From assembly GCF_030408455.1 (NCBI RefSeq), contig NZ_CP046977.1, forward strand, positions 1-64,000: a DNA stretch of 64,000 nt, read 5' to 3'. The notes beneath the pieces were generated by a model. The model was not told the origin of the DNA, made no database searches, and saw only the letters and a list, made by a program, of their open reading frames with translations. Numbering within the stretch: position 1 is the stretch's first letter; each line of letters opens with the position of its first letter. The DNA is from Corynebacterium atrinae. GTDB taxonomy: Bacteria > Actinomycetota > Actinomycetes > Mycobacteriales > Mycobacteriaceae. Positions 1 through 64,000 of the stretch are shown in pieces. The translations under genes and the position numbers were made by a program.

Positions 1-1494
1 GTGGCCGAACAACATGCGTCGCTGATTGACACCTGGGTGGAGATCAAAATCGATCTTCTCCAGCAATCCGATCGACCGGACTCGCCGATTCCTACGTTCA
101 CTCGCCAGCAGAAGGCCTTTTTGGAACTCGCCCAGCCGATCGTGCTCGTTGACGGCTACGCCGTTCTCGCGACCCCCCATGCCATGGCCAAGCAGGTCAT
201 TGAGAACGAGCTGGGGGAGCACATCGTCAAGGTGCTCACCGAACGCACTGGCCGCCCGTGCAGCCTGGCTGTGAGCATCGAACCCCCAGCCATGCAAGCT
301 GAAATGCAACTTGACCAATTCATGCCGACGCCAACGGTGACGGCCGGATGGACAACGACTCACGCCGTCGTCGAGACGCCAGTGACACCAGAACCTCCCG
401 CTGTTTATAAACAAAGCCAACGCATGCCGCGTGAGAAGCCAGCGCACGATCCCAACCGAGAGAAATCCCTCAACCCGCGCTATACCTTTGAAAGCTTCGT
501 CGTGGGTTCATCCAACCGCTTCGCTAATAGCGCTGCGGTCGCCGTCGCCGAAAATCCGGCTCGCGCCTACAACCCCCTGTTCATCTGGGGAGGCTCAGGG
601 CTGGGCAAGACCCACCTCTTGCACGCCATCGGCCATTACGCGCAGGTGTTGCAACCGGGACTGCGCGTCAAATACGTCTCCAGTGAAGAATTCACCAACG
701 ACTACATCAACTCAGTGCGCGATGACCGGCAGGAAACCTTCAAACGCCGCTACCGCAACCTCGACATCCTCATGGTCGATGACATCCAGTTTCTCGCGGG
801 TAAAGAGGGAACGCAGGAAGAGTTCTTCCACACCTTCAACGCCCTCCACCAGGCGGATAAGCAGATCGTACTGTCCTCGGACCGTCCGGCTAAGGAATTG
901 ACCACGCTCGAGGATCGCCTGCGCACCCGTTTCGAAAGCGGACTGCCGGTGGATATTCAGCCTCCGGATCTGGAAACACGCATCGCGATCCTGGAGAAGA
1001 AGGCCCAGGCGGATGGCACGACGATCGATCGCGCCATCTTGGAGCTCATCGCCTCGCGTTTTGATTCTTCGATCCGCGAGCTCGAGGGGGCTCTCATCCG
1101 CGTTTCGGCGTACTCCTCCTTGATCAACGAGCCCATCACCATGGACATGGCCGAAAGCGCGCTACGGGAAATCCTTCCCGATGCCGACGACATCGACATC
1201 ACCGCCACCACCATCATGGAAGTGACCGCGGAGCATTTTGAGATTTCCCAAGATACCCTCACAGGTGCTGGGAAGACCCGCTCCGTCGCCCACGCCCGGC
1301 AGCTGGCAATGTATTTATGCCGCGAGCTCACCGATCTTTCTCTGCCCAAGATCGGGCAGGAGTTCGGCGGCAAGGACCACACCACCGTCATGTACGCGGA
1401 TCGCAAGATCCGCAAGGAGATGACTGAAAAGCGGGACACTTACGACGAAATTCAGCTGCTGACGCAGCGGATTAAGACCCGCGGACGTCGATAA
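1..1494 (+). CDS. dnaA: Chromosomal replication initiator DnaA
   Basis: The product is the 497-residue initiator that binds DnaA boxes, melts oriC and recruits the helicase. The N-terminal partner-binding domain covers about residues 1-90 and is followed by a Pro/Thr-rich linker. The AAA+ core has Walker [10 protein letters not shown] near residue 197 and Walker B ILMVDD near 257. The C-terminal DNA-binding domain carries the DnaA signature [15 protein letters not shown] near residue 458. Translation starts at GTG, the first base of the window, so the upstream region is not visible. The gene faces oriC and dnaN. Identification is certain from the three motifs and the neighbours. Confidence 0.98.
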
Positions 1495-2001
1495 GCAGAA
1501 ATTGGCCGCCAGGAGACTGGCGGTTTTTCTTTGTCCACAGAGTTATCCACACCTGTGTAATTACAGAATTGTAATTCAGTGATTCAGCGCACTATTTGCT
1601 GGCCGGACGCAGCCCAAGGGCCATGTGGACAACCCCGGTTTTGTTGTTAGTGGAATGGGGAACAACCACCCGTCATCTGTGAAGAAATTCCCACCCGCGC
1701 GAGTTGTCCACATGTGCCTCGATTTATCCACAAGAATCCCACACGCGAATCACAACCCGGATGAGTCCACGGACCTTGTCATTTAGGGCTCCGTCCACAG
1801 CTTGCACAGGACCTACTGTTACTACCAGCTTTTTAACTCTCAATTAACTAGAAGAAAGAGGATGTGGGGAGAACTGCTCAGCGTGCCTGAAGCAGCGAGG
1901 AGCGAATGACAATCTTGGGTGCTGAGATGGCGGCTGCGTAGGGTACGTTGGTGATTGTTATTTGAGTGGCAAGAAAGCGACGTTTGAGGAGTCCCGAAAG
2001 C
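1495..2001. other. oriC: oriC: dnaA-dnaN intergenic replication origin
   Basis: This 500-bp gene-free stretch holds five perfect DnaA boxes: TTGTCCACA at 1531-1539 and 1704-1712, TTATCCACA at 1543-1551 and 1724-1732, and the reverse form TGTGGACAA at 1624-1632. Near matches lie at about 1793 and around 1550. An AT-rich segment (about 1815-1862) near dnaN is a plausible unwinding element. Position between dnaA and dnaN is the usual actinobacterial oriC location. The promoter of dnaN must also lie here. Confidence 0.9.
1506..1532 (+). terminator. Intrinsic terminator of dnaA
   Basis: CCGCCAG (1506-1512) pairs with CTGGCGG (1517-1523) around a GAGA loop, and a T-rich run follows. It lies 12 bases after the dnaA stop. 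The T run overlaps the first DnaA box of oriC. Confidence 0.85.
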
Positions 2002-3189
2002 ATGGAGTCACAAGCAGTGTCATTCCGGGTGTCCAGGGATGACCTGGCCAATGCCGTGGCCTGGGTGGCCAAAGGCCTGCCCAGCAAGGTGACGCAACCG
2101 GTCCTGCGGGCCATGCTCATCACGGCCGATGATGCTGGTTTGGAATTCGCGGGCTTCGACTACGAAGTCTCGTCGAAGGTGCGCATCGCCGCCGAGGTAG
2201 CCGAGCCGGGTCGAGTGGCGGTCGCCGGCAAGCTCATCGCCGAGATCGTCAACACCCTGCCCAACAAGCCGGTTGACGTGCAATCCGACGGCTCCAAGGC
2301 CATCGTCGCTTGTGGTTCCTCCCGCTTCGAGCTGCCACTCATCCCGCTGGATGATTACCCACAAATCCCGCAATTGCCCGAGGTCACCGGCACCATCGAC
2401 CCGCGCCTGTTCGCCGAGGCCGTCACCCAGGTCGCCGCCGCGGCGGGTAAGGATGACACGCTGCCCATGCTCACCGGCGTGCACGTCGAGGTCCAGGGGG
2501 CCCAGCTGCGCCTAGCCGCCACCGACCGATTCCGCCTGGCACTGCGCACCTGCGAATGGACTCCCACGTCCCCTGATGTCAGCGCCAAGCTCCTCATCCC
2601 GGCGAAGACGTTGCTGGATAACGCCCGCACCCTTGATGCCCAGGCCAGCGATCCGGTGGAGATCGCCGTGGGCCAGGGCGATCAGATCGGCGCCGCCGGA
2701 CTTTTTGGTGTTCACACCGAAAACCGCGAAACCACCACTCGCATGCTCGATGCGGACTTCCCGAACATCCAGCCGCTGCTGCCCAAGACCCACACGTCGA
2801 TGGCATCCGTCGAGGTTGCTCCGCTGCAGGAAGCGATTCGCCGTGTCAGCCTGGTTACCGAGCGCAACGCGCAGATCCGCATGGAATTCTCCGAGGGTGA
2901 GCTCATCCTTTCGGCCGGCGGCACCGACTCCGGCCACGCAGAGGAGCGACTGCCTTGTGCGTTTGTGGGCCGCGATGAATTGACCATCGCCTTCAACCCC
3001 GGTTACCTGCGCGACGGCCTCGCCGTGGTGCACAGCAACCGCGTGGTGTTCGGCTTCACCGAGCCCTCCCGCCCCGCCATTTTGGTGCCCGAGCCGGAGG
3101 AGCTGCCGGAGGCGAACGAGGACGGCACCTTCCCCACCCCGGAGACTCATTTCACCTACCTGCTCATGCCGGTTCGCCTGCCGGGCTAA
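2002..3189 (+). CDS. dnaN: DNA polymerase III beta sliding clamp
   Basis: This is the 395-residue ring clamp that tethers the replicative polymerase. Three repeated clamp folds of about 120-130 residues span the protein, with a typical actinobacterial N-terminus (SFRVSRDDLANAVAWV) and the C-terminal YLLMPVRLPG, where the conserved MPVR motif helps form the partner-binding pocket. I chose the ATG at 2002 because GAGGAG sits about 10 bases upstream and homologues begin there. An in-frame upstream start would add a basic 12-residue tail with no family support. Confidence 0.97.
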   Translation: MESQAVSFRVSRDDLANAVAWVAKGLPSKVTQPVLRAMLITADDAGLEFAGFDYEVSSKVRIAAEVAEPGRVAVAGKLIAEIVNTLPNKPVDVQSDGSKAIVACGSSRFELPLIPLDDYPQIPQLPEVTGTIDPRLFAEAVTQVAAAAGKDDTLPMLTGVHVEVQGAQLRLAATDRFRLALRTCEWTPTSPDVSAKLLIPAKTLLDNARTLDAQASDPVEIAVGQGDQIGAAGLFGVHTENRETTTRMLDADFPNIQPLLPKTHTSMASVEVAPLQEAIRRVSLVTERNAQIRMEFSEGELILSAGGTDSGHAEERLPCAFVGRDELTIAFNPGYLRDGLAVVHSNRVVFGFTEPSRPAILVPEPEELPEANEDGTFPTPETHFTYLLMPVRLPG

Positions 3190-3222
3190 ACCCTGGCAGA
3201 TCCCGAGAGGGGTGACTGTAGC

Positions 3223-4401
3223 ATCTTCATCAAGAGCCTTGACCTGCGTGATTTCCGCTCCTGGGCGGAATTAACGCTGGAGCTGGAACCGGGAATTACC
3301 CTGTTCGTGGGCCGCAATGGCTTTGGCAAGACCAACATTGTCGAGGCCCTGGGCTACGCCGCCCACCTGAGTTCCCATCGGGTGTCCCATGACGCCCCGC
3401 TGGTGCGCTCCGGTGCGTCCAATGCTCGGATCTCCGCTACGGCCGTGAATCAGGGCCGCGAACTCACCGCTCACCTGCTGATCAAGCCGCATGCGGCGAA
3501 TCAGGCGCAGATCAATCGCACGAAGTTGGGATATCCGCGCGAGATTCTCGGCGTGGTGAAGACGGTGTTGTTTGCCCCGGAGGATCTGGCGCTGGTCCGG
3601 GGTGAGCCGGCGGAGCGTCGGCGCTACCTCGACGACATCATCGCCACCCGTACTCCGCGCTTGGCCGGGGTCAAAGCGGATTATGACAAGGTGCTGCGCC
3701 AGCGCAATGCCCTCCTCAAATCCGCGGGGTCGGCGCTGAGGCGGGGCTATGACGACGCCGATGGCGCGAACGTGTTGGCCACCCTCGATGTGTGGGACGG
3801 CCAGCTGGCGAGCTTTGGGTCGCAGGTCATTGCCGCCCGTCGGGTGCTGCTCGCCGAGCTCGCCGGCCACATCCACGCGGCCTATGCGGGGATCGCCCCG
3901 GAGTCCCGCGAAGTCTCCGTGAGCTATCGGTCGACGGTAGACATCGAGGCCACCGATCCCGAGCTCATCGAAGCCGAAATGCTCGCTGAGCTGGGTCGAA
4001 AGCGCCAGCGGGAGATCGAGCGCGGGATATCCCTGGTCGGGCCCCACCGCGATGATCTCCTCCTCCACCTTGGCGCCGAACCCGCCAAGGGCTTCGCCTC
4101 CCACGGGGAGACCTGGTCCTATGCGCTGTCGCTGCGCCTCGCCGAGTTTTCGTTGTTGCGTTCCGATGGCACCGATCCCGTCCTCATCCTCGATGACGTC
4201 TTCGCCGAGCTCGATGCCCGCCGCCGCGAAAAGCTCGTCGAGCTCGCGGCCGACGCCGAGCAGGTGCTCATCACCGTCGCCGTCGACGGGGATCTGCCCG
4301 CCAACCTTTCGTCGCTTGCCGACGCCGCCGTCAACCGCTTCACGGTCTCCGTCGAACAATGCGAGGGCGGGCGGATGAGTGTGCTGCAGGAGCAACCATG
4401 A
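3223..4401 (+). CDS. recF: DNA replication and repair protein RecF
   Basis: RecF is an SMC-like ATPase that loads RecA at gaps. Reading from 3223 gives 392 residues with Walker [10 protein letters not shown] at about 30-38, an ABC-type signature near [11 protein letters not shown] and Walker [14 protein letters not shown]. The start is odd. The first beta-strand ([13 protein letters not shown]) is clearly encoded from 3226, but the frame holds no ATG, GTG or TTG between the stop at 3187 and the GTG at 3307, which lies at the Walker A motif itself. The codon in the expected start position is ATC (3223), ten bases after AGAGGGG. A start at 3307 would remove an essential strand. The stop overlaps the next gene as ATGA. 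Confidence 0.9.
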
Positions 4402-4895
4402 CGGATCCAGTCTCCGCAGCCTTCGAGCAGATGCTCAAAGCGGCCGGGAAGCGGGCGGCGGCTGCGCCTCGGCAGCCGGTGCGGAAGAAGAAGAGGACCG
4501 GACGGCTCAGTGGGCCGGACGGGCGGGCGCCACGGCGCCCCCTGGACGTCGATACGTTTGGTTCCATCCTTGGGCGCGAGATCGACAATCGCGGCTGGAA
4601 GAAGGGGATGGCCGGAGGTTGGGTCAATGGCCACTGGGATGAGCTGGTCGGCGAGAAAATCGCGCAGCACACGAAGGTGGAAATGATCAAGGAAACGTCG
4701 CTGTTTATCACGTGTGATTCCACGGCCTGGGCGACAAACCTGCGGATGATGCAGCGACAGATCCTGCAGGTCATCGCGGAAAAAGTCGGCCCCGGCATCA
4801 TCACCGAGTTGAAGATTTTTGGTCCCCGTGCCCCGAGTTGGCGGAAGGGCCCACTCCACGTCAAGGGTCGAGGACCCCGCGATACGTACGGATAA
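4398..4895 (+). CDS. dciA: DciA-type protein (DUF721)
   Basis: The 165-residue product belongs to the DUF721 family. DciA proteins assist loading of the replicative helicase in bacteria that lack DnaC or DnaI. The N-terminus is basic and low-complexity (KKKRTG), and the conserved domain from about residue 50 includes [31 protein letters not shown] split over its usual blocks. The ATG at 4398 overlaps the recF stop by four bases, so the two are translationally coupled. An in-frame start at 4359 is less likely because it lies inside recF. Function is from family knowledge. Confidence 0.9.
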
Positions 4896-4947
4896 AGCGA
4901 CCCGCCCAAAAACGCACGAGAAAGGCCCTCCGACGCGCGCGACCCCT

Positions 4948-4977
4948 TAGCTAGTAGGAACCCACTGGGTGTAGAAT
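4948..4977 (+). promoter_or_regulatory. Putative gyrB promoter
   Basis: A TAGAAT -10 hexamer lies at 4972-4977, with a weak -35 candidate TTAGCT at 4948-4953 (18-bp spacing). The same TAGAAT hexamer precedes gyrA at 8318-8323. GAGGAG lies just upstream of the gyrB GTG. Confidence 0.5.
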
Positions 4978-4979
4978 GA

Positions 4980-7519
<2,540 letters not shown>

Positions 7520-7587
7520 GGGGAGCCTTTCGTCTTGTGATGTGAAGCACCCATCTTAATCTGAGACCTTGATCTGAGACAGCAAAA

Positions 7588-7625
7588 AGCGATCACCGTG
7601 GTTGAACTCACCGACGGGGATCGCT
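7588..7625 (-). terminator. Intrinsic terminator (minus strand)
   Basis: AGCGATC (7588-7594) pairs with GATCGCT (7619-7625), and CCGT (7596-7599) with ACGG (7614-7617) across one mismatch. Read on the minus strand the stem is followed by TTTTT. It lies about 120 bases after the Doc-like gene and would end that transcript before the DUF6918-like gene. Confidence 0.7.
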
Positions 7626-7745
7626 GCTGTTGTGGTTCTTCCGCCACAGGAACCTCGAGTCACATTATTCACTCTAATTCACTGCAACCACAACGGTTAC
7701 AAACTCTACACACTCCCGTGATCTCTGAGCAAGATCTGGTGAGCG

Positions 7746-8009
7746 TTATGTCGCCCAATGGAGATATACCTCACGGCACAGCGCCCCGAACTCCGTATTG
7801 TGCCTGTCCAGCGGCTGAAGCTGAACCACCGTCTCCTCCAGGGCGGCAGCCGCCGTCGGCACGGAGGCGTGCACCCACACCCCATCGAGGCGGGCGCCGG
7901 GCACGACCGCTGCGGCGACGAGGGCCGAGAAGGATCGAACCTGGCAGCGATGGAACTCGCAGAATTCGTCGGCGACGAGCAGGAGTTGTTCGGGACTCAG
8001 TGGACGCAT
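7746..8009 (-). CDS. Doc/Fic-like toxin homologue, short and lacking the Fic motif
   Basis: The 87-residue product begins MRPLSPEQLLLVADEFCEF. The segment VRSFSALVAAAVVPGA, then AAALEETVVQLQPLDRHNTEF, resembles the helical layout of Doc-type toxins, which phosphorylate EF-Tu. The catalytic HxFxDGN(K/G) block is absent: HNTEF stands where it would be. Activity as a kinase or AMP-transferase is therefore doubtful. It lies 11 bases downstream of a ribbon-helix-helix gene in the same direction, the usual antitoxin-first order. It could be a degenerate toxin or a repurposed regulator. The assignment rests on weak similarity and context. Confidence 0.5.
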   Translation of the reverse strand: MRPLSPEQLLLVADEFCEFHRCQVRSFSALVAAAVVPGARLDGVWVHASVPTAAAALEETVVQLQPLDRHNTEFGALCREVYLHWAT

Positions 8010-8020
8010 CTCAACCGGTC

Positions 8021-8233
8021 CTATCCCCGGGCCTGCCGCAGGCGGGCCTCGAGGGCCGCGCGGCCGGGGATGAGGTCGTGGGCGAGTTGGGCCACGGCGG
8101 CGTCGTTAAGCAGGCGGGACGCTGAGCTGAGGATGGCGCGGACGGCGGCCTCGTGCTTGCTGGAGCCTTGGGCCTCGGCGAGGAGGGTGAGCGCGCGGTC
8201 TTGTTCCGGGGTTAAACGTAGGGTCATCGCCAT
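8021..8233 (-). CDS. Ribbon-helix-helix (CopG-like) antitoxin/regulator
   Basis: The 70-residue protein starts MAMTLRLTPEQDRALTLLAEAQG, the beta-strand plus helix pattern of CopG/RHH DNA-binding proteins (strand residues TLRL; helices from TPEQ and from SKHEAAVRAIL). The C-terminal helical half would bind the partner protein. It is the first gene of a two-gene unit with the Doc-like gene. A TACCA-N3-TGGTA palindrome sits 12 bases upstream of its start, fitting autorepression, which is usual for antitoxins of this fold. Confidence 0.7.
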   Translation of the reverse strand: MAMTLRLTPEQDRALTLLAEAQGSSKHEAAVRAILSSASRLLNDAAVAQLAHDLIPGRAALEARLRQARG

Positions 8234-8244
8234 GCCTTATTGAT

Positions 8245-8257
8245 ACCAGAGTGGTAG
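8245..8257. promoter_or_regulatory. Putative autoregulatory operator of the RHH/Doc-like pair
   Basis: TACCAGAGTGGTA is a perfect 5-3-5 inverted repeat 12 bases before the antitoxin ATG (minus strand) and about 100 bases before gyrA. Its size suits an RHH dimer. Binding is inferred. Confidence 0.4.
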
Positions 8258-8357
8258 CACGGGGACGTCGAAAATCTCTTTTATGGCGCCAAGACGCCCT
8301 TGTGGGGCGGCAAGGGGTAGAATTGCCTGGGTCTAGACCCCTATCAGGAAGGCTCCC

Positions 8358-10928
<2,571 letters not shown>

Positions 10929-10931
10929 GCA

Positions 10932-11273
10932 ATGGCCAAGCGTGACGTAACGATCACCCGGATAGCCCCGCTCTCCGCGTTCCGAGTCGCCCTCGCCATG
11001 TCCCTCGTCGGACTCGTCGCCTGGCTCCTCACCGTCGTCCTGCTCTACATCGGCATGGACGCCGCCGGAGTCTGGGACCAAGTCAACTCCCTCATCGGCG
11101 ACGTCGGCGCAGACCAAGTCATCGGGTTCGGGCTCGTCATCTCCATCGCAGCCCTCCTCGGCGCCATCTGGGCGATCCTCGTGACCGTCCTGGCCCCCCT
11201 CGGCGCCATCATCTACAACGCCATTGTCGACCTCTTCGGAGGCCTCCAAATGCGCCTGCAAGAAGAAGCCTAA
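10932..11273 (+). CDS. DUF3566 membrane protein
   Basis: The 113-residue protein has a short basic N-terminus (MAKRDVTITRI), then two transmembrane helices at about residues 20-42 and 65-95, with ALLGAIWAILVTVLAPLGAIIYN in the second. This is the DUF3566 family found directly after gyrA across Actinobacteria. Function is unknown. Its ATG is three bases after the gyrA stop with GAGGAG just upstream, so it is cotranscribed with gyrA. A strong hairpin follows. Confidence 0.9.
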   Translation: MAKRDVTITRIAPLSAFRVALAMSLVGLVAWLLTVVLLYIGMDAAGVWDQVNSLIGDVGADQVIGFGLVISIAALLGAIWAILVTVLAPLGAIIYNAIVDLFGGLQMRLQEEA

Positions 11274-11290
11274 AAGGTAGTAGGGGCCGT

Positions 11291-11335
11291 CGCCTGGTTA
11301 AACACTTTAACGTGTTTAACCAGGCGATTTGTCTT
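11291..11335 (+). terminator. Strong terminator after gyrA-DUF3566
   Basis: A perfect 15-bp stem, CGCCTGGTTAAACAC (11291-11305) with its complement at 11312-11326, encloses a six-base loop and is followed by ATTTGTCTT. The stem is near symmetrical and AT-rich at its tip, so it may act in both directions. Confidence 0.85.
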
Positions 11336-11372
11336 AATTGTCCCCGTCTGGGTAATGTACTCTCTGTTCCCA

Positions 11373-11446
11373 GGGCCTATAGCTCAGTCGGTTAGAGCGC
11401 ATCGCTGATAACGATGAGGTCGCAAGTTCGATTCTTGCTAGGCCCA
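11373..11446 (+). tRNA. tRNA-Ile (GAT)
   Basis: The 74-nt cloverleaf has acceptor GGGCCTA pairing with TAGGCCC, D-arm GCTC..GAGC, anticodon loop CTGATAA with GAT, and T-arm GCAAG-TTCGATT-CTTGC. The discriminator is A and no CCA is encoded. TAATGT at about 11353 could serve as -10. It is the usual first gene of the tRNA-Ile/tRNA-Ala pair after gyrA. Confidence 0.97.
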
Positions 11447-11455
11447 CAGGAACAT

Positions 11456-11528
11456 GGGGCATTAGCTCAATTGGTAGAGCATCTGCTTTGCAAGCAGAAG
11501 GTCAGGAGTTCGATTCTCCTATGCTCCA
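11456..11528 (+). tRNA. tRNA-Ala (TGC), integration target
   Basis: The 73-nt cloverleaf has acceptor GGGGCAT with ATGCTCC (one G-T pair), anticodon TGC in CTTTGCAAG, and T-arm CAGGA-GTTCGAT-TCCTA. The last 38 bases, from 11491, are part of a 119-bp direct repeat whose second copy starts at 20072. The element inserted here therefore left a complete tRNA on the left side. Confidence 0.97.
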
Positions 11529-11609
11529 CAGAAAAAGGGCCACCACCAGCACAAACACCAAGTGCCGGCGGTGGCCCTCGTGGTGTCCAGGGCCCAACCC
11601 CACATTTAC
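11491..11609. repeat. attL, left 119-bp direct repeat
   Basis: It is identical to 20072-20190. It comprises the last 38 bases of tRNA-Ala, the tRNA terminator-like hairpin (GGGCCACC 11537-11544 with GGTGGCCC 11570-11577) and the first base of the CCCCACATTTA motif array. The integrase stop codon (11606-11608, minus strand) lies inside it. Confidence 0.95.
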
Positions 11610-11619
11610 CCCACATTTT
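11598..11619. repeat. Arm-type integrase site candidates, left end
   Basis: Two tandem 11-mers, CCCCACATTTA (11598-11608) and CCCCACATTTT (11609-11619), lie at the inner edge of attL. The motif recurs at 14837-14858 in reverse and at 19928-19964 near the right end, a pattern expected for integrase arm sites. Confidence 0.5.
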
Positions 11620-12859
11620 CATTTAAATAGGTGACCTTCGGAGCCAGGCCCTGGACCACATCGGATACATCCGAATTGACGTGACGCCAGTCCGTGTAAG
11701 CAGCCTCAGTGATACGAGTGTTTGAATGGCCTAGGACCTTGGCCGCGGCCAGCGAGTTGCCGGTGGTTGCAGTGATGTGAGTACCGTTTGTTCGCCGGAG
11801 ACTGTGGAATGTCACCCATTCAAACTCCGGTCCCCGTGCCTTCCTCAAAGCGGTATTCACGTTTGCAGGTTGTCGTGGAGTGCCCTCCGATGTGGCAATG
11901 ATCCATGGCACACCGGGTACGCGTTCAGACTTGAGCCGACGGAGGATTACGACGGCGAAAGCTGGGATAACCACTACACGCCGCCCGGCCTCCGTCTTGG
12001 GCTTGTCTTGGCGATACAGGCCCCCAGGCAGACCAAGACGCTGACCTTCGGCCTTTGAACGCCACTTCAAAGTTGCGTTGATCGTGACGGTGGGGCTGTT
12101 GCCTTCTAGGTCTGCCACGTCCTCCCACTGAAGGGCTAGCAGCTCGCCAATACGGCACCCTAGGGCAAGCTGGAGGTCAAATACGTCCATGAGATAGACC
12201 GCACGGGGACGGCCACCAGCTCCGGCGCCCGAAGCCCTTTTAGCGCGAGGGCCACCTGTGGTTTCGTACTCATGGATGCGCCTACGCATTTCAGTGAGTT
12301 CATCTAGGGTGAGAGCTCGCGTTGGGTCACGTTCATCGCGGCCAACGTCGATGTTGGCGGCCGGATTGTGGTCTACAGCACCTAAGCGGATCGCATAGCT
12401 GAACATTGATGTCAGGGTACGTTTCATTTCCGCACGTACACGCTTCCTCGAACCGGCCTTGGTCAGTACAGCCCGTTCTAGCCGGTCTACCGTGCATTCT
12501 CTAATCGCTAGCTCCCCGCATGCCTCAACCACGTAGTCGCGGTAGCGGATGTATTCGCGGCGAGTGTCTTGGTTAAGGTCACCGTCAACCACGCGCCGTT
12601 CGATGGTCTCCCACCATCGATTGGCAAGGGTTCGTAGTCGAGTGTCGCCGCCAAGTTTGCTGTCACGTTCTCCGACACGTTCCTTGACCCTCGCCTTTAG
12701 GGCGCGTTCAGCCTTCGGCTTAGTTGCGCCATTGGCTTCTACATCACGCATGGTGCCATCGAGTCCCCGGAAACGGGCCCGTGCCCGGTATTGGCCTCCT
12801 GGCAGACGAACGGTTGTGATCCTGCCGTGCTCCCCGATAGTCAGCCGAGGTCTAGGCAT
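11606..12859 (-). CDS. int: Tyrosine site-specific integrase
   Basis: This 417-residue phage-type integrase would catalyse recombination at the tRNA-Ala attachment site. The catalytic domain shows Arg in LGCRIGELLALQWEDV, the HxLRR box in FHSLRRTNGTHI, and the late LGHSNTRITEAAYTDW with the nucleophilic Tyr. The N-terminal 60 residues form an arm-binding AP2-like domain (LPGGQYRARARFRG), and a SAM-like core-binding domain follows. The ATG overlaps the upstream repressor stop by eight bases, so the two are coupled. Its 3' end runs into attL, a normal position for integrases. Confidence 0.95.
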   Translation of the reverse strand: MPRPRLTIGEHGRITTVRLPGGQYRARARFRGLDGTMRDVEANGATKPKAERALKARVKERVGERDSKLGGDTRLRTLANRWWETIERRVVDGDLNQDTRREYIRYRDYVVEACGELAIRECTVDRLERAVLTKAGSRKRVRAEMKRTLTSMFSYAIRLGAVDHNPAANIDVGRDERDPTRALTLDELTEMRRRIHEYETTGGPRAKRASGAGAGGRPRAVYLMDVFDLQLALGCRIGELLALQWEDVADLEGNSPTVTINATLKWRSKAEGQRLGLPGGLYRQDKPKTEAGRRVVVIPAFAVVILRRLKSERVPGVPWIIATSEGTPRQPANVNTALRKARGPEFEWVTFHSLRRTNGTHITATTGNSLAAAKVLGHSNTRITEAAYTDWRHVNSDVSDVVQGLAPKVTYLNENVG

Positions 12860-13508
12860 CTTCCACTACACCGCCCGCCTCTTGAACGCGTTTGATGTAA
12901 AGCTCAATGGAGTGTCGTAGTACGTGATTCAAGCTTCGCTGCCGTTCAACCTCTTCTAGGTCGCCATCTTCAAGATAGCTAGCTAGGGCCTCTTCACCTT
13001 GTGAGAGCTCAAAGCGCGCCCTATCTAGGAAGAGTGAGCGATCGATGAGTTGCCTCCCTGAATCCCATTCCGTGGCTTCCTGCTCATCATCCGGGTGTAT
13101 GTATCTCGCCCCCTGTTCATTCTCAACAATCCGAAACTCCTTGTGTGGAGTCTCAGGACGATCGGTTCCAGAGGTCAAGTGAGCTGCCCACACGGAACTC
13201 GTGGTGTAGCCGGGAAAAGCTTCAACCTCACCGTCAGGTAGATCGGGATAGAGCAACGCAACAAACGGGGTGCGCAGGGCGTAGGCCAATGCAAGGGCAT
13301 CGCCAAGCATTAGGCGATCCTTGCGTCTGCCAAGTTCGAAGTCTGTAATCGCTGTTCGGCTAATCGCGTGTCCGAACTGGGAAGTGCGCTCTGACACTTC
13401 TTGTGTAGTGAGTCCGAGTTGTTTCCGCCTGGCACGAGCGGCGGTAGCAAAGCGCTTCACGAGATCTTCTGACCATTCTGACATGGGTTTAAGCGTAGTC
13501 AACGTCAC
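12852..13508 (-). CDS. HTH (XRE-type) repressor of the island
   Basis: The product is about 218 residues. An XRE helix-turn-helix lies near the N-terminus (RRKQLGLTTQEVSERT, then ISRTAITDFELGRR), and the rest is acidic with no recognised protease or dimer motif. I placed the start at GTG 13508, which has GAAAGGA 11 bases upstream. ATG 13484 is closer to the HTH but lacks a ribosome site. It is transcribed away from the rightward genes, with inverted TGTG/CACA repeats in the shared promoter region. The role as lysogeny-type master repressor is inferred from position and fold. Confidence 0.8.
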   Translation of the reverse strand: MTLTTLKPMSEWSEDLVKRFATAARARRKQLGLTTQEVSERTSQFGHAISRTAITDFELGRRKDRLMLGDALALAYALRTPFVALLYPDLPDGEVEAFPGYTTSSVWAAHLTSGTDRPETPHKEFRIVENEQGARYIHPDDEQEATEWDSGRQLIDRSLFLDRARFELSQGEEALASYLEDGDLEEVERQRSLNHVLRHSIELYIKRVQEAGGVVEDA

Positions 13509-13556
13509 GTCGTCACCATTCCTTTCGGTTCCTGTGGGGGTCCAAGCAACCCCAAC

Positions 13557-13616
13557 ACTACATGTGTGGCCCTGCACATTACAATGATATCTGGCACAGT
13601 CATATGTGACAGCACA
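13557..13616. promoter_or_regulatory. Divergent promoter/operator region of the island
   Basis: TACAAT at 13580-13585 is a good -10 for rightward transcription. ATGTG (13562-13566) faces CACAT (13575-13579), and TGTG (13605-13608) faces CACA (13613-13616) around ACAG. These half-sites between repressor and the first rightward gene are probable repressor targets. Confidence 0.45.
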
Positions 13617-13634
13617 CAATCAGACCTTGAAAGG

Positions 13635-13853
13635 ATGGCTGAGTTGCAGCCGAAACAAGACTTCACCCTCATCCCCGCAAAGATGACGGCCCAACATCTG
13701 GGAGTGTCCACCCAGGCCCTGGCCAAAATGCGTATGAACGGAACAGGGCCAGCGTTCATCAAGATCGGCGCCCGGGTGCTTTACCACCCCGATGACATCA
13801 CCGCCTACGTCGATGCCAACCGCCGTACCCACACCACGCCCGAGGTGGCGTAG
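13635..13853 (+). CDS. Excisionase-like MerR-type HTH protein
   Basis: The 72-residue protein reads FTLIPAKMTAQHLGVSTQALAKMRMNGTGPAFIKIGARVLYHPDDITAYVD across its helix-turn-helix and wing, the layout of AlpA/excisionase-type DNA-binding proteins. It opens the rightward operon opposite the repressor, the usual place for xis. The ATG at 13635 directly abuts GAAAGG, which is too close to be an ideal ribosome site. TTG 13644 or an upstream ATG at 13584 are alternatives. Role as recombination directionality factor is inferred. Confidence 0.7.
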   Translation: MAELQPKQDFTLIPAKMTAQHLGVSTQALAKMRMNGTGPAFIKIGARVLYHPDDITAYVDANRRTHTTPEVA

Positions 13854-13855
13854 TC

Positions 13856-14092
13856 ATGGTCGATCACCACACCGATCATGGCGCCGTCACCGAAACCGCC
13901 GACGGCCTGACCATCACCACACCCACCGGCGCATGGCGCCTAGACGATGCCGCCGCCCTGGCCCTTGCCACGAAGCTCACCAGCACCCTCCACGCCCGAC
14001 TCACCCGCCCATGGGATGACACTGACACCACGTCGATCCTCGACCGGGGGACGAACGGGGACCACAGCAACGCTGAGCAGGGAACCGCATGA
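13856..14092 (+). CDS. Hypothetical island protein
   Basis: This 78-residue Thr/Asp/Ala-rich protein contains WRLDDAAALALATKLTSTLHARLTRPW, one amphipathic helix, and otherwise low complexity. No fold is recognised. It starts two bases after the excisionase-like stop and overlaps the next gene by four bases (ATGA), so it is part of a tightly packed operon. Confidence 0.55.
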   Translation: MVDHHTDHGAVTETADGLTITTPTGAWRLDDAAALALATKLTSTLHARLTRPWDDTDTTSILDRGTNGDHSNAEQGTA

Positions 14093-14283
14093 GCCACCAC
14101 GACCGCATCGACACACTAATCACTGAGCTTCACGATTTGAACAGGCAGTACATGGCCCTGCTGGACAACGGGACTGACGAAGAGCTCGCCGCCATGGACG
14201 AACAGATCATTCCGCGACAGGCCGAGCTAGTGAAGCTCATTAACGAGTCCTACGAGTCCGTCAACGGTGATCGCCGTGGGTAA
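14089..14283 (+). CDS. Hypothetical helical island protein
   Basis: This 64-residue acidic protein is predicted to be wholly helical, with IDTLITELHDLNRQYMALL and then AAMDEQIIPRQAELVKLIN as two heptad-like helices, suggesting a small coiled coil. It overlaps the previous stop as ATGA and the following frame by 17 bases. No function is assigned. Confidence 0.6.
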   Translation: MSHHDRIDTLITELHDLNRQYMALLDNGTDEELAAMDEQIIPRQAELVKLINESYESVNGDRRG

Positions 14284-14491
14284 GCGCACGACGATCACCC
14301 TGCAGGGCGGGGCAACGTACAGCGGGCAAAGCGTGGAGACCATCGTCCGCCGGGAATGGGGCCGTAGGGCCCGGTTTACCCCCTCCCTCAACCCGAACAC
14401 CCCGGAGGCTGGACACATCGTCCACCCATCGGCCTATGACCCGAAGGTGAGCCACATCATCGCCCCGGTCCTCCACATCGAGACGACATGA
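14267..14491 (+). CDS. Hypothetical island protein
   Basis: The 74-residue protein begins at GTG 14267 (an internal GTG at 14276 is also possible). It is basic at the N-terminus (RTTITLQGGATYSGQ, VRREWGRRARFTPSL) and has no recognised domain. It overlaps the upstream gene by 17 bases. It is kept because frame usage and packing fit the operon. Confidence 0.5.
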   Translation: MIAVGKRTTITLQGGATYSGQSVETIVRREWGRRARFTPSLNPNTPEAGHIVHPSAYDPKVSHIIAPVLHIETT

Positions 14492-14535
14492 GCACCCCCC
14501 GAGCCACTCGCCAACTCCCCCGCAAACAAGAAAAA

Positions 14536-14561
14536 CCCTGTGGTGTTGCAGCACCACAGGG
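14536..14561. terminator. Stem-loop before a small ORF
   Basis: CCCTGTGGTG (14536-14545) pairs perfectly with CACCACAGGG (14552-14561) around a six-base loop, preceded by AAAAA and followed by AAAC. GGAAGG and an ATG follow 20-35 bases later. A second stem-loop of the same design lies at 15266-15292. It may act as minus-strand terminator, RNA-stability element or regulator. Confidence 0.55.
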
Positions 14562-14595
14562 AAACGATCACCAAATCACTGGAAGGCAGATCACT

Positions 14596-14839
14596 ATGAA
14601 TTCTACCAGCTACGAACCCCCGAACTTCATTGAAGAGGTCAGCAAGCGCGTCCACGTTTTCATTGACCGAACGCCACATGATCCGTATGCGAGTGTGTGT
14701 GTCCCTGGAAGGTCAGCCGGAGGACTGCACGGACCTCACAGAGGAAGAAACGCGGTCACTCATTGCTGAGCTTCAAGCGGGGTTGGCCGTCCTGGAACAG
14801 CGGGAGCCGGTGCCGTTTTGGCCGGTGGCGACTGCGTAA
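14596..14839 (+). pseudogene. Frameshifted island ORF at a (GT)5 repeat
   Basis: A frame with good ribosome site GGAAGG starts at ATG 14596 (MNSTSYEPPNFIEEVSKRV) but turns into Gly/Arg-rich nonsense after PYASVCV. A second frame from about 14678 reads VCVSLEGQPEDCTDLTEEET and continues plausibly to a stop at 14837-14839. The two meet at GTGTGTGTGT (14693-14702). Adding one GT unit would fuse them into a single 81-residue protein. It is either a recent slip or a phase-variable gene. No function is recognised. Confidence 0.55.
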
Positions 14840-14858
14840 ATGTGGGGTTTATGTGGGG
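14837..14858. repeat. Internal copies of the arm-type motif
   Basis: TAAATGTGGGG (14837-14847) and TTTATGTGGGG (14848-14858) are a tandem pair in the opposite orientation to the pair at attL, immediately after the frameshifted ORF. The following 200 bases to 15058 hold no gene that I can support, and include TTATCCACAGG at about 14999. Confidence 0.45.
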
Positions 14859-15058
14859 TAGTACAGGAAATGGACTACTTCAGCAAAGTGCCGACCTAGA
14901 AATAGCAGGTCAAAGCACATAATTAGCTGACGTGTGAAGTTTCAAACTACTGATTGCCCCTTTGTGAACAGGGTTTTCTGGGCGTGAACTATCGGAGTTA
15001 TCCACAGGATCGCTCTTAAAACCCTGACCGCCAATGCCAACGTGTGACAGTTAACGCC

Positions 15059-15250
15059 ATGGATACCCCGCCGCAATTCATCCACATCCACACAGCAGCC
15101 ACTCGCTACGGCATCTCACTGCGCACCCTCCACCGCCGACTCAGTGACGGGTTGCTCACCCGCTACCGACAGCCGGGCAACCCCCACAGGGTCCTACTGT
15201 CCGTCACCGAGCTAGACGCCCTGTTCTACCCCACACCCCAGGCCGTCTAG
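15059..15250 (+). CDS. Second excisionase-like HTH protein
   Basis: The 63-residue protein reads TAATRYGISLRTLHRRLSDGLLTRYRQPG and continues with HRVLLSVTELDALF, a MerR-type helix-turn-helix plus wing. It resembles small phage DNA-binding proteins or excisionases. No clear ribosome site precedes ATG 15059, and a GTG at 15044 would add five residues. Its presence beside the ATPase gene suggests control of the replication module, by inference. Confidence 0.65.
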   Translation: MDTPPQFIHIHTAATRYGISLRTLHRRLSDGLLTRYRQPGNPHRVLLSVTELDALFYPTPQAV

Positions 15251-15265
15251 CCAGGCAAAGAAAAA

Positions 15266-15292
15266 CCCCGGTGCGCGCTCACGACACCGGGG
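15266..15292. terminator. Stem-loop before the replication module
   Basis: CCCCGGTG (15266-15273) pairs with CACCGGGG (15285-15292) around an 11-base loop, preceded by AAAAA and followed by AAC. GAAGGGAA and an ATG (15321) follow. It shares its flanks with the stem-loop at 14536. Confidence 0.55.
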
Positions 15293-15320
15293 AACATTCC
15301 CAGAAGGGAACAAACCAACG

Positions 15321-15614
15321 ATGAACACACTAACACACCGCAACGACGCTCAACAATCCTTCGTACTGGAGTGCGCACGGCGACGATACAAAGCCGCTGA
15401 CAGATTGTCGCCACTTCCCGGATACAACCAGCGTGATCCCGATAGGAGCAGGACCATTAACCCAACCATGGACACACGAACGATTGTGTCAATCGCTGAA
15501 AAGGGTGGTCTGCTGTCCGCTGAGCAGCTTCGGGCCGCGTGGAGGGCTCACCCTAAGTGCCGGACGATGTTGGAGGCAGTCGCCTACCTGCAGCGCGACG
15601 GGTGGGCCGCATGA
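15321..15614 (+). CDS. Hypothetical island protein upstream of the ATPase
   Basis: The 97-residue protein has a basic N-terminal half (CARRRYKAADRLSPL) and a C-terminal half with TIVSIAEKGGLLSAEQLRAAW and LEAVAYLQRDGW, likely a small helical bundle. AGAAGGGAA lies nine bases before the ATG. Its stop overlaps the ATPase start as ATGA, so the two are translationally coupled and possibly work together. Confidence 0.6.
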   Translation: MNTLTHRNDAQQSFVLECARRRYKAADRLSPLPGYNQRDPDRSRTINPTMDTRTIVSIAEKGGLLSAEQLRAAWRAHPKCRTMLEAVAYLQRDGWAA

Positions 15615-16813
15615 CCTCCCCTCACCTCACTACCGTCCCCCACGTCGAAGACCTTGCCATGGGCCCCGAAGAAGCCGCCGCCGCGTTCGTAGAAGACCTT
15701 GCGAACCAACGGATCAGAAGCGGCACGTGGCTTAACAATCAGGTATTCGACCCCCTGCAATGGTCTGTCCCCAACATCCTCCCCGAGGGCTACGCCATGC
15801 TTGTCGCCCCACCGAAGGCTGGAAAGTCCTGGCTTGTCGCCGGAGTTGGGTTGGCGTGCGCCGCCGGGGGCTACGCACTAGGCGGCATCCGCGTGGAGGC
15901 GCGCCCCGTGCTCTATTTCGCCTTGGAAGACGGCGACCGGCGCCTACAAGATAGGTTCCGCAAGCTGGAGGGCTGTAACTTCATTCCCCGAGCCATGCAC
16001 CGCATCCTAGAAGTCCGAGACCTCAACGAGCTAGTGATACTCGCTGAGCACTTTCAAGACCTGTGCTTACAAGACAAGACACTGCCCCCGCTCATTATCG
16101 TTGACACCCTTGGAAAAGTGAACCCCGGACGCAAGGGCAACGAGTCTCAATACGATGCCGAATACGGCGTGGGCTCACGACTTCAAAACCTCGCCAAACG
16201 CGTACCAGGAACCACCGTCCTTGCAGTCCACCACACCAACAAGGGCGAACACTCCGACTTCCTCAACAGCGTCTCAGGCACCCAAGGTGTCACCGGCGCG
16301 TGTGATGCCGTCCTAGTCCTCAACCGCGCCCGCAAATCAGATGACGCCGTGCTCTCAATCACGGGGCGGGACATCGAGCATGAGACCGAGTACGCGATTA
16401 CTTCGGAGGCCGGGAAGTGGGTACTAAAGGGTGGCAGTCTCGCAGAAGCCGAAGACGCAGCGCAAGAAGTCAAAGCCGACCAGGTGGAAGCGGCATCACG
16501 GGCACGCTACGGCGACCAGACACAGGCCATTCTCCGCGCCGTCAACGACGTTGGACCCGGTGAGACGATCACAGCGAAAGACGTCGCCGAAGACTTAGGG
16601 ATCGGCAACGACATGGCCGGTAAGTATCTGCGTCGCTTGATGAAAGACGGCCGTATTGCCAAGGCGGGAAGAGGTACCTATAAACCGCTGTCCGAAGTGT
16701 CCGAAGTGTCCGATTCCCAGGTCACAGGGCTAAAAGACTCACTTTTCGATTCGGACAATTCGGACATGTCCGAAACGGACTCACCACCGATTAGCAGCCT
16801 GACCAGCCATTAG
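15611..16813 (+). CDS. RecA-fold AAA ATPase, RepA/DnaB-like (AAA_25)
   Basis: The 400-residue protein has Walker A in VAPPKAGKSWLVAGV (about residues 68-80) and Walker B in LIIVDTLGK, followed by VLAVHHTNKG. This is the AAA_25 pattern of plasmid RepA and phage replicative ATPases. A C-terminal winged-helix segment (TITAKDVAEDLGIGNDMAGKYLRRL) could bind DNA, and the last 35 residues are Ser/Asp-rich. The ATG overlaps the previous stop by four bases. An earlier in-frame start at 15557 lies inside the upstream gene and is less likely. Seven TTCGGAC repeats lie in and just after its 3' end, suggesting a replication module. Confidence 0.85.
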   Translation: MTSPHLTTVPHVEDLAMGPEEAAAAFVEDLANQRIRSGTWLNNQVFDPLQWSVPNILPEGYAMLVAPPKAGKSWLVAGVGLACAAGGYALGGIRVEARPVLYFALEDGDRRLQDRFRKLEGCNFIPRAMHRILEVRDLNELVILAEHFQDLCLQDKTLPPLIIVDTLGKVNPGRKGNESQYDAEYGVGSRLQNLAKRVPGTTVLAVHHTNKGEHSDFLNSVSGTQGVTGACDAVLVLNRARKSDDAVLSITGRDIEHETEYAITSEAGKWVLKGGSLAEAEDAAQEVKADQVEAASRARYGDQTQAILRAVNDVGPGETITAKDVAEDLGIGNDMAGKYLRRLMKDGRIAKAGRGTYKPLSEVSEVSDSQVTGLKDSLFDSDNSDMSETDSPPISSLTSH

Positions 16814-16834
16814 GACACTTCGGACAGTTCGGAC
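16690..16834. repeat. Iteron-like TTCGGAC repeat cluster
   Basis: The heptamer GTCCGAA or its complement TTCGGAC occurs at 16690-16696, 16699-16705, 16750-16756, 16759-16765, 16768-16774, 16819-16825 and 16828-16834. Spacing inside pairs is nine bases, and 16759-16774 is a perfect palindrome. The array straddles the ATPase stop codon. Such direct and inverted arrays beside a replication gene are typical of origins bound by the initiator. Confidence 0.6.
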
Positions 16835-16925
16835 ACCCATATGAGATACCTCGCCCGCCCACCGCCGTAACCAAACCTCACATCACCCCAACCCAACCCG
16901 CACACCGTCAAGGAGACACCCCCCG

Positions 16926-17591
16926 ATGACCATCATCGACCCGTTCAACATCGAAACCGAACTCTGGTACACCATCAGCGACTACGAAACCGCCGGGAAA
17001 GCACTCGCCGCCCACCGCGCCGACTACACCCCCGAAGGACTCGCCAACGCCTTCACCACCCGCACCCAGAAAACAGCCCTCAAGCTCACCACCATCCGGG
17101 CCACCATCGACACCTACGCCGATGCCCTCAACAACGTCGCCACCTACGAACAGGCCGCGCTGCTCCCGCCGGTAACCGGCGCGTACTCCACCGCCGATGA
17201 ACTCGCCGCCGCCCGCATCCTCGCCCGCCCCGGCACCTGGGACCACAAGCGCTACATCGAGACCATCACCCCGAAGTTCGGCACCACCGCCGCAACACTG
17301 CTCACCGAAGAGCTCACCGCCCGCGGACTCTCCACCGACATCGTGGACGCCGCCCTGTCCGCCAACGAACGCTACAAAGCCGCCATGGACCTCCACCTGC
17401 AGATGACCATGGGCCTCAATGCTGTCCTCCGTCCCCTGCTGAAAGAAGCCGAACGCGCCGCCAACGCCGAGACGTGGGTCAGCCACCACAAGTACCCCGG
17501 CAACTCCGCCGTTGGACTGAGCGACGTCCACGAAGACCTCACGCTTCATACCTCCGGCAAGATCAACGCCCGATCCCTCACCAACCGCTAG
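16926..17591 (+). CDS. Hypothetical island protein
   Basis: This 221-residue, Ala/Thr-rich and largely helical protein shows ISDYETAGKALAAHRADYTPEGL at its start and a long helix MDLHLQMTMGLNAVLRPLLKEAER near its C-terminus. AAGGAG lies ten bases before the ATG. It heads a pair with the following coiled-coil gene (13-base gap). It has no recognised family. High C at third positions matches the neighbouring island genes. Confidence 0.7.
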   Translation: MTIIDPFNIETELWYTISDYETAGKALAAHRADYTPEGLANAFTTRTQKTALKLTTIRATIDTYADALNNVATYEQAALLPPVTGAYSTADELAAARILARPGTWDHKRYIETITPKFGTTAATLLTEELTARGLSTDIVDAALSANERYKAAMDLHLQMTMGLNAVLRPLLKEAERAANAETWVSHHKYPGNSAVGLSDVHEDLTLHTSGKINARSLTNR

Positions 17592-17604
17592 GAGCACCCC
17601 CACC

Positions 17605-18105
17605 ATGAGCCACTACACAGACCTACTTGCCCGCATCGAACACGGCTACTACATCGACCCCCAACAGTTGGCACACGCCAAGCACGACCACGACCAGCAA
17701 ATCGAAGCCGCCGCCGTGGATCAACAGCTCGCCGACGATAAGGCCGCCGCTGAAGCCGCCTTCAAAAAGCACCACAGCAAGCACAACGCCACCCACCAGC
17801 CCGTCATCACCAAGCTGCTCACCGACCTCAAGGCCGCCCACGCCGACCTGGTAGACGCCACAACCGCGTTCACCGAAGCCCAACGGGCCTACAACCAGAT
17901 CAAAGCCACCCGTGATGCTAAACGCCAAGAGCTCTACGACTACATCAACGAGCACTACGGCCACCGTGACTACATGATCGACACCCGGGTAGGTAAGTCC
18001 CTCTACGACACCCACATCGGCGGCATGGGCGCTGTCATCGTAGAAGGCAAGGTCATCAACTACGACGGCACCGCCCGCAACGATGGGGCAAGCGATGACA
18101 ACTAA
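17605..18105 (+). CDS. Hypothetical coiled-coil island protein
   Basis: The 166-residue protein has a long heptad-like region from about residue 30 to 115 (DQQIEAAAVDQQLADDKAAAE, then LVDATTAFTEAQRAYNQIK) followed by a compact end with DTRVGKSLYDTHIGGMG. It is rich in His, Ala and Gln. GGAGCA precedes the ATG. It could be a scaffold or structural accessory protein, but nothing specific is recognised. Confidence 0.7.
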   Translation: MSHYTDLLARIEHGYYIDPQQLAHAKHDHDQQIEAAAVDQQLADDKAAAEAAFKKHHSKHNATHQPVITKLLTDLKAAHADLVDATTAFTEAQRAYNQIKATRDAKRQELYDYINEHYGHRDYMIDTRVGKSLYDTHIGGMGAVIVEGKVINYDGTARNDGASDDN

Positions 18106-18253
18106 CCCCCAACAGCACGCCACGGACCCCATGACCTGTGAGTTCGTGACCATGATCCAACGAGAAATTGCAGCACTAGACCCCACCAAGGATACCGACG
18201 TGACCGAGCTCGCCGCTATCGCCCGGACGGTCACCGGCGTCTTGGAGGGCTAA
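18095..18253 (+). CDS. Small hypothetical island protein (52 aa)
   Basis: An ATG at 18095 inside the end of the coiled-coil gene opens a 52-codon frame (MTTNPQQHATDPMTCEFVTM and on to TVTGVLEG). It overlaps the upstream gene by 11 bases and ends 18 bases before the next. The C-terminal half DVTELAAIARTVTGVLEG is a plausible amphipathic helix. It is short, so confidence is moderate. Confidence 0.5.
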   Translation: MTTNPQQHATDPMTCEFVTMIQREIAALDPTKDTDVTELAAIARTVTGVLEG

Positions 18254-18271
18254 GAGAGGGAAGGTTAGACC

Positions 18272-18766
18272 GTGCCAGTCCACCCCGTGAAAAAACCGAA
18301 GCCCGCCGACGTGAAGCGCCTCCACGCCGCTGGGTGTGGCCGCAACGAGACTGCCCGCCGGTTGGGTGTCTCCCGCCGTCAGGTTGATCGCGTCGCCGAC
18401 AAACTTGGGTTGGAGTGGAACACGAACATGACCGAGGAAGCTGTCACCGCCCGCCGCAAGGCCGCTGAAAATGAGCGGCGGGACTTGGGTGACGGTTTCC
18501 GTGAGGTCGCCCTCGACTGCGTGACCCGCGCCTTGCTGGAGGAAGAGGACACTGCTGAGCGGCGCCGTCTTGTCCTTACTGCGGAAGCAGCGTCGCGTAG
18601 TGACCTTGCTTTGTTCAATGCGACGGGAGTGTCGGGGGATCGTGCTACTGAAGAGTTGGCGGCCGTGTTGGAGACGTTGCGGGGGAGTTTCGCGACGCTG
18701 GATTCCGAGCCGCTAGACGATCTAGAGGATGTGGACGACTATTCCGATGAATATGATGGTTTCTAG
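18272..18766 (+). CDS. HTH protein, possible small terminase subunit-like
   Basis: The 164-residue protein has an N-terminal Hin-like helix-turn-helix (ADVKRLHAAGCGRNETARRLGVSRRQVDR). A long helical region with RRRLVLTAEAASRSDLALFN follows, and the tail is very acidic (DDLEDVDDYSDEYDGF). HTH plus helical oligomerisation region and length fit phage small terminase subunits, which recognise packaging sites, but no alignment was run. A plain regulator is equally possible. It starts at GTG 18272 with GGGAAGG upstream. A TerS in an element without capsid genes would point to satellite packaging. Confidence 0.6.
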   Translation: MPVHPVKKPKPADVKRLHAAGCGRNETARRLGVSRRQVDRVADKLGLEWNTNMTEEAVTARRKAAENERRDLGDGFREVALDCVTRALLEEEDTAERRRLVLTAEAASRSDLALFNATGVSGDRATEELAAVLETLRGSFATLDSEPLDDLEDVDDYSDEYDGF

Positions 18767-18790
18767 GGCGTACTGCAGCTAGGGCATGTT

Positions 18791-18836
18791 TTGACACTGT
18801 GACGAATACCCGTGCTGAGCAGCACGAAACGGGTAT
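18791..18836 (+). promoter_or_regulatory. Promoter-like sequence with hairpin before 18872
   Basis: TTGACA (18791-18796) resembles a -35 element. ATACCCGT (18806-18813) pairs with ACGGGTAT (18829-18836), with GTGCT/AGCAC nested inside. AT-rich sequence with TATTCGAATGAT follows before the next ribosome site. It could be a terminator, operator or leader structure. Confidence 0.35.
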
Positions 18837-18871
18837 CAATTATTCGAATGATAACGAAGAGGTGAGAGCAG

Positions 18872-19174
18872 ATGAATAACGAGCTACTCCCCGGCATCGA
18901 CCGTTACGCCTCGGCTGAGGCTGCTCTCCTTCGCTACGCCGATGATGCGGACTGGGCTTACCGTGCCTCTATCAACATGGGATACGGCGAGTACTGGAAC
19001 GGCGTGGAGGACCTCCTCGACATGTTCGACCGCGTGCAGGTGACCCCAGTCCCGCATGATGTGATCGAGAATGCACGGAAGGTGCTCACCAACCCTGACG
19101 AGTGGACTGATGAGGAGATAGCACGCGCTAACCGCGTCCTCGATAAGGTTGCCGCGCTAGGCGAGCCCACCTAG
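18872..19174 (+). CDS. Hypothetical acidic island protein
   Basis: The 100-residue acidic protein contains YASAEAALLRYADDADWAYRA and YWNGVEDLLDMFDRVQV, and ends in EWTDEEIARANRVLDKV. It is likely an all-helical globular protein. AGAGGTGAGAG precedes the ATG. It is separated from upstream genes by a hairpin, so it may have its own promoter. No family is recognised. Confidence 0.65.
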   Translation: MNNELLPGIDRYASAEAALLRYADDADWAYRASINMGYGEYWNGVEDLLDMFDRVQVTPVPHDVIENARKVLTNPDEWTDEEIARANRVLDKVAALGEPT

Positions 19175-19284
19175 CCCCCTCACCGCGCCGCTGCACGGCC
19201 ATAGGGCGCGTTCGCAAGCCCCGAGGACCGTCCCGCCTAAGTTGACCGTCTAACCGCCGAGCAGGGTGTTGAATCATCCCGAAC

Positions 19285-19917
19285 ATGGGAGAGAGCGCAC
19301 CATGCCACCGAAGCAAGAACAAAGCATTCATCAACCCCTACGGGGCACACGATCGGTCTATCCGGGCCGCGCAAAAGATGTGTTCCCAATGCCCTGTGAT
19401 CCGGGAGTGTGCCCTAGAGGCGCTGCGCTCCGGCTCCACCCTTGATGACAGCATTGTCACGTTGGGCCGGGAGGTGATCGCCGCCGGGCATGTCCTCCCG
19501 AAGGGTGACGCGTCGAATGATGACGTTTGGCCGGTGGCCCGCAAACTCGCCAAGATCGCTAGGGTTCGGCCCCCTGCCTATGTGGTGTCACGGCCACGGT
19601 TTCGCCCACCGTCTCAGTGTCGTGAGTGTGGGAGGCCGATGGTGCCATGGACGCGGGGAGAGGTCCCCGAGGGGATGGCTATGCATTACGCGCAGGGGTG
19701 GGGTCAGTGTTGCCGTTCGGCGTATCGGATGCATCGGGAAGTGAGGGAGGTTCCCGTGACGCGGAAGCCGGTTGATCGGAAGCGTCATCATCCCGAGACG
19801 GCTAGGGCGCGTGCAGCCACAGCAGCGAGACGGGCCACTAATTGCCTTCGTACAAGTGAACTATCGACCGCCACGGGCGGGGAAGACAGGTCTGGAGCCA
19901 CTGGAGCAGGTGGGTAG
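19285..19917 (+). CDS. WhiB-like protein with a C-terminal Cys-rich extension
   Basis: The 210-residue protein has the four WhiB cysteines: Cys7, Cys33, Cys36 and Cys42 in KMCSQCPVIRECALEAL, which in the family ligate a 4Fe-4S cluster. The usual GVWGG turn is not evident. A second Cys set follows (CRECGRPMVPW ... GWGQCCRSAYR), a possible zinc ribbon, then a basic Arg/Ala tail. WhiB-like proteins of about 80-120 residues are common regulators in Actinobacteria and their phages. The length and second metal site are unusual. It is the last gene before the right attachment site. Confidence 0.75.
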   Translation: MGESAPCHRSKNKAFINPYGAHDRSIRAAQKMCSQCPVIRECALEALRSGSTLDDSIVTLGREVIAAGHVLPKGDASNDDVWPVARKLAKIARVRPPAYVVSRPRFRPPSQCRECGRPMVPWTRGEVPEGMAMHYAQGWGQCCRSAYRMHREVREVPVTRKPVDRKRHHPETARARAATAARRATNCLRTSELSTATGGEDRSGATGAGG

Positions 19918-19927
19918 TTCCTAATTG

Positions 19928-19964
19928 CCCCACATTTACCCCACAAATTGGAGTAAATGTGGGG
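19928..19964. repeat. Arm-type motif array, right end
   Basis: CCCCACATTTA (19928-19938) and CCCCACAAATT (19939-19949) are followed by inverted TAAATGTGGGG (19954-19964). This sits about 110 bases inside attR, as expected for integrase arm sites on the P' side. Confidence 0.5.
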
Positions 19965-20071
19965 CAATCTAGCGGAATGTTCGAATAGCATGCCAATTTA
20001 CAAAACCTATTTTGACCGGCGCAATAGCGCGCAACAGTGTGCATTGGATACTAGAACAAGATAGCTAATCA

Positions 20072-20190
20072 CAAGCAGAAGGTCAGGAGTTCGATTCTCC
20101 TATGCTCCACAGAAAAAGGGCCACCACCAGCACAAACACCAAGTGCCGGCGGTGGCCCTCGTGGTGTCCAGGGCCCAACCCCACATTTAC
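20072..20190. repeat. attR, right 119-bp direct repeat
   Basis: It is identical to 11491-11609 and contains a 38-base 3' fragment of tRNA-Ala that is not a functional tRNA. The match breaks at 20191, where IS-end-like sequence begins. Confidence 0.95.
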
Positions 20191-20265
20191 GGGTTAAGTA
20201 GCAAAATGTGTGTCTTTGCGGCGTGTCGACTTAAGGGACATTTTGTGTGTCTTTGTCAGTGGGAT
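20191..20265. repeat. Remnant IS ends
   Basis: Two related pieces, TAAGTAGCAAAATGTGTGTC at about 20194 and AAGGGACATTTTGTGTGTC at about 20234, look like insertion-sequence termini. A close relative of the first lies on the minus strand at 49338-49368 after tRNA-Leu. No transposase is attached to either. Confidence 0.4.
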
Positions 20266-20383
20266 CGTCCGGCCCAGCCCTGGCGGACCCACTGGGACTG
20301 TGAGCGCTCGATCCCGGTGTCGAATCCTACCGGGCGCCCGTCGCTGGGGCCGGATCGTCGTTGGCAATCCTGCTTGATGAGTT

Positions 20384-20734
20384 GTGCTGCCCGGCGTTTG
20401 CCGACCCGACGACCTCCCGCGCCTGCGTGTCTACGCCCGCATCTTCGGAGCGGACACCGTGGCGAAGCGAAGGGGCTACTACGTCGATGCTCGCCCGCAC
20501 GCCCATGCTGAGAACCAGGCCTGCACCGCGCAGCAAGCTCGCGCCGAAATCGAAGCGCTACGCGCCCTCACCCCCGCCGTGGCAGTCGAGCGAATCGATC
20601 AGACCCGCGCGGCGGAACAGGCACAGCGTCACGCGGCCGAGCGTACCCTGAACGAGCGCCAACGCCAGCTCGGTTCCGCGCCGTACTCCCGCGACCACGG
20701 CGACCGCTACAGCGGGCCGTCGCTCAGCCGGTGA
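20384..20734 (+). pseudogene. Fragment, probably 3' end of a relaxase/mobilisation gene
   Basis: The 116-codon frame contains DDLPRLRVYARIFGADTVAKRR and ARPHAHAENQA, ending in a Gln/Arg-rich tail (AERTLNERQRQLG). It resembles the C-terminal tail of large TraA/MobF-type relaxases of actinobacterial plasmids. No N-terminal catalytic part is present and there is no ribosome site. The assignment is tentative. It sits between the island's attR and a third att-like copy, in a stretch of debris. Confidence 0.35.
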
Positions 20735-20844
20735 CGGGACCGTTTCACGAACGCCCCCGCGTAGCAGGAACGATGTCGCATAGGCATACGACCCGTCGGG
20801 CTGGGTTCGCCCGAGGTGGAACAGTGGTGTGGGATAATGGGAAA

Positions 20845-21213
20845 GTGGAGACCAATGACCACGCGGAGGTGACGGAGCAGCTCCGCGCTCTGGAGCCGAT
20901 CTTCCATCGTGCCGAGGTTGGTTCCGGCCGTGAGGTTTTCGAGTCGATGACCGCCGCGGGTTATTGGGAGGTCGGGGCGAGCGGTCGCGTCTATGCGCGG
21001 GAGTACGTCATCGAGACGTTGGTCGAGCGATACGCCCATCCGTATAAGGATCTATGGACGATCGACAAGTTCGAAGTGCGTAGCTTGGCCGATGGCCTTT
21101 TCCTCGTTACTTACGAACTCGACCAGGAGGGCAGGCGCAGCCGACGCTCGACGATCTGGCGCTGGTCGTCGCGCGGATGGATCGCGGAGTATCACCAAGG
21201 TACCTTGGCCTAG
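20845..21213 (+). CDS. DUF4440/SnoaL-like (NTF2-fold) protein
   Basis: The protein of about 122 residues reads LRALEPIFHRAEVGSGREVFESMTAAGYWEVGASGRVYARE and continues to STIWRWSSRGWIAEYHQGT, typical of DUF4440 NTF2-like proteins of unknown or diverse function. The GTG at 20845 fits homologue length. GATAAT just upstream at about 20833 could be a -10, making the message nearly leaderless. A longer frame from 20731 has no ribosome site. The neighbours are fragments, so this may be a cargo survivor of an older insertion. Confidence 0.65.
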   Translation: METNDHAEVTEQLRALEPIFHRAEVGSGREVFESMTAAGYWEVGASGRVYAREYVIETLVERYAHPYKDLWTIDKFEVRSLADGLFLVTYELDQEGRRSRRSTIWRWSSRGWIAEYHQGTLA

Positions 21214-21321
21214 TTCGCCAGGTTCATCGTGGGGCGACGTAGCTGGACGCACACTCCGGCTCGCTACCGGAGCTACGGCCCCTACTGATCACGCGCGACT
21301 GAATGGCTGCGACTCGTCGGC

Positions 21322-21597
21322 CTACCGCGTCTTAAACCACACCGTGCCCCAGTGAACCCGGAACTGACGCGCCAGAGTATTCACGCTGATCCCTTGCGCT
21401 CGGGCCGTTCGCATAGCGTCCACTTCGGTGTCTGTGAGGCGTGTTCGAGGTCGCTTCTTTGGTTCCGCCGACGCGCCGATCAATGGTTCGTCCAGCTCTC
21501 CGGCAGGGTCTGCATCTTCGCGGATGCCCTGATTCCACGCGGAAACAAGCCTCTCAACCCGAGGTCGTCTGTTCCCGTAGTACTCCATTGCGTCCAC
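21322..21597 (-). pseudogene. C-terminal fragment with resolvase-type HTH
   Basis: The 91-codon frame has a linker (RRPRVERLVSAWNQGIRED), then TRLTDTEVDAMRTARAQGISVNTLARQFRVHWGTVW, a Hin/resolvase-type helix-turn-helix. A catalytic Ser domain is missing. The frame begins right at the third att-like copy, so the 5' part was probably lost when that junction formed. It could instead be a small HTH protein in its own right. Confidence 0.4.
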
Positions 21598-21598
21598 A

Positions 21599-21690
21599 AA
21601 AAAGGGCCACTACCAGCACAAACGCCAAGTGCCGGCGGTGGCCCTCGTGGTGTTCAGGGCCCAACCCCACATTTACCCCACACATTAGGC
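21599..21690. repeat. Third, diverged att-like copy
   Basis: From AAAAGGGCCACTACCAGC to CCCCACATTTA (21665-21675) this stretch matches the non-tRNA part of attL/attR with a few substitutions, and continues past the attR breakpoint as at attL (a further CCCCACA). The preceding ATTGCGTCCACA looks like a decayed tRNA-Ala end. It marks an older integration or a tandem element. Confidence 0.7.
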
Positions 21691-21711
21691 GATGTGCGTT
21701 ATCTGGTGGGC

Positions 21712-21795
21712 CTATCCTGCCGTGGTTTCGATGCTGAGCGATCTCGAGCGGAATTCCAATCTCGAACCTAAAAGCCTTAGGGACTCGGTTACGTC
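21712..21795 (-). pseudogene. Detached 3' end of the ImmA/IrrE-type gene
   Basis: On the minus strand this stretch reads SLRLLGSRLEFRSRSLSIETTAG and then a stop. LLG is what is expected after the YRDAYR segment of the gene that ends abruptly at 23236 on the other side of the IS256-family element. It is probably the severed tail. Confidence 0.45.
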
Positions 21796-21802
21796 CTTTA
21801 GC

Positions 21803-23235
21803 GTGGTGTATCTGTAACTGCCGGTGACGACCCCCAGAGAAAATGTGGGCGACCACCGCAGTACCTTTCGAATCAACTCTTACCTCTCCTCGAAAGGGAA
21901 CCCACGATGGCCGCTGGCCCCCATTCTATCGACCCGACCACCTACCTCGACGATCTACTCTCCCAGGCCTCGCCGGACCTGATGCGCGAGATGCTCCAAA
22001 GCTTCATCAACCAGATTCTGTCGACCCAGGCCGACCAGGTCTGCGGCGCCGATTACGCCACCACCAGTGATGCTCGCGTCAACGTCCGCAATGGCTACCG
22101 CCACCGCGACCTCGACACCCGCGTCGGCACCGTGGATGTCGCCGTGCCGAAGCTGCGCACCGGCTCATTCTTTCCGGACTGGCTGCTAGAACGACGCACC
22201 CGAGCCGAACGGGCCCTGACCACCGTCATCGCCACTTGCTACCTGAAGGGCGTGTCCACCCGCAGGATGAACGACCTGGTCGCCACCCTCGGGATATCCA
22301 ACCTGTCGAAGTCGCAGGTATCCGAGATGGCCAAGGATCTTGACTCCATGGTGGAGGATTTCCGCACCCGGCCGCTGGATACCAGCCCGTATCTCTACGT
22401 CTCGTGTGACGCCCTAACCATGAAAGTCCGCGAAGGCGGACGGGTGGTCAAGACCTCCGTGCTGCTGGCCACCGGCGTCAACGCCGAAGGCTACCGGGAA
22501 TTGCTGGGCATGCAGGTCGCCACATCCGAGTCAGTCGCCTCATGGACCGGCTTCTTCCGCGATCTCAAGGCCCGGGGCCTAGATGAGGTGTACCTGGTCA
22601 CCAGTGATGCGCACGTGGGTATCCAGCACGCGATCGGCGAGGTCCTGCCGAATGCGTCGTGGCAGCGGTGCCGCACTCATTTTGCGAAGAACCTGTCCGG
22701 GCTGGTGTCGAAGACGCAGTGGCCGACATTATCGGCGATGTTCCACACGATCTTCCAGCAACCGGATGCAGCATCGGTGTGGGCCCAGGCCCGCGAAGTC
22801 GTGACCTTCTGCGAGCAGAAGTTCCCGCACGTAGCCGACTACCTGGAGGAGTCCCTAGACGAGCTGTTGGCCTTCACCCACGCCCCGAAGAGCGTGTGGA
22901 AAAAAGTCTGGTCGAATAACCCCACCGAGCGGCTGAACCGGGAGATCCGCCGGCGTACCGACGTCGTCGGGATCTTCCCCAACCGGGACGCCGTGGTGCG
23001 TCTGGTGGGCGCGGTCCTGGCCGAGCAGCATGACGATTGGATACAGCAGAAGCGCTACATGTCGCTCACGGCACTGGAGCAGACGAAGGCCATGATGAGC
23101 GCCACCGTCATCGATGCCGGCGAATCCACTCAGGAGGTCGCATGAGTCGACACCACTACCGGGCTCGGGACGGCCCTTGCACCGTCATCCTGCCTGTTTT
23201 ATCGAAAGGCAGAAACACCACTCCCGCGGACTTGA
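21803..23235 (+). mobile_element. IS256-family insertion sequence
   Basis: GTGGTGTATCTG (21803-21814) and CAGAAACACCAC (23210-23221) form an 11/12 inverted repeat around a complete transposase. The outer right border near 23235 is set by where the interrupted ImmA/IrrE frame becomes IS sequence. Exact ends and target duplication are not resolved. Confidence 0.75.
21907..23145 (+). CDS. IS256-family transposase
   Basis: The 412-residue Mutator-type transposase appears intact. The DDE residues are visible in YVSCDALTMKVREGGRV, VTSDAHVGIQHAIGE and the late NNPTERLNREIRRRTDVVGIFPN. The N-terminal NGYRHRDLDTRVGTVDVAVPKLRTG block is typical. GAAAGGGA precedes the ATG. Only about 60 bases separate the stop from the right inverted repeat. 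It is not closely related to the second IS256-type copy at 49631. Confidence 0.95.
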   Translation: MAAGPHSIDPTTYLDDLLSQASPDLMREMLQSFINQILSTQADQVCGADYATTSDARVNVRNGYRHRDLDTRVGTVDVAVPKLRTGSFFPDWLLERRTRAERALTTVIATCYLKGVSTRRMNDLVATLGISNLSKSQVSEMAKDLDSMVEDFRTRPLDTSPYLYVSCDALTMKVREGGRVVKTSVLLATGVNAEGYRELLGMQVATSESVASWTGFFRDLKARGLDEVYLVTSDAHVGIQHAIGEVLPNASWQRCRTHFAKNLSGLVSKTQWPTLSAMFHTIFQQPDAASVWAQAREVVTFCEQKFPHVADYLEESLDELLAFTHAPKSVWKKVWSNNPTERLNREIRRRTDVVGIFPNRDAVVRLVGAVLAEQHDDWIQQKRYMSLTALEQTKAMMSATVIDAGESTQEVA

Positions 23236-24330
23236 CCGATACGCATCTCGGTAGGTGGTGGATCCCTCGTAGGTGCTGGAGACTACCGCCTGGGCGAATC
23301 GACGGCTGAGTCGCAAGGGCTGCGTGTAGTAGTAGTTTCCACCGCTGCTATCGCCACGTTGTGTTTCCAGGATATGGATGACTCGTTCTCGCTCTTCGTC
23401 GTAGAGCTGGCGAAACTCGTGCCAGTTCAAGAGCTGAGCGTCGTATATTCGTTTGAGTACTACCAATGTGCTGGCACGGTACTTCTTGGCCAGGCGTTCC
23501 AGCTCTTCTGTGCTTGCTTCACCACGGTAGTCATCGCGCAGCGCGCTAAGTGGGACGAGTACTTCGGCAGCGACCAGGTTGCACCACAGTTCCTCGGCCT
23601 CGCCGCCTATGGCGGTCATGGCAGCATCGGACAAAGCACTCTCTCCGAGCCAAATGTGCGCCAGTTCATGGATGTTGGTGAAGATTTGGGCGGCTTTAGT
23701 GTCGGCTCCGTTGACAAAAATCAGGGGTACTAGTGGATCGGCTAGGGCGAAGCCACGAAATTCACGAGGATTAAGTTTACGATGCGTATTTGCACCCACG
23801 ATGCCATTGACCATCACTAAGACGCCAATGTCTTCGATACGGTCAATCAGCTGCCGTAAAGCGTCCTGCCAATTCCTGAACAGGTGTCGGTCGCTCAGCT
23901 CAAATGTGAGGAGATGGCGCATCTGGCTAGCTACGTACGACGTCGGAGTCCGGATAGTTGCGGAGCCGACGAACTCGGGTTCGACGATCGCGTTGTCTCG
24001 GGCGTAAGCGCGGTACCAATCCTGGCGTTCCTGGCAAAGGTAGATGGTGTCCAGTAGGTCGGCGGATGGTTGGGGGATTGCCGCATTGCCAATGGTGCGC
24101 ATGTCGGGGATTGGAACGTTCTCCACGGGTGGATCGGAGAGAAAGAACATTCCGAACGGAGTGTGGGTGTCCTTGGCAAACGCCTGCAACTGCTTCAGCG
24201 TGGGACGGTGTGTTCCAGCAATCCACTTTCCGACCTTGGGGGCCCGACGCTCTACTGTTTCCTCATCCCATCCTGCCCGTCTAATTGCCCAGAGGAAAAG
24301 GTTAGGGCCGACATCAATGTGTACGGTCAT
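23185..24330 (-). CDS. ImmA/IrrE-type metallopeptidase with HTH, 3' end replaced by IS
   Basis: The 381-codon frame has an N-terminal XRE-like region (LFLWAIRRAGWDEETVERRAPKVGKW), typical of COG2856 regulators, and the zinc motif HELAHIWLG with the later EELWCNLVAAE Glu. Family members cleave repressors or act as antitoxins, often next to a DUF4411 PIN-type toxin. The last 16 residues (SSPREWCFCLSIKQAG) come from the IS256-family element, so the natural tail is lost. ATG 24330 has AAGGGGAAG upstream and is preferred to TTG 24360. No partner gene remains. Confidence 0.8.
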   Translation of the reverse strand: MTVHIDVGPNLFLWAIRRAGWDEETVERRAPKVGKWIAGTHRPTLKQLQAFAKDTHTPFGMFFLSDPPVENVPIPDMRTIGNAAIPQPSADLLDTIYLCQERQDWYRAYARDNAIVEPEFVGSATIRTPTSYVASQMRHLLTFELSDRHLFRNWQDALRQLIDRIEDIGVLVMVNGIVGANTHRKLNPREFRGFALADPLVPLIFVNGADTKAAQIFTNIHELAHIWLGESALSDAAMTAIGGEAEELWCNLVAAEVLVPLSALRDDYRGEASTEELERLAKKYRASTLVVLKRIYDAQLLNWHEFRQLYDEERERVIHILETQRGDSSGGNYYYTQPLRLSRRFAQAVVSSTYEGSTTYRDAYRSSPREWCFCLSIKQAG

Positions 24331-24434
24331 CACGTCCACTTCCCCTTGGTCAACAGGCAAGATGTTGTTACAGAAGGCAGACTACATGGCCACCCCGACA
24401 TGACCATCCCAAACGAGATCAGACCCGGTTGACG

Positions 24435-25088
24435 TCAGAATCTCTCAACCAAAAACCCGTTCAGAGCAGAAGTGAAAAGCTCGGGCTTCTGCGTATTCAC
24501 CTGGTGCCCGGCGCCGCCGATGATGTGGAGATCGGTGTCGGGGATGCCGGCGGCGAGGGCACGCGCGGCTGGTAGGTTTGCCCGATCTCTGGAGCCGCAG
24601 AGTACCAATGTCGGTGCGGTTACCTCAGCCAGGCGGGTGGAAAAGTCAACTTTCGCTACGCCGCGCAGAACGGACAGTAGTTGGGGTTTTCGCAGGCCAC
24701 TCCTTGCAATCAACCGCGCCGGCACGAGCCGCATGATGGCAGTCTGGGTCCGCATCACAGTTCGCGGTGGCGTCACCTGTCCGGCCGCCAGGGTGAGGGA
24801 GCGCACTCGCTCCGGGTGATCGATGGCGATCTGCAGTGCGATCATCGCCCCCAACGACAACCCGCACAGGTGAAAATTATCGACGCCGCGATGGTCAAGC
24901 TCCGAGAGGATGCCCGCCGATGCGGCCGGGAGTGAGAACTCCCCACTGATCTCGTCACCCGCCCTGAGGCCAGGAATCCTGATGGCCATGCCGGTGAATC
25001 CGGCCGGAAGGTGGTTGACCTGGTGGTTCCAGGCTTCGGGGCTGTCGCCGAGCCCGTGGATGAAGATTACGGTGTGTTCGCCGTCCAT
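24435..25088 (-). CDS. Alpha/beta hydrolase
   Basis: The protein of about 217 residues has the oxyanion HGLGDSPEAW near the N-terminus, the nucleophile elbow GLSLGA (Ser), the acid strand TLVLCGSRDRANLP and the terminal GGAGHQVN His. That completes a Ser-Asp-His triad. It resembles 3-oxoadipate enol-lactonase-type hydrolases, but the substrate is unknown. Start choice is uncertain: ATG 25097 or 25142 are possible, and none has a good ribosome site. It diverges from a cyclophilin-like remnant. Confidence 0.8.
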   Translation of the reverse strand: MDGEHTVIFIHGLGDSPEAWNHQVNHLPAGFTGMAIRIPGLRAGDEISGEFSLPAASAGILSELDHRGVDNFHLCGLSLGAMIALQIAIDHPERVRSLTLAAGQVTPPRTVMRTQTAIMRLVPARLIARSGLRKPQLLSVLRGVAKVDFSTRLAEVTAPTLVLCGSRDRANLPAARALAAGIPDTDLHIIGGAGHQVNTQKPELFTSALNGFLVERF

Positions 25089-25131
25089 AGCGACCATTCT
25101 CGCATTGGCAACCGTCGATGGTGGGCTCACT

Positions 25132-25299
25132 ATGGAGGGCATGCCGAGTGGTGATGATCCAGAGGTCAGTGACCTTGGGTACTATGCACCCAACGGCGTC
25201 GTCGTCTTATATACGGGCGAGGTGGGCTTCTGGAACGGGATCGCTCGCATTGACCGCATGGAGGGTGATCAGTCGGTCACCATCGAGCGCGCCGGGTAG
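25132..25299 (+). pseudogene. C-terminal remnant of a cyclophilin-like-fold protein
   Basis: The 55-codon frame reads EGMPSGDDPEVSDLGYYAPNG and goes on VVLYTGEVGFWNGIARIDRME, the hallmark C-terminal half of the small cyclophilin-like-fold family. The N-terminal strands are missing: upstream sequence in this frame is antisense to the hydrolase. It is therefore most likely a truncated gene. Confidence 0.5.
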
Positions 25300-25300
25300 G

Positions 25301-25897
25301 TCAGGAGCGGATGGCCAGGATCGCGCCGTGGGGCCTGGAGCCTGGATCGGTGCGGGTCTCGCACTGCGTCACGGTGAATCCGGCTGCTTCGACTTCGGCG
25401 GTGAGGAGATCAACTGGCCAGTAGTACGCGGTGGTGATCGCATGGTCGAAGGGGGCGAGTTGTGGCCCGGTGAAGAATCCGAGGGCGAGGCCTCCACCTG
25501 GTCGGAGGCAGCGAGCGAACTCGAGGAGTGCAGCGCCGGGGTGAACATGAATGAGCGAGTACCAGGCAAACACACCCCCGAGGGATCCGTCGGCAACGTC
25601 GAGATCGTCCCCGCGCCCCACTCTGAAGCGCACACCTGGATAGGTTGCCCGAGCACTGTTGATGAACTCAGGCACGGGGTCGATGCCCTCAACGGTGAGC
25701 CCGAGGGAGGTGAGGAAATGTGTCCAGTGGCCGGGCCCGCACCCGACGTCGAGCACTAATCCGTCGAGATTGCGCGCCCACGTCTCAATGAAGGCCAGAT
25801 CCACGGGGGATACCTGTTGGATGCTGCCGAGGGCGGCTATGTACTCGCTGGCTCTCGCGCTGTATTGCGCCCGGACGGAATCCAACGGTTCAACCAT
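25301..25897 (-). CDS. Class I SAM-dependent methyltransferase
   Basis: The 198-residue protein has motif I LVLDVGCGPGHWTHFL for S-adenosylmethionine binding, motif II LTVEGIDPVPEFI, and the late motif CLRPGGGLALGFF. It is in the UbiE/type 11 group and probably acts on a small molecule. ATG 25897 is preferred. A cyclophilin-like remnant lies convergently one base away. The substrate cannot be inferred from the neighbours. Confidence 0.85.
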   Translation of the reverse strand: MVEPLDSVRAQYSARASEYIAALGSIQQVSPVDLAFIETWARNLDGLVLDVGCGPGHWTHFLTSLGLTVEGIDPVPEFINSARATYPGVRFRVGRGDDLDVADGSLGGVFAWYSLIHVHPGAALLEFARCLRPGGGLALGFFTGPQLAPFDHAITTAYYWPVDLLTAEVEAAGFTVTQCETRTDPGSRPHGAILAIRS

Positions 25898-26066
25898 GCT
25901 TCCACTGTGCCACGCGAGGGCAACCCCTAGATCTCTTTAGGAACAGCCTAGGGGTCATAATGCCTGTTTGCCGTAGATCGCCGAGAACTTTGTCCATACG
26001 ATTTAACCAGCGTCGATATTGGTTGCTGATCCTCGGTGGCCCGGCGTCCTTGGAAAGGGGTTCATT

Positions 26067-26756
26067 ATGACCACAAAGCCGACCATTGTTTTGGTGCATG
26101 GATTTTGGGGAGGGGCTGCGCATTGGGCGGGGGTCATCGTGGAGCTCCGCAAGCGGGGGTTCGAGGCGATTCAGGCAGTAGAGAACCCGCTTACCTCCCT
26201 GGCTGATGATGCTGAGCGCACCCGCAAGATGATCAAGCAGGTTGAAGGTCCGGTGCTGCTCGTGGGGCATTCCTACGGTGGTGCAGTGATCACCGAATGC
26301 GGTGACCTGCCGAATGTCCAGGGCCTGGTCTACATTGCGGCCTTCGCTCCCGATGCGGGTGAAAGAGCGGGCGGGATCAGCCAGGAGCTTCCGCCGGTAG
26401 CGATCGAGAACTTGGCCACCGATTCGGATGGATACCTGTGGATCAAGCAGGACAAGTTCCATGAGAGCTTTGGTCAGGATCTGTCCGAGGAGCAGGCGCT
26501 GGTCATGGCAGTGACGCAGAAGGCGCCGGTGGCTTCCACCTTTGGTGATGCTGTGACGGAGCCGGCGTGGAAGGTCAAGCCCACCTGGTTCCTGGTGTCG
26601 GCGCAGGACCGGATGTTGCACCCGGACAATCAGCGTCGGATGGCGGAGCGCAAGGGAACACGTAAGACGATTGAGTTGGATGCCAGCCATGCTTCCCTGG
26701 CGTCGCAGCCGATCGCCGTGTGTGACCTCATCGAGGAAGCCGCGCAGAGCGCATAG
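26067..26756 (+). CDS. Alpha/beta hydrolase (EstC-like esterase)
   Basis: The 229-residue protein begins TTKPTIVLVHGFWGGAAHW with the oxyanion HGF, and has nucleophile VGHSYGGAVI, acid FLVSAQDRMLHPDNQ and terminal DASHASLASQP His. This is the EstC/salicylate esterase-like branch of alpha/beta hydrolases. AAAGGGG lies seven bases before ATG 26067. The in-frame extension to 26019 has no ribosome site. It is convergent with the glycosyltransferase gene and overlaps it by 29 bases. Confidence 0.85.
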   Translation: MTTKPTIVLVHGFWGGAAHWAGVIVELRKRGFEAIQAVENPLTSLADDAERTRKMIKQVEGPVLLVGHSYGGAVITECGDLPNVQGLVYIAAFAPDAGERAGGISQELPPVAIENLATDSDGYLWIKQDKFHESFGQDLSEEQALVMAVTQKAPVASTFGDAVTEPAWKVKPTWFLVSAQDRMLHPDNQRRMAERKGTRKTIELDASHASLASQPIAVCDLIEEAAQSA

Positions 26757-27894
26757 CGTCGGAGTAGAGGCCCTCGAAGGTCTCCAAGGTCCGTTCGAGG
26801 CAGTGATCAGAGACGATCTCGCGGCTGCGCACGCCCATTGAGGTGCGCAGCTGCGCATCCTGCAGCAACGTCGTCAGGTGGTGGGTCAGTTCGGTGACAT
26901 TGCCGGGGGCGTAGAGGAAGCCATTGTCACCGTGGTGCACCAGATGTGGCAGGGCCATGGCGTCGGCAGCGACGACGGGAGTGCCGGCGGCCATCGCCTC
27001 GAGGGTGGCCAGGCTTTGGAGCTCGGCGATGCTGGGCATGGTGAATACGGCGGCGCGTCGATAAGCAGCAAGTAGTTCCGCCTCCGACAGGAATCCGTGG
27101 AAGACCACCCTGTTCGGCTGCAACCCCAGCTGGCGGGCCTGGGCTTTCCAGGCATCGCCCTGGGGGCCCTTCCCGATAATCTCCAAGCGGCCGGGAATGC
27201 CCTCGGGAAGCCGTGCCATGGCGTGGAGCAGATCATCGACGCGCTTCTCGGGGTCGAGGCGGCCGACGAACATGATTGCCGGTGCCTCCTCGTCGGTGGC
27301 GGGCTCAGTGGTGGGCAGGTAGGGGGCAATGTCGATGCCGTTGGACACCGCGATGGCCTGCAGGCCGGTGGACTCCTCCAACAGCTCCACGGCCTTCGGG
27401 GTTGGCGAGGTCAGTACGTCGGCGCCGCCGTACACGCGCGCCAGGTCCCACCACAGCAGCTTGGCGGTCACGCTGTGCAGGAAGGTAGGAATAGGCAGGT
27501 GATCGACCACATTTTGGGGCATGAGGTGGTTGGTGGCCACGACGCCAATTCCGCGCTTGCGGGCCTGCTTGAGCAATGTTCTGCCGAGGAAGAATCCGTC
27601 TTGGAGGTGGATTGCATCGGGGTCGACGTCGTCAAGCAGACGGCGGACGAAACGTCCGACGGTGCCGGGGAGGGCCACCGGAAAGTTCTGGTACTTGGGG
27701 TAGTGGAAGGAGCGCGCGAGGTGGACGACGATGCCGTCGTCGGTGTCGATTCGGCTCGGACGGCCGGTGGGTGATGGGCAGGCGACGTGGACCTCGTGGC
27801 CGCGGGAGGCGAGCCCCCGGGCCAGACGCTGGGAAAACTGCGCCGCACCATTCACGGTGGGCGGGTAAGTGTCGGTGCCGATCAGGATCTTCAT
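26728..27894 (-). CDS. GT4 glycosyltransferase
   Basis: The 388-residue GT-B enzyme has the N-terminal DTYPPTVNGAAQFSQRLARGL loop and the C-terminal donor domain AIMFVGRLDPEKRVDDLL with the E-x7-E-like region MPSIAELQSLATLEAMAAGTPVV. It resembles phospholipid or glycolipid mannosyl/glucosyltransferases. Acceptor and sugar are unknown. Its start overlaps the upstream glycosyltransferase stop by four bases, so the two are coupled and probably act on the same glycoconjugate. Confidence 0.85.
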   Translation of the reverse strand: MKILIGTDTYPPTVNGAAQFSQRLARGLASRGHEVHVACPSPTGRPSRIDTDDGIVVHLARSFHYPKYQNFPVALPGTVGRFVRRLLDDVDPDAIHLQDGFFLGRTLLKQARKRGIGVVATNHLMPQNVVDHLPIPTFLHSVTAKLLWWDLARVYGGADVLTSPTPKAVELLEESTGLQAIAVSNGIDIAPYLPTTEPATDEEAPAIMFVGRLDPEKRVDDLLHAMARLPEGIPGRLEIIGKGPQGDAWKAQARQLGLQPNRVVFHGFLSEAELLAAYRRAAVFTMPSIAELQSLATLEAMAAGTPVVAADAMALPHLVHHGDNGFLYAPGNVTELTHHLTTLLQDAQLRTSMGVRSREIVSDHCLERTLETFEGLYSDAMRSARLPR

Positions 27895-29102
27895 GGGGTT
27901 CTTTCGGAATCGGGCGAGAGAATGGCGTGCCGGTAGACGTCGAGGACGGATCGGGTGAAGTACTCCGGGCTAAAGATCGCGCTCGCCTCGACGGCGGACT
28001 GGGAAGCGGCCACGACCGCACCGGGATCGCGGGCAAGCTCGATGAGGCGGTCCGCGAGGGTGCCGTCGAACGCGGGAATGCCGGCCGGTACCACCCCTTC
28101 GGTGAGGGCGGGGTCGCACCAGATGACCCCGCGCAACGCCATGACGGACTCGGCGATCGTCATTGGTTGATTGTCCCAGCCAATCGAGGTCACGGCGGTG
28201 ACATGGCTGCGCTCCAGCCACGCGGGGATGTCGGCGTGGGGGACGCGCCCATGCAGGCGAATGCCGGGTTGTTCCCTGACCAGCCGCTGGGCGGCGGGGA
28301 ATTGGGGGCCGGTGCCGAGGACGTCGATAAGCAGCTTGTCCGGACCGACCTCGTCGAGTGCGCGCTGGCAGGCGCGGAGGAAATCGAAGATGCGTTTTTC
28401 TGGGCAGAAACGCCCGATCCACAGCACACGCAGGGGGCCGTCGATGCTGTTCAGCGGCTCGGCGGCGGCATTATGGCTCACGGCGTTGGGGAGGACATCG
28501 ATATGTCTTAAGCCGGCTGCGCTCAGGTGCTCTGCTTGATGCGCGGAGGGGGAAATTACCCGATCTACTGCCTGAGCTGCGGCGAGAGTCATGTTCCGCA
28601 AGGCTGAGTCACCCTTCTTCTGGGCGAGTTGGCGAGCAGGGGAGCGCCACCCGGTGAGCAGGCGATGCACTGGGGGGCCACCGAGCGCCAGGAGCGTCTG
28701 TACGGGTGCGGTGGTCTGCCAAAAGAACGTATGCACCGTCTGTACCACCGGAATCTCAAGCTCACGGGCAGCGGCGATGGCCGCGGCGGCGATCCCGAAC
28801 TCCGAATGCACATGCACCACCTCGACATCGGCGAAAGCCTTCCGCAGTAGTGCCCGCAGCTTCGGCGAATTGCGCGCCACGGGAAAGCCCAGGCCAGGCA
28901 CCACAAATGTCACGGGAACCGCCAGCTTATCGACGCCCTCCTGCACCGCCAACTCATCCAGCCGCCGGCTCGGCGGGCACACCGCCAGCACCTCCGCCAC
29001 GGCGGAGAGCAGGCTCACTTGCTCGGCGAAGGCGGTCTCCGCCCCACCGAGGGTGGTCAAGGAATAATCACTGACGACGGCCACGCGGCGCACCATGGGC
29101 AC
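27891..29102 (-). CDS. GT4 glycosyltransferase
   Basis: The 403-residue GT-B enzyme has the Gly-rich start YSLTTLGGAETAFAEQVSLL, the EVVHVHSEFGIAAAAI motif, donor-domain LRVLWIGRFCPEKRIFDFL, and NQPMTIAESVMALRGVIW. It is the first of two coupled glycosyltransferases. A DMT-type transporter gene ends one base upstream of this ORF, so the three may form one operon. No membrane segment is seen, so it is cytoplasmic or membrane-associated. Confidence 0.85.
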   Translation of the reverse strand: MPMVRRVAVVSDYSLTTLGGAETAFAEQVSLLSAVAEVLAVCPPSRRLDELAVQEGVDKLAVPVTFVVPGLGFPVARNSPKLRALLRKAFADVEVVHVHSEFGIAAAAIAAARELEIPVVQTVHTFFWQTTAPVQTLLALGGPPVHRLLTGWRSPARQLAQKKGDSALRNMTLAAAQAVDRVISPSAHQAEHLSAAGLRHIDVLPNAVSHNAAAEPLNSIDGPLRVLWIGRFCPEKRIFDFLRACQRALDEVGPDKLLIDVLGTGPQFPAAQRLVREQPGIRLHGRVPHADIPAWLERSHVTAVTSIGWDNQPMTIAESVMALRGVIWCDPALTEGVVPAGIPAFDGTLADRLIELARDPGAVVAASQSAVEASAIFSPEYFTRSVLDVYRHAILSPDSERTP

Positions 29103-29984
29103 TCACTCCCGCCCGGTATCGGAGGTCACGAGCTTGCGGCGGTGCACCTCCGGATGATGCTGGGCCAGGCCAGCGACCCCGAGGATGGCGACGACTCCAC
29201 ACAAGGCCATCGCGGCCATCGGCACCGCGCCGATGTGGAGGCCCTCGTGGAGGACGATCTGCCCGTACAACACGGCGACGAGGGGATCGATGGTGGTGAG
29301 CGAGCCAACGACGACTTCCGGGTGGCCCACCGCGTAGGCCTGCTGGACCATCCACCCGCCAGCTAGGGCAGTGCCTGCGACGCCTGCGATGATGAGGGCG
29401 GCCTGGGTGGAAAGTACTGGCTCACCCACCTTGATCCAGACGAACAGGGTCTTGAGCAGGGCAGACGTCATGCCGAATAAGACCGCTCCGCCCGAGGCTA
29501 GAACGAGGGAGCGGAATGTGGGAGACACCCACAAGTTGATCCCGAGCAACACCAGACTGATCAGCGCGCACAAGGCGACGGCCACGACCACGCGAGAGAA
29601 CTCGATGGCTGAAATCTTGTCGTGCGAGAAGCGGGCCGAAAGCGCAGTTAAGCCCACCACCCCCACCATGGTGACGGCCACGGCCACCCATCCCAACCGG
29701 GACGGCCGATACCCGCCGATCTTGGCCGCCAAGAGAACCGACCACGGAACTGCGAGGATGCCGATGGGTTGGACCATGGTGACCGGTGCGAGAAACAACG
29801 CCGAAATGTGGAGCGCCGTTCCGATCCCGACCAGGGATAAGCCGAGCAACCACTTCGGTTCCCGCAGCTGGCCAAGCAGCTGCCGCACCGTCATCGCCGT
29901 CGGCGCGCCGGGCTTCTGCTTGCCGCGGATCGACGTGTGCTGGAGCACCGCCCCACCAGCGAAACCGAAGGAAGAAACCACCAT
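29103..29984 (-). CDS. DMT-family transporter (EamA-like)
   Basis: The 293-residue membrane protein has nine or ten hydrophobic helices, including LIGIGTALHISAL-type and LRVVVAVALCALISLVLLGIN-type segments, as in drug/metabolite transporters. ATG 29984 starts in the middle of the first helix and has no ribosome site. In the same frame a CTG at 30009-30011, preceded by GAGAGGAG, would add LTLIAAICL and complete that helix; an in-frame stop lies at 30024-30026. The CTG may be the true start. It is adjacent to two glycosyltransferase genes. Substrate is unknown. Confidence 0.8.
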   Translation of the reverse strand: MVVSSFGFAGGAVLQHTSIRGKQKPGAPTAMTVRQLLGQLREPKWLLGLSLVGIGTALHISALFLAPVTMVQPIGILAVPWSVLLAAKIGGYRPSRLGWVAVAVTMVGVVGLTALSARFSHDKISAIEFSRVVVAVALCALISLVLLGINLWVSPTFRSLVLASGGAVLFGMTSALLKTLFVWIKVGEPVLSTQAALIIAGVAGTALAGGWMVQQAYAVGHPEVVVGSLTTIDPLVAVLYGQIVLHEGLHIGAVPMAAMALCGVVAILGVAGLAQHHPEVHRRKLVTSDTGRE

Positions 29985-30080
29985 GAGGCAGATGGCAGCG
30001 ATGAGAGTCAGGGGTCTCTCCTCTCACCTCGTGGGGTACTCGCCGCAGGCTCGGACGGTGGCTTCCCCTGATATTAACCG

Positions 30081-30650
30081 CTAGGCCAAAGGTGCGAGAG
30101 GTGAGCGGGGATCGGAGGACAGTGCGCCAAAGATGAGGGTGTCAGTCCACTCACCTTTGTTCCACCAGTCTTGGCGCAAGTGCGCCTCCTGCTGCATGCC
30201 GACGGTCGCGGCCAGTTTGGCGGAGGCGGTGTTCCGCGCATCCATCTGCGCCGCAATCCTGTGCAGGCGGTAATGATCGAAGCCCATGTCCGCCACCGCG
30301 CGCACTGCCTCTCGGGCGAATCCTTTGCCGCCGAAGCGTGGGTCGAGAACCCACCCGATCTCCGCTACTCGACGCTCAGCGTTGGTCATCCACAGAGAGA
30401 TGTCACCGATGGGAGATCCCTCGTGTTCGATCACGAGGGCGAGGGCTGTGGTGGGTCCATCCAGATCGGTTTTGGCCAGTCGCGTGTCCAAGTGCTGGCC
30501 CGCCTCCTCCCGAGTCCAGGGTTCCTTCAGGAGGAAGCGTGCCACCTCGGCTTGGGGGTAGATGTCGTGGAGCCAGACATCGTCGTCCGGCCGGTGGAGG
30601 CGCAGCTGGAGGCGTTCGGTGACGAGGGGCAAGGGCGATAGATCCAACAT
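30081..30650 (-). CDS. GNAT N-acetyltransferase (RimJ/RimL type)
   Basis: The 189-residue protein starts LVTERLQLRLHRPDDD, typical of the RimJ/RimL group, and has the acetyl-CoA binding loop FGGKGFAREAVRAVADMGF and the NTASAKLAATVGMQ motif B. The target could be a ribosomal protein N-terminus, a small molecule or an antibiotic. It is divergent from a TetR-type regulator 38 bases away, so the two share a promoter region and that regulator may control it. Confidence 0.85.
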   Translation of the reverse strand: MLDLSPLPLVTERLQLRLHRPDDDVWLHDIYPQAEVARFLLKEPWTREEAGQHLDTRLAKTDLDGPTTALALVIEHEGSPIGDISLWMTNAERRVAEIGWVLDPRFGGKGFAREAVRAVADMGFDHYRLHRIAAQMDARNTASAKLAATVGMQQEAHLRQDWWNKGEWTDTLIFGALSSDPRSPLAPLA

Positions 30651-30688
30651 GATTTCAAAACTAACATAGTTCGGATAGTCTGAGCGGC

Positions 30689-31303
30689 ATGAGTTACTGG
30701 GAGCACCCTAAGCCGGTTCGGCGTTCGCGTGCCGTCGACGTCGATGAGGTGGCTGCTGCTGCCGCCGACCTGCTTGATGAAGGGGGATTGCGGGCCTTAA
30801 CGGTCCGTGCCGTGGCTGGGAAAATTGGAGTAGCGCCGGCCAGCTTGTATTCCCGGGTGGAGTCCGTCGATGATCTCTTCGATCTGGCATTGAATCACGC
30901 GTTAAGCCGCGATGATGCGGTGAATCGGGCAGTAGCGGACGCTGAACTATTGGACCTCATGCTGGCCTACTACCGGCATCTGGTCCGCCACCCGTGGGCT
31001 GGTCAGATCATTGGGATGCGTGCGCCGAGGGGGCCAAGCTACCTTGTGCTCTCAGAGCGCATGGTGGTCTTGCTTGCCGAAGCCGGAGCGCGAGATCCGC
31101 TCGGTGCGGCCTATATTCTGTCGAACTTTGTCATCGGGAGCGCGCTGACGTCAGCCATGGCCGACGATGAGCGGGCCGCGCCAGTCGATCCGGAGCTAGC
31201 CCCCGAGTATGCCCGATGGCAGAAAACCCACCCTGTTGACCCGGAGGCCATCGTGACGGTCGGGTTGATTGCGCTGCAGAATCAGACAATCGATTACCAA
31301 TAG
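30689..31303 (+). CDS. TetR-family regulator
   Basis: The 204-residue protein has an N-terminal helix-turn-helix (AAADLLDEGGLRALTVRAVAGKIGVAPASLYSRV) and a TetR_C-like ligand domain (LLDLMLAYYRHLVRHPWAGQIIG). It is probably a repressor with a small-molecule inducer. It sits between a divergent GNAT gene and a downstream CDF exporter gene 31 bases away, so the exporter or the GNAT gene are candidate targets. Confidence 0.85.
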   Translation: MSYWEHPKPVRRSRAVDVDEVAAAAADLLDEGGLRALTVRAVAGKIGVAPASLYSRVESVDDLFDLALNHALSRDDAVNRAVADAELLDLMLAYYRHLVRHPWAGQIIGMRAPRGPSYLVLSERMVVLLAEAGARDPLGAAYILSNFVIGSALTSAMADDERAAPVDPELAPEYARWQKTHPVDPEAIVTVGLIALQNQTIDYQ

Positions 31304-31334
31304 GTTTTCAATAAGCCGAAAAGGGGCTATATTG

Positions 31335-32240
31335 ATGTCCATGGGAAGCAACCACGATCACGATCACTCGCGCATGCCAGCCACCCCGACGAAGGCGCTC
31401 GGCATCGCATTCGCGATCACCGCCGTGGTCTTCTTCGGCGAGCTCATCGGCGGGCTCGTCTCTGGCTCGCTGGCGTTGCTTTCCGATGCGATGCACATGC
31501 TCTCCGATTCCGCTGGGCTCATCATCGCCCTCGTGGCATCAATAGTCGGCCGGCGGGTGGCATCGGGGCGGGCCACCTATGGGCACCGCCGCATTGAAGT
31601 GATGGCAGCGCTCGTCAACGCCATCACCGTCACGGGCGTCGTGGTGTGGATCCTCGTGCAGGCGATCGGCCGGGTGGGCGGCGACCATGCCATCGACACG
31701 AACGTCATGCTCGGGGTCGCCATCGTCGGCCTGGTGGCCAATGCCGCCTCGGCGTGGGTGCTATCGCGGGCGGCGGGCGAAAGTCTCAACGTGCGCGGGG
31801 CCCTGCTGCACGTCATGGCCGACATGCTCGGATCGGTTGCTGTCATCGTCGCCGCGATCGTGATTAAGTCGACCGGATGGGTGGCTGCCGACACCGTGGC
31901 CTCGCTCATCATCGTGGCATTGGTCCTGCCGCGCTCCCTCCAGCTGTTGTGGCAGTCGGCGGAGGTGCTGCTGGAGCGGGCCCCCCGGGGCGTCGATACG
32001 CAACAGATTCAGGGAGCCCTGGAGGCCGTGCCAGGCGTGCTCGCCGTGCACGACCTCCATGTCTGGTCGACGGATGGGGTGACGCCGCTAGCGACGTGCC
32101 ACATCGTCGTCGATGGAGGCAAGGACATCAGCTGCGGCGTCCTCGACCGCGCGCAAGAACAGCTGCGCGAGTTTGGGGTCGAGCATTCCACCATTCAGCT
32201 GGAAACGCCCGACCACCAATCACACGAACAGACCTGCTAG
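31335..32240 (+). CDS. CDF-family divalent metal cation transporter
   Basis: The 301-residue protein has a His-rich N-terminus (NHDHDHSRM), six transmembrane helices with the two metal-site motifs SDAMHMLSD (helix II) and HVMADMLGS (helix V), and a cytoplasmic alpha-beta domain (VPGVLAVHDLHVWSTDG). It would export Zn, Cd or Co in exchange for protons. AAAAGGGG precedes ATG 31335 by eight bases. The frame extends upstream to 31269 over the TetR end, without a ribosome site. Its proximity to the TetR gene suggests common control. Confidence 0.92.
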   Translation: MSMGSNHDHDHSRMPATPTKALGIAFAITAVVFFGELIGGLVSGSLALLSDAMHMLSDSAGLIIALVASIVGRRVASGRATYGHRRIEVMAALVNAITVTGVVVWILVQAIGRVGGDHAIDTNVMLGVAIVGLVANAASAWVLSRAAGESLNVRGALLHVMADMLGSVAVIVAAIVIKSTGWVAADTVASLIIVALVLPRSLQLLWQSAEVLLERAPRGVDTQQIQGALEAVPGVLAVHDLHVWSTDGVTPLATCHIVVDGGKDISCGVLDRAQEQLREFGVEHSTIQLETPDHQSHEQTC

Positions 32241-32244
32241 CAGG

Positions 32245-32886
32245 CTACTTCTCTTCCTCTTCTTCCTTCTCCCCGGCCTCGTCCAGGGCAGCGGCGCGGT
32301 GCTTTTCCAGCTGCTCCTCGAGCGGGCCAAGCAGGTCCTCGTCGCGCTCGGCCGGAGTCTCCTCGGTGGGGGTGACCGTGGAGTAGACGAGGGTCGATTC
32401 CTGGGTCTCTTCAGCACTGGGGGCGGAGAAATCCTCCACGCGCGGCGGAGTATCTCCGGGCTGAGACTGGCGCTGGATGAACCAGTAGTAGGCACCGGCG
32501 GCCACGGAAGCAGCGAGCGCGACGAGGCCCGCGATGGTCCACCCCTTGCGGCGCTTGGCAGCGGCCTTCTTCTGCGCGGGCAGATTTTTCTTGGCCTTGG
32601 TGATGCCCTTCCGGGTCTTCTTCTCGGCCTCGTCGCGGCGGGACTCTAGCTCCTCCAGGGCCTTCTCCAGACGAACCCGGGCTGCCTGGGTGACGTTCCC
32701 GGCCTCACGGCGGGACTCGTCGACGAAGGAGCTGGAGCGCTTCTTCAGCTCCTCGACGTCGATGGAAGCGGCGGCATCGGAAAGCAGATCATAAGCCTCG
32801 CGAGCCTTCTCCTCGCGGTAATCCTTGATGCGATCGCGGAGGGACGAGGCCGCGGATAGAGCCATTTTCAAGGTTGCGGGATTCAT
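32245..32886 (-). CDS. Single-pass membrane protein with helical cytoplasmic domain
   Basis: The 213-residue protein has a charged coiled-coil-like region at about 10-110 (RLEKALEELESRRDEAEKKT), a basic stretch, one transmembrane helix (WTIAGLVALAASVAAGAYYWFI), then a Pro/Glu/Thr-rich tail ending EEEEEK. AAGGAG lies six bases before ATG 32886. The pattern resembles conserved corynebacterial membrane proteins of unknown function. It is convergent with the CDF gene, four bases apart. Confidence 0.75.
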   Translation of the reverse strand: MNPATLKMALSAASSLRDRIKDYREEKAREAYDLLSDAAASIDVEELKKRSSSFVDESRREAGNVTQAARVRLEKALEELESRRDEAEKKTRKGITKAKKNLPAQKKAAAKRRKGWTIAGLVALAASVAAGAYYWFIQRQSQPGDTPPRVEDFSAPSAEETQESTLVYSTVTPTEETPAERDEDLLGPLEEQLEKHRAAALDEAGEKEEEEEK

Positions 32887-33225
32887 TGCGACTCCTTCGT
32901 GGTGGGTCATGGTCGTGTGCCCTTAAGCGTAGCGAGTAAAGGGTTGATAAGGGTCACAGCCGCCGGGCGGTAGCCGAAAAATAATGGTGCTATTCCCGCA
33001 CGTCACAAAAATGAACAGCTTGGTCCATTTTCGCGCCGATTTCCGGGGATTTTCGGTATTTATATTCACGTTGACGGTAGGTGATTCGCCCAGTTCACAA
33101 GGCATTTTGGATGATGGCGGAAAACCAACATTACCCGAAGCAAACCTGTCCCTTGCTACATTCACATGCACTTGCCCAACAGGGCGGAAACGACGGTAGA
33201 CCCACAGCAGCTCAAGGAGGCGAGG
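32887..33225. other. Gene-free region between the membrane protein and metF
   Basis: This 340-bp region must hold both divergent promoters. AT-rich stretches are at about 32976-33075. No CRISPR, tRNA or riboswitch is recognised. I see no complete TAGAC-N6-GTCTA motif of the kind bound by the methionine repressor of C. glutamicum. Confidence 0.5.
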
Positions 33226-34188
33226 ATGAACCCCACAATGCCCCGCCACCGTGCACATTCCCGCTTCTCAGCCTCCGCGCCGCTCGATCACTTCGACGAT
33301 GCCGACACCCCGCTCCGCCGCCCCCAGCGGACAGCTCTGTCTTTCGAAGTCATGCCGCCGCGCCGGGATGCCGATCAGGCGACGATCGCCGAGTTGCTGG
33401 ACACCCTCGAGTCCTACAACCCGGACTACGTATCCGTCACCAGCTCCCGGAACTCCGGCTGGCTGGAAGGCACCACGGACTTCATTTCGAAGATTACGGC
33501 CACCACGCGCATGCGCACCCTCGCGCACCTGGCCTGCACCGCCGGTACCCGCCAGGAGCTGGGTGTCTGGATCGACCGGCTCATGGATGCCGGCGTGCGC
33601 GGCTTCCTCGCCCTGCGCGGGGACTTCGCCGAAGGACAGCACTCCCTTCCCGCCGGATACCTCCCCCACGCCAATGAGCTCGTCCGGCTCATCCGCGACA
33701 TCGAAGGTCGGCAGGCCGCCCGCTTCGGCGCAGGTCGCCTCGCCATCGGAGTCGCCGCATACCCCAGTGGCCACGCAGAGTCGGCCAGCGTCGATGAGGA
33801 TCTTGATGTCCTTCTGGCCAAGCAGCGCTGCGGTGCGGACTTCGCCATCACTCAGCTGTTTTTCGACGCCGAGGACTACCTCCGCTTCAAGGAACGCTCC
33901 GAACTGGCGGGTGTGCGCATCCCACTCATCCCAGGAATCATGCCCATGACCTCGGTGCAGAGGTTGCGCCGAATGGGCCAGCTCTCCGGACTGACTGTTC
34001 CCGACCGCCTCATCCGGCGGCTGGAAGCAGCCGGGCCGGAGAGCGAATACGAGGTCGGGCTCGAACTCACCGCGGAACTCGCCCAGACCGTCTTGGGCGC
34101 CGGCGCTGGCGGCTTGCACCTCTATACCTTCAACCGCTCGGACACGACCCGCGAGATGCTCGATAGCATCGGCCTGAGCCCCAGCTAA
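33226..34188 (+). CDS. metF: 5,10-methylenetetrahydrofolate reductase
   Basis: The 320-residue flavoprotein reduces methylene-THF to methyl-THF, the methyl donor for MetE. The TIM-barrel markers are LSFEVMPPRRDAD near the N-terminus (catalytic Glu), the VSVTSSRNSG strand, ALRGDFAEG, and FAITQLFFDAEDYLRF. CAAGGAGG lies five bases before ATG 33226. An upstream in-frame ATG at 33166 is less likely. metE follows 44 bases downstream, so the two form a methionine operon or share regulation. Confidence 0.95.
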   Translation: MNPTMPRHRAHSRFSASAPLDHFDDADTPLRRPQRTALSFEVMPPRRDADQATIAELLDTLESYNPDYVSVTSSRNSGWLEGTTDFISKITATTRMRTLAHLACTAGTRQELGVWIDRLMDAGVRGFLALRGDFAEGQHSLPAGYLPHANELVRLIRDIEGRQAARFGAGRLAIGVAAYPSGHAESASVDEDLDVLLAKQRCGADFAITQLFFDAEDYLRFKERSELAGVRIPLIPGIMPMTSVQRLRRMGQLSGLTVPDRLIRRLEAAGPESEYEVGLELTAELAQTVLGAGAGGLHLYTFNRSDTTREMLDSIGLSPS

Positions 34189-34232
34189 CACCCCGTTAAC
34201 ACCACACTTTTCCCGAAAGGCACCCTTTCTTC

Positions 34233-36545
34233 ATGTCTGCTGCATTCCCCACTTTCACCATCGAGGGCTACCCCCGCGTCGGCGCTAACCGCGAACTGAA
34301 GAAGGCCCTCGAGTCCTTCTGGTCCGGCCGCATCGACGAAGCCACCTTCGTCTCCTCCGCGCATTCCATCCGCCTGGAGAACTACGCCCGCCTGCGTGAC
34401 CTGGGATTGGACCAGGATTACTCCATCCCCGCCGACGTTGCCCTCTACGACCAGGTCCTCGAGACCGCCGTGACCGTGGGCCTCATCGGTGGCGAGGCAG
34501 CCGACATCGACCTCACCGAGTACTTTGCCCTGGCCCGCGGCAACTCCGAGCGCGCCCCGCTGGAAATGACCAAGTGGTTCGACACCAACTACCACTACCT
34601 GGTGCCGGAGATCTCCGATGACACCGTGATCACCCCGCGCCCGCAGCGCATCATCGACATCGTCAATGAGGCCAAGGCCGCCGGCCACATCGTGCGCCCC
34701 TTCCTCGTCGGCCCCGTCACCCTCCTCGCGCTGTCCAAGCCGACCGAGGATGCTGCCGCTGATTTCAGCCCGCTGGCCCGCCTCGAAGATCTCATCGCCG
34801 CGTACCAGACCGTCCTCGCCGCCCTCGCCGAGGCCGGAGTCGAGTGGGTCCAGCTCGCCGAGCCCGCCCTGGTCGCCGACCTCACCATCGCCAGCGACGA
34901 GCACCTCGCCGCCGACGCCTCCCTCGCCTACCGCGCGATCCTGGCTGAGGAGAACCGCCCGCAGGTCCTGGTCACCACCCCTTATGGTTCCCTGCGAAAG
35001 GGTCTCGACGCCCTCGTCGGCGCCAACCCCGAGGCCCTCCAGGTCGATCTCGCGCCGGTCACCCTGGCCAACGACCCGACCTACGTTTCCCGCGTCGCCG
35101 CCGCCGTGGAAGGCACCGACATCACCCTCGCCGCGGGCGTCATCGACGGCCGCAACATTTGGGCCGCCGACCTGCGCGAACGCCTCGGCGTTCTGGAGAC
35201 GCTGAAGGAAGCGGGCGTCGATAAGCTTTCTGTGACCACCTCCGTCTCCCTGCAGCACGTGCCGCATTCCGTGGCCGTCGAGACGGCCCTGCCTGTCGAC
35301 GTCGCCGGCTGGCTCTCCTTCGCCGACGAAAAGATCACCGAGGCCAAGGCACTGGCCGCCGCACTCGACGGTGGAGCCGTCGCCGCTGCGGACGCCTTCG
35401 CCCGCTCCGACCGCGCCGTGCGCACCCGTTCCGAGTCCGCCCGCACCCACAACCAAGCCGTGCAGGACCGCGTCGCCGCGCTTCCCGACGGCCAGGTCGC
35501 CCGCCAGCCCGACTTCGCCGGCCGCGTCGAAGCCCAGAAGGCCCTCGGCCTGCCGCAGCTGCCGACCACCACCATCGGCTCCTTCCCGCAGACCCCGGAG
35601 ATCCGCAAGGCCCGCGCCGACCACCGCAACGGCAACCTCACCGACGAGCAGTACACCCAAGCCCTGAAGGACGAGGTCAAGTCCGTCATCGACCTGCAGG
35701 AACGCCTCGGCATCGACGTCCTCGTCCACGGCGAGCCCGAGCGCAACGACATGGTGCAGTACTTCGCCGAGCTTCTCGACGGCTTCGTCACCACCGAACA
35801 CGGCTGGGTCCAGTCCTACGGCTCCCGCTGCACCCGCCCATCCATCGTCGTCGGCGACGTCTCCCGTCCCGCCCCCATGACTGTCGAATGGGCCAAGTAC
35901 GCCCAATCCCTCTCCGACAAGCACGTCAAGGGCATGCTCACCGGCCCCGTCACCATCCTGGCCTGGTCCTTCACGCGTGACGACGTCCCGAAGTCCGTCT
36001 CCGCCGATCAAATCGGCGTCGCGCTTGCCGACGAGGTCGCCGACCTCGAAGCCGCCGGCATCGACATCATCCAAATCGACGAGCCCGCCCTCCGCGAACT
36101 CCTCCCGCTGCGCGCCGAAGACCGCCCCGCCTACCTCGACTGGGCCGTGCGCTCCTTCCGCCTCGTCTCCCTCGACGCCAAGCCGGAAACCCAAATCCAC
36201 ACCCACCTCTGCTACTCCGAGTTCGGGCAGATTATCGACGCCGTCGCCGCCCTCGACGCCGACGTCACCTCCATCGAGGCCGCTCGCTCCCGCATGGAAC
36301 TACTCGCCGACCTCGACGAGTCCTTCCACTCCGAGATCGGCCCCGGCATCTGGGACATCCACTCCCCGCGTGTGCCCGACGTAGCCGAGCTCACCGAGCT
36401 GATCAAGGCTGCCCTGGTCAACGTGCCCACCGAGCGTCTCTGGGTCAACCCCGACTGCGGCCTGAAGACCCGCGGCTACGCAGAAACCGAGCAGTCACTG
36501 CGCAACATGGTCCTCGCTCGCGACCTCGTGGTTGAAAGCCTGTAA
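34233..36545 (+). CDS. metE: Cobalamin-independent methionine synthase
   Basis: This 770-residue enzyme transfers the methyl group of methyl-THF-polyglutamate to homocysteine. It has two TIM-barrel halves: the N-terminal [16 protein letters not shown] and the catalytic C-terminal half starting [17 protein letters not shown]. Zinc ligands are expected at His/Cys in HTHLCYSEF and at the late Cys in [18 protein letters not shown] lies upstream of the ATG. It works with metF immediately upstream and ends at a strong terminator. Confidence 0.97.
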
Positions 36546-36560
36546 CGCTTCCGGCTAGTG

Positions 36561-36600
36561 AAGGGCCCGGTTCCACCGTGTGGTGGGGTCGGGCCCTTGT
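36561..36600 (+). terminator. Terminator after metE
   Basis: AAGGGCCCG (36561-36569) pairs with CGGGCCCTT (36590-36598), with CCACC/GGTGG nested inside. Confidence 0.8.
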
Positions 36601-36620
36601 GCGATTGTTGGCAAGGACAA

Positions 36621-37013
36621 CTAGCCCTTTGAGCTCTGCCAGAAGTAGCGCAGTCCTAATGCTGCTGATAGCGCACACGCCACGAATCCAGTCAGCGAGC
36701 TGACAACGGAAGGATGAAAGATCACAGTCTCCTCCGCGACTTGTAGAGCCCAGGCGGCGGAACCGACAACGAGCGTGCAACCCATGGCTGCGGTGACCCC
36801 GGTAGGTACCAGCGAAGGTGGCCGAATGAAGGCAACGATGCTGTAGGTTGCCATGCCGGCAAAGCAGGTAAAAACTCCACACATGAATGCCAGCACAGGC
36901 CACCGTGGAAATGCCTCAATGCTTGACCCGATCCCGATGGCTCCAATACTGAGCACCGCTAATCCGACCAGTGCGCATGCCATTGATGTTCTTGCCATAT
37001 CGTGCTTTAGCAC
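36621..37013 (-). CDS. Hypothetical four-helix membrane protein
   Basis: The 130-residue protein has four hydrophobic helices (ACALVGLAVLSIGAIGIG, PVLAFMCGVFTCFAGMATY, GVTAAMGCTLVVGSAAWAL and SSLTGFVACALSAALGL). No family is recognised. GTG 37013 has CAGGAG 11 bases upstream, and ATG 36998 is an alternative. It lies near a second small membrane protein gene on the same strand. The gap to it is 60 bases. Confidence 0.65.
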   Translation of the reverse strand: MLKHDMARTSMACALVGLAVLSIGAIGIGSSIEAFPRWPVLAFMCGVFTCFAGMATYSIVAFIRPPSLVPTGVTAAMGCTLVVGSAAWALQVAEETVIFHPSVVSSLTGFVACALSAALGLRYFWQSSKG

Positions 37014-37074
37014 TGCTGCTTCAACTCCTGACTTGGCTCATTTAGTGCGCCCTTGGATGGAACACTCGTCGTTC

Positions 37075-37485
37075 TTACCGGACGCCTTTGGACCTCGTGC
37101 CGGGGTCCGGTTCTGCCGGAAACTTCATCTTTAGTGCTCTCCGTGCCATTAGTGACATTCCCGCTAAACTCGCACTGAGCCCGGCGATGGGAAGGATAAT
37201 TCCAAAGATGATCGGCCCATCAACGAAAAGTAAGAAGTAGAGAACAGTTCCCGCCCCCACGAACACGACAATGAGCGGGACCACGAACCAAAGCATTCCT
37301 CGGGCGGAGGGCTGGAGGGGAAAGGCCAGCACCAAGGCGATGGCACCTACCAGCAGCGACAGCCACAAGTAGCCGTAGTAGCCGCTGTCTGGATCAATGT
37401 CCACCACAAACACCATGGAACCGATGAGGACACAAAGGATCTCGGGTAGGGGAACGTTGAGGAGGCGCCTCCAAAACTGGTTCAT
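37075..37485 (-). CDS. Hypothetical membrane protein
   Basis: The 136-residue protein has four predicted helices (ILCVLIGSMVFVVDI, LWLSLLVGAIALVLAF, MLWFVVPLIVVFVGAGTVLYFLL and IIFGIILPIAGLSASLAGM) and a basic C-terminal tail. No family is recognised. It is divergent from ppiA, 41 bases away. A broad, non-conserved membrane pair with the upstream neighbour is possible. Confidence 0.65.
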   Translation of the reverse strand: MNQFWRRLLNVPLPEILCVLIGSMVFVVDIDPDSGYYGYLWLSLLVGAIALVLAFPLQPSARGMLWFVVPLIVVFVGAGTVLYFLLFVDGPIIFGIILPIAGLSASLAGMSLMARRALKMKFPAEPDPGTRSKGVR

Positions 37486-37526
37486 GAACTAATCCTGCCA
37501 GAGTGAATTTCGCTAAGATGGCCCGC

Positions 37527-38048
37527 ATGACCAACAAGACCGCAACTGCAACGCTGCACACCAACCGTGGTGACATCGTCATTGACCTCTTTGGCAACCA
37601 CGCCCCCGCGACCGTCGAGAACTTCGTCGGCCTGGCTGATGGCTCCAAGGAATACAAGACGGAGAACGCCAAGGGCGAGAAGACCGGTCCGTTCTACGAC
37701 GGCGCCGTGTTCCACCGCGTGATCAACGGCTTCATGATTCAGGGCGGCGACCCCACCGGCACCGGCCGTGGCGGCCCCGGCTACATGTTCGCCGACGAGT
37801 TCCACCCGGAACTGCGCTTCGACCGTTCTTACCTGCTGGCCATGGCCAACGCTGGCCCCGGTACCAACGGCTCCCAGTTCTTCATCACCGTTGGCCCGAC
37901 CCCGCACCTGAACAACCACCACACCATCTTCGGTGAGGTCACTGACGCGGAGTCCCAGAAGGTCGTTGATGCCATCGCCACCACCGCCACTGACCGCATG
38001 GACCGCCCGACCGAGCCGGTCGTCATCGAGTCCATCACCATCTCCTAA
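37527..38048 (+). CDS. ppiA: Cyclophilin-type peptidyl-prolyl cis-trans isomerase
   Basis: The 173-residue cytoplasmic cyclophilin catalyses prolyl isomerisation. Family blocks are [44 protein letters not shown] with the catalytic Arg in FHRV, and [18 protein letters not shown] [18 protein letters not shown] 37527 fits homologues; TAAGAT at 37514-37519 looks like a -10 so close that the transcript may be leaderless. It precedes a rhomboid gene, the usual order near crgA and pknB in Corynebacterium. Confidence 0.95.
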
Positions 38049-38066
38049 TTTTTTAGGGGTAGTTCA

Positions 38067-38100
38067 GCCCGCGCAGCGTCCCTGGTGACGTCGCGCGGGC
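38067..38100 (+). terminator. Hairpin between ppiA and the rhomboid gene
   Basis: GCCCGCGC (38067-38074) pairs with GCGCGGGC (38093-38100). A T run is lacking, so termination may be partial. Confidence 0.5.
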
Positions 38101-38122
38101 CTTGTCATGTCAGGAGTATGTA

Positions 38123-38770
38123 GTGGAGATCCTCCGCCGTTGGTACCGCGACGTTCCCGCCACCACTGTCCTCATCGCGGCCAGCATTCTCGTGTGGCTG
38201 ATCACGGCCGTGCAGTCTCGCTCGTTGATGGGGAACTTATCCAATTCCCGTCTCGCCGATGATTGGCTGCTGTGGGGTCCCTACGTCTCCCAGGACGGAG
38301 TGTCCTGGTTCCGAGCCATCGGGTCGATGTTCCTCCATGTGGGCGTGGGGCATTTGGCGATCAGCTGCTTCATGCTCGCACTCATTGGCCGTGAGATCGA
38401 GAGGGCCATCGGTACGCGGTTGTACGTCGTGGCCTACTTCGCGGGCGGAATCTTCGCCTCCGGGGCCGTGCTATGGATGGATTACGGAGTTCCAACAGCT
38501 GGTGCATCCGGAGCCCTGTTCGCTCTGATGGTGCTGCTCGTGGGAGTTTTCCGACGCCGAGGTGCTGACCTCGTCGCCCCGCTCGTCCTCATCGGGGTCA
38601 ACGTGGCGTATACCTTCATCAGCTCGAGCGTTTCCCTGTGGGGACATCTTGGCGGGCTGGTCGCCGGGGTGCTCATGCTCCCCTTCCTCTTCTCCTCGCG
38701 GCGGGCGGTCCGTTGGGGTGGAGTAGTGGGAGTCCTCGTCGTAGGTTGTGCACTAGTAGTGGCTGTTTAG
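38123..38770 (+). CDS. Rhomboid-family intramembrane serine protease
   Basis: The 215-residue protein has six transmembrane helices. The catalytic Ser is in TAGASGALFALM and the catalytic His in LWGHLGGLVAGVL; the HVGVGHLAISCFML helix II is also typical. It would cleave membrane proteins within the bilayer. GTG 38123 has CAGGAG six bases upstream. TTG 38102 gives a longer reading but no ribosome site. It is conserved beside ppiA, and substrates are unknown. Confidence 0.9.
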   Translation: MEILRRWYRDVPATTVLIAASILVWLITAVQSRSLMGNLSNSRLADDWLLWGPYVSQDGVSWFRAIGSMFLHVGVGHLAISCFMLALIGREIERAIGTRLYVVAYFAGGIFASGAVLWMDYGVPTAGASGALFALMVLLVGVFRRRGADLVAPLVLIGVNVAYTFISSSVSLWGHLGGLVAGVLMLPFLFSSRRAVRWGGVVGVLVVGCALVVAV

Positions 38771-38778
38771 CCGCAAAG

Positions 38779-39076
38779 TTATCCACAGGCTGTGGGTAAA
38801 ACTGTGAAATCACTATCGTTAAGCCTCGGTGGATAGTTTTCCCACACCCTGTGGAAAAACCTGTGGGCAGTTTTCCCCACCTGCACGAATGTTCGAGTTT
38901 CCCAGGGTTTTAGCATGATGTTGACACGCTTTTCAGGCTCTGCGGCGCGCCATTCGATAAATGACAACTTTGTGATTATCCACAGTGTGGATAACTCCTG
39001 TGGACAAACTCTTCCCCTGGGGGATGGGGAAAATCGGTGGATAACACGCCGAAGTTGTCCACGGGGCTGGGGACAA
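38779..39076. other. Second DnaA-box cluster
   Basis: Perfect boxes: TTATCCACA at 38779-38787 and 38976-38984, TGTGGATAA at 38986-38994, TGTGGACAA at 38999-39007. The middle two face each other across one base. One-mismatch boxes lie at 38791-38799, 38850-38858, 39036-39044, 39055-39063 and 39068-39076. The density rivals oriC. No gene is present from 38771 to 39624. It may titrate DnaA or modulate initiation. Confidence 0.75.
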
Positions 39077-39176
39077 CCCACGTGTCTCGCTCCGCTGATG
39101 AACCAAGCGCTCGGTCCCCGTTGAGGGTCTGGCGCCCACTTTGCAGCTAGAAGTCTTGCGATGATCTTTCGCCGGG

Positions 39177-39194
39177 TGTGCGCAGCTGCGCACA
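39177..39194. repeat. 18-bp palindrome TGTGCGCAGCTGCGCACA, copy A
   Basis: This perfect palindrome is followed by GTACGACCCTGTGACCAGC. A second copy with similar flank lies at 39468-39485, and the 14-bp core also occurs at 26844-26857 and 59352-59365. Confidence 0.8.
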
Positions 39195-39467
39195 GTACGA
39201 CCCTGTGACCAGCTGAAACGACGAGCTCTTTTGGTTTTGGCGATCCGGGGGCCCTCATAATTTCACTGAGGCACTACAACGCATGCAGTTGGTCGCTGCA
39301 CCCCTGGTTGATAGGGCTGGCCATAAGGACAATTCGGGTTGACCCGTTAATCGAGTAGTGATCCTCCGCCACGCGATTAGCGCGTCTCGTCGAATTGTCA
39401 TTTGGCGCGAGCGGCCGACGCAGTCGGAGCCAACGCCTCACTTCAACACCACCCCAAGGCATCCACG

Positions 39468-39485
39468 TGTGCGCAGCTGCGCACA
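39468..39485. repeat. 18-bp palindrome TGTGCGCAGCTGCGCACA, copy B
   Basis: It is identical to copy A and followed by CTTCAACGCCGTGACCAGC, so the shared unit extends about 40 bases as an imperfect direct repeat. Both copies lie in the gene-free region next to the DnaA-box cluster. Confidence 0.8.
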
Positions 39486-39624
39486 CTTCAACGCCGTGAC
39501 CAGCAACAACGAGAGGGAAGCCAACTCCCGTCCGGATGGTGGACCGAAAAAGCCCGGTACCGCGACTCTGAAGATTCAGCATCGCAGGCACCGAGCTTCA
39601 CCAGGACTGCCAGCAGTGTAGCGG

Positions 39625-39897
39625 CTAACGCCAGCCCATCGTCATCAGCAGGCCGACGATGAAGAGGCCGAAGCCGACGCCGTAGTTCCACGCGCCGAGG
39701 CTTACCATGAAGGGGATGTTCTCGCCGGCGAGGTAGTTCACCACCAGCCAGATTAGGCCGAGAAGCATGAGGCCAAGCATGATGACCTTGTACCAGGTGG
39801 GGGTGCCGCCGGTGTTGATTTTGACGGGAGTCCGGTCGGCGGTGGAAGCTGCGGCGGTCTGGGGAATGGAGCTCTTGGTGATTTTTGCCTTGGGCAT
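39625..39897 (-). CDS. crgA: Cell division protein CrgA
   Basis: The 90-residue protein has two transmembrane helices ([23 protein letters not shown] and [25 protein letters not shown]) joined by a short loop, and a basic N-terminus ([10 protein letters not shown]), the CrgA/UPF0233 layout. CrgA recruits PBPs and FtsZ-ring partners in Actinobacteria. GAAAGG precedes ATG 39897. It follows pknB on the same strand, its standard location. Confidence 0.93.
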
Positions 39898-39949
39898 GTC
39901 AGGGCCTTTCAGAGATTGTGAACCTAGGGTAGCAGCGCGGGTAGGTTCC

Positions 39950-41899
39950 TTAGTTGCCGGGCACGAGGGCGTCGAGTTGGAATACCCAGTAGCGGGCGGT
40001 GATGGTGCCGTCCTTGCGGACTCCGGCTCCTGGGCTGGGGTTGGTAGAAGCGATGCGTCCTTGGTCGACGAGGGCACCGGTCGAGACGTCGGCACCGGTG
40101 ATGAGTTGGTCGTCGCGCCCGGTCCAGCCGGCGGCGCGGAGGGCGGCGAGGGCTTGGCGTTCGTCGAGGCGGGAGAGGTCGGGCATGGGGATGAGCATGC
40201 CGTTGGAGACTTCGAGGACGACGGTGGAGCCGGTAGGGATTTCGGCGCCTTCATGTTGGGCGCGGATGACTTGGCCGTCGGGTTCCATGGAGTCGATGCG
40301 GCGAACTTGGACGACGAAGTCGAGGGAGGTCAGCGTCGCTTCGGCCTGGGCAAGTTGGAGGCCGCTGAGGACGGGGACGCGGGTCGTTTCGGCGCCCGTG
40401 GAGACGGTGATAGAAACCTTCGAGCCCTTGGGCAGGGGTGAGCCTGCGGTGGGATTTTGCTCGATGATGCGGCCTTGTTCGACCTCATCAGAGGTGGCCT
40501 CGCGGACTTGTTGTTCCAGTTGGAGGTCGAACTTGGCGAGGGCGTCGGCGGCTTCTTGGGGCGTCATGCCCTTGAGGTCGGGGACGTCGGTGATTTCTTT
40601 GCCGGTGGACACGGTCAAGGTGATGTTGGTTCCGCGTTGCAGTTGGGAGCCGGAGACGGGGTTGGTGCGCAGGACTTCATTGCGGGGTTTGTCGGGGCTG
40701 GGTTCTTCGTTGATGTTGACGACGAGTTGGAGGGCTTCGAGCTCGGCAATGGCGTCGTCGCGGGATTTGCCGGTCAGGTCGGGCACGGTGACCATTTGGG
40801 CCATGAGGTTTTGTTCGTTGCGGGTCTGCACGAGGTCCCAGACGAAGGCACCGCCGATGCCGATCGCGATGAGGGCGAGGACGGCTGCGACCCAGGTCAG
40901 CCGGCGGTTGCCACGGGTATCTGCTTCTCGACGGTGCGCCCCTGCCGCAGGGACGGCAGCCGGTGCAGGGGTGGTCGCGGGTACGACGGCCGCCGACACA
41001 GTTGTCGGGGCTGGATCATCCGGGGAGACGTACGAGCGAGCAGCGTTGGTGACGGCGTTGCGGGCTAGCTTTTGCAGGTCTTCGCCGAACTGGGTCGCCG
41101 TTTGATAGCGGTCGGCCGGGTGCTTGGCCATGGCGGTGAGGACCACGGCATCGAGGTTGAGTGCGGCGGTGGGAGATAGGGGGGCGTCGATAAGCTCGGA
41201 CGGTGGGGTCGGGTTTTCCTGGACATGCTGGAATGCGACGGCGAACGGAGTTTCGCCCTCGAAGGGCGGATGCCCGGTGACCATTTCGTAGAGGACGCAG
41301 CCGAGAGCGTAGATGTCCGAGCGACCATCGGCGGCCTTGCCGCGGGCTTGCTCGGGGGAGAGGTATTGGGCGGTGCCGATGACGGCGGAGGTCTGCGTCA
41401 TGGCGTGCGTCGAATCGTCGAGCGCGCGGGCGATGCCGAAGTCCATGACCTTCACGTCGCCGGTGTTGGTGACCATGATGTTGGCGGGCTTGATGTCGCG
41501 GTGGATGATGCCGGCATCGTGGCTGGCCTGCAGGGCGGCGCAGGCGGGCAGAAGGGTCTCGGCGGCGCGGGTGGCCGACATGGGGCCCTCGTCGAGGATG
41601 ACCTGGCGGATCGTGCGGCCGTGGACGCGCTCCATGACGATGTAGGGGACATCGATGCCCTCGATGGTCGTCTCGCCGGTGTCGAAGACGGCGACGATTG
41701 CGGGATGGTTGAGCTTGCCGGAGTTCGCGGCTTCGCGCTGGAAACGCTCACGGAAGTTGACGTCGCGTGCCAGCTCGAGGCGGAGCATCTTCACGGCGAC
41801 ATCGCGGCCGATGAGGGTGTCCTGCGCAGCGTAGACCTCGGACATGCCACCGGTGCCGATGACCTCGGCCAGGAGGTAGCGTCCGCCAATGAGGGTCAT
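39950..41899 (-). CDS. pknB: Ser/Thr protein kinase PknB with PASTA repeats
   Basis: The 649-residue transmembrane kinase shows the glycine loop [11 protein letters not shown], catalytic [11 protein letters not shown], and DFGIAR. A transmembrane helix ([24 protein letters not shown]) near residue 345 is followed by four PASTA domains ([48 protein letters not shown]) that sense peptidoglycan fragments. It phosphorylates cell-wall and division proteins. Its ATG overlaps the pknA stop by four bases. It is the last kinase of the operon. Confidence 0.97.
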
Positions 41900-43287
41900 C
41901 CGTTACCTCCCGTGAGGGTATCCAGGCCGGGGAGCGAGGGAAGGGTGGGCAAGGCGGGGGCCGTCGGCGTGACCGGCTGGGTTGGCGTCGGAGTGGGCGT
42001 GGGCTCCGCCGTGGGCGTTGGCTCCTCGGTGGTCGGCGTGACCCACTGCGTGATGGTGGTGGGGACCGGGGAGGATTCCTCCGTCGGGGTGACCCACTCG
42101 GTGACCACCTCAGGTTCGCTGGTGACCGGCTGCGTCGAGGACGTGCCCCCGGAGATGCCGCTGAATAGTCCCGTCTGAGCGGCGAGGAAGGTGCCGCCGC
42201 CGAGGAGGGCGGCGATGATGATCGCGATGAGGACTCCGGTGCCGAAGCCACCGCCGGAGGATTCCGCCCGGCGACGACCCTGGCCCGTGGGGGCAGCAGC
42301 GGGCACGGCTCCGGTGACCGAGGTGGCCGGGTGAATCGTCGTCGGATTCGTGGCCGCGCCGAGCATCCGGGTCGATTCGGTCGGGGAGGGCTCGGGGGCG
42401 ACCTGGGCCATCGCGGCGGACTTGGGCTGCGGGGGGCGGTTGCCCAGGCGCACGGCGGAGACCGCCAGCGCCATCTCGTTGCCGTTGGCGAAGCGTTGGG
42501 TCGGGTCCTTGCGCAGGGCGATGCCGATGAGTTCGCGGGCCTCGGCGCTGACCGCGGTGGACAACGCCGGCGGTGCCTGGCTGATGTGGGCGAGCGCGAC
42601 GGAGACTGAGGAGTCGCCGGTGAAGGGGCGCTGCCCGGCGAGCATCTCGTAGCCGACGACGCCCAGCGAGTAGATGTCTGACGCCGCGGTGACTTCCTTA
42701 CCCTGCGCCTGCTCCGGCGAGACGTACTGCGCCGTGCCGACGACCATGCCCGTGCGGGTCAGCGGGACCGCAGCGGCCGCCTTCGCGATGCCGAAGTCCG
42801 TGATCTTGACCTGGCCATTCTGCGTAATCAGCAGGTTGCCGGGCTTGATATCGCGGTGGACCAAGTCCATGCGATGGATGATGGACAGCCCGTGGGCGGC
42901 CTGCTCGAGGACGTCCAACGCCAAGGATTCATCGAGTTGCTTTTCCCGGGCGAGCAGGTCAGCGAGGGACTCGCCGCGGACGTATTCCATGGCGATGAAG
43001 CAGAAGGTGTGCCCGGAGGGGTCAGGGATCTCGCGGTAGTCGTAGGTGTGAACGACGTTGTCGGAGTCGATGAGTTCCGCCGTGGCCGCTTCGTTGCGGA
43101 AGCGGTCGAGGAACTCGCGGTTGTCCGAGAACTCGGGGCGCAAGACCTTGATGGCAACTTCGCGATCGTTGCGGATGTCATCGGCGAGCCAGACGGTGGA
43201 CATGCCACCGTGGCCGATGATCCATTGCAGCTGGTAGTCCTCACCGATGAGGTTTTGCAACCGTTCGCGGCCGTCGATATTAGCCAT
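41896..43287 (-). CDS. pknA: Ser/Thr protein kinase PknA
   Basis: The 463-residue kinase has IGHGGMSTVWLA, HRDIKPGNLLI and DFGIAKAAAAV. One transmembrane helix lies at about residue 345-370 (GVLIAIIIAALLGGGTFLAA), followed by a Pro/Thr-rich extracellular tail (PTPTAEPTPTPTPTQP) without PASTA domains. It acts with PknB on cell shape and division targets. Coupling: the ATG overlaps the pbpA stop by one base (TAATG). Confidence 0.96.
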   Translation of the reverse strand: MANIDGRERLQNLIGEDYQLQWIIGHGGMSTVWLADDIRNDREVAIKVLRPEFSDNREFLDRFRNEAATAELIDSDNVVHTYDYREIPDPSGHTFCFIAMEYVRGESLADLLAREKQLDESLALDVLEQAAHGLSIIHRMDLVHRDIKPGNLLITQNGQVKITDFGIAKAAAAVPLTRTGMVVGTAQYVSPEQAQGKEVTAASDIYSLGVVGYEMLAGQRPFTGDSSVSVALAHISQAPPALSTAVSAEARELIGIALRKDPTQRFANGNEMALAVSAVRLGNRPPQPKSAAMAQVAPEPSPTESTRMLGAATNPTTIHPATSVTGAVPAAAPTGQGRRRAESSGGGFGTGVLIAIIIAALLGGGTFLAAQTGLFSGISGGTSSTQPVTSEPEVVTEWVTPTEESSPVPTTITQWVTPTTEEPTPTAEPTPTPTPTQPVTPTAPALPTLPSLPGLDTLTGGNG

Positions 43288-44741
43288 TAGGCACCCCCTT
43301 GGGCGTTGCGGGCGGCATCAATAACCGCACGTCCGATGGGCGAGGCGACTTGCCCGCCCGTGGCACCGGTGCCAAAACCGCCACCATTCTTCACGACGAC
43401 CGCGACCGCCACGTCAGCATTATCGCTCGGCGCGAACGCAACGTACCAGGTGTGCGGGGGAGTCCCCTCCGGTCCATGCTCGGCGGTGCCGGTCTTCGAG
43501 GCGATGCCATTAGCGCCGCCACCTGCGGTATTGCGCTCCGATGCCAGCATGAGCTGGGTGAGTTGTTCCGCGATCTCCGGGCTCACGGCCCGGGTGATCT
43601 CGTGCGGGCTGGTCTTGCGCAGCTCCTTGAGGTCGCGTCCGGTCACCCGGTCGACGAGGTAGGGCTCCATGCGTACACCATCATTGGCGACGGTCGCCCC
43701 CATCACCGCTGCCTGCAACGCCGACATGGTCACGTCGAACTGTCCGATGGAGGACTGGCCGACGGCGGCGCCGTCGGGAAGATCGCCCAATGAGCCGTCC
43801 GCCACGGGCACGCCCAAGTCGTAGGACTCGCCGACGCCGAAAGCCTCGGCGGCCTTGCGCAGGTTGTCGGCGCCAACGTCCACGCCCATTTCGACGAAGG
43901 CGGTGTTGCACGAGAGTGCAAATGCCGTCTCTAGGGTGACCTGGCCTCCGCCGGAGCACTGCTGGCCGCCGTAGTTGGTCAGCTTCGTGGTGGTGCCGGG
44001 GAGGGTGATATCAGCTGCCCCCGTGAGCATGGAGTTGGAGGTGTAACCGTTCTCCAGGCCGGCGGTGGTGGTGATGATCTTGAAGATCGATCCCGGCGGC
44101 AGCGTTTCCTGGCTGGCATGGTTAACCAGCGGGTTGCCCGGATTCTGGTTGAGCTCCGCCCAGGTCGACTCAGCCGTCGCTGGATTGACGATGCCGTTCG
44201 GGTCATAGCTCGGCGAAGACGCCATGGCCAGGATCTCGCCGGTCGAGGGCTTGAGAGCTACGACGGCACCCTCGTAGCCGCGGGATACCAGCTGGTCGTA
44301 GGCAACTTGTTGGACCTGTGGGTTAAGCGTCAGCTCGACGTTCGCGCCGGTAGTGCCCTTGCCGGTCAGGGTATCCATCCACCGGGAGCTAAACAACGCC
44401 GGATCGGTGCCGTTGAGGACAGTGTTGTAGGAGGACTCCAAGCCTGCAGCGCCGTATTGATCAGAGAGGTAGCCCACCACGGAGCCATAGGCTGCCGGGT
44501 CTTGGGAGGGGTATGAGCGCTGGTAGAGGCCATCTGCATCGGCCGCGCTGGAGGCCAGCACCATGCCGCCCGCCGAGATCTGACCGCGCGGGATGGATTT
44601 CATCTCATAGAAACCGCGCTGGTTGAGCGCGTTCTTGGCGTAGTCGTCCTCCTTGAACACCTGAATATAAGTGAGGTTGGCGATCAAAATGATGACGAGG
44701 ATGAGCGCGAAGCTGGATACCAGTCGGATGGAACGATTCAT
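43287..44741 (-). CDS. pbpA: Class B penicillin-binding protein (PbpA)
   Basis: The 484-residue transpeptidase has one N-terminal membrane helix (SSFALILVIILIANLTYIQVF), a dimerisation region, and the transpeptidase motifs SxxK in PGSIFKIITT, SxN in SCN of FALSCNTAF, and KTG in ASKTGTAEHG. It cross-links peptidoglycan with the RodA-type polymerase encoded immediately upstream, the usual SEDS-bPBP pairing. The downstream kinases and this pair form one operon. Confidence 0.95.
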   Translation of the reverse strand: MNRSIRLVSSFALILVIILIANLTYIQVFKEDDYAKNALNQRGFYEMKSIPRGQISAGGMVLASSAADADGLYQRSYPSQDPAAYGSVVGYLSDQYGAAGLESSYNTVLNGTDPALFSSRWMDTLTGKGTTGANVELTLNPQVQQVAYDQLVSRGYEGAVVALKPSTGEILAMASSPSYDPNGIVNPATAESTWAELNQNPGNPLVNHASQETLPPGSIFKIITTTAGLENGYTSNSMLTGAADITLPGTTTKLTNYGGQQCSGGGQVTLETAFALSCNTAFVEMGVDVGADNLRKAAEAFGVGESYDLGVPVADGSLGDLPDGAAVGQSSIGQFDVTMSALQAAVMGATVANDGVRMEPYLVDRVTGRDLKELRKTSPHEITRAVSPEIAEQLTQLMLASERNTAGGGANGIASKTGTAEHGPEGTPPHTWYVAFAPSDNADVAVAVVVKNGGGFGTGATGGQVASPIGRAVIDAARNAQGGA

Positions 44742-46115
44742 TTAACCGTTCACCCCCTGCTGTGCGACCGGCGGGAAAAGGCCCGTGCCAGGACCGGCGC
44801 TGTCGGTAGTGGTGTTTGGCGCCGACTCGTGGGCCGGTCGCCGAGCAGCGTTGGAGATCAGCAGGATCAATCCCAGCAAGATGTAGTTGGCCATGAGCGA
44901 GGAACCACCGGCCGACATGAACGGGGTGGTCAGGCCTGTCATGGGCATGAGGGCGGTGTTGCCGGCGGTGACCACGAAAATCTGGATGGCGATGGTCAAG
45001 GCCAGGCCCGCGGCGACGAGCTTGCCGTAGGAATCACGCACAGTCAAAGCGGTACGGAAACCACGGGAGACCAGCAGGCCGAAGAGAACGAGGATGGCGG
45101 CGATGCCGATCAACCCCAGTTCCTCACCGATCGCGGCGAGGATGAAATCGGAATGCGCGACGGGAACGATCTCCGGGTGGCCTTGGCCCAATCCAGTGCC
45201 AGTGAGCCCACCCCAGGACATGCCGAACAGGGCCTGGGAGAGCTGGTAGCCGGTGGAATCGTAGTTGGCCACGGGATCTTGGAAGTTGATCACGCGCTCT
45301 TGGATTTTGTCGGAGACCTGGTACACGGCGAAGGCGCCGATGGTGACCAGGCCCAGGCCAATGATGAGCCACGAGGTGCGGCCAGTGGCCAGGAACATCA
45401 TGCCCAGCACGGTAGAGAACAACAGCAGGGCGGGGCCGAAGTCATTGGAGATGGCCATGATGAGCATGGCTACGGCCCACACCGCGAGGATGGGGGCGAG
45501 GTCCCGCAAGCGCGGGAATTCCAAGCCGAGGAATCGACGCCCGGCGATGTTGAACAGCGCCCGCTTGTTTACCAACAGTTGGGCGAAGAACAGTAGGAGC
45601 AAAATCTTGGAAAACTCGCCCGGCTGGAGCGAGAAAGGTCCGATGGTGATCCAGATGCGGGCATCGGCGTTGATCGCGGACGGCCACACCAGCGGCAAGG
45701 CCAGGAGGAACAACCCGATGAGGCCGAGGAGGTAGGAGTAGCGCGTGAGCCTCCGGTGATCGCGCACGAGAGCAAGCACGGCGATGAGCAGGACGATGGC
45801 CACTAGTGTCCACATGATCTGGCGGGTGGCCATGCCCGTCCCCTTGGCGATGTCCAGGCGATAGATCATCACCAGCCCCAAGCCATTGAGTGCCGAGGCG
45901 ACGGGCAGGATGATTTGATCAGCGTGCGGGGCGAAAATACACAGCGCGATGTGAGCGGCAGAGAACACCACGATGAACCCGCCGATGAGCCACAGCACAT
46001 CCGTGGTGAGGGCGTTGCCCTGGCTCAACTCCAGGTTGGCCAAGGTGACGCTGAGGAGCAACGCAGCGAGGATGAGCAGGCCCATCTCTGTGCGGCGCGA
46101 GAAGAGCGCTGACAT
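44742..46115 (-). CDS. rodA: SEDS-family peptidoglycan polymerase RodA/FtsW
   Basis: The 457-residue protein has about 12 transmembrane helices. SEDS motifs include QPGEFSKILLLLFFAQ, with the catalytic-loop Asp region near AHSDFILAAIGEELGLIG, and MTGLTTPFMSAGGSS. As a glycosyltransferase it polymerises lipid II with PbpA. It abuts pstP and pbpA with no gap, fitting one transcript. RodA is favoured over FtsW by operon context. Confidence 0.94.
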   Translation of the reverse strand: MSALFSRRTEMGLLILAALLLSVTLANLELSQGNALTTDVLWLIGGFIVVFSAAHIALCIFAPHADQIILPVASALNGLGLVMIYRLDIAKGTGMATRQIMWTLVAIVLLIAVLALVRDHRRLTRYSYLLGLIGLFLLALPLVWPSAINADARIWITIGPFSLQPGEFSKILLLLFFAQLLVNKRALFNIAGRRFLGLEFPRLRDLAPILAVWAVAMLIMAISNDFGPALLLFSTVLGMMFLATGRTSWLIIGLGLVTIGAFAVYQVSDKIQERVINFQDPVANYDSTGYQLSQALFGMSWGGLTGTGLGQGHPEIVPVAHSDFILAAIGEELGLIGIAAILVLFGLLVSRGFRTALTVRDSYGKLVAAGLALTIAIQIFVVTAGNTALMPMTGLTTPFMSAGGSSLMANYILLGLILLISNAARRPAHESAPNTTTDSAGPGTGLFPPVAQQGVNG

Positions 46116-47549
46116 TTAGCCCACCTCCCGGCAGTTGACGCCCGGGCGGGAAAGATCGCCGCCGGCAGTGGCGCCCTCGGCGGCCGGGGTGGGGCGAGCG
46201 ATGCACACTGGCAGGGCCTGGTCGGCCAGGCGCCGCAGCTGCTGGGTCACTTCGTCGTAGGAACCGCTGCTTAGGCCATCCACGGAGGAGCGGGCCGATT
46301 CCGGGAGATCCTGGAGGGAGAACGGCGAGCAGCTTTGGCTACTGCCGACATCCTTGAACTGCAGATCACCGGCCGCGTTGAGGCAGGTCTCCTGGTAGCG
46401 CGAATGCAGGTCTCGGCCGAAGATGGAGTAATCCACACCATGTTCGATGACCAGGTGCTCCTCCTCGCCGACTGCGACGTAATAAGTGCGGTCGATGGTG
46501 GAATAGGCCCACCAGCCGCCCGCCACGAGGCCGATGATGAGCAGCAGGCCGATGATCAGCGCGGGGAGTCGAAACGAACCGCGCCGGCGCTGATCACCCC
46601 CGCCGGAGGTATCCTCCTGCGCCGTCGGGGGCACCGGGGCGGCACCCGTGAGCGGCTGGGACTGCACGTCACCATCCGGGGAAATCGTTTTCGGCTGCCG
46701 GGACAGCAGGGCGGCGCGGCCGGCCGCGGTGTCCGGGTGGGAGTTTTCTTGTCCTTCGCCGAGCAAAGCGCCCGCGGTGACGGGCGTGCCGGGGAGGGCG
46801 GCGCGGGCGGCGTCGTCAAGCGAAGTTTCATCGACGACATCGGCGACGACGACCGTGATGTTGTCCGGGCCACCCGAGCGCAGAGCTAACTCGATGAGGC
46901 GCAGCGCGGCGTCGTTGGGCGTGCCGGTGGACAGCGTGGTCTCGATCGTCGAGGCCGTGACCGGATCAGAGAGCCCATCGGAGCACAGCAGCAGACGATC
47001 GCCCGGCCGGGCATCAAGATTGTGCAGCGTCGGATCAACGGGGCGCCCGGTGTACGCCTTGAGGATCAGCGACTTCTGCGGGTGCGAGGACACATCCTCG
47101 GGGTCGAGCTTGCCCTCATCGACGAGCGATTGGACGAAGGTGTCATCGATCGTGATCTGTTCCAGCTTGCCGTCGCGCAGGCGGTAACCGCGGGAATCAC
47201 CGACGTGAATCATGCCGAACTTATGCCCGTTGAACATCAGCGCCGTGAGCGTCGTGCCCATTCCGTCGGTCTCCGGCTGCTGGCGCACGGTCTCCGCGAT
47301 CACCCGGTTGGCATCATCCGCCACCCCGCCGAGCAGGGCGAGCATGTCATTGTCTTCCGGATCCGCATCGAGGCGTTCAAGATGCTGCACCATGAGCTGG
47401 CTGGCGACCTCGCCGGCCGCGTGCCCACCCATACCATCGGCGATGACCAGCAGGTTGGGGCCCGCATAGGCCGAATCCTCATTGTTGCCGCGGACCAAAC
47501 CGCGGTCGGAGCGGACGGTGTAATTAAGTCTTAGTTGTCTATCGCTCAC
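46116..47549 (-). CDS. pstP: PP2C-type Ser/Thr phosphatase PstP
   Basis: The 477-residue metal-dependent phosphatase has metal-binding motifs RGNNEDSAYAG, VIADGMGGHAAGEVAS, LLCSDGLSDPV and GGPDNITVVVADV. One transmembrane helix (LPALIIGLLLIIGLVAGGWWAY) follows at about residue 340, and then an extracellular domain with two Cys pairs. It reverses PknA/PknB phosphorylation. Its ATG overlaps the fhaB stop by four bases. Confidence 0.95.
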   Translation of the reverse strand: MSDRQLRLNYTVRSDRGLVRGNNEDSAYAGPNLLVIADGMGGHAAGEVASQLMVQHLERLDADPEDNDMLALLGGVADDANRVIAETVRQQPETDGMGTTLTALMFNGHKFGMIHVGDSRGYRLRDGKLEQITIDDTFVQSLVDEGKLDPEDVSSHPQKSLILKAYTGRPVDPTLHNLDARPGDRLLLCSDGLSDPVTASTIETTLSTGTPNDAALRLIELALRSGGPDNITVVVADVVDETSLDDAARAALPGTPVTAGALLGEGQENSHPDTAAGRAALLSRQPKTISPDGDVQSQPLTGAAPVPPTAQEDTSGGGDQRRRGSFRLPALIIGLLLIIGLVAGGWWAYSTIDRTYYVAVGEEEHLVIEHGVDYSIFGRDLHSRYQETCLNAAGDLQFKDVGSSQSCSPFSLQDLPESARSSVDGLSSGSYDEVTQQLRRLADQALPVCIARPTPAAEGATAGGDLSRPGVNCREVG

Positions 47550-48025
47550 GGAACCAGCCTCACAGTCGTTCGACCGACCTTCACGTCGGTGCCCACGCCC
47601 ACGCGCTCGGGCTGATCAATACGGTAACCATCAACAAAAGTGCCGTTCCGGGAATCGAGATCCTCCACGAACCACTCCGAACCGCGCCGGAACAACCGCG
47701 CATGACGGGAGGAAGCGTAATCGTCGCCCAACTGGAAATCGCTGTCCGGGCTGCGGCCCAACACGATCGACTCCAACGTCGCCACCTCCATGTGGGAACC
47801 CGTCAACGGTCCCTCCACGACAGTCAGCTGCCGCGCTGCTTCTCGACGCCCCGGTATCACCGCCGCAGCCGCCCGCCGCGGTGCGGCGACGGTGCCCGTC
47901 GCGGACGTCGGCACGCCTGCTGCCACCTGGACATCCTTGCGCATCGCGCGCAGGGCCATGAGTACAAAGAACCACAACAGCACCAGCAGGCCGATGCGGA
48001 ACACCAGCAGAACGATCGAATCCAC
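47546..48025 (-). CDS. fhaB: FHA-domain protein FhaB
   Basis: The 159-residue protein has an N-terminal membrane helix (IVLLVFRIGLLVLLWFFVLMALRAM) and a C-terminal FHA domain (ESIVLGRSPDSDFQLGDDYASSRHARLF ... RNGTFVDGYRI) that binds phosphothreonine. In mycobacteria FhaB (FipA) links kinase signalling with division. It lies between fhaA (20-base gap) and pstP (four-base overlap). Confidence 0.93.
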   Translation of the reverse strand: MDSIVLLVFRIGLLVLLWFFVLMALRAMRKDVQVAAGVPTSATGTVAAPRRAAAAVIPGRREAARQLTVVEGPLTGSHMEVATLESIVLGRSPDSDFQLGDDYASSRHARLFRRGSEWFVEDLDSRNGTFVDGYRIDQPERVGVGTDVKVGRTTVRLVP

Positions 48026-48045
48026 GACTACCTCCTTCGCGAGCG

Positions 48046-48873
48046 TCAGTTATTATTCGGGTCCACAATGCGGACCTCAATATGGGAATGGCCCATCGTA
48101 ATGACGTCGCCGTCAGCCAGCAGCCAATTCTCCACCGGAGTGTCATTGACCGTCGTGCCATTCGTCGACTGCAAATCCACCAACACCGCATCCTGGCCAT
48201 CCCAGGTCACCTCCGCGTGCTGCCGCGACACACCGGTGTCCGGCAACCGCAGATCCGCATCATTACTACGCCCGATGATGTTCGAACCCTCATGCACCAA
48301 ATAAGTCCGTGACGAACCATCTTGCAACAAAAGGCTCACCACCGGATCCTTCGGCAGCTCAGTGAACTCGGTCGGGGCGTCGAGATAGTCAGTCATGCTC
48401 TCCTCCTGGATCACTTGCGGGGTGCTCTCTTTATTGGGTGCTGTGGGTTGTGAGATGTCAGCGAGGATCGCATCAAAGCCACTATCGTCCGCCGGTTGCT
48501 CATCGACGTAGGAAGATACGCGTAACTGCCCAGTCCGCAAACCCGACTCCTCCGCAATCTGCACCACCACCGGACCAGCCAGCTGCCAACCCTTATTACG
48601 GATAAAGCGCGTCATTTGATCAGCAAACGACGCCGGTAACTCCCGATCCGCCTGCGACAGAGACTCCAGATCCTTCGACGAGACACCCACCATGAATACA
48701 TTCGGGGCCTCAGCGCCCGAACCTGCATCATGCAGGTTGTCCTCCGCCTCCTGCTTCAACAGCTCCTCAATCTCCGCCGGCACGATCTTGCCGCCAAAGA
48801 TAAAGGCAAACCCATTATCGAGACCGCGCTGCAAAGCACTATCCAACCTGGCAAGTTGAGCCATCAGGGCCAT
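48046..48873 (-). CDS. fhaA: FHA-domain protein FhaA
   Basis: The 275-residue protein has an N-terminal DUF3662 domain (LDSALQRGLDNGFAFIFGG, IVPAEIEELLKQEAEDN), an acidic linker containing the likely kinase site in TEFTEL, and a C-terminal FHA domain (NIIGRSNDADLRLPDTGVSRQHAEV). It is the reader of PknB phosphorylation and binds MurJ in mycobacteria. ATG 48873 fits homologues, with GGAGGA about 13 bases upstream. It is the first gene of the seven-gene operon. Confidence 0.94.
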   Translation of the reverse strand: MALMAQLARLDSALQRGLDNGFAFIFGGKIVPAEIEELLKQEAEDNLHDAGSGAEAPNVFMVGVSSKDLESLSQADRELPASFADQMTRFIRNKGWQLAGPVVVQIAEESGLRTGQLRVSSYVDEQPADDSGFDAILADISQPTAPNKESTPQVIQEESMTDYLDAPTEFTELPKDPVVSLLLQDGSSRTYLVHEGSNIIGRSNDADLRLPDTGVSRQHAEVTWDGQDAVLVDLQSTNGTTVNDTPVENWLLADGDVITMGHSHIEVRIVDPNNN

Positions 48874-49049
48874 AACGCGCGGCCTCCTCCCACACACAAA
48901 GAAAACGCTTCAGACGCGAGGCCACTGCAAATTCAATGGCAGTTATAAGACCTCGCGCACAGGACGAAGACCAGTATAGGGTGCCAACCCTGTAGAAACG
49001 TAGACGGAAGCCTGTCACGACCTGCTGAAATTTACTGTGACCAGGCCAT

Positions 49050-49080
49050 TTGCACTAACAACCGACGGCCGTGTTATCTT
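49050..49080 (+). promoter_or_regulatory. tRNA-Leu promoter
   Basis: TTGCAC (49050-49055) and TATCTT (49075-49080) are separated by 19 bases and lie 50 bases before the tRNA. Confidence 0.5.
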
Positions 49081-49130
49081 AGTTGAGTCGCTCAGCAGAC
49101 CGCGCAAGCACGACGCTGATCAATCACCCA

Positions 49131-49216
49131 GCCCGGGTGGCGGAATGGCAGACGCGCTGGCTTCAGGTGCCAGTGTCCGCAAGGGCGTGGGGGTTCAAGT
49201 CCCCCCCCGGGCACCA
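49131..49216 (+). tRNA. tRNA-Leu (CAG)
   Basis: This class II tRNA with encoded CCA has acceptor GCCCGGG pairing with CCCGGGC, anticodon loop TTCAGGT with CAG, variable arm GTCCGCAAGGGCGT, and T-arm GGGGG-TTCAAGT-CCCCC. Mature 3' CCA is at 49214-49216. A strong terminator follows. Confidence 0.97.
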
Positions 49217-49242
49217 ATTTTATGTCTACGGACATGGTCATA

Positions 49243-49290
49243 CTCAGGGCCTCCCACCGGTTTCGGTTGGGAGGCCCTGAGTCTTTCGTT
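49243..49290 (+). terminator. Terminator after tRNA-Leu
   Basis: CTCAGGGCCTCCCA (49243-49256) pairs perfectly with TGGGAGGCCCTGAG (49268-49281), extended by CC/GG inside, and is followed by TCTTTCGTT. Confidence 0.88.
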
Positions 49291-49337
49291 GGTAGGTGCG
49301 GGAAAAGACGTTGGGGGTGGTGAGCTGTGACTATTAG

Positions 49338-49368
49338 GAAGACGGGACACATTTTTTGCTACTTAGCC
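49338..49368 (-). repeat. Remnant IS end, related to 20191
   Basis: On the minus strand this reads GGGCTAAGTAGCAAAAAATG and continues TGTCCCGT, matching the debris at 20191 after tRNA-Ala. ACGGGACACA (49342-49351) recurs at 52321-52330, on the other side of the IS nest. Confidence 0.45.
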
Positions 49369-49372
49369 CTTC

Positions 49373-49472
49373 AGGCCTACTGGGTCGATTGAAACCCGCA
49401 CTTCCTAACAACTTGGCGGGTTTGGAAGGGGGATTGACCTCGGAGTTGTTAGGAAGTGCCGGTTTTAGGCCC
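49373..49472. repeat. Long imperfect palindrome
   Basis: GCACTTCCTAACAAC (49398-49412) pairs perfectly with GTTGTTAGGAAGTGC (49445-49459). The arms extend through AAACC/GGTTT and GGCCT/AGGCC. The central loop is 32 bases. It could be a MITE-like element, a bidirectional terminator or the arms of a structured RNA. Confidence 0.7.
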
Positions 49473-49516
49473 ACCACGCTGCGTGTCAAGTAGTTGTGAA
49501 GAAAAAAGGGGGGTGA

Positions 49517-49597
49517 CTACTGGGCAAGGACGAACTCCTCAGGCGGCTTAGCAAGATTGATCGTCACCGCATGCGGCACCGTCCAGACCTTCGGCGG
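49517..49597 (-). pseudogene. 3' fragment of an IS-interrupted gene
   Basis: The minus strand reads PKVWTVPHAVTINLAKPPEE and then FVLAQ before a stop at 49517-49519, looking like a genuine protein C-terminus. Upstream it runs into the IS256-family end at about 49597. The matching 5' end may be the start codon piece at 52315-52359 beyond the IS nest. Function is unknown. Confidence 0.35.
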
Positions 49598-51026
49598 GGC
49601 GTGTCAAGTTGTTTGTGTGCGGGGGATTTCTTACAGGTACTCCTCAAAGCGCTCCGGGTAGGCCACAGCCATCTGATTAATGGCCTGCTTCCACCCAGCA
49701 ACACGCGCGCCCTCGACCAATCGACCAGCCGTAGCCGACGCACGCGCACCTTCCTTAGCCCGCTTGGCAGCACGCCGGTCCTCAATAGTGCAGATCATCA
49801 ACCACAACGTTTTCATCGCGGACTCATCATTGGTGAACTGCACCCGATTCCTCGTAGCTTTCCGCAGCTGACTATTCAACGACTCAATCGAATTCGTCGT
49901 ATAGATCACCTTCCTCGCCGCCGGCGGGAACTGCAAAAACGGTGTAAACCGATCCCAAGCATCACGCCAGACCTTCACCGACTGCGGATACTTCACCCCT
50001 AGTGCCGACGCAGCGAAATCATCCAACGCCGCTATCGCACCAGCCTCATCCGGGGCGGTATAGATCTTCTTCAACGCAGCCGATACCTGCTTACGATCGC
50101 TGTAGCTCACCCACCGGTTCGCTGCCCTGATCAAGTGCACAATGCAGGTCTGGACCATCGAATCCGGCCAGGTTGACTCCACTGCCTCCGGCAAGGCTTT
50201 CAGCCCATCACAGCAGACGATGAACACATCTTTGATACCCCGATTAGCTAGCTGAGCGCATACATGCGCCCACAAGGAAGCGCCCTCTTCCTTCGCGATC
50301 CACAAGCCCAGGATGTGCTTGACACCATCCATATCCACCCCAATGGCCATATACGCGGACTTATTGACCACTCGTCCACCATCACGAACTTTGATGCGCA
50401 AGGCATCAAGGAAGATCACGGGGTAGAACTCGTCAAGCTGGCGGTTTTGCCACCACATGACCTCTTCAAGGACTGCATCAGTAACCGCCGAGATCGTCTC
50501 GTGGGAGATATCCACGCGCATGGCAGTGGCCATATGGTGTTGGATATCGCGGATGGTCATGCCCCCGGCGTACAAGCTCACGATCATGTCATCGACATCG
50601 GTGAGACGTCTGGAGCCTTTCGGCACCATCATCGGGGTAAACGTTCCTGCCCGGTCTCGGGGGATATCAATGGTCACTGGCCCGTAGTTGGAATCGACTG
50701 TCTTTTGGTAGGTGCCGTTGCGGTGGTTATTGGTCCCTGCCGCGGCCTTTGCTTGCCGGTCACCGCAGCCGTAGCCAAGGTGGGCGTCCATTTCGGTGTG
50801 CAGCCCCCGGGTGATTGATGCTTGGAGCATGCCCCGGACGAGGTCGTTGGCGTCGGTTGTTGATGTGCCGAGCTCGTCGATGAGTTTGGCGATTTCTGGG
50901 TTGGCGAGCAGCTTGGCTTCGATCGCGTCAATCTTGGCTTTATCAGCCGGGTCTCGTCGTGTCACGGTAGTCATTGTGGCTTATCTCCTTGTGTGGGTTG
51001 GGAACCTACACACAATGTCAAGCCCC
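49596..51026 (-). mobile_element. IS256-family insertion sequence, second type
   Basis: The left end GGGGCGTGTCAAGTTG (from 49596) and the right end, GGGGCTTGACATTGTGTG on the minus strand (from 51026), form imperfect inverted repeats around an intact transposase. A further GTGTCAAGTAGTTGTG at 49483 looks like another end of the same type. Exact borders and target duplication are not resolved. Confidence 0.65.
49631..50974 (-). CDS. IS256-family transposase
   Basis: This 447-residue Mutator-type transposase appears complete. Catalytic residues lie in VIFLDALRIKVRDGGRV, VCCDGLKALPEAV and NSIESLNSQLRK. The CIVHLIRAANRWVSYSDRK block is characteristic. CAAGGAGATAAG precedes the ATG. It differs from the copy at 21907 in length and sequence, so they are separate IS types. 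Confidence 0.95.
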   Translation of the reverse strand: MTTVTRRDPADKAKIDAIEAKLLANPEIAKLIDELGTSTTDANDLVRGMLQASITRGLHTEMDAHLGYGCGDRQAKAAAGTNNHRNGTYQKTVDSNYGPVTIDIPRDRAGTFTPMMVPKGSRRLTDVDDMIVSLYAGGMTIRDIQHHMATAMRVDISHETISAVTDAVLEEVMWWQNRQLDEFYPVIFLDALRIKVRDGGRVVNKSAYMAIGVDMDGVKHILGLWIAKEEGASLWAHVCAQLANRGIKDVFIVCCDGLKALPEAVESTWPDSMVQTCIVHLIRAANRWVSYSDRKQVSAALKKIYTAPDEAGAIAALDDFAASALGVKYPQSVKVWRDAWDRFTPFLQFPPAARKVIYTTNSIESLNSQLRKATRNRVQFTNDESAMKTLWLMICTIEDRRAAKRAKEGARASATAGRLVEGARVAGWKQAINQMAVAYPERFEEYL

Positions 51027-51058
51027 GGGTTTTGTGGAGGGTCTGGAAATTGGAGAAC

Positions 51059-52000
51059 TCAACCAGCAGCGGCCATAACCGCCAACTGTGAGTGAGCTTC
51101 ATCAGGCGTGCGATACCCAATCTGGGAGTGAAGCCGAGCAGAGTTGTACCACCCGACCCACTGCGCTGTAGCAGCCATGACATCGATGAGGCCGTCCCAG
51201 TGGTGGCGGTCAATCAACTCGGCCTTGTACACCGAGTTCAATGCTTCGGCCATCGCATTGTCGTAGGAGTCGCCCCTGGATCCGACAGAGGCGACAACCT
51301 CACTATCGGCCAGGGTGTCGGTGTAGTGCACCGCCCGGTATTGCACGCCTCTATCGCTGTGGTGGACCAGCCCGGCGACCGACTCGCCCGCACGCCGACG
51401 GGCAGCTAACGCCATGGTCACCGCATCAGTAGCTAATGATTGCCGCAGGTGATTGGTGACCTGCCAGCCGACGATCTGTCGGGAGTAGACATCTAAGACA
51501 AACGCGGTATACACCCAGCCCAACGCAGTGGGAATGTAGGTGATGTCCGCGACCCACAACTGATTCGGTGCCAGTACCCCGAATACCCGGTCAACCAGAT
51601 CTGTAGGACAGTCAGCAGCGTCAGCCGAGCGTGTGGATGGTTTCTTCCGCTTGCGACGCACACCATCGAGGCTGGCCTCACGCATGAGCCGTTCCACGGT
51701 GCAGCGGGCGACACGCCCGCAGCTGCCGTCACGGTTGATCGCGTGCCACATCTTCCGCACCCCGTAACAGGAGTAGTTCTCGGCGTGGATTCGACGAAGA
51801 GCAGCCACGATCTTCACATCACGGATGGCCCTGGCCGAGGTAGGTCGGGACTTGAAGGCGTAATAGGAGCTCGTCGCGATACGCGCGGGAGTACTAGCTA
51901 GTACCCGTACGATCGGCTCGACACCAAACTCCTTACGGTTGTCGTCAATGAAGGCGACGATTACCGGTGTGGGCGGTCGTGGCTGCGCCGCGATAGACAA
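51059..52000 (-). CDS. IS3-family transposase OrfB
   Basis: The 313-residue integrase-core protein has the DDE motif: Asp in LWVADITYIPT, Asp in VHHSDRGVQYRAV and Glu in NAMAEALNSVYKAELI, plus the N-terminal HTH_21 (YSCYGVRKMWHAINRDG). It is normally made as an OrfAB fusion by -1 frameshifting. The overlap with orfA spans 51961-52000. Confidence 0.93.
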   Translation of the reverse strand: MSIAAQPRPPTPVIVAFIDDNRKEFGVEPIVRVLASTPARIATSSYYAFKSRPTSARAIRDVKIVAALRRIHAENYSCYGVRKMWHAINRDGSCGRVARCTVERLMREASLDGVRRKRKKPSTRSADAADCPTDLVDRVFGVLAPNQLWVADITYIPTALGWVYTAFVLDVYSRQIVGWQVTNHLRQSLATDAVTMALAARRRAGESVAGLVHHSDRGVQYRAVHYTDTLADSEVVASVGSRGDSYDNAMAEALNSVYKAELIDRHHWDGLIDVMAATAQWVGWYNSARLHSQIGYRTPDEAHSQLAVMAAAG

Positions 52001-52275
52001 GCCGAAGCCCTCTTCAAGATCTCGTTGGCACGCCGGGATTCGGCGAGTTCGGCACGTAGCCGCCGGTTTTCTGCCTCTAGATCGAGGGACTCATCGACGG
52101 TGGTGGCACCAGATTTCTTGTGGGCGCTGACCCAGCTACGCAGGGTTTCACGGTTGAGTCCGAGTTGTTCAGCTACCCGACCGGCTGCACCGCGTGCGGT
52201 GACTGAGTCGGATTGGGCGTGGATGACGAGTTCGATGGCGCGTGCTTTGAGCTCGTCGGGGTACTTCTTAGGCAT
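51961..52275 (-). CDS. IS3-family transposase OrfA
   Basis: The 104-residue DNA-binding protein has an HTH (AGRVAEQLGLNRETLRSWV) and a leucine-zipper helix (LEAENRRLRAELAESRRANEILKRAS). ATG 52275 is the usual MPKKYPDEL start. The run of T or A expected at the frameshift site after EILKRASA is not a clean slippery heptamer here (GGCTTGTCTAT), so fusion efficiency may be low. Confidence 0.9.
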   Translation of the reverse strand: MPKKYPDELKARAIELVIHAQSDSVTARGAAGRVAEQLGLNRETLRSWVSAHKKSGATTVDESLDLEAENRRLRAELAESRRANEILKRASACLSRRSHDRPHR

Positions 52276-52314
52276 TGATAGATTCCTTGAGGATGCGCAG
52301 GTTTGCACCCTCCA

Positions 52315-52359
52315 TTAAACACGGGACACAACAATTGTGGGTGGGATGGTCACGGTCAT
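52315..52359 (-). pseudogene. 5' fragment of an IS-interrupted gene
   Basis: AAGGAGACAACC precedes an ATG (52357-52359, minus strand) that reads MTVTIPPTIVV and then hits a stop exactly at the IS3 border. A strong ribosome site before an 11-residue stump indicates a truncated gene. The fragment at 49517 may be its other end. Confidence 0.45.
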
Positions 52360-52690
52360 GGTTGTCTCCTTAGAAGCTGGGGATAACTTCACAACCAGAC
52401 TGACAGCAAGGGCCATGGGGCAAAGTGTGCTGGACCTCCGGCACGACACCGGGGCTCGACCTTGGTCAGAGCTCAGATCCGCCCGCTGCTTGATTGATGC
52501 AGCTACCTAAGAAGGGTGCTGGTGATGGCAGTTCGAATGCCTGGGTGTCTTCCATCGTCGGCCAGCCGAAGGGTCTCAAGGTTCACTGCCTCGTGTGAGA
52601 TCTGTTGCTCGCTGGTCTGTTGGTGATGTGAGGATGGATTCCCAGCACTTCTTGTCTCTCTATCCGCATGTGCCCGGATCGCTGGTGGGG
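52360..52690. other. Gene-free stretch downstream of the IS nest
   Basis: I see no supported gene, RNA or repeat here apart from the promoter that the truncated gene at 52359 must have had. Confidence 0.5.
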
Positions 52691-52777
52691 TGCCAAAATT
52701 CTCTAGAATGAATGGTACTATCTACCGTTTCCGCAGGTCGTAGAGAAACAGTTTTCGCATTCTAGAGAATTTTGGCA
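52691..52777. repeat. 87-bp palindromic element with 20-bp perfect arms
   Basis: TGCCAAAATTCTCTAGAATG (52691-52710) is the exact complement of 52758-52777. The 47-bp centre also has TCTAC/GTAGA and other short complementary pieces, so the whole can fold into one long hairpin. It is much more AT-rich than its surroundings. MITE or a pair of transposon ends are the obvious options. Confidence 0.8.
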
Positions 52778-52910
52778 GATCCCGACTTCCTGATCGCGAC
52801 GGGAGTGGAATCCGAGATACCTACCTGCTCTTGTCTTAGCCTTGTGGCACACAAAGCAAGTGGACAGGAAGCACTCGGATACGTTTCGTTTGTAATAGGG
52901 CTGCTGTTGA

Positions 52911-53156
52911 TGTCGGGGAGCCTGGAACGAGACAAAGCTATGGGAATCAGGACTTGGGCGATTCCTTCTTCCGGCGAGGCCATATCTTCGGGCGACCGCC
53001 TTAGTGGGGATTGTCGGAGTTGTGACCTCGTTGGCTTCACTTCTGTCTTTCCTGGCGGGTGGAGAGTATGTCGTGCCCGTTGCTGCGTTCGTCGTGCAGA
53101 TCGCTGTGCTCGCGTGGGGTGTGGTCAGGGCGAATGTTGCCGCCGAGGCAGGGTGA
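52911..53156 (+). pseudogene. Remnant of a membrane protein gene
   Basis: An 81-codon frame without ATG reads ATALVGIVGVVTSLASLLSF, then LAGGEYVVPVAAFVVQIAVL and WGVVRANVAAEAG before TGA at 53154. Two hydrophobic helices are evident. The frame is closed by a stop at 52908. It might start at GTG 53004 as a 50-residue protein, but a truncated gene is more likely. Confidence 0.4.
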
Positions 53157-53211
53157 AGTTTGGCTGTGCTTTTGGCTCGAGAATGCTAAGTCATCCGTAA
53201 GCTGAGGATCA

Positions 53212-53829
53212 ATGGATATCACCGTGCGCCCCGCTTTCGATTCGGAGCTACCTACTGTGGCCGCGCTGCTCAGCGAGGCCTTTGCCACTGACCCTGCGGC
53301 ACACCGCATCGTCGGCGTCCGTCCCCGTGAACAGACCCGCACGGCACTGGAAGATCTGCTTGAGCCGTTGATCCGGCTCTACTACTTTCCCGATGGCGAG
53401 GTCGACGTGGCGGTAGCCGCTGACGGTGAGGTGGTCGGTGCTGCTTTGTGGGACCGACCTGGTTCTTCGCTGGGCCTGCGGGCCCAGCTGGCGATGGCGC
53501 CGTCGGTGGTGGGGGTACTGGGGCGTCGATTAGCAAAGACGGCGATCCAGAGTTTCCGGGTCCAGGCCTACCACCCGAAGTTCCCGCATTGGTATTTGTT
53601 CATGATCGGCGCGCGCCCCGAGGCGCAGGGGGCCGGCGTGGGCTCGGCCCTGTTGCGACACGGCCTCGATCGGGCGGGGGATGAGGCCGCTTACCTGGAG
53701 GCGTCGACCCCGGAATCGGCGGCTCTCTACCAGCGGATGGGCTTTGTGCCGCTTGGATTGACGCCGCTCCCGGCCGACGATGACGATCCGGAGCTGGCGA
53801 TGTGGCGGCCCGGGGCGATGCCGACGTAG
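53212..53829 (+). CDS. GNAT-family N-acetyltransferase
   Basis: The 205-residue protein starts MDITVRPAFDSELPTVAALL and has the acetyl-CoA loop PEAQGAGVGSALLRHGLDRA and the C-terminal ESAALYQRMGFVPLG. The long middle section (AQLAMAPSVVGVLGRRLAKT) is typical of a common actinobacterial GNAT subgroup with unknown acceptor. It ends 29 bases before a PucR-type regulator gene on the same strand. Confidence 0.88.
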   Translation: MDITVRPAFDSELPTVAALLSEAFATDPAAHRIVGVRPREQTRTALEDLLEPLIRLYYFPDGEVDVAVAADGEVVGAALWDRPGSSLGLRAQLAMAPSVVGVLGRRLAKTAIQSFRVQAYHPKFPHWYLFMIGARPEAQGAGVGSALLRHGLDRAGDEAAYLEASTPESAALYQRMGFVPLGLTPLPADDDDPELAMWRPGAMPT

Positions 53830-53857
53830 CCAGGGGAGTGCCATTATTCTCGCTGAC

Positions 53858-55042
53858 ATGACAGACCGGAGTGTGGCCGAGACCACTGTCGGGCAGGGGC
53901 CGCGCTGGGACGCCCTCCTGGAGACCTTGTGCACGGAGGATGACGTCGTCGTTGAGGGGACTGTGCGCCGATTGCAGGAAACTGTACCGGGCTACGAAAT
54001 GGTCAACCGGGAGGCGTTGGCCGCATCGGCAAGGCGAAACATCGCCCTGAGCATCCGTATCATTCGCGCTGGGGTCGATCCCCGGCCCGACGAGGTGCCG
54101 GAGGCGGATGCTTTGGCGAATGAGCGGATGGGGCAGGGGGTGCCGCTCGGTAGCGTGCTCAGTGGCTTCCGGATCTCGATGATCAATATTCTCCGGCGGC
54201 TCATTGAGATGGCGCCGGATTTCGATGTGCCCTCGGATGAAGTGGTGGAATGCTCGGCTTTGCTGTGGTCGCTCGGTGATGTCTTTTCCTCCCGGGCGAC
54301 GTCCGTTTACCGCGACCGGGAGATTTCGCGGGCGGTGGCTGATGAGGCTCGGCGGTCGGAGTGGATCGGCAAGGCGGTCTCGGAGGATCGAGACATCTCC
54401 GAACTGTTGTGGGGCGCGGCGATGTACAACGTCCCTACTGACGTGCCGCTGCGCGTGCTGGCTGCCCCGACACATGCCGAGGAGGAAGCGGGGGCAGCGA
54501 ATTCCCTGCGTGAGTGGGCTAATCGTGCCGGGGTCCGCCTCATTACGTCGGTGCAGTCGAGCGTGATCGTGGGCATCGTCATGGGGGAGATCGACGAGGA
54601 TGCGGTGGAGCCGGAGACGACCGTCGGCATCGGCCAGCCGGAGCGGCTGGACAATCTTGCCAGGTCGTTTCATGCCGCGTCGCTCGCATTGCGGGCGGCC
54701 GAGGCTCTCGGACAGCGAGGCCTGGTGGACCTGGATTCTTTGTCGTGGCGGCTGGGAGTGCACACGTCGCCGGAGACCACCGAGCTGTTGCGCGAGCGTT
54801 ACATTGCGCCGTTAGAGCACGCTGGAGCATTCCGGCTGGAGCTGCTCGAGTCGGTGCGCGCTTACCTGAACAACCGAATGAACATTCCCGCGGCGGCGCG
54901 CAGCGTTCCGGTGCACGTGAACACGCTGCGCTACCGCTTGCGGCGCTTCGAGGAACTCACCGGCGCTGACCTCGGGGACGTCGATGGGCTCATTGAAGTT
55001 TCCTGGGCCTTGGCTGCCGAAGGGGCCGCGAAGCAGTTGTAG
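53858..55042 (+). CDS. PucR/CdaR-type transcriptional regulator
   Basis: The 394-residue protein has an N-terminal RsbRD-like helical region (LCTEDDVVVEGTVRRLQETV, GSVLSGFRISMINILRRLIE), a GGDEF-like central part, and the C-terminal PucR HTH (LLESVRAYLNNRMNIPAAARSVPVHVNTLRYRLRRFE). Such regulators usually activate adjacent catabolic genes in response to a metabolite. It lies directly upstream of the ketone-body operon in the same direction. ATG 53858 follows a -10-like TATTCT closely, so the message may be leaderless. Confidence 0.88.
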   Translation: MTDRSVAETTVGQGPRWDALLETLCTEDDVVVEGTVRRLQETVPGYEMVNREALAASARRNIALSIRIIRAGVDPRPDEVPEADALANERMGQGVPLGSVLSGFRISMINILRRLIEMAPDFDVPSDEVVECSALLWSLGDVFSSRATSVYRDREISRAVADEARRSEWIGKAVSEDRDISELLWGAAMYNVPTDVPLRVLAAPTHAEEEAGAANSLREWANRAGVRLITSVQSSVIVGIVMGEIDEDAVEPETTVGIGQPERLDNLARSFHAASLALRAAEALGQRGLVDLDSLSWRLGVHTSPETTELLRERYIAPLEHAGAFRLELLESVRAYLNNRMNIPAAARSVPVHVNTLRYRLRRFEELTGADLGDVDGLIEVSWALAAEGAAKQL

Positions 55043-55228
55043 CTGGCTACAAGAAACGGGCTGAAACATTGCATCCCCAGATGTAGCGGGGGTCACAGGG
55101 CGCAGGGCAATCTGGAACGCATCACCCACCAATAAGTGCTCCAGATCACAAGCTAGGCGGACGCGCATGAGTGGGCGAATCCCCGTCCTCTCGTGGCCCT
55201 GCCACCCGTTCATCACAAGGAGGCTCCC

Positions 55229-56659
55229 GTGGTCCTCGGAATCATCGGCATCCTGCTCTCCCTCGTCATGCTGATCACGCTGGCGTATCGCGGCGTTCCG
55301 GTCATCATCGCCGCCCCATTAGCCGCGGTCGTCGCGTTGATTTTCTCCGGTGCGCCGATTCTGCCCGCCTACACACAGATCTTCATGCCGGCCATGGGCA
55401 ACTTCATCAGTAGCTTCTTCCCGGTCTTCCTGGTCGGGGCGATCTTCGGCATGCTCATGACGATCACCGGTTATGCCAAGGCCATCGCCACCTCGGTGAC
55501 CAAGCTCATCGGCGGCCGAGGCGCCATCGCCGCCACCGTCATTACCTCCGCGCTCATGACCTACGGTGGCATCAGCCTCTTCGTCGTCGCTTTCGTCATG
55601 TATCCGCTGGCCCGCGAGCTCTTCCGGGTGGCTGATATTCCCCGTCGCCTCATCCCGGCGACCATCGCCCTGGGTATTTTCACCTTCACCATGACTGCGC
55701 TGCCGGGTACCCCGCAGGTGCAGAACATCATTCCGGGTCAGTTCTTTGGCACCGGTTCCTTCGCTGGCGCCACCCTCGGACTCATCGGCTCGCTGGCCAT
55801 CTTCGGCCTCGGCATGGGGTGGCTGGAGTTCCGACGTCGCCAGCTTGTAGCCAAGGGTGAGCACTTCTCCAGCCGGGAAAACGGCGGCGAGGCTGACGCG
55901 GCGTCGGGCTTCGACTCAGGTTCCGGTTCTGGTTCCGGCGGCACCACCATCGCCCCGCCGAAAAGCGCCATCGTTCCCTTCTTGCCACTGGTGACCGTCT
56001 TCGTGGTCAACTTCGCCTGCACCTTGTTTATCTTCCCGTCCCTCAACTGGGACTACCTCTCTGAGGAGAAGTACGGCGGAATCACCCTGTCCAGCCGCTC
56101 TGCCCTGTGGGCGGTACTGGTGGCCATCATCGCGGCGATCTTGCTCATCGTTGCCCTCAACTTCCGCAACCGTCGCCAGCTCGGGCGCAGCCTGGCGGAG
56201 GGCGCGAAGAACTCCATGTTCCCCGTGTTCTCCACCGCGAGTGAGGTCGGCTACGGTGCCGTCGTTGCCTCCGTCGCGGCGTTCGCCATGGTGCGCGATT
56301 CCGTGTTCAACATGGGGGCCAACGCCATCATCACCTCGGTGGTCACGGTTTCCATCACCGCGGGTCTCACCGGCTCCTCCTCCGGCGGCATGACGATTGC
56401 CCTTAACGCGCTGGGCAACGATCTGCGCGACATGGCCTTGGCTGAAGGCACCAGCCTGGAGGTCATGCACCGCCTCACCGCCATGGCGGCTGGCGGCTTG
56501 GACACCCTGCCGCACTCCGGCGCCGTGATCACCCTGCTCATCGTCTGCGGGCTCACCCACAAGCAGTCTTACAAGGACATCGCCGTGATCACCATGGCCA
56601 TCCCGGTCGCTGTCGTCGCGGCGCTCGTTGCCCTGGTGTCGCTCACCCCGATCTTCTAA
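55229..56659 (+). CDS. GntP-family permease, probable 3-hydroxybutyrate/acetoacetate importer
   Basis: The 476-residue protein has about 12 to 14 membrane helices and the GntP/CitMHS pattern (VITSALMTYGGISLFVVAFV, ALPGTPQVQNIIPGQFFG, GLTGSSSGGMTIAL). A cytoplasmic loop near residue 225 carries an unusual SGSGSGSGG run. AAGGAGG lies six bases before GTG 55229, which I take as start; the ATG at 55193 has no ribosome site. It is the first gene of an operon with an SDR, CoA transferase and thiolase, which points to ketone bodies. Confidence 0.85.
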   Translation: MVLGIIGILLSLVMLITLAYRGVPVIIAAPLAAVVALIFSGAPILPAYTQIFMPAMGNFISSFFPVFLVGAIFGMLMTITGYAKAIATSVTKLIGGRGAIAATVITSALMTYGGISLFVVAFVMYPLARELFRVADIPRRLIPATIALGIFTFTMTALPGTPQVQNIIPGQFFGTGSFAGATLGLIGSLAIFGLGMGWLEFRRRQLVAKGEHFSSRENGGEADAASGFDSGSGSGSGGTTIAPPKSAIVPFLPLVTVFVVNFACTLFIFPSLNWDYLSEEKYGGITLSSRSALWAVLVAIIAAILLIVALNFRNRRQLGRSLAEGAKNSMFPVFSTASEVGYGAVVASVAAFAMVRDSVFNMGANAIITSVVTVSITAGLTGSSSGGMTIALNALGNDLRDMALAEGTSLEVMHRLTAMAAGGLDTLPHSGAVITLLIVCGLTHKQSYKDIAVITMAIPVAVVAALVALVSLTPIF

Positions 56660-56680
56660 CCCACCGAGAGGACCACACCC

Positions 56681-57439
56681 ATGAACACCACCACCATTTC
56701 CTTGGCCGGCCGCCGCGCCCTCATCACCGGCGGAGCTTCCGGAATCGGCGCCGCCTGCGCGCGGGCATTCGCTGCCGCCGGGGCACACGTCACCATCTGC
56801 GACGTCAACGCCGACGCCGCACAAGAACTAGCCGATGAACTGGGAGGCGACACGTTCATCGCCGACCTCGCGGACACCGCTGCGCTCGAGGATCTCCGGC
56901 TCGACATAGACATCCTCGTCAACAACGCCGGCATCCAGCGCATCTCGCCGATCCAGGAATTCGACCCGGATGCCTGGCGGCTGATCAATCGGCTCATGGT
57001 CGAAGCCCCCTTCCTGCTCGTCCGCGCCGCCCTCCCCGGCATGTACGAGCGCGGTTTCGGGCGCATCATCAATATCTCCTCCGTGCATGGCCTGCGCGCG
57101 AGCGCGTTCAAGTCCGCTTATGTCACCGCCAAGCACGCCATTGAAGGGTTTTCCAAGGTCACCGCGCTCGAGGGTGGGCCACATGGCGTGACCTCCAACT
57201 GCATCAATCCCGCCTACGTCCGGACGCCGCTCGTCGAAAAGCAAATCGCCGATCAGGCGACAATCCATGGGATTGACGCGGATGAGGTCATCTCGGAGAT
57301 CATGCTCACCAAATCCAGCATCAAACGGCTCATCGAGCCGGAGGAAGTTGCTTCCCTGGCCACGTGGCTGGCGTCCGACAATGCCGGCATGGTCACCGGC
57401 GCCGCGTACACCATCGATGGCGGCTGGACCGCCTCCTAG
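56681..57439 (+). CDS. SDR dehydrogenase, probable 3-hydroxybutyrate dehydrogenase
   Basis: The 252-residue short-chain dehydrogenase has the NAD motif TGGASGIGAACARAFAAAG, NNAGIQ, the catalytic Ser in INISSVHGL, and YVTAKHAIEGFSK (Tyr-x3-Lys). The length and HGLRAS context match bacterial D-3-hydroxybutyrate dehydrogenases, which give acetoacetate. Neighbouring CoA-transferase genes support this. AGAGGA precedes the ATG. The gap to the transferase gene is 12 bases. Confidence 0.85.
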   Translation: MNTTTISLAGRRALITGGASGIGAACARAFAAAGAHVTICDVNADAAQELADELGGDTFIADLADTAALEDLRLDIDILVNNAGIQRISPIQEFDPDAWRLINRLMVEAPFLLVRAALPGMYERGFGRIINISSVHGLRASAFKSAYVTAKHAIEGFSKVTALEGGPHGVTSNCINPAYVRTPLVEKQIADQATIHGIDADEVISEIMLTKSSIKRLIEPEEVASLATWLASDNAGMVTGAAYTIDGGWTAS

Positions 57440-57451
57440 AAAGGTTCCACC

Positions 57452-58156
57452 ATGTTCGAGCAAAAACTCACAGACTCGCTTTTCGACGGCATGACCCTCG
57501 CCGTCGGTGGCTTCGGTCTCTGTGGCATCCCCGCCACACTCATCGAGATGGTGCGCGATTCCGGCGTGCAGGACCTCACCGTCGTGTCCAACAACCTCGG
57601 CATCGACGGCGTTGGCCTGGGCCGGCTCCTGGAGACGGGGCAGATCTCCCGCGTCCTGGCCAGCTACATCGGCGAGAACAAGCTGTTCATGCAGCAGTAC
57701 CTCGACGGCAGCGTCGACGTGGAGCTCGTCCCCCAGGGCACCCTCGCCGAGCGGATGCGCGCGGGTGGTGCCGGTATCGCCGCCTTCTACACGCGCACCG
57801 GCGTGGGCACCGAAGTTGCCGAAGGTAAGCCCACTGCCGAGTTTGATGGTGAGACCTACGTGCAGGAACGCGCCATCATCGCCGATGTCTCCCTCGTGCA
57901 CGCGCACACGGCTGATCCCGACGGCAACCTGCGCTACCGCCTGGCCGCCCGCAACTTCAACCCCGTCGCTGCCGAATGCGGCAAGATCACCTTCGCCGAA
58001 GCGGAGAATCTCGTCGGACGGGGCGATCTCGGCCCGGACGATATCCACACTCCCAGCGTCTTCGTCCACCACGTCACGCAGGCAACGATCCCCGCACAGA
58101 TCGAAGTGCTGGTCACCCGGCCCCAACCCACCCACGCGCCCCTCAAGGAGGGCTGA
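57452..58156 (+). CDS. scoA: 3-oxoacid CoA-transferase subunit A
   Basis: The 234-residue subunit of succinyl-CoA:acetoacetate transferase (or acetate:acetoacetate type) carries the GGFGLCGIPATLI loop, the NNLGIDGVGLGRL block and QGTLAERMRAGGAGIAAFYT. It activates acetoacetate with CoA from a donor. It pairs with subunit B three bases downstream. GAAAGG lies seven bases before the ATG. Confidence 0.93.
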   Translation: MFEQKLTDSLFDGMTLAVGGFGLCGIPATLIEMVRDSGVQDLTVVSNNLGIDGVGLGRLLETGQISRVLASYIGENKLFMQQYLDGSVDVELVPQGTLAERMRAGGAGIAAFYTRTGVGTEVAEGKPTAEFDGETYVQERAIIADVSLVHAHTADPDGNLRYRLAARNFNPVAAECGKITFAEAENLVGRGDLGPDDIHTPSVFVHHVTQATIPAQIEVLVTRPQPTHAPLKEG

Positions 58157-58159
58157 CCC

Positions 58160-58813
58160 ATGACCTGGACCCGCAACGACATGGCCGCCATCGCCGCCAG
58201 CGAGCTTGCCGACGGCGACTACGTCAACCTCGGCATCGGCATCCCCACCCTCATTGCCAACAACCTTCCCGACGGCGTCAACGTCACCATCCAGAGCGAA
58301 AACGGCATCCTCGGCATGGGCCCCAGCCCCTACGAGGGGGAGGAAGACCCCGACCTCATCAACGCCGGGAAGCAGACCATCACCCTGCTCCCCGGGGCAT
58401 CGATCTTCGATTCCGCCACCTCCTTCGGCATGATCCGCGCGGGGAAGATGAAGGCCGCGTTCCTCGGCGCCATGGAGGTCTCCGCCTCTGGTGACCTGGC
58501 CAATTGGAAGATCCCGGGCAAGCTCGTCAAGGGAATGGGCGGGGCGATGGATCTGGTCGCCGGTGCCCGCCGGGTCGTCGTACTCACCGACCACACCGCT
58601 AAAGATGGCACCCCGAAGATCGTCGAGAAGTGTTCCCTCCCGCTCACCGGCGTGGGCGTGGTGGACCGCATCATCACCAACCTCGCCGTCTTCGACATCG
58701 TCGACGGGGCACTCGTGCTTATCGACGCCGCCCCCGGTGTCACCGTGGACGACATCCGCGAAAAAACCGGCGGACCGTTCACGCTCGCCCCCACCAAGGA
58801 GAAGAATTCATGA
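58160..58813 (+). CDS. scoB: 3-oxoacid CoA-transferase subunit B
   Basis: The 217-residue catalytic subunit has [15 protein letters not shown], the catalytic Glu in [11 protein letters not shown], and [20 protein letters not shown]. With ScoA it forms acetoacetyl-CoA. GGAGGGC precedes the ATG. The stop overlaps the thiolase start as ATGA, so translation is coupled. Confidence 0.94.
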
Positions 58814-59967
58814 GAGACGTCTACGTCGCCGGCATCGGCGAAACACCTTTGGGCCGGTACCCAGACCGCGGCCTCCACGACATGATCCGCGACGCCGCAG
58901 GCCAGGCCATCACCGAATCCGGCGTCGACCCCACCCGCATCGGCGCCGCCTACATCGGCAACTTCGCCGGACAAACCCTCACCGGTCAGGGCCACCTCGG
59001 CCCCCTCATGACCGAAACCCTTGGGCTTATCGACGTCCCCGCCTTCCGCATCGAAGGCGCCTGCGCCTCCGGTGGCCTCGCCCTCCACCAGGCTGTCCAG
59101 GCCATCCGCTACGGAATCCACGACGTCGTGCTCGTCGGCGGTGTCGAAAAGATGACCCACCAATCCACCGCCGTGGTCACCGAAGCGCTCACCTCCGCAA
59201 TGGACATCACCTACGAAGGGCACTCCGGCCTCACCTTCCCCGGCATCTTCGCCATGGTGGCCAACCGTTACTTCCACGAGCACCGCAACGTCCGCCGCGA
59301 GATGGCCCAGGTCGCCGTCCAATCCCACGACAATGCCCTCCTCAACCCCCATGCGCAGCTGCGCAAGCAGATCGACATCGACAAGGTACTATCCGCGCCC
59401 GCCATCGCCGACCCACTCGGGCTCTACGACTGTTCGCTGGTCACCGACGGCGCTGCCTTCCTCGTCCTCACCGCCGACCCCGTGGCGGACCACGGCAAGC
59501 GAGGAGTCCGAATCACCGGCGCCGGCCACGGCGGCGACGCCCTCACCCTCCACGGCAAAGCCACGAAGACCAGCTTCAAGGCCACCCGCCAAGCCTCTGC
59601 CATCGCCTACGAACAAGCGGGCCTCACCCCCGCCGACATCGACCTCGCCGAAGTCCACGACTGCTTCACCATCACCCAGATCATCAACACCGAGGACCTC
59701 GGCTTCTTCGACCCCGGCCGTGGCGGCGACGCCGTCGCCGAGGGCCGCACCGCCCGCAACGGCGACATCCCCATCAACACCTCCGGCGGACTCAAAGCCA
59801 AAGGCCATCCGATCGGCGCAACCGGCATCAGCCAAGCCATCGAAATCATCACACAACTGCGTGGCGACGCCGCCGAACGCCAAGTCGCCACCGCCAACAC
59901 CGGCCTCACCCACAACCTGGGTGGCACCGCCGGCACCTGCGTGGTCACCATCTTCGAGGGAGAGTAA
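58810..59967 (+). CDS. Thiolase (acetyl-CoA acetyltransferase family, SCP2-type)
   Basis: The 385-residue protein has the nucleophilic Cys in [14 protein letters not shown], the late HDCFTITQI block and [14 protein letters not shown] with the catalytic His. The second Cys of classical thiolases is not at the usual CxG site: the C-terminus reads [16 protein letters not shown]. It fits the SCP2/lipid-transfer-like branch that works with a DUF35 partner, encoded next. In this operon it would cleave acetoacetyl-CoA to two acetyl-CoA. ATG 58810 overlaps scoB; the longer frame to 58630 is antisense noise. Confidence 0.9.
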
Positions 59968-59971
59968 ACCC

Positions 59972-60187
59972 ATGTCAGCCACCATCTTTACCTACACCAT
60001 CGTCCGCACCCCACCCCAAGGATTCGACGGCGCCCCCTACTGCGTGGCCATCGTCGACCGGGGTGGCACCCTGGAGACCGCCCGCGTCTCCGGCTACACC
60101 GACGGCCGACAGGTCGCCATCGGTGATGAACTCGACCGGCTCGAAGAACCGGATGAGCACGGGGCTTATTACCGGCTGCGGGACTGA
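59972..60187 (+). CDS. DUF35-like OB-fold partner of the thiolase
   Basis: The 71-residue protein reads GFDGAPYCVAIVDRGGTLETARVSGYTDGRQVAIGDELDRL, the OB-fold half of DUF35 proteins. The zinc-ribbon half usual for the family is absent. DUF35 proteins bind CoA esters and scaffold SCP2-type thiolases. It starts four bases after the thiolase stop with GGGAGAG upstream, so it is the last gene of the operon. Confidence 0.75.
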   Translation: MSATIFTYTIVRTPPQGFDGAPYCVAIVDRGGTLETARVSGYTDGRQVAIGDELDRLEEPDEHGAYYRLRD

Positions 60188-60320
60188 GCTCTATTTAGCG
60201 TTCGAGAGAACAGGTGGTTTCGATGTGACTTTGTCTGCCATCCTCTCCGGATACACCATTCTAGGCCCCAAAGGTACGATAACTATTTGGGATCCTCTCA
60301 AGCCTCTAAACCGACAGCAA

Positions 60321-61292
60321 TTATTTGGCTCTGGATGGAGACCATGGGTGGAGCCTGTTCCAATTAGAGGGAAAGCCCATGTCTGCGAGTGATTTCGATG
60401 GCAGGCATTCGGAAGAAGATGTGAGAAATGCCGCCATATCTTGGGCCCAGTCAATATGGCCTTCGATTGATTCCAAGAGAAAGGACATGATCGTCAACAC
60501 ACCATAAATGTCAGTAGATTGAGGTGTCTGCCCAAATCCCTCAAAATAGCCATTTACTCGCTCAGCGTCGGACACGTCCTTGGCACCGAACTGTCTGTCC
60601 CAAAGACGTGCATGGTGCGCGGTAAAATTCCTCACGAGTGAAAGCTGGTGGAGCCAACCTGCGAGGTTGGTAGCCCTTGCGCCTCTCTTCTTTGGCGGAT
60701 CATTCAGGCCGAACCCCTTGGCGATTGCTCGTTGGTCGACGGACCTCAATTGTGCGAAGAGCTTCGATAAATCAGAAAAATCTAGGAGATCGGTGAGAAC
60801 CCAGATGGGGAGCTCGCCCCCGTAGTTCTTTTTATGGTGTACTGCGACCTCGTCGTTTCTCGTTAAGGCACGTTTGAATCGGTTATCGAAAGTCTTGAGA
60901 AGGATCGAGTACTCCGGTTTGGAGCGAAAATGACTTGCATTCTTATGCGCGTCGGCGCCGTAGTATCCGAGGTGGTAAGCCATGCGGGCACGTAGTGCAA
61001 TTTCGATCTTTTCGATACCTGAGAAGACTCTATACCGTAACTCTCGGTCGAAAATATACAAAGAGACGACATCCTCGAAGGTAGTGCCGTTTCTAAAGCG
61101 ATTTGCTTTCTTCCCGCGACTATTGGTTTCCCGAAAGTGATGAGTATAAAGGCTTAGCCGATAGTAGCCAGCCTCTTGGAGCCACTTTGTGGCGAATTGG
61201 TGATCTCCGATGATCATGCCGCGGCTGCTAAGCAGTGCTATCTGCTGGGCGTACGTCTTGTACGTTTTCAGGGGGCGGGGAGGAGATGTCAT
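60321..61292 (-). CDS. Abi-family (AbiD/F, HEPN) abortive-infection protein
   Basis: The protein of about 323 residues has the Abi_2 pattern: YKTYAQQIALLSSRGM, WLQEAGYYRLSLY, FDRELRYRVFSGIEKIEIALRARM, and the HEPN RX4-6H motif in VRNFTAHHARLWDR, a presumed RNase site. Such proteins stop phage growth by acting on RNA. Base composition is clearly less GC-rich than the flanking operon, so it was probably acquired. ATG 61292 fits a -10-like TATCATAAT near 61350; GTG 61376 is an alternative. It stands alone, without a partner gene. Confidence 0.82.
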   Translation of the reverse strand: MTSPPRPLKTYKTYAQQIALLSSRGMIIGDHQFATKWLQEAGYYRLSLYTHHFRETNSRGKKANRFRNGTTFEDVVSLYIFDRELRYRVFSGIEKIEIALRARMAYHLGYYGADAHKNASHFRSKPEYSILLKTFDNRFKRALTRNDEVAVHHKKNYGGELPIWVLTDLLDFSDLSKLFAQLRSVDQRAIAKGFGLNDPPKKRGARATNLAGWLHQLSLVRNFTAHHARLWDRQFGAKDVSDAERVNGYFEGFGQTPQSTDIYGVLTIMSFLLESIEGHIDWAQDMAAFLTSSSECLPSKSLADMGFPSNWNRLHPWSPSRAK

Positions 61293-61424
61293 GGTTAGAA
61301 ATGTATCAAGCCCGCTCCCCGTGGGTACGGGTGCGGGCTCAATGATTGCCATTATGATAGACGATCGGTTCGCCACTTGTCCACTCGTAGTTGAGGGGCG
61401 GGTTGACTAGAAAGTATTTCGCAG

Positions 61425-62246
61425 TCAAGCCTTGATCTCCGCCAGCACCGCTGCGGCCATCTCCTTCTGACCCAGCGGGGTCGGATGCATGGGGTAGGCA
61501 TCGGTCTCCACGCCCGTGACGTCGGCCCAGCGCTCAGATGGTTCGGCGCAGACGGTATGAGCGAAGGCATCCTCGGGGAGGGCGAACGTAGCGCCGTGCC
61601 TGTCCGCCGCATCCCGCACGACCGAGTTGATCTCCTCCGTCAACGAGACGGCCCACGCGACTTCAAAGCGAGGCACGCGATCCAGCGGAGCGCAGTCTTC
61701 GTCGTTGCTCAGTAGTGGCAGGTAGCCGGTCGTGATGATTCGTGCGTCGGGGCTGCGTTGGTCGATGGCGGCGTAGACGCGGTCTAGGTCTGCGGGCAGT
61801 GCGGCCAGCTGCGCAGGTACCGTTTCCTTGAGTGTTGACGAGCAAGAAACCCCACTACCGCGCATCATGTCGGCGAAGCAGGTGGCGATGTCGCCGAAGC
61901 GAATGTCGTTGCCGCCGATGGAAAGGGTGACCAGGTCCGTATCGGGGGTGAGGGCATCAATCTGGTTGGCCAGCACGTCGGCCGTCTGGGCGCTGGAGCA
62001 GGTGGCGTCGGTGCCGCTACCGATGAGTGGATCGGAAAGCACGAGGGACGGGTAGTTGTCGATAGAGCGATAGCATTCAACCGGCCCGGTGGTGTCGGCT
62101 GAGGCGCTGCCCATGGCGGCGAAGGAGTCGCCGAGCGCCACATATACCCCAATGTCTTCGGGGATGTCTCTGGGCACCGGGGCGCTGCAACTCGCTAACA
62201 AAACAGCGGGGATCACAACGAATGGAAGGCGCACGTTAAGCACCAT
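61425..62246 (-). CDS. SGNH/GDSL lipase-like lipoprotein
   Basis: The 273-residue protein has a lipoprotein signal (LPFVVIPAVLLASC with the lipobox Cys near residue 20). Catalytic blocks are VALGDSFAAMGS (block I Ser), the oxyanion GGND in LSIGGNDIRF, and the C-terminal MHPTPLGQ His. Several Cys pairs suggest disulphides. It would act outside the membrane on lipids or esters. Its ATG overlaps the ABC ATPase stop by 11 bases. Confidence 0.9.
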   Translation of the reverse strand: MVLNVRLPFVVIPAVLLASCSAPVPRDIPEDIGVYVALGDSFAAMGSASADTTGPVECYRSIDNYPSLVLSDPLIGSGTDATCSSAQTADVLANQIDALTPDTDLVTLSIGGNDIRFGDIATCFADMMRGSGVSCSSTLKETVPAQLAALPADLDRVYAAIDQRSPDARIITTGYLPLLSNDEDCAPLDRVPRFEVAWAVSLTEEINSVVRDAADRHGATFALPEDAFAHTVCAEPSERWADVTGVETDAYPMHPTPLGQKEMAAAVLAEIKA

Positions 62247-63279
62247 AGGCCAACGGGCAGTGGATGCGTAAGGTCACGGCATCGCCGATGGTGGGGCGTT
62301 CACCCCGCATGGTGGCGCGAAAGCGCAGTTGAGAGGAAGTTTCCAAGGTGACGCTGTAATCGCCGTCGTCGTAAAGCACCGAAGCGATGGTGGCGGGGAT
62401 GGCACCCGGCGTACCAGCCGGCAGGACGTCGACGGCGGCAGGCAAGACGGCGAGCCGGAGATCAGAACCAAGGGTACCTTGGACATCAACGTCATCGATT
62501 GCCCAGCTCACGCCTAATGATGGGGCGGAGATTCTGCCGCCGTCGGCCACCGCGTCCAACAGAGTGGCATCGGCGATGAAGGAGGCTACCTGCGGGGTGG
62601 CCGGGTGGTGTAGGAGGGTGGCGGGATCGGCGACCTGTTGGACGCGGCCGTCGATAAGCACAACGACGCGATCGGCGATCGAAAGTGCTTCCGCGCGATC
62701 GTGCGTGACATGGATGGTGGTGAGGCCGGCGCTGCGGGTGAGCGCGACGAGCTCGCGGCGCAGGCTGTCGCGGAGGGGTTCGTCGAGGGCGGAGAGGGCT
62801 TCGTCAAGAAGCAGCACGCTGGGGTCGGTGATGATGGCACGGGCCAGTGCCACCCGCTGCCGCTGCCCGCCAGACAAACTGGCGGGACGGCGCGCACCGA
62901 AATCCGACAATCCCACCAGGTCAAGGACGCTTTCCACCCGCGTCTGTCGACGTTGCTTATCGACGCCCGCGCGGCGCAGCGGGTACTCCACGTTGCGCGC
63001 CACCGTCATGTGCGGCCACACCGCATGCTGTTGAAACACCATGCCCATCCCGCGCTTTTCCGGTGGCACCTGCGTGAGATCCCGGCCCGCGACGGAGACC
63101 TGGCCGTGCGAAGGCGTGAGGAAACCGGCAATGGTGCGAAGCAGCGTGGTTTTCCCTGAGCCGGAGGGTCCGATGAGCGCGATGAACTCGTGTTCTTGTA
63201 CCTCGAGGTTCACCTTTTCCAGTCCGATGGTCCCGTCGGGAAACGTGACAGTCACATCAGTGAGATCGATAAAGGACAT
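62236..63279 (-). CDS. ABC transporter ATP-binding protein (Fe3+/thiamine-type importer)
   Basis: The 347-residue ATPase has Walker A GPSGSGKTTLL, Q-loop MVFQQHAVWPHM, signature LSGGQRQRVALARAI, Walker B SVLLLDEALSALDE and switch HVTHDRAEAL. A C-terminal TOBE-like domain (ISAPSLGVSWAI, ATIASVLYDDGDYSVTLE) indicates an importer of the FbpC/PotA/ThiQ group. ATG 63279 follows the permease by five bases. Ferric iron is the likeliest substrate by similarity but is not proven. Confidence 0.88.
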   Translation of the reverse strand: MSFIDLTDVTVTFPDGTIGLEKVNLEVQEHEFIALIGPSGSGKTTLLRTIAGFLTPSHGQVSVAGRDLTQVPPEKRGMGMVFQQHAVWPHMTVARNVEYPLRRAGVDKQRRQTRVESVLDLVGLSDFGARRPASLSGGQRQRVALARAIITDPSVLLLDEALSALDEPLRDSLRRELVALTRSAGLTTIHVTHDRAEALSIADRVVVLIDGRVQQVADPATLLHHPATPQVASFIADATLLDAVADGGRISAPSLGVSWAIDDVDVQGTLGSDLRLAVLPAAVDVLPAGTPGAIPATIASVLYDDGDYSVTLETSSQLRFRATMRGERPTIGDAVTLRIHCPLAYGA

Positions 63280-63284
63280 GGGAA

Positions 63285-64000
63285 TCAGCTCCTGGATGCC
63301 GGGCTGCGAACGGTGAGGGACAAGGCAACAATGCCAAGGAGGGCGAACATGAGCGATAGGGCGGAGGCCTGGTTGTAGTTTCCGGCTTGCTGCAGGTTGA
63401 ACACTTGAACGCCCAAGGTGGTGGTGCCGGGGGCGATGAGCAGAATGGAGACGGTCAGTTCCCGCACTGCGGTCACGGCAACGAGTACCGCCCCGGAGAT
63501 GGCGGCAGGGATGGCCATCGCGCCGGTGGTATCGAGGAGCGCTCGCAGGCGCCCGGCGCCACTGATGCGAGCGGCTTCCTCCACCGCCAGGGGAGTGCCT
63601 TGCAATGGCGCGCGCACTGCCTGCAACACCATCGCGGTGAAGGCGCAGACGTAGGCGCCGAGGATCACCCACATGGTGTTGTAGATACCGGTGTAGCGGC
63701 CCAGAATGAGCCAACCAACACCGATGATGAGGCCGGGAAGCGCGGTGGGCAACAAGATGGTCAAGGTCAGTGCCGTGTTGCCGAAGAGTTGGGTCCGGGT
63801 GACCAACACGCCGATGAACCAACCGAGGACGCCGCAGATGAGCGCCGCTCCCACCGCCAAGACGACGGAGTTGCTCAGGCCTTCGATCACCCGCGGGTTC
63901 ACCATGGCGCGGCGGAAGTTCTCCAGGGAGATGGTCTCCCACGTGAACGGCACGCCGGGCGCAGGCAGCAGGGCGCGGTAAGCCAGTCCGAGCAGCGGTC
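63285..64000 (-). CDS. ABC transporter permease, partial (FbpB-type)
   Basis: The gene continues past the window; its C-terminal 238 codons are visible. The EAA loop reads VEEAARISGAGRLRALLDTTGAMAIPA, and at least five membrane helices are seen (VVLAVGAALICGVLGWFIGVL, TILLPTALPGLIIGVGWLIL). Large permeases of this type have two such halves and work with the ATPase encoded downstream. A substrate-binding protein gene is not in view. Confidence 0.88.
   Translation of the reverse strand, partial: PLLGLAYRALLPAPGVPFTWETISLENFRRAMVNPRVIEGLSNSVVLAVGAALICGVLGWFIGVLVTRTQLFGNTALTLTILLPTALPGLIIGVGWLILGRYTGIYNTMWVILGAYVCAFTAMVLQAVRAPLQGTPLAVEEAARISGAGRLRALLDTTGAMAIPAAISGAVLVAVTAVRELTVSILLIAPGTTTLGVQVFNLQQAGNYNQASALSLMFALLGIVALSLTVRSPASRS

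Follow-up and report, generated by a model that had tools for sequence, protein, structure and literature searches.

A small element at a tRNA-Ala gene of Corynebacterium atrinae, probably a PICI-like phage satellite with a TerS-type protein

An integrated element at tRNA-Ala

The window, a stretch of 64,000 nucleotides from Corynebacterium atrinae (NZ_CP046977.1, positions 1 to 64,000), contains an element of 8.7 kb, delimited by direct-repeat comparison, at a tRNA-Ala gene. The following features were assigned:

11491-11609, forward: attL, a 119-bp direct repeat (repeat comparison)
11606-12859, reverse: tyrosine integrase, 417 aa (Phage_integrase E 1e-10; phrog_1 E 9.5e-48)
12852-13484, reverse: HTH repressor (HTH_31 E 8e-4, weak, under the curated cut-off)
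13635-13853, forward: excisionase-like HTH protein (HTH_17 E 5.8e-6; phrog_66 excisionase E 1.2e-6)
13856-14092, 14089-14283 and 14267-14491, forward: three small ORFs (gene calls)
14838-14859, no strand: copy of a ACCCCACATTT-type repeat (repeat families D1, D6, I6, I8)
15044-15250, forward: second small HTH, excisionase-like protein (weak PHROG matches)
15611-16813, forward: replication ATPase (AAA_25 E 9e-24; phrog_6357 E 5.7e-39)
16689-16835, either orientation: seven TGTCCGAA/TTCGGACA iterons, exact copies, at the 3' end of the ATPase gene
16926-17591, forward: second conserved satellite protein, "CAP" (family profile)
17605-18105, forward: coiled-coil-like protein downstream of CAP (gene call)
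18272-18766, forward: TerS-type (small terminase subunit-like) protein (phrog_5536 E 1.9e-12)
18872-19174, forward: small ORF (no PHROG match at E 0.01)
19285-19917, forward: WhiB-like regulator with an extra C-terminal part (Whib E 1.8e-7, above the cut-off)
20072-20190, forward: attR, an identical 119-bp copy (repeat comparison)
21583-21682, forward: a third att copy, incomplete and missing the tRNA half (93% identity)

The perfect 119-bp att repeats of the original prediction were recovered at 100% identity, with a start-to-start distance of 8581. Because tRNA-Ala occupies positions 11456-11529, attL starts within the gene, in line with the predicted site: the 3' half of the tRNA makes up its first 39 bp, and the terminator region the remainder. 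In relatives of the element, mostly the tRNA part alone (∼40 bp) is shared with the right copy. In the related genome G076, a stretch matching window positions 31395-31855 comes after the gyrA end, the two tRNAs and the terminator, which identifies the region as an insertion. The third att copy, absent from the earlier description, may be left over from an earlier, second integration. The ACCCCACATTT-type repeats, also present beside attL, at 19924-19968 and partly beside attR, are likely integrase arm sites.

Gene content

The repressor ORF is open to 13619, and an internal ATG at 13484, chosen by inspection, is the preferred start. The excisionase-like gene at 13635 is divergent from it; the HTH_17 match of its product is slightly under the curated cut-off, and its start, like that of the replication ATPase, was taken from gene calling. 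The ATPase has a C-terminal winged-helix-like part. Homologues of the second excisionase-like protein are present in some relatives, and those of the WhiB-like regulator in relatives L016 and L018. The 17605 product has no significant Pfam or PHROGs family; its single PHROG 'head protein' row (E 0.079) is at chance level.

This gene order is the one that had been read from the letters alone. The leftward int and repressor (the latter with a weak HTH match), the rightward excisionase-like gene, the ATPase with iterons, the possible TerS gene at 18272 and the WhiB-like gene were all recovered. As also predicted, no structural, lysis or conjugation family was found in the 10 element products searched against Pfam and PHROGs at E up to 0.1, apart from the chance 'head protein' row. 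The scanned products included no FtsK-like transfer gene or relaxase, looked for as a test for an actinomycete integrative conjugative element, and no capsid, portal or TerL of the element's own, looked for as a test for a capsid-forming PICI.

Iterons and replication

The seven exact copies of the TGTCCGAA iteron compare with a maximum of three in 40 dinucleotide shuffles of the element, and the cluster at 16689-16835 is a probable replication origin, judged from its sequence. SaPIs likewise have an iteron origin and gene polarity. Five of eight Corynebacterium elements have iterons of their own, in the 3' part of the replication gene or just after it; in the shuffle test, which left out element G243, iterons were without significance in L018, L020, L021, L052, L053 and L054.

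The replication genes differ among the 12 elements of the family. At E 1e-10 the ATPase was found in its own genome alone among 242 Corynebacterium genomes, and its phage matches were few (six records, all partial and below 60% identity); it was dropped as a family marker. It had no match in viral contigs, and a DNA search of phages and plasmids using the element's first 8000 bases as query gave no match.

The 18272 product and its terminase neighbours

The phrog_5536 family, labelled 'unknown function' in the library, is matched by all eight Corynebacterium copies of the 18272 product (best E 5.3e-20) and, among the 21 phage relatives, by all 16 that were scanned. In 21/21 viral contigs, several of which are near-copies, the next large ORF after the TerS-type relative is TerL. 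All 19 TerL scanned match Terminase_6N, while L060 and L067, left out of the TerL alignment (19/21) and compared separately, match a TerL at 94% and 85%. L061, L073 and L074 have a called ORF of 53-58 aa between the two genes, and in L069 TerL is split over two ORFs. Among annotated phages, Olihed gp1, Eastland gp1 and VanLee gp2 are each followed immediately by a gene with a terminase annotation, and for Theresita gp1, which is related to Olihed gp1, terminase is listed as gene 2. Because of the phrog_5536 match and the TerL neighbour in every viral contig, the 18272 product is classified on sequence grounds as a TerS-type protein, here without TerL. With phage members adjoining TerL, its matches are not confined to non-packaging regulators.

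Profile comparison of the 18272 family with the TerL-adjoining phage relatives gave a probability of 99.5 over 120 columns. The match reaches past the HTH, and for two further HTH families found in these elements the probability was at most 20.8%. As a single sequence, the window TerS had no match in phages or viral contigs. The TerS of L018 and L020 gave weak phage matches at E 0.04-0.9 (Olihed, VanLee, Eastland, cyanophage Cr-LKS4 and an Anaerosphaera record); Cr-LKS4 was set aside as, unlike in Olihed, VanLee and Eastland, the match is not a terminase neighbour.

The predicted structure of the 18272 product (mean pLDDT 84.7) comprises an HTH and a long helical hairpin. In the structure-based search suggested earlier, the best match among viral structures was a VanLee HTH protein (E 3.7e-5); the PDB matches listed included no TerS and represented common helical arrangements. 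By sequence, the TerS profile retrieved from the PDB only resolvase-type HTH and chance rows (best E 0.03).

An internal segment is absent from 12/12 satellite TerS and present in 19/19 aligned phage relatives. The phage TerS alignment took in 16 of the 21, leaving out L060, L066, L067, L073 and L075, mostly near-copies. In the TerS tree, from which the partial L055 TerS was left out, the satellite copies stand apart from phage TerS, save for one phage row.

Among 16 Terminase_6N loci in Corynebacterium, one (L118, genome G038) has this TerS class overlapping TerL (E 4.4e-30), and L119 has a weak match to the same class beside Terminase_6N; the other 14 have no relative of the 18272 TerS within ∼1.5 kb on each side. 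The element's own genome has no Terminase_6N; a second search for TerL of this class gave one 34-residue match there at E 0.005. Terminase_6N was found in 14/242 genomes and in none of the nine CAP genomes, an absence that is uninformative because about half a case would be expected by chance.

VanLee encodes a canonical TerS (phrog_83, gp1) besides its phrog_5536 protein (gp2), so that in some phages the latter could act as a partner of the terminase. On this basis the phrog_5536 protein might be a terminase-linked partner or regulator directing the helper's own TerS, and not itself TerS, a reading also favored by the satellite copies being without a segment kept in phage copies. However, in Olihed and Eastland the phrog_5536 protein is encoded by the first gene, with terminase immediately after it, and no other TerS-like gene was seen by eye among the upstream neighbours listed for the viral contigs. 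We regard this alternative as unlikely and retain the assignment to TerS.

A family of related elements

Strong relatives were found in 8 of 242 Corynebacterium genomes, the own genome included, and in a second genus. Twelve elements seen whole span 6.4-13.8 kb (mostly 6.4-8.9 kb, with one of 13.8 kb), and all carry int, TerS and CAP. Eleven of the 12 occupy tRNA-gene sites of seven tRNA types. Flanking repeats of 19-45 bp were found in 10/11 relatives; L022 has no bounding repeat of at least 20 bp. A search of related genomes for a core of int, repressor, ATPase and the 18272 HTH protein at tRNA-Ala had been suggested earlier; the relatives share int, TerS and CAP, their sites are not always tRNA-Ala, and the ATPase was matched in its own genome alone.

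In 11 elements, the 74 other products called matched 11 Pfam families, all of replication, regulation or DNA binding, and no terminase, virion, relaxase, FtsK or partition family. The homologues thus lie in small elements rather than within full-length prophages. In the twelfth element, G243, of which a single product was scanned, a phage tail tape-measure protein gene forms the family's exception to the absence of structural genes. With PADLOC, mad1, mad8 and RTasDnaG-like each matched 2-3 of the 74 products, which were not read as defence. The TerS profile matched 10 genomes. Two were rejected: G231 (E 4.6e-5) has no element in the stretch examined, and G146 (E 3.9e-6) has an element of another kind whose TerS groups with phages.

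CAP and the plasmid pAG3

CAP is predicted to be helical, and its family profile recovers the window copy at a leave-one-out E of 2.7e-18 (nominal 1000 sequences). The family occurs in 9/242 Corynebacterium genomes and five genomes of genus g3; among 377 genomes across the order, only the own genome has it. CAP had no match in the viral contigs or phage collections searched, none to known families, no agreed PHROG among eight members and, in a sequence search of the PDB, only weak rows at chance level. A terminase-small-subunit assignment, returned for 1/8 members at E 0.007, was not relied on. The model built from two sequences is poor (pLDDT 55.5), and its fold matches are meaningless. CAP is a candidate capsid or packaging factor.

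TerS and CAP are paired in 12/12 elements. CAP precedes TerS in the window and follows it in the other 11, at a distance of at most 100 bp in nine. A TerS-CAP-third gene cassette, bounded gene edge to gene edge, is also present on the C. glutamicum plasmid pAG3 (NC_004533), with 78.6% DNA identity over 1.76 kb to element L019. pAG3 has no annotated integrase and carries a plasmid Rep instead (weak Rep_1 match). The TerS of L018 had no match in plasmids, though pAG3 has a farther one.

The cassette on pAG3, together with the lack of a CAP homologue in the phages searched, might suggest a plasmid-like or integrative element that uses the TerS-like protein and CAP for replication control, partition or stability instead of packaging, the HTH protein being borrowed from a phage. 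Against this, the 74 products include no relaxase, FtsK or partition family, the TerS relatives adjoin TerL in every viral contig examined, and the tape-measure gene of G243 points to virion assembly, making such an element quite improbable.

We tentatively propose that TerS-CAP(-third gene) may act as a portable packaging cassette, one that would make a helper-phage passenger of any replicon carrying it, whether an element integrated in a tRNA gene or a small plasmid like pAG3. The satellite TerS would form a lineage of their own, marked by the missing segment, which would let them redirect the helper TerL, and CAP would represent a novel type of capsid or terminase modifier.

Interpretation as a phage satellite

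The element very probably lives as a small genetic parasite in the bacterial chromosome and seems made for packaging by other viruses. That it is a decayed prophage, which lost its structural genes by chance and kept those for int, repressor, replication and TerS, is very improbable: the TerS does belong to a phage family, and the third partial att copy with a transposase gene nearby marks a turnover spot, but a plan reduced in this way is shared by 12 elements, spread over seven tRNA types and two genera and differing in their replication genes. All 12 satellite TerS, moreover, are without one segment and, save for one phage row, apart from phage TerS, and the phage collections searched gave no match to CAP.

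The PICI gene plan put forward in the original prediction is supported by the small size, the integrase with its repeats, the repressor and excisionase genes, the replication gene and a TerS without TerL. We consider it highly probable that the element is a phage satellite working like a TerS-encoding PICI (SaPI type), and a member of a PICI-like satellite family.

By this scheme, the repressor would hold the rightward genes off in the chromosome until relieved upon helper infection or prophage induction. Int and Xis would then excise the element at tRNA-Ala, and the ATPase would replicate it via the iterons at 16689-16835. The satellite TerS is proposed to bring the helper TerL to satellite DNA, which would therefore be packed into helper particles. 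CAP would probably aid packing and may adapt capsid or terminase. These steps, from induction to the helper phage and the role of CAP, are inferred.

PICIs and SaPIs are described with an integrase, a master repressor, their own replication and, in some, a TerS homologue, without structural or lytic genes and in need of a helper (PMC6092414, PMC10690885). The element is alike in its integrase, repressor, own replication gene, TerS homologue and the absence of detected structural or lytic genes; it differs in its phrog_5536-class TerS, of which satellite members are without an internal segment, and in its conserved CAP partner. The label 'PICI' fits as a mode of working rather than as a statement of descent. 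PICI sizes are given as 'around 15 kb' in PMC6092414, against which the family is mostly smaller, and as 9.5 kb on average in PMC10803314. The latter also describes PICMI of Vibrionaceae, likewise a small integrated satellite with few genes but without a terS homologue, at the end of fis and in another host group. Mycobacterium PICI candidates and Streptomyces satellites, also actinobacterial, carry capsid genes, and the Streptomyces ones terminase and portal as well (PMC10654092, PMC10690885); among the scanned products of the element no capsid, terminase large subunit or portal was found.

In the literature searched, no phage satellite was described in corynebacteria or the related genus, where the phrog_5536 TerS and CAP together offer a gene signature for finding them. 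The results suggest a function for a phage family labelled 'unknown', and that pAG3, a small plasmid of a species used in industry and the laboratory, may travel in phage particles.

An integrated element at tRNA-Ala

The candidate satellite at 11491-20190 is bounded by two 119-bp repeats (11491-11609 and 20072-20190), which are identical to each other, in line with the perfect att repeats noted; the left copy begins within tRNA-Ala (11456-11529). The genes lie in the order first noted:

Leftward, between the repeats, left part of the element: integrase and HTH repressor
Rightward, in this order: excisionase-like gene, small ORFs, AAA_25 ATPase
Rightward, after the ATPase: two helical or coiled-coil-like proteins, HTH protein at 18272, WhiB-like gene

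The iterons noted with the ATPase are seven exact copies of TGTCCGAA, in both orientations (16689-16835), compared with at most three in 40 shuffles. An Rfam search of 11000-22000 returned two tRNAs only. In the relative G076, the end of gyrA, the tRNAs and the terminator lead into a stretch matching window 31395-31855; the C. atrinae genome therefore carries an insertion of approximately 20 kb behind tRNA-Ala, and the element is the first 8.7 kb of this insertion. A second inserted block (20191-31300) adjoins the satellite and contains:

21583-21682, partial att copy
21907-23145, Mutator-family transposase
23185-24150, M78-peptidase-domain gene

The WhiB-like protein (19285-19917) carries an extra cysteine-rich C-terminal part and has homologues in two related elements (L016 and L018); a role in induction would be a guess.

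A family of related elements

A single-sequence search of 242 Corynebacterium genomes found relatives of the 18272 product in seven other genomes, and an eight-row profile matched 10 of the 242 (8 strong, 2 weak). Around the seven relatives lie elements measuring 6.4-8.9 kb, in which the 18272 relative is accompanied by an integrase (a weak match in L017), regulators and a replication gene. Six occupy tRNA genes for Pro, Thr, Arg or Leu and are flanked by 21-40 bp direct repeats; the seventh, L022, whose ends were set from neighbouring genes, has neither a tRNA nor such a repeat at its bounds. All eight Corynebacterium elements, including that in the window, encode a second conserved protein, CAP (16926-17591). 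Leave-one-out profiles regained every member of the TerS-like and CAP families (E-values calculated for a nominal database size of 1000).

CAP is present in 9 of the 242 Corynebacterium genomes, the ninth copy (G047) starting at a contig end, and in 9 of 351 genomes drawn from the bacterial family, five of which belong to another genus, g3. Among 377 genomes drawn order-wide, the C. atrinae genome was the sole match. The g3 elements are complete in four of five genomes, the other (L055) being broken by a contig end:

L052, tRNA-Arg, 6.6-7.2 kb (range with L053 and L054)
L053 and L054, tRNA-Asn, same range
G243 element, tRNA-Met, 13.8 kb

In total, 11 of 12 elements lie in tRNA genes of seven types. 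The core sought at tRNA-Ala in related genomes recurs as integrase, regulators, replication gene and 18272 relative, with other tRNAs also used and replication genes that vary. Nor do the homologues always sit in full-length prophages, the 12 elements measuring 6.4-13.8 kb. The features of phage-inducible chromosomal islands (PICIs) and satellites used for comparison come from PMC10690885, PMC6092414 and PMC10803314. The 12 elements most likely constitute a PICI-like, TerS-encoding phage-satellite family in corynebacteria and one related genus. Its mechanism we infer; members would be packaged by helper phages.

The 18272 product as a probable TerS-type protein

The proposal of a possible small terminase subunit (TerS) at 18272-18766 gained support from viral gene order. 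All eight Corynebacterium copies match phrog_5536, a family without assigned function. A four-copy satellite profile found 21 viral contigs, which include several near-copies and hence fewer independent cases; in all 21, the large subunit (TerL) is the next large ORF after the TerS relative. Every TerL ORF scanned (19/19) matched Terminase_6N, and TerL was matched by tblastn in the two outside that scan (L060 and L067). A small called ORF intervenes in L061, L073 and L074, and TerL is split in L069. The phages Olihed, VanLee, Eastland and, from its gene listing, Theresita agree on this adjacency; Olihed, VanLee and Eastland had been reached through weak matches (E 0.04-0.9). Satellite and phage profiles aligned over 120 columns (99.5% probability) and, when built from 12 satellite copies and 19 phage copies, over 132 columns (99.7%); the highest probability for two further HTH families carried by these elements was 20.8%.

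In an AlphaFold model (mean pLDDT 84.7), a long helical hairpin comes after the HTH. In the suggested structure-based comparison, the best viral match was a VanLee HTH protein (E 3.7e-5) of the same length as gp2, the phrog_5536 protein of that phage, and no TerS was among the PDB matches listed. VanLee also encodes a canonical TerS (gp1, phrog_83), which counts against a simple TerS reading of the phrog_5536 protein.

By eye, an internal segment of ~20-30 residues is present in 19/19 aligned phage copies and absent from 12/12 satellite copies. In a TerS tree whose bootstrap is not settled, the two sets part with two label changes (0/500 shuffles as low); the two rows on the opposite side, G146 (L057) and Olihed, are both long branches. 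L057:5688-16164 is an element of another kind, at tRNA-Lys and of ~10.4 kb, in which an MmeI-type restriction-modification gene follows a phage-type TerS-like gene.

Candidate helper phages

Terminase_6N occurs in 14 of 242 Corynebacterium genomes, at 16 loci. At one (L118, genome G038), a TerS of the phrog_5536 class overlaps TerL (E 4.4e-30); a second (L119) has a weak match, and the other 14 show no relative of this TerS within about 1.5 kb on each side. Thus, a candidate helper type exists in Corynebacterium, without being the common type. A search limited to the Terminase_6N class of TerL found none in the C. atrinae genome, and CAP and Terminase_6N co-occur in none of the nine CAP genomes (about half a case expected by chance).

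A shared cassette on plasmid pAG3

Among 72,556 plasmids searched with CAP, only one matched: pAG3 (L130), a 4603-bp plasmid of C. glutamicum that is mentioned in PMC4379921 and PMC4510995. It shares three genes with the integrated element L019:

2840-3232, third gene of L019
3344-4030, CAP gene, 78% to L019
4112-4585, TerS gene, 91% to L019

The DNA match to L019 is one block (2841-4598, 78.6%) coincident with these genes; therefore, judging from sequence, the three genes of the cassette apparently move together between integrated element and plasmid. Elsewhere, pAG3 matches Rep_1 weakly (E 7e-4) and shows short stretches of similarity to other Corynebacterium plasmids. When plasmids were searched with the L018 copy, which is more distant, no TerS was found.

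Full-text searches of one literature library, against which the novelty of the family stands, returned no description of Corynebacterium satellites or this cassette by title and abstract. PMC10023795 raises the possibility that small actinobacterial prophage-like elements are satellites, and in PMC10654092 a capsid gene is what defines the Mycobacterium candidates.

Virion genes and replication

Structural genes had been noted as absent. A Pfam scan (E 1e-5) of 74 called products of at least 60 aa from 11 elements (excluding G243, integrase, TerS, CAP, some xis and some small genes missed by the gene caller) gave 11 families, all of replication, regulation or DNA binding and none of virions. 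Similarly, of 44 PHROG families matched, the 25 listed are all of this kind or unknown. The exception is the G243 element:

L051:3956-8407, tail tape-measure gene, 1483 aa, phrog_10780 (E 1.8e-162)

This gene may serve tail-length hijacking. The element also has, by appearance, a candidate transposase gene.

Replication genes include AAA_25, D5/DUF5906-type, HTH_36-type and others. In 5/8 Corynebacterium elements, 8-mers that differ from element to element form a significant cluster within the 3' part of the replication gene or just after it; none was detected in L018, L020 or L021, nor in three g3 elements. The arrangement comes close to the origin layout of SaPIs, a type of PICI.
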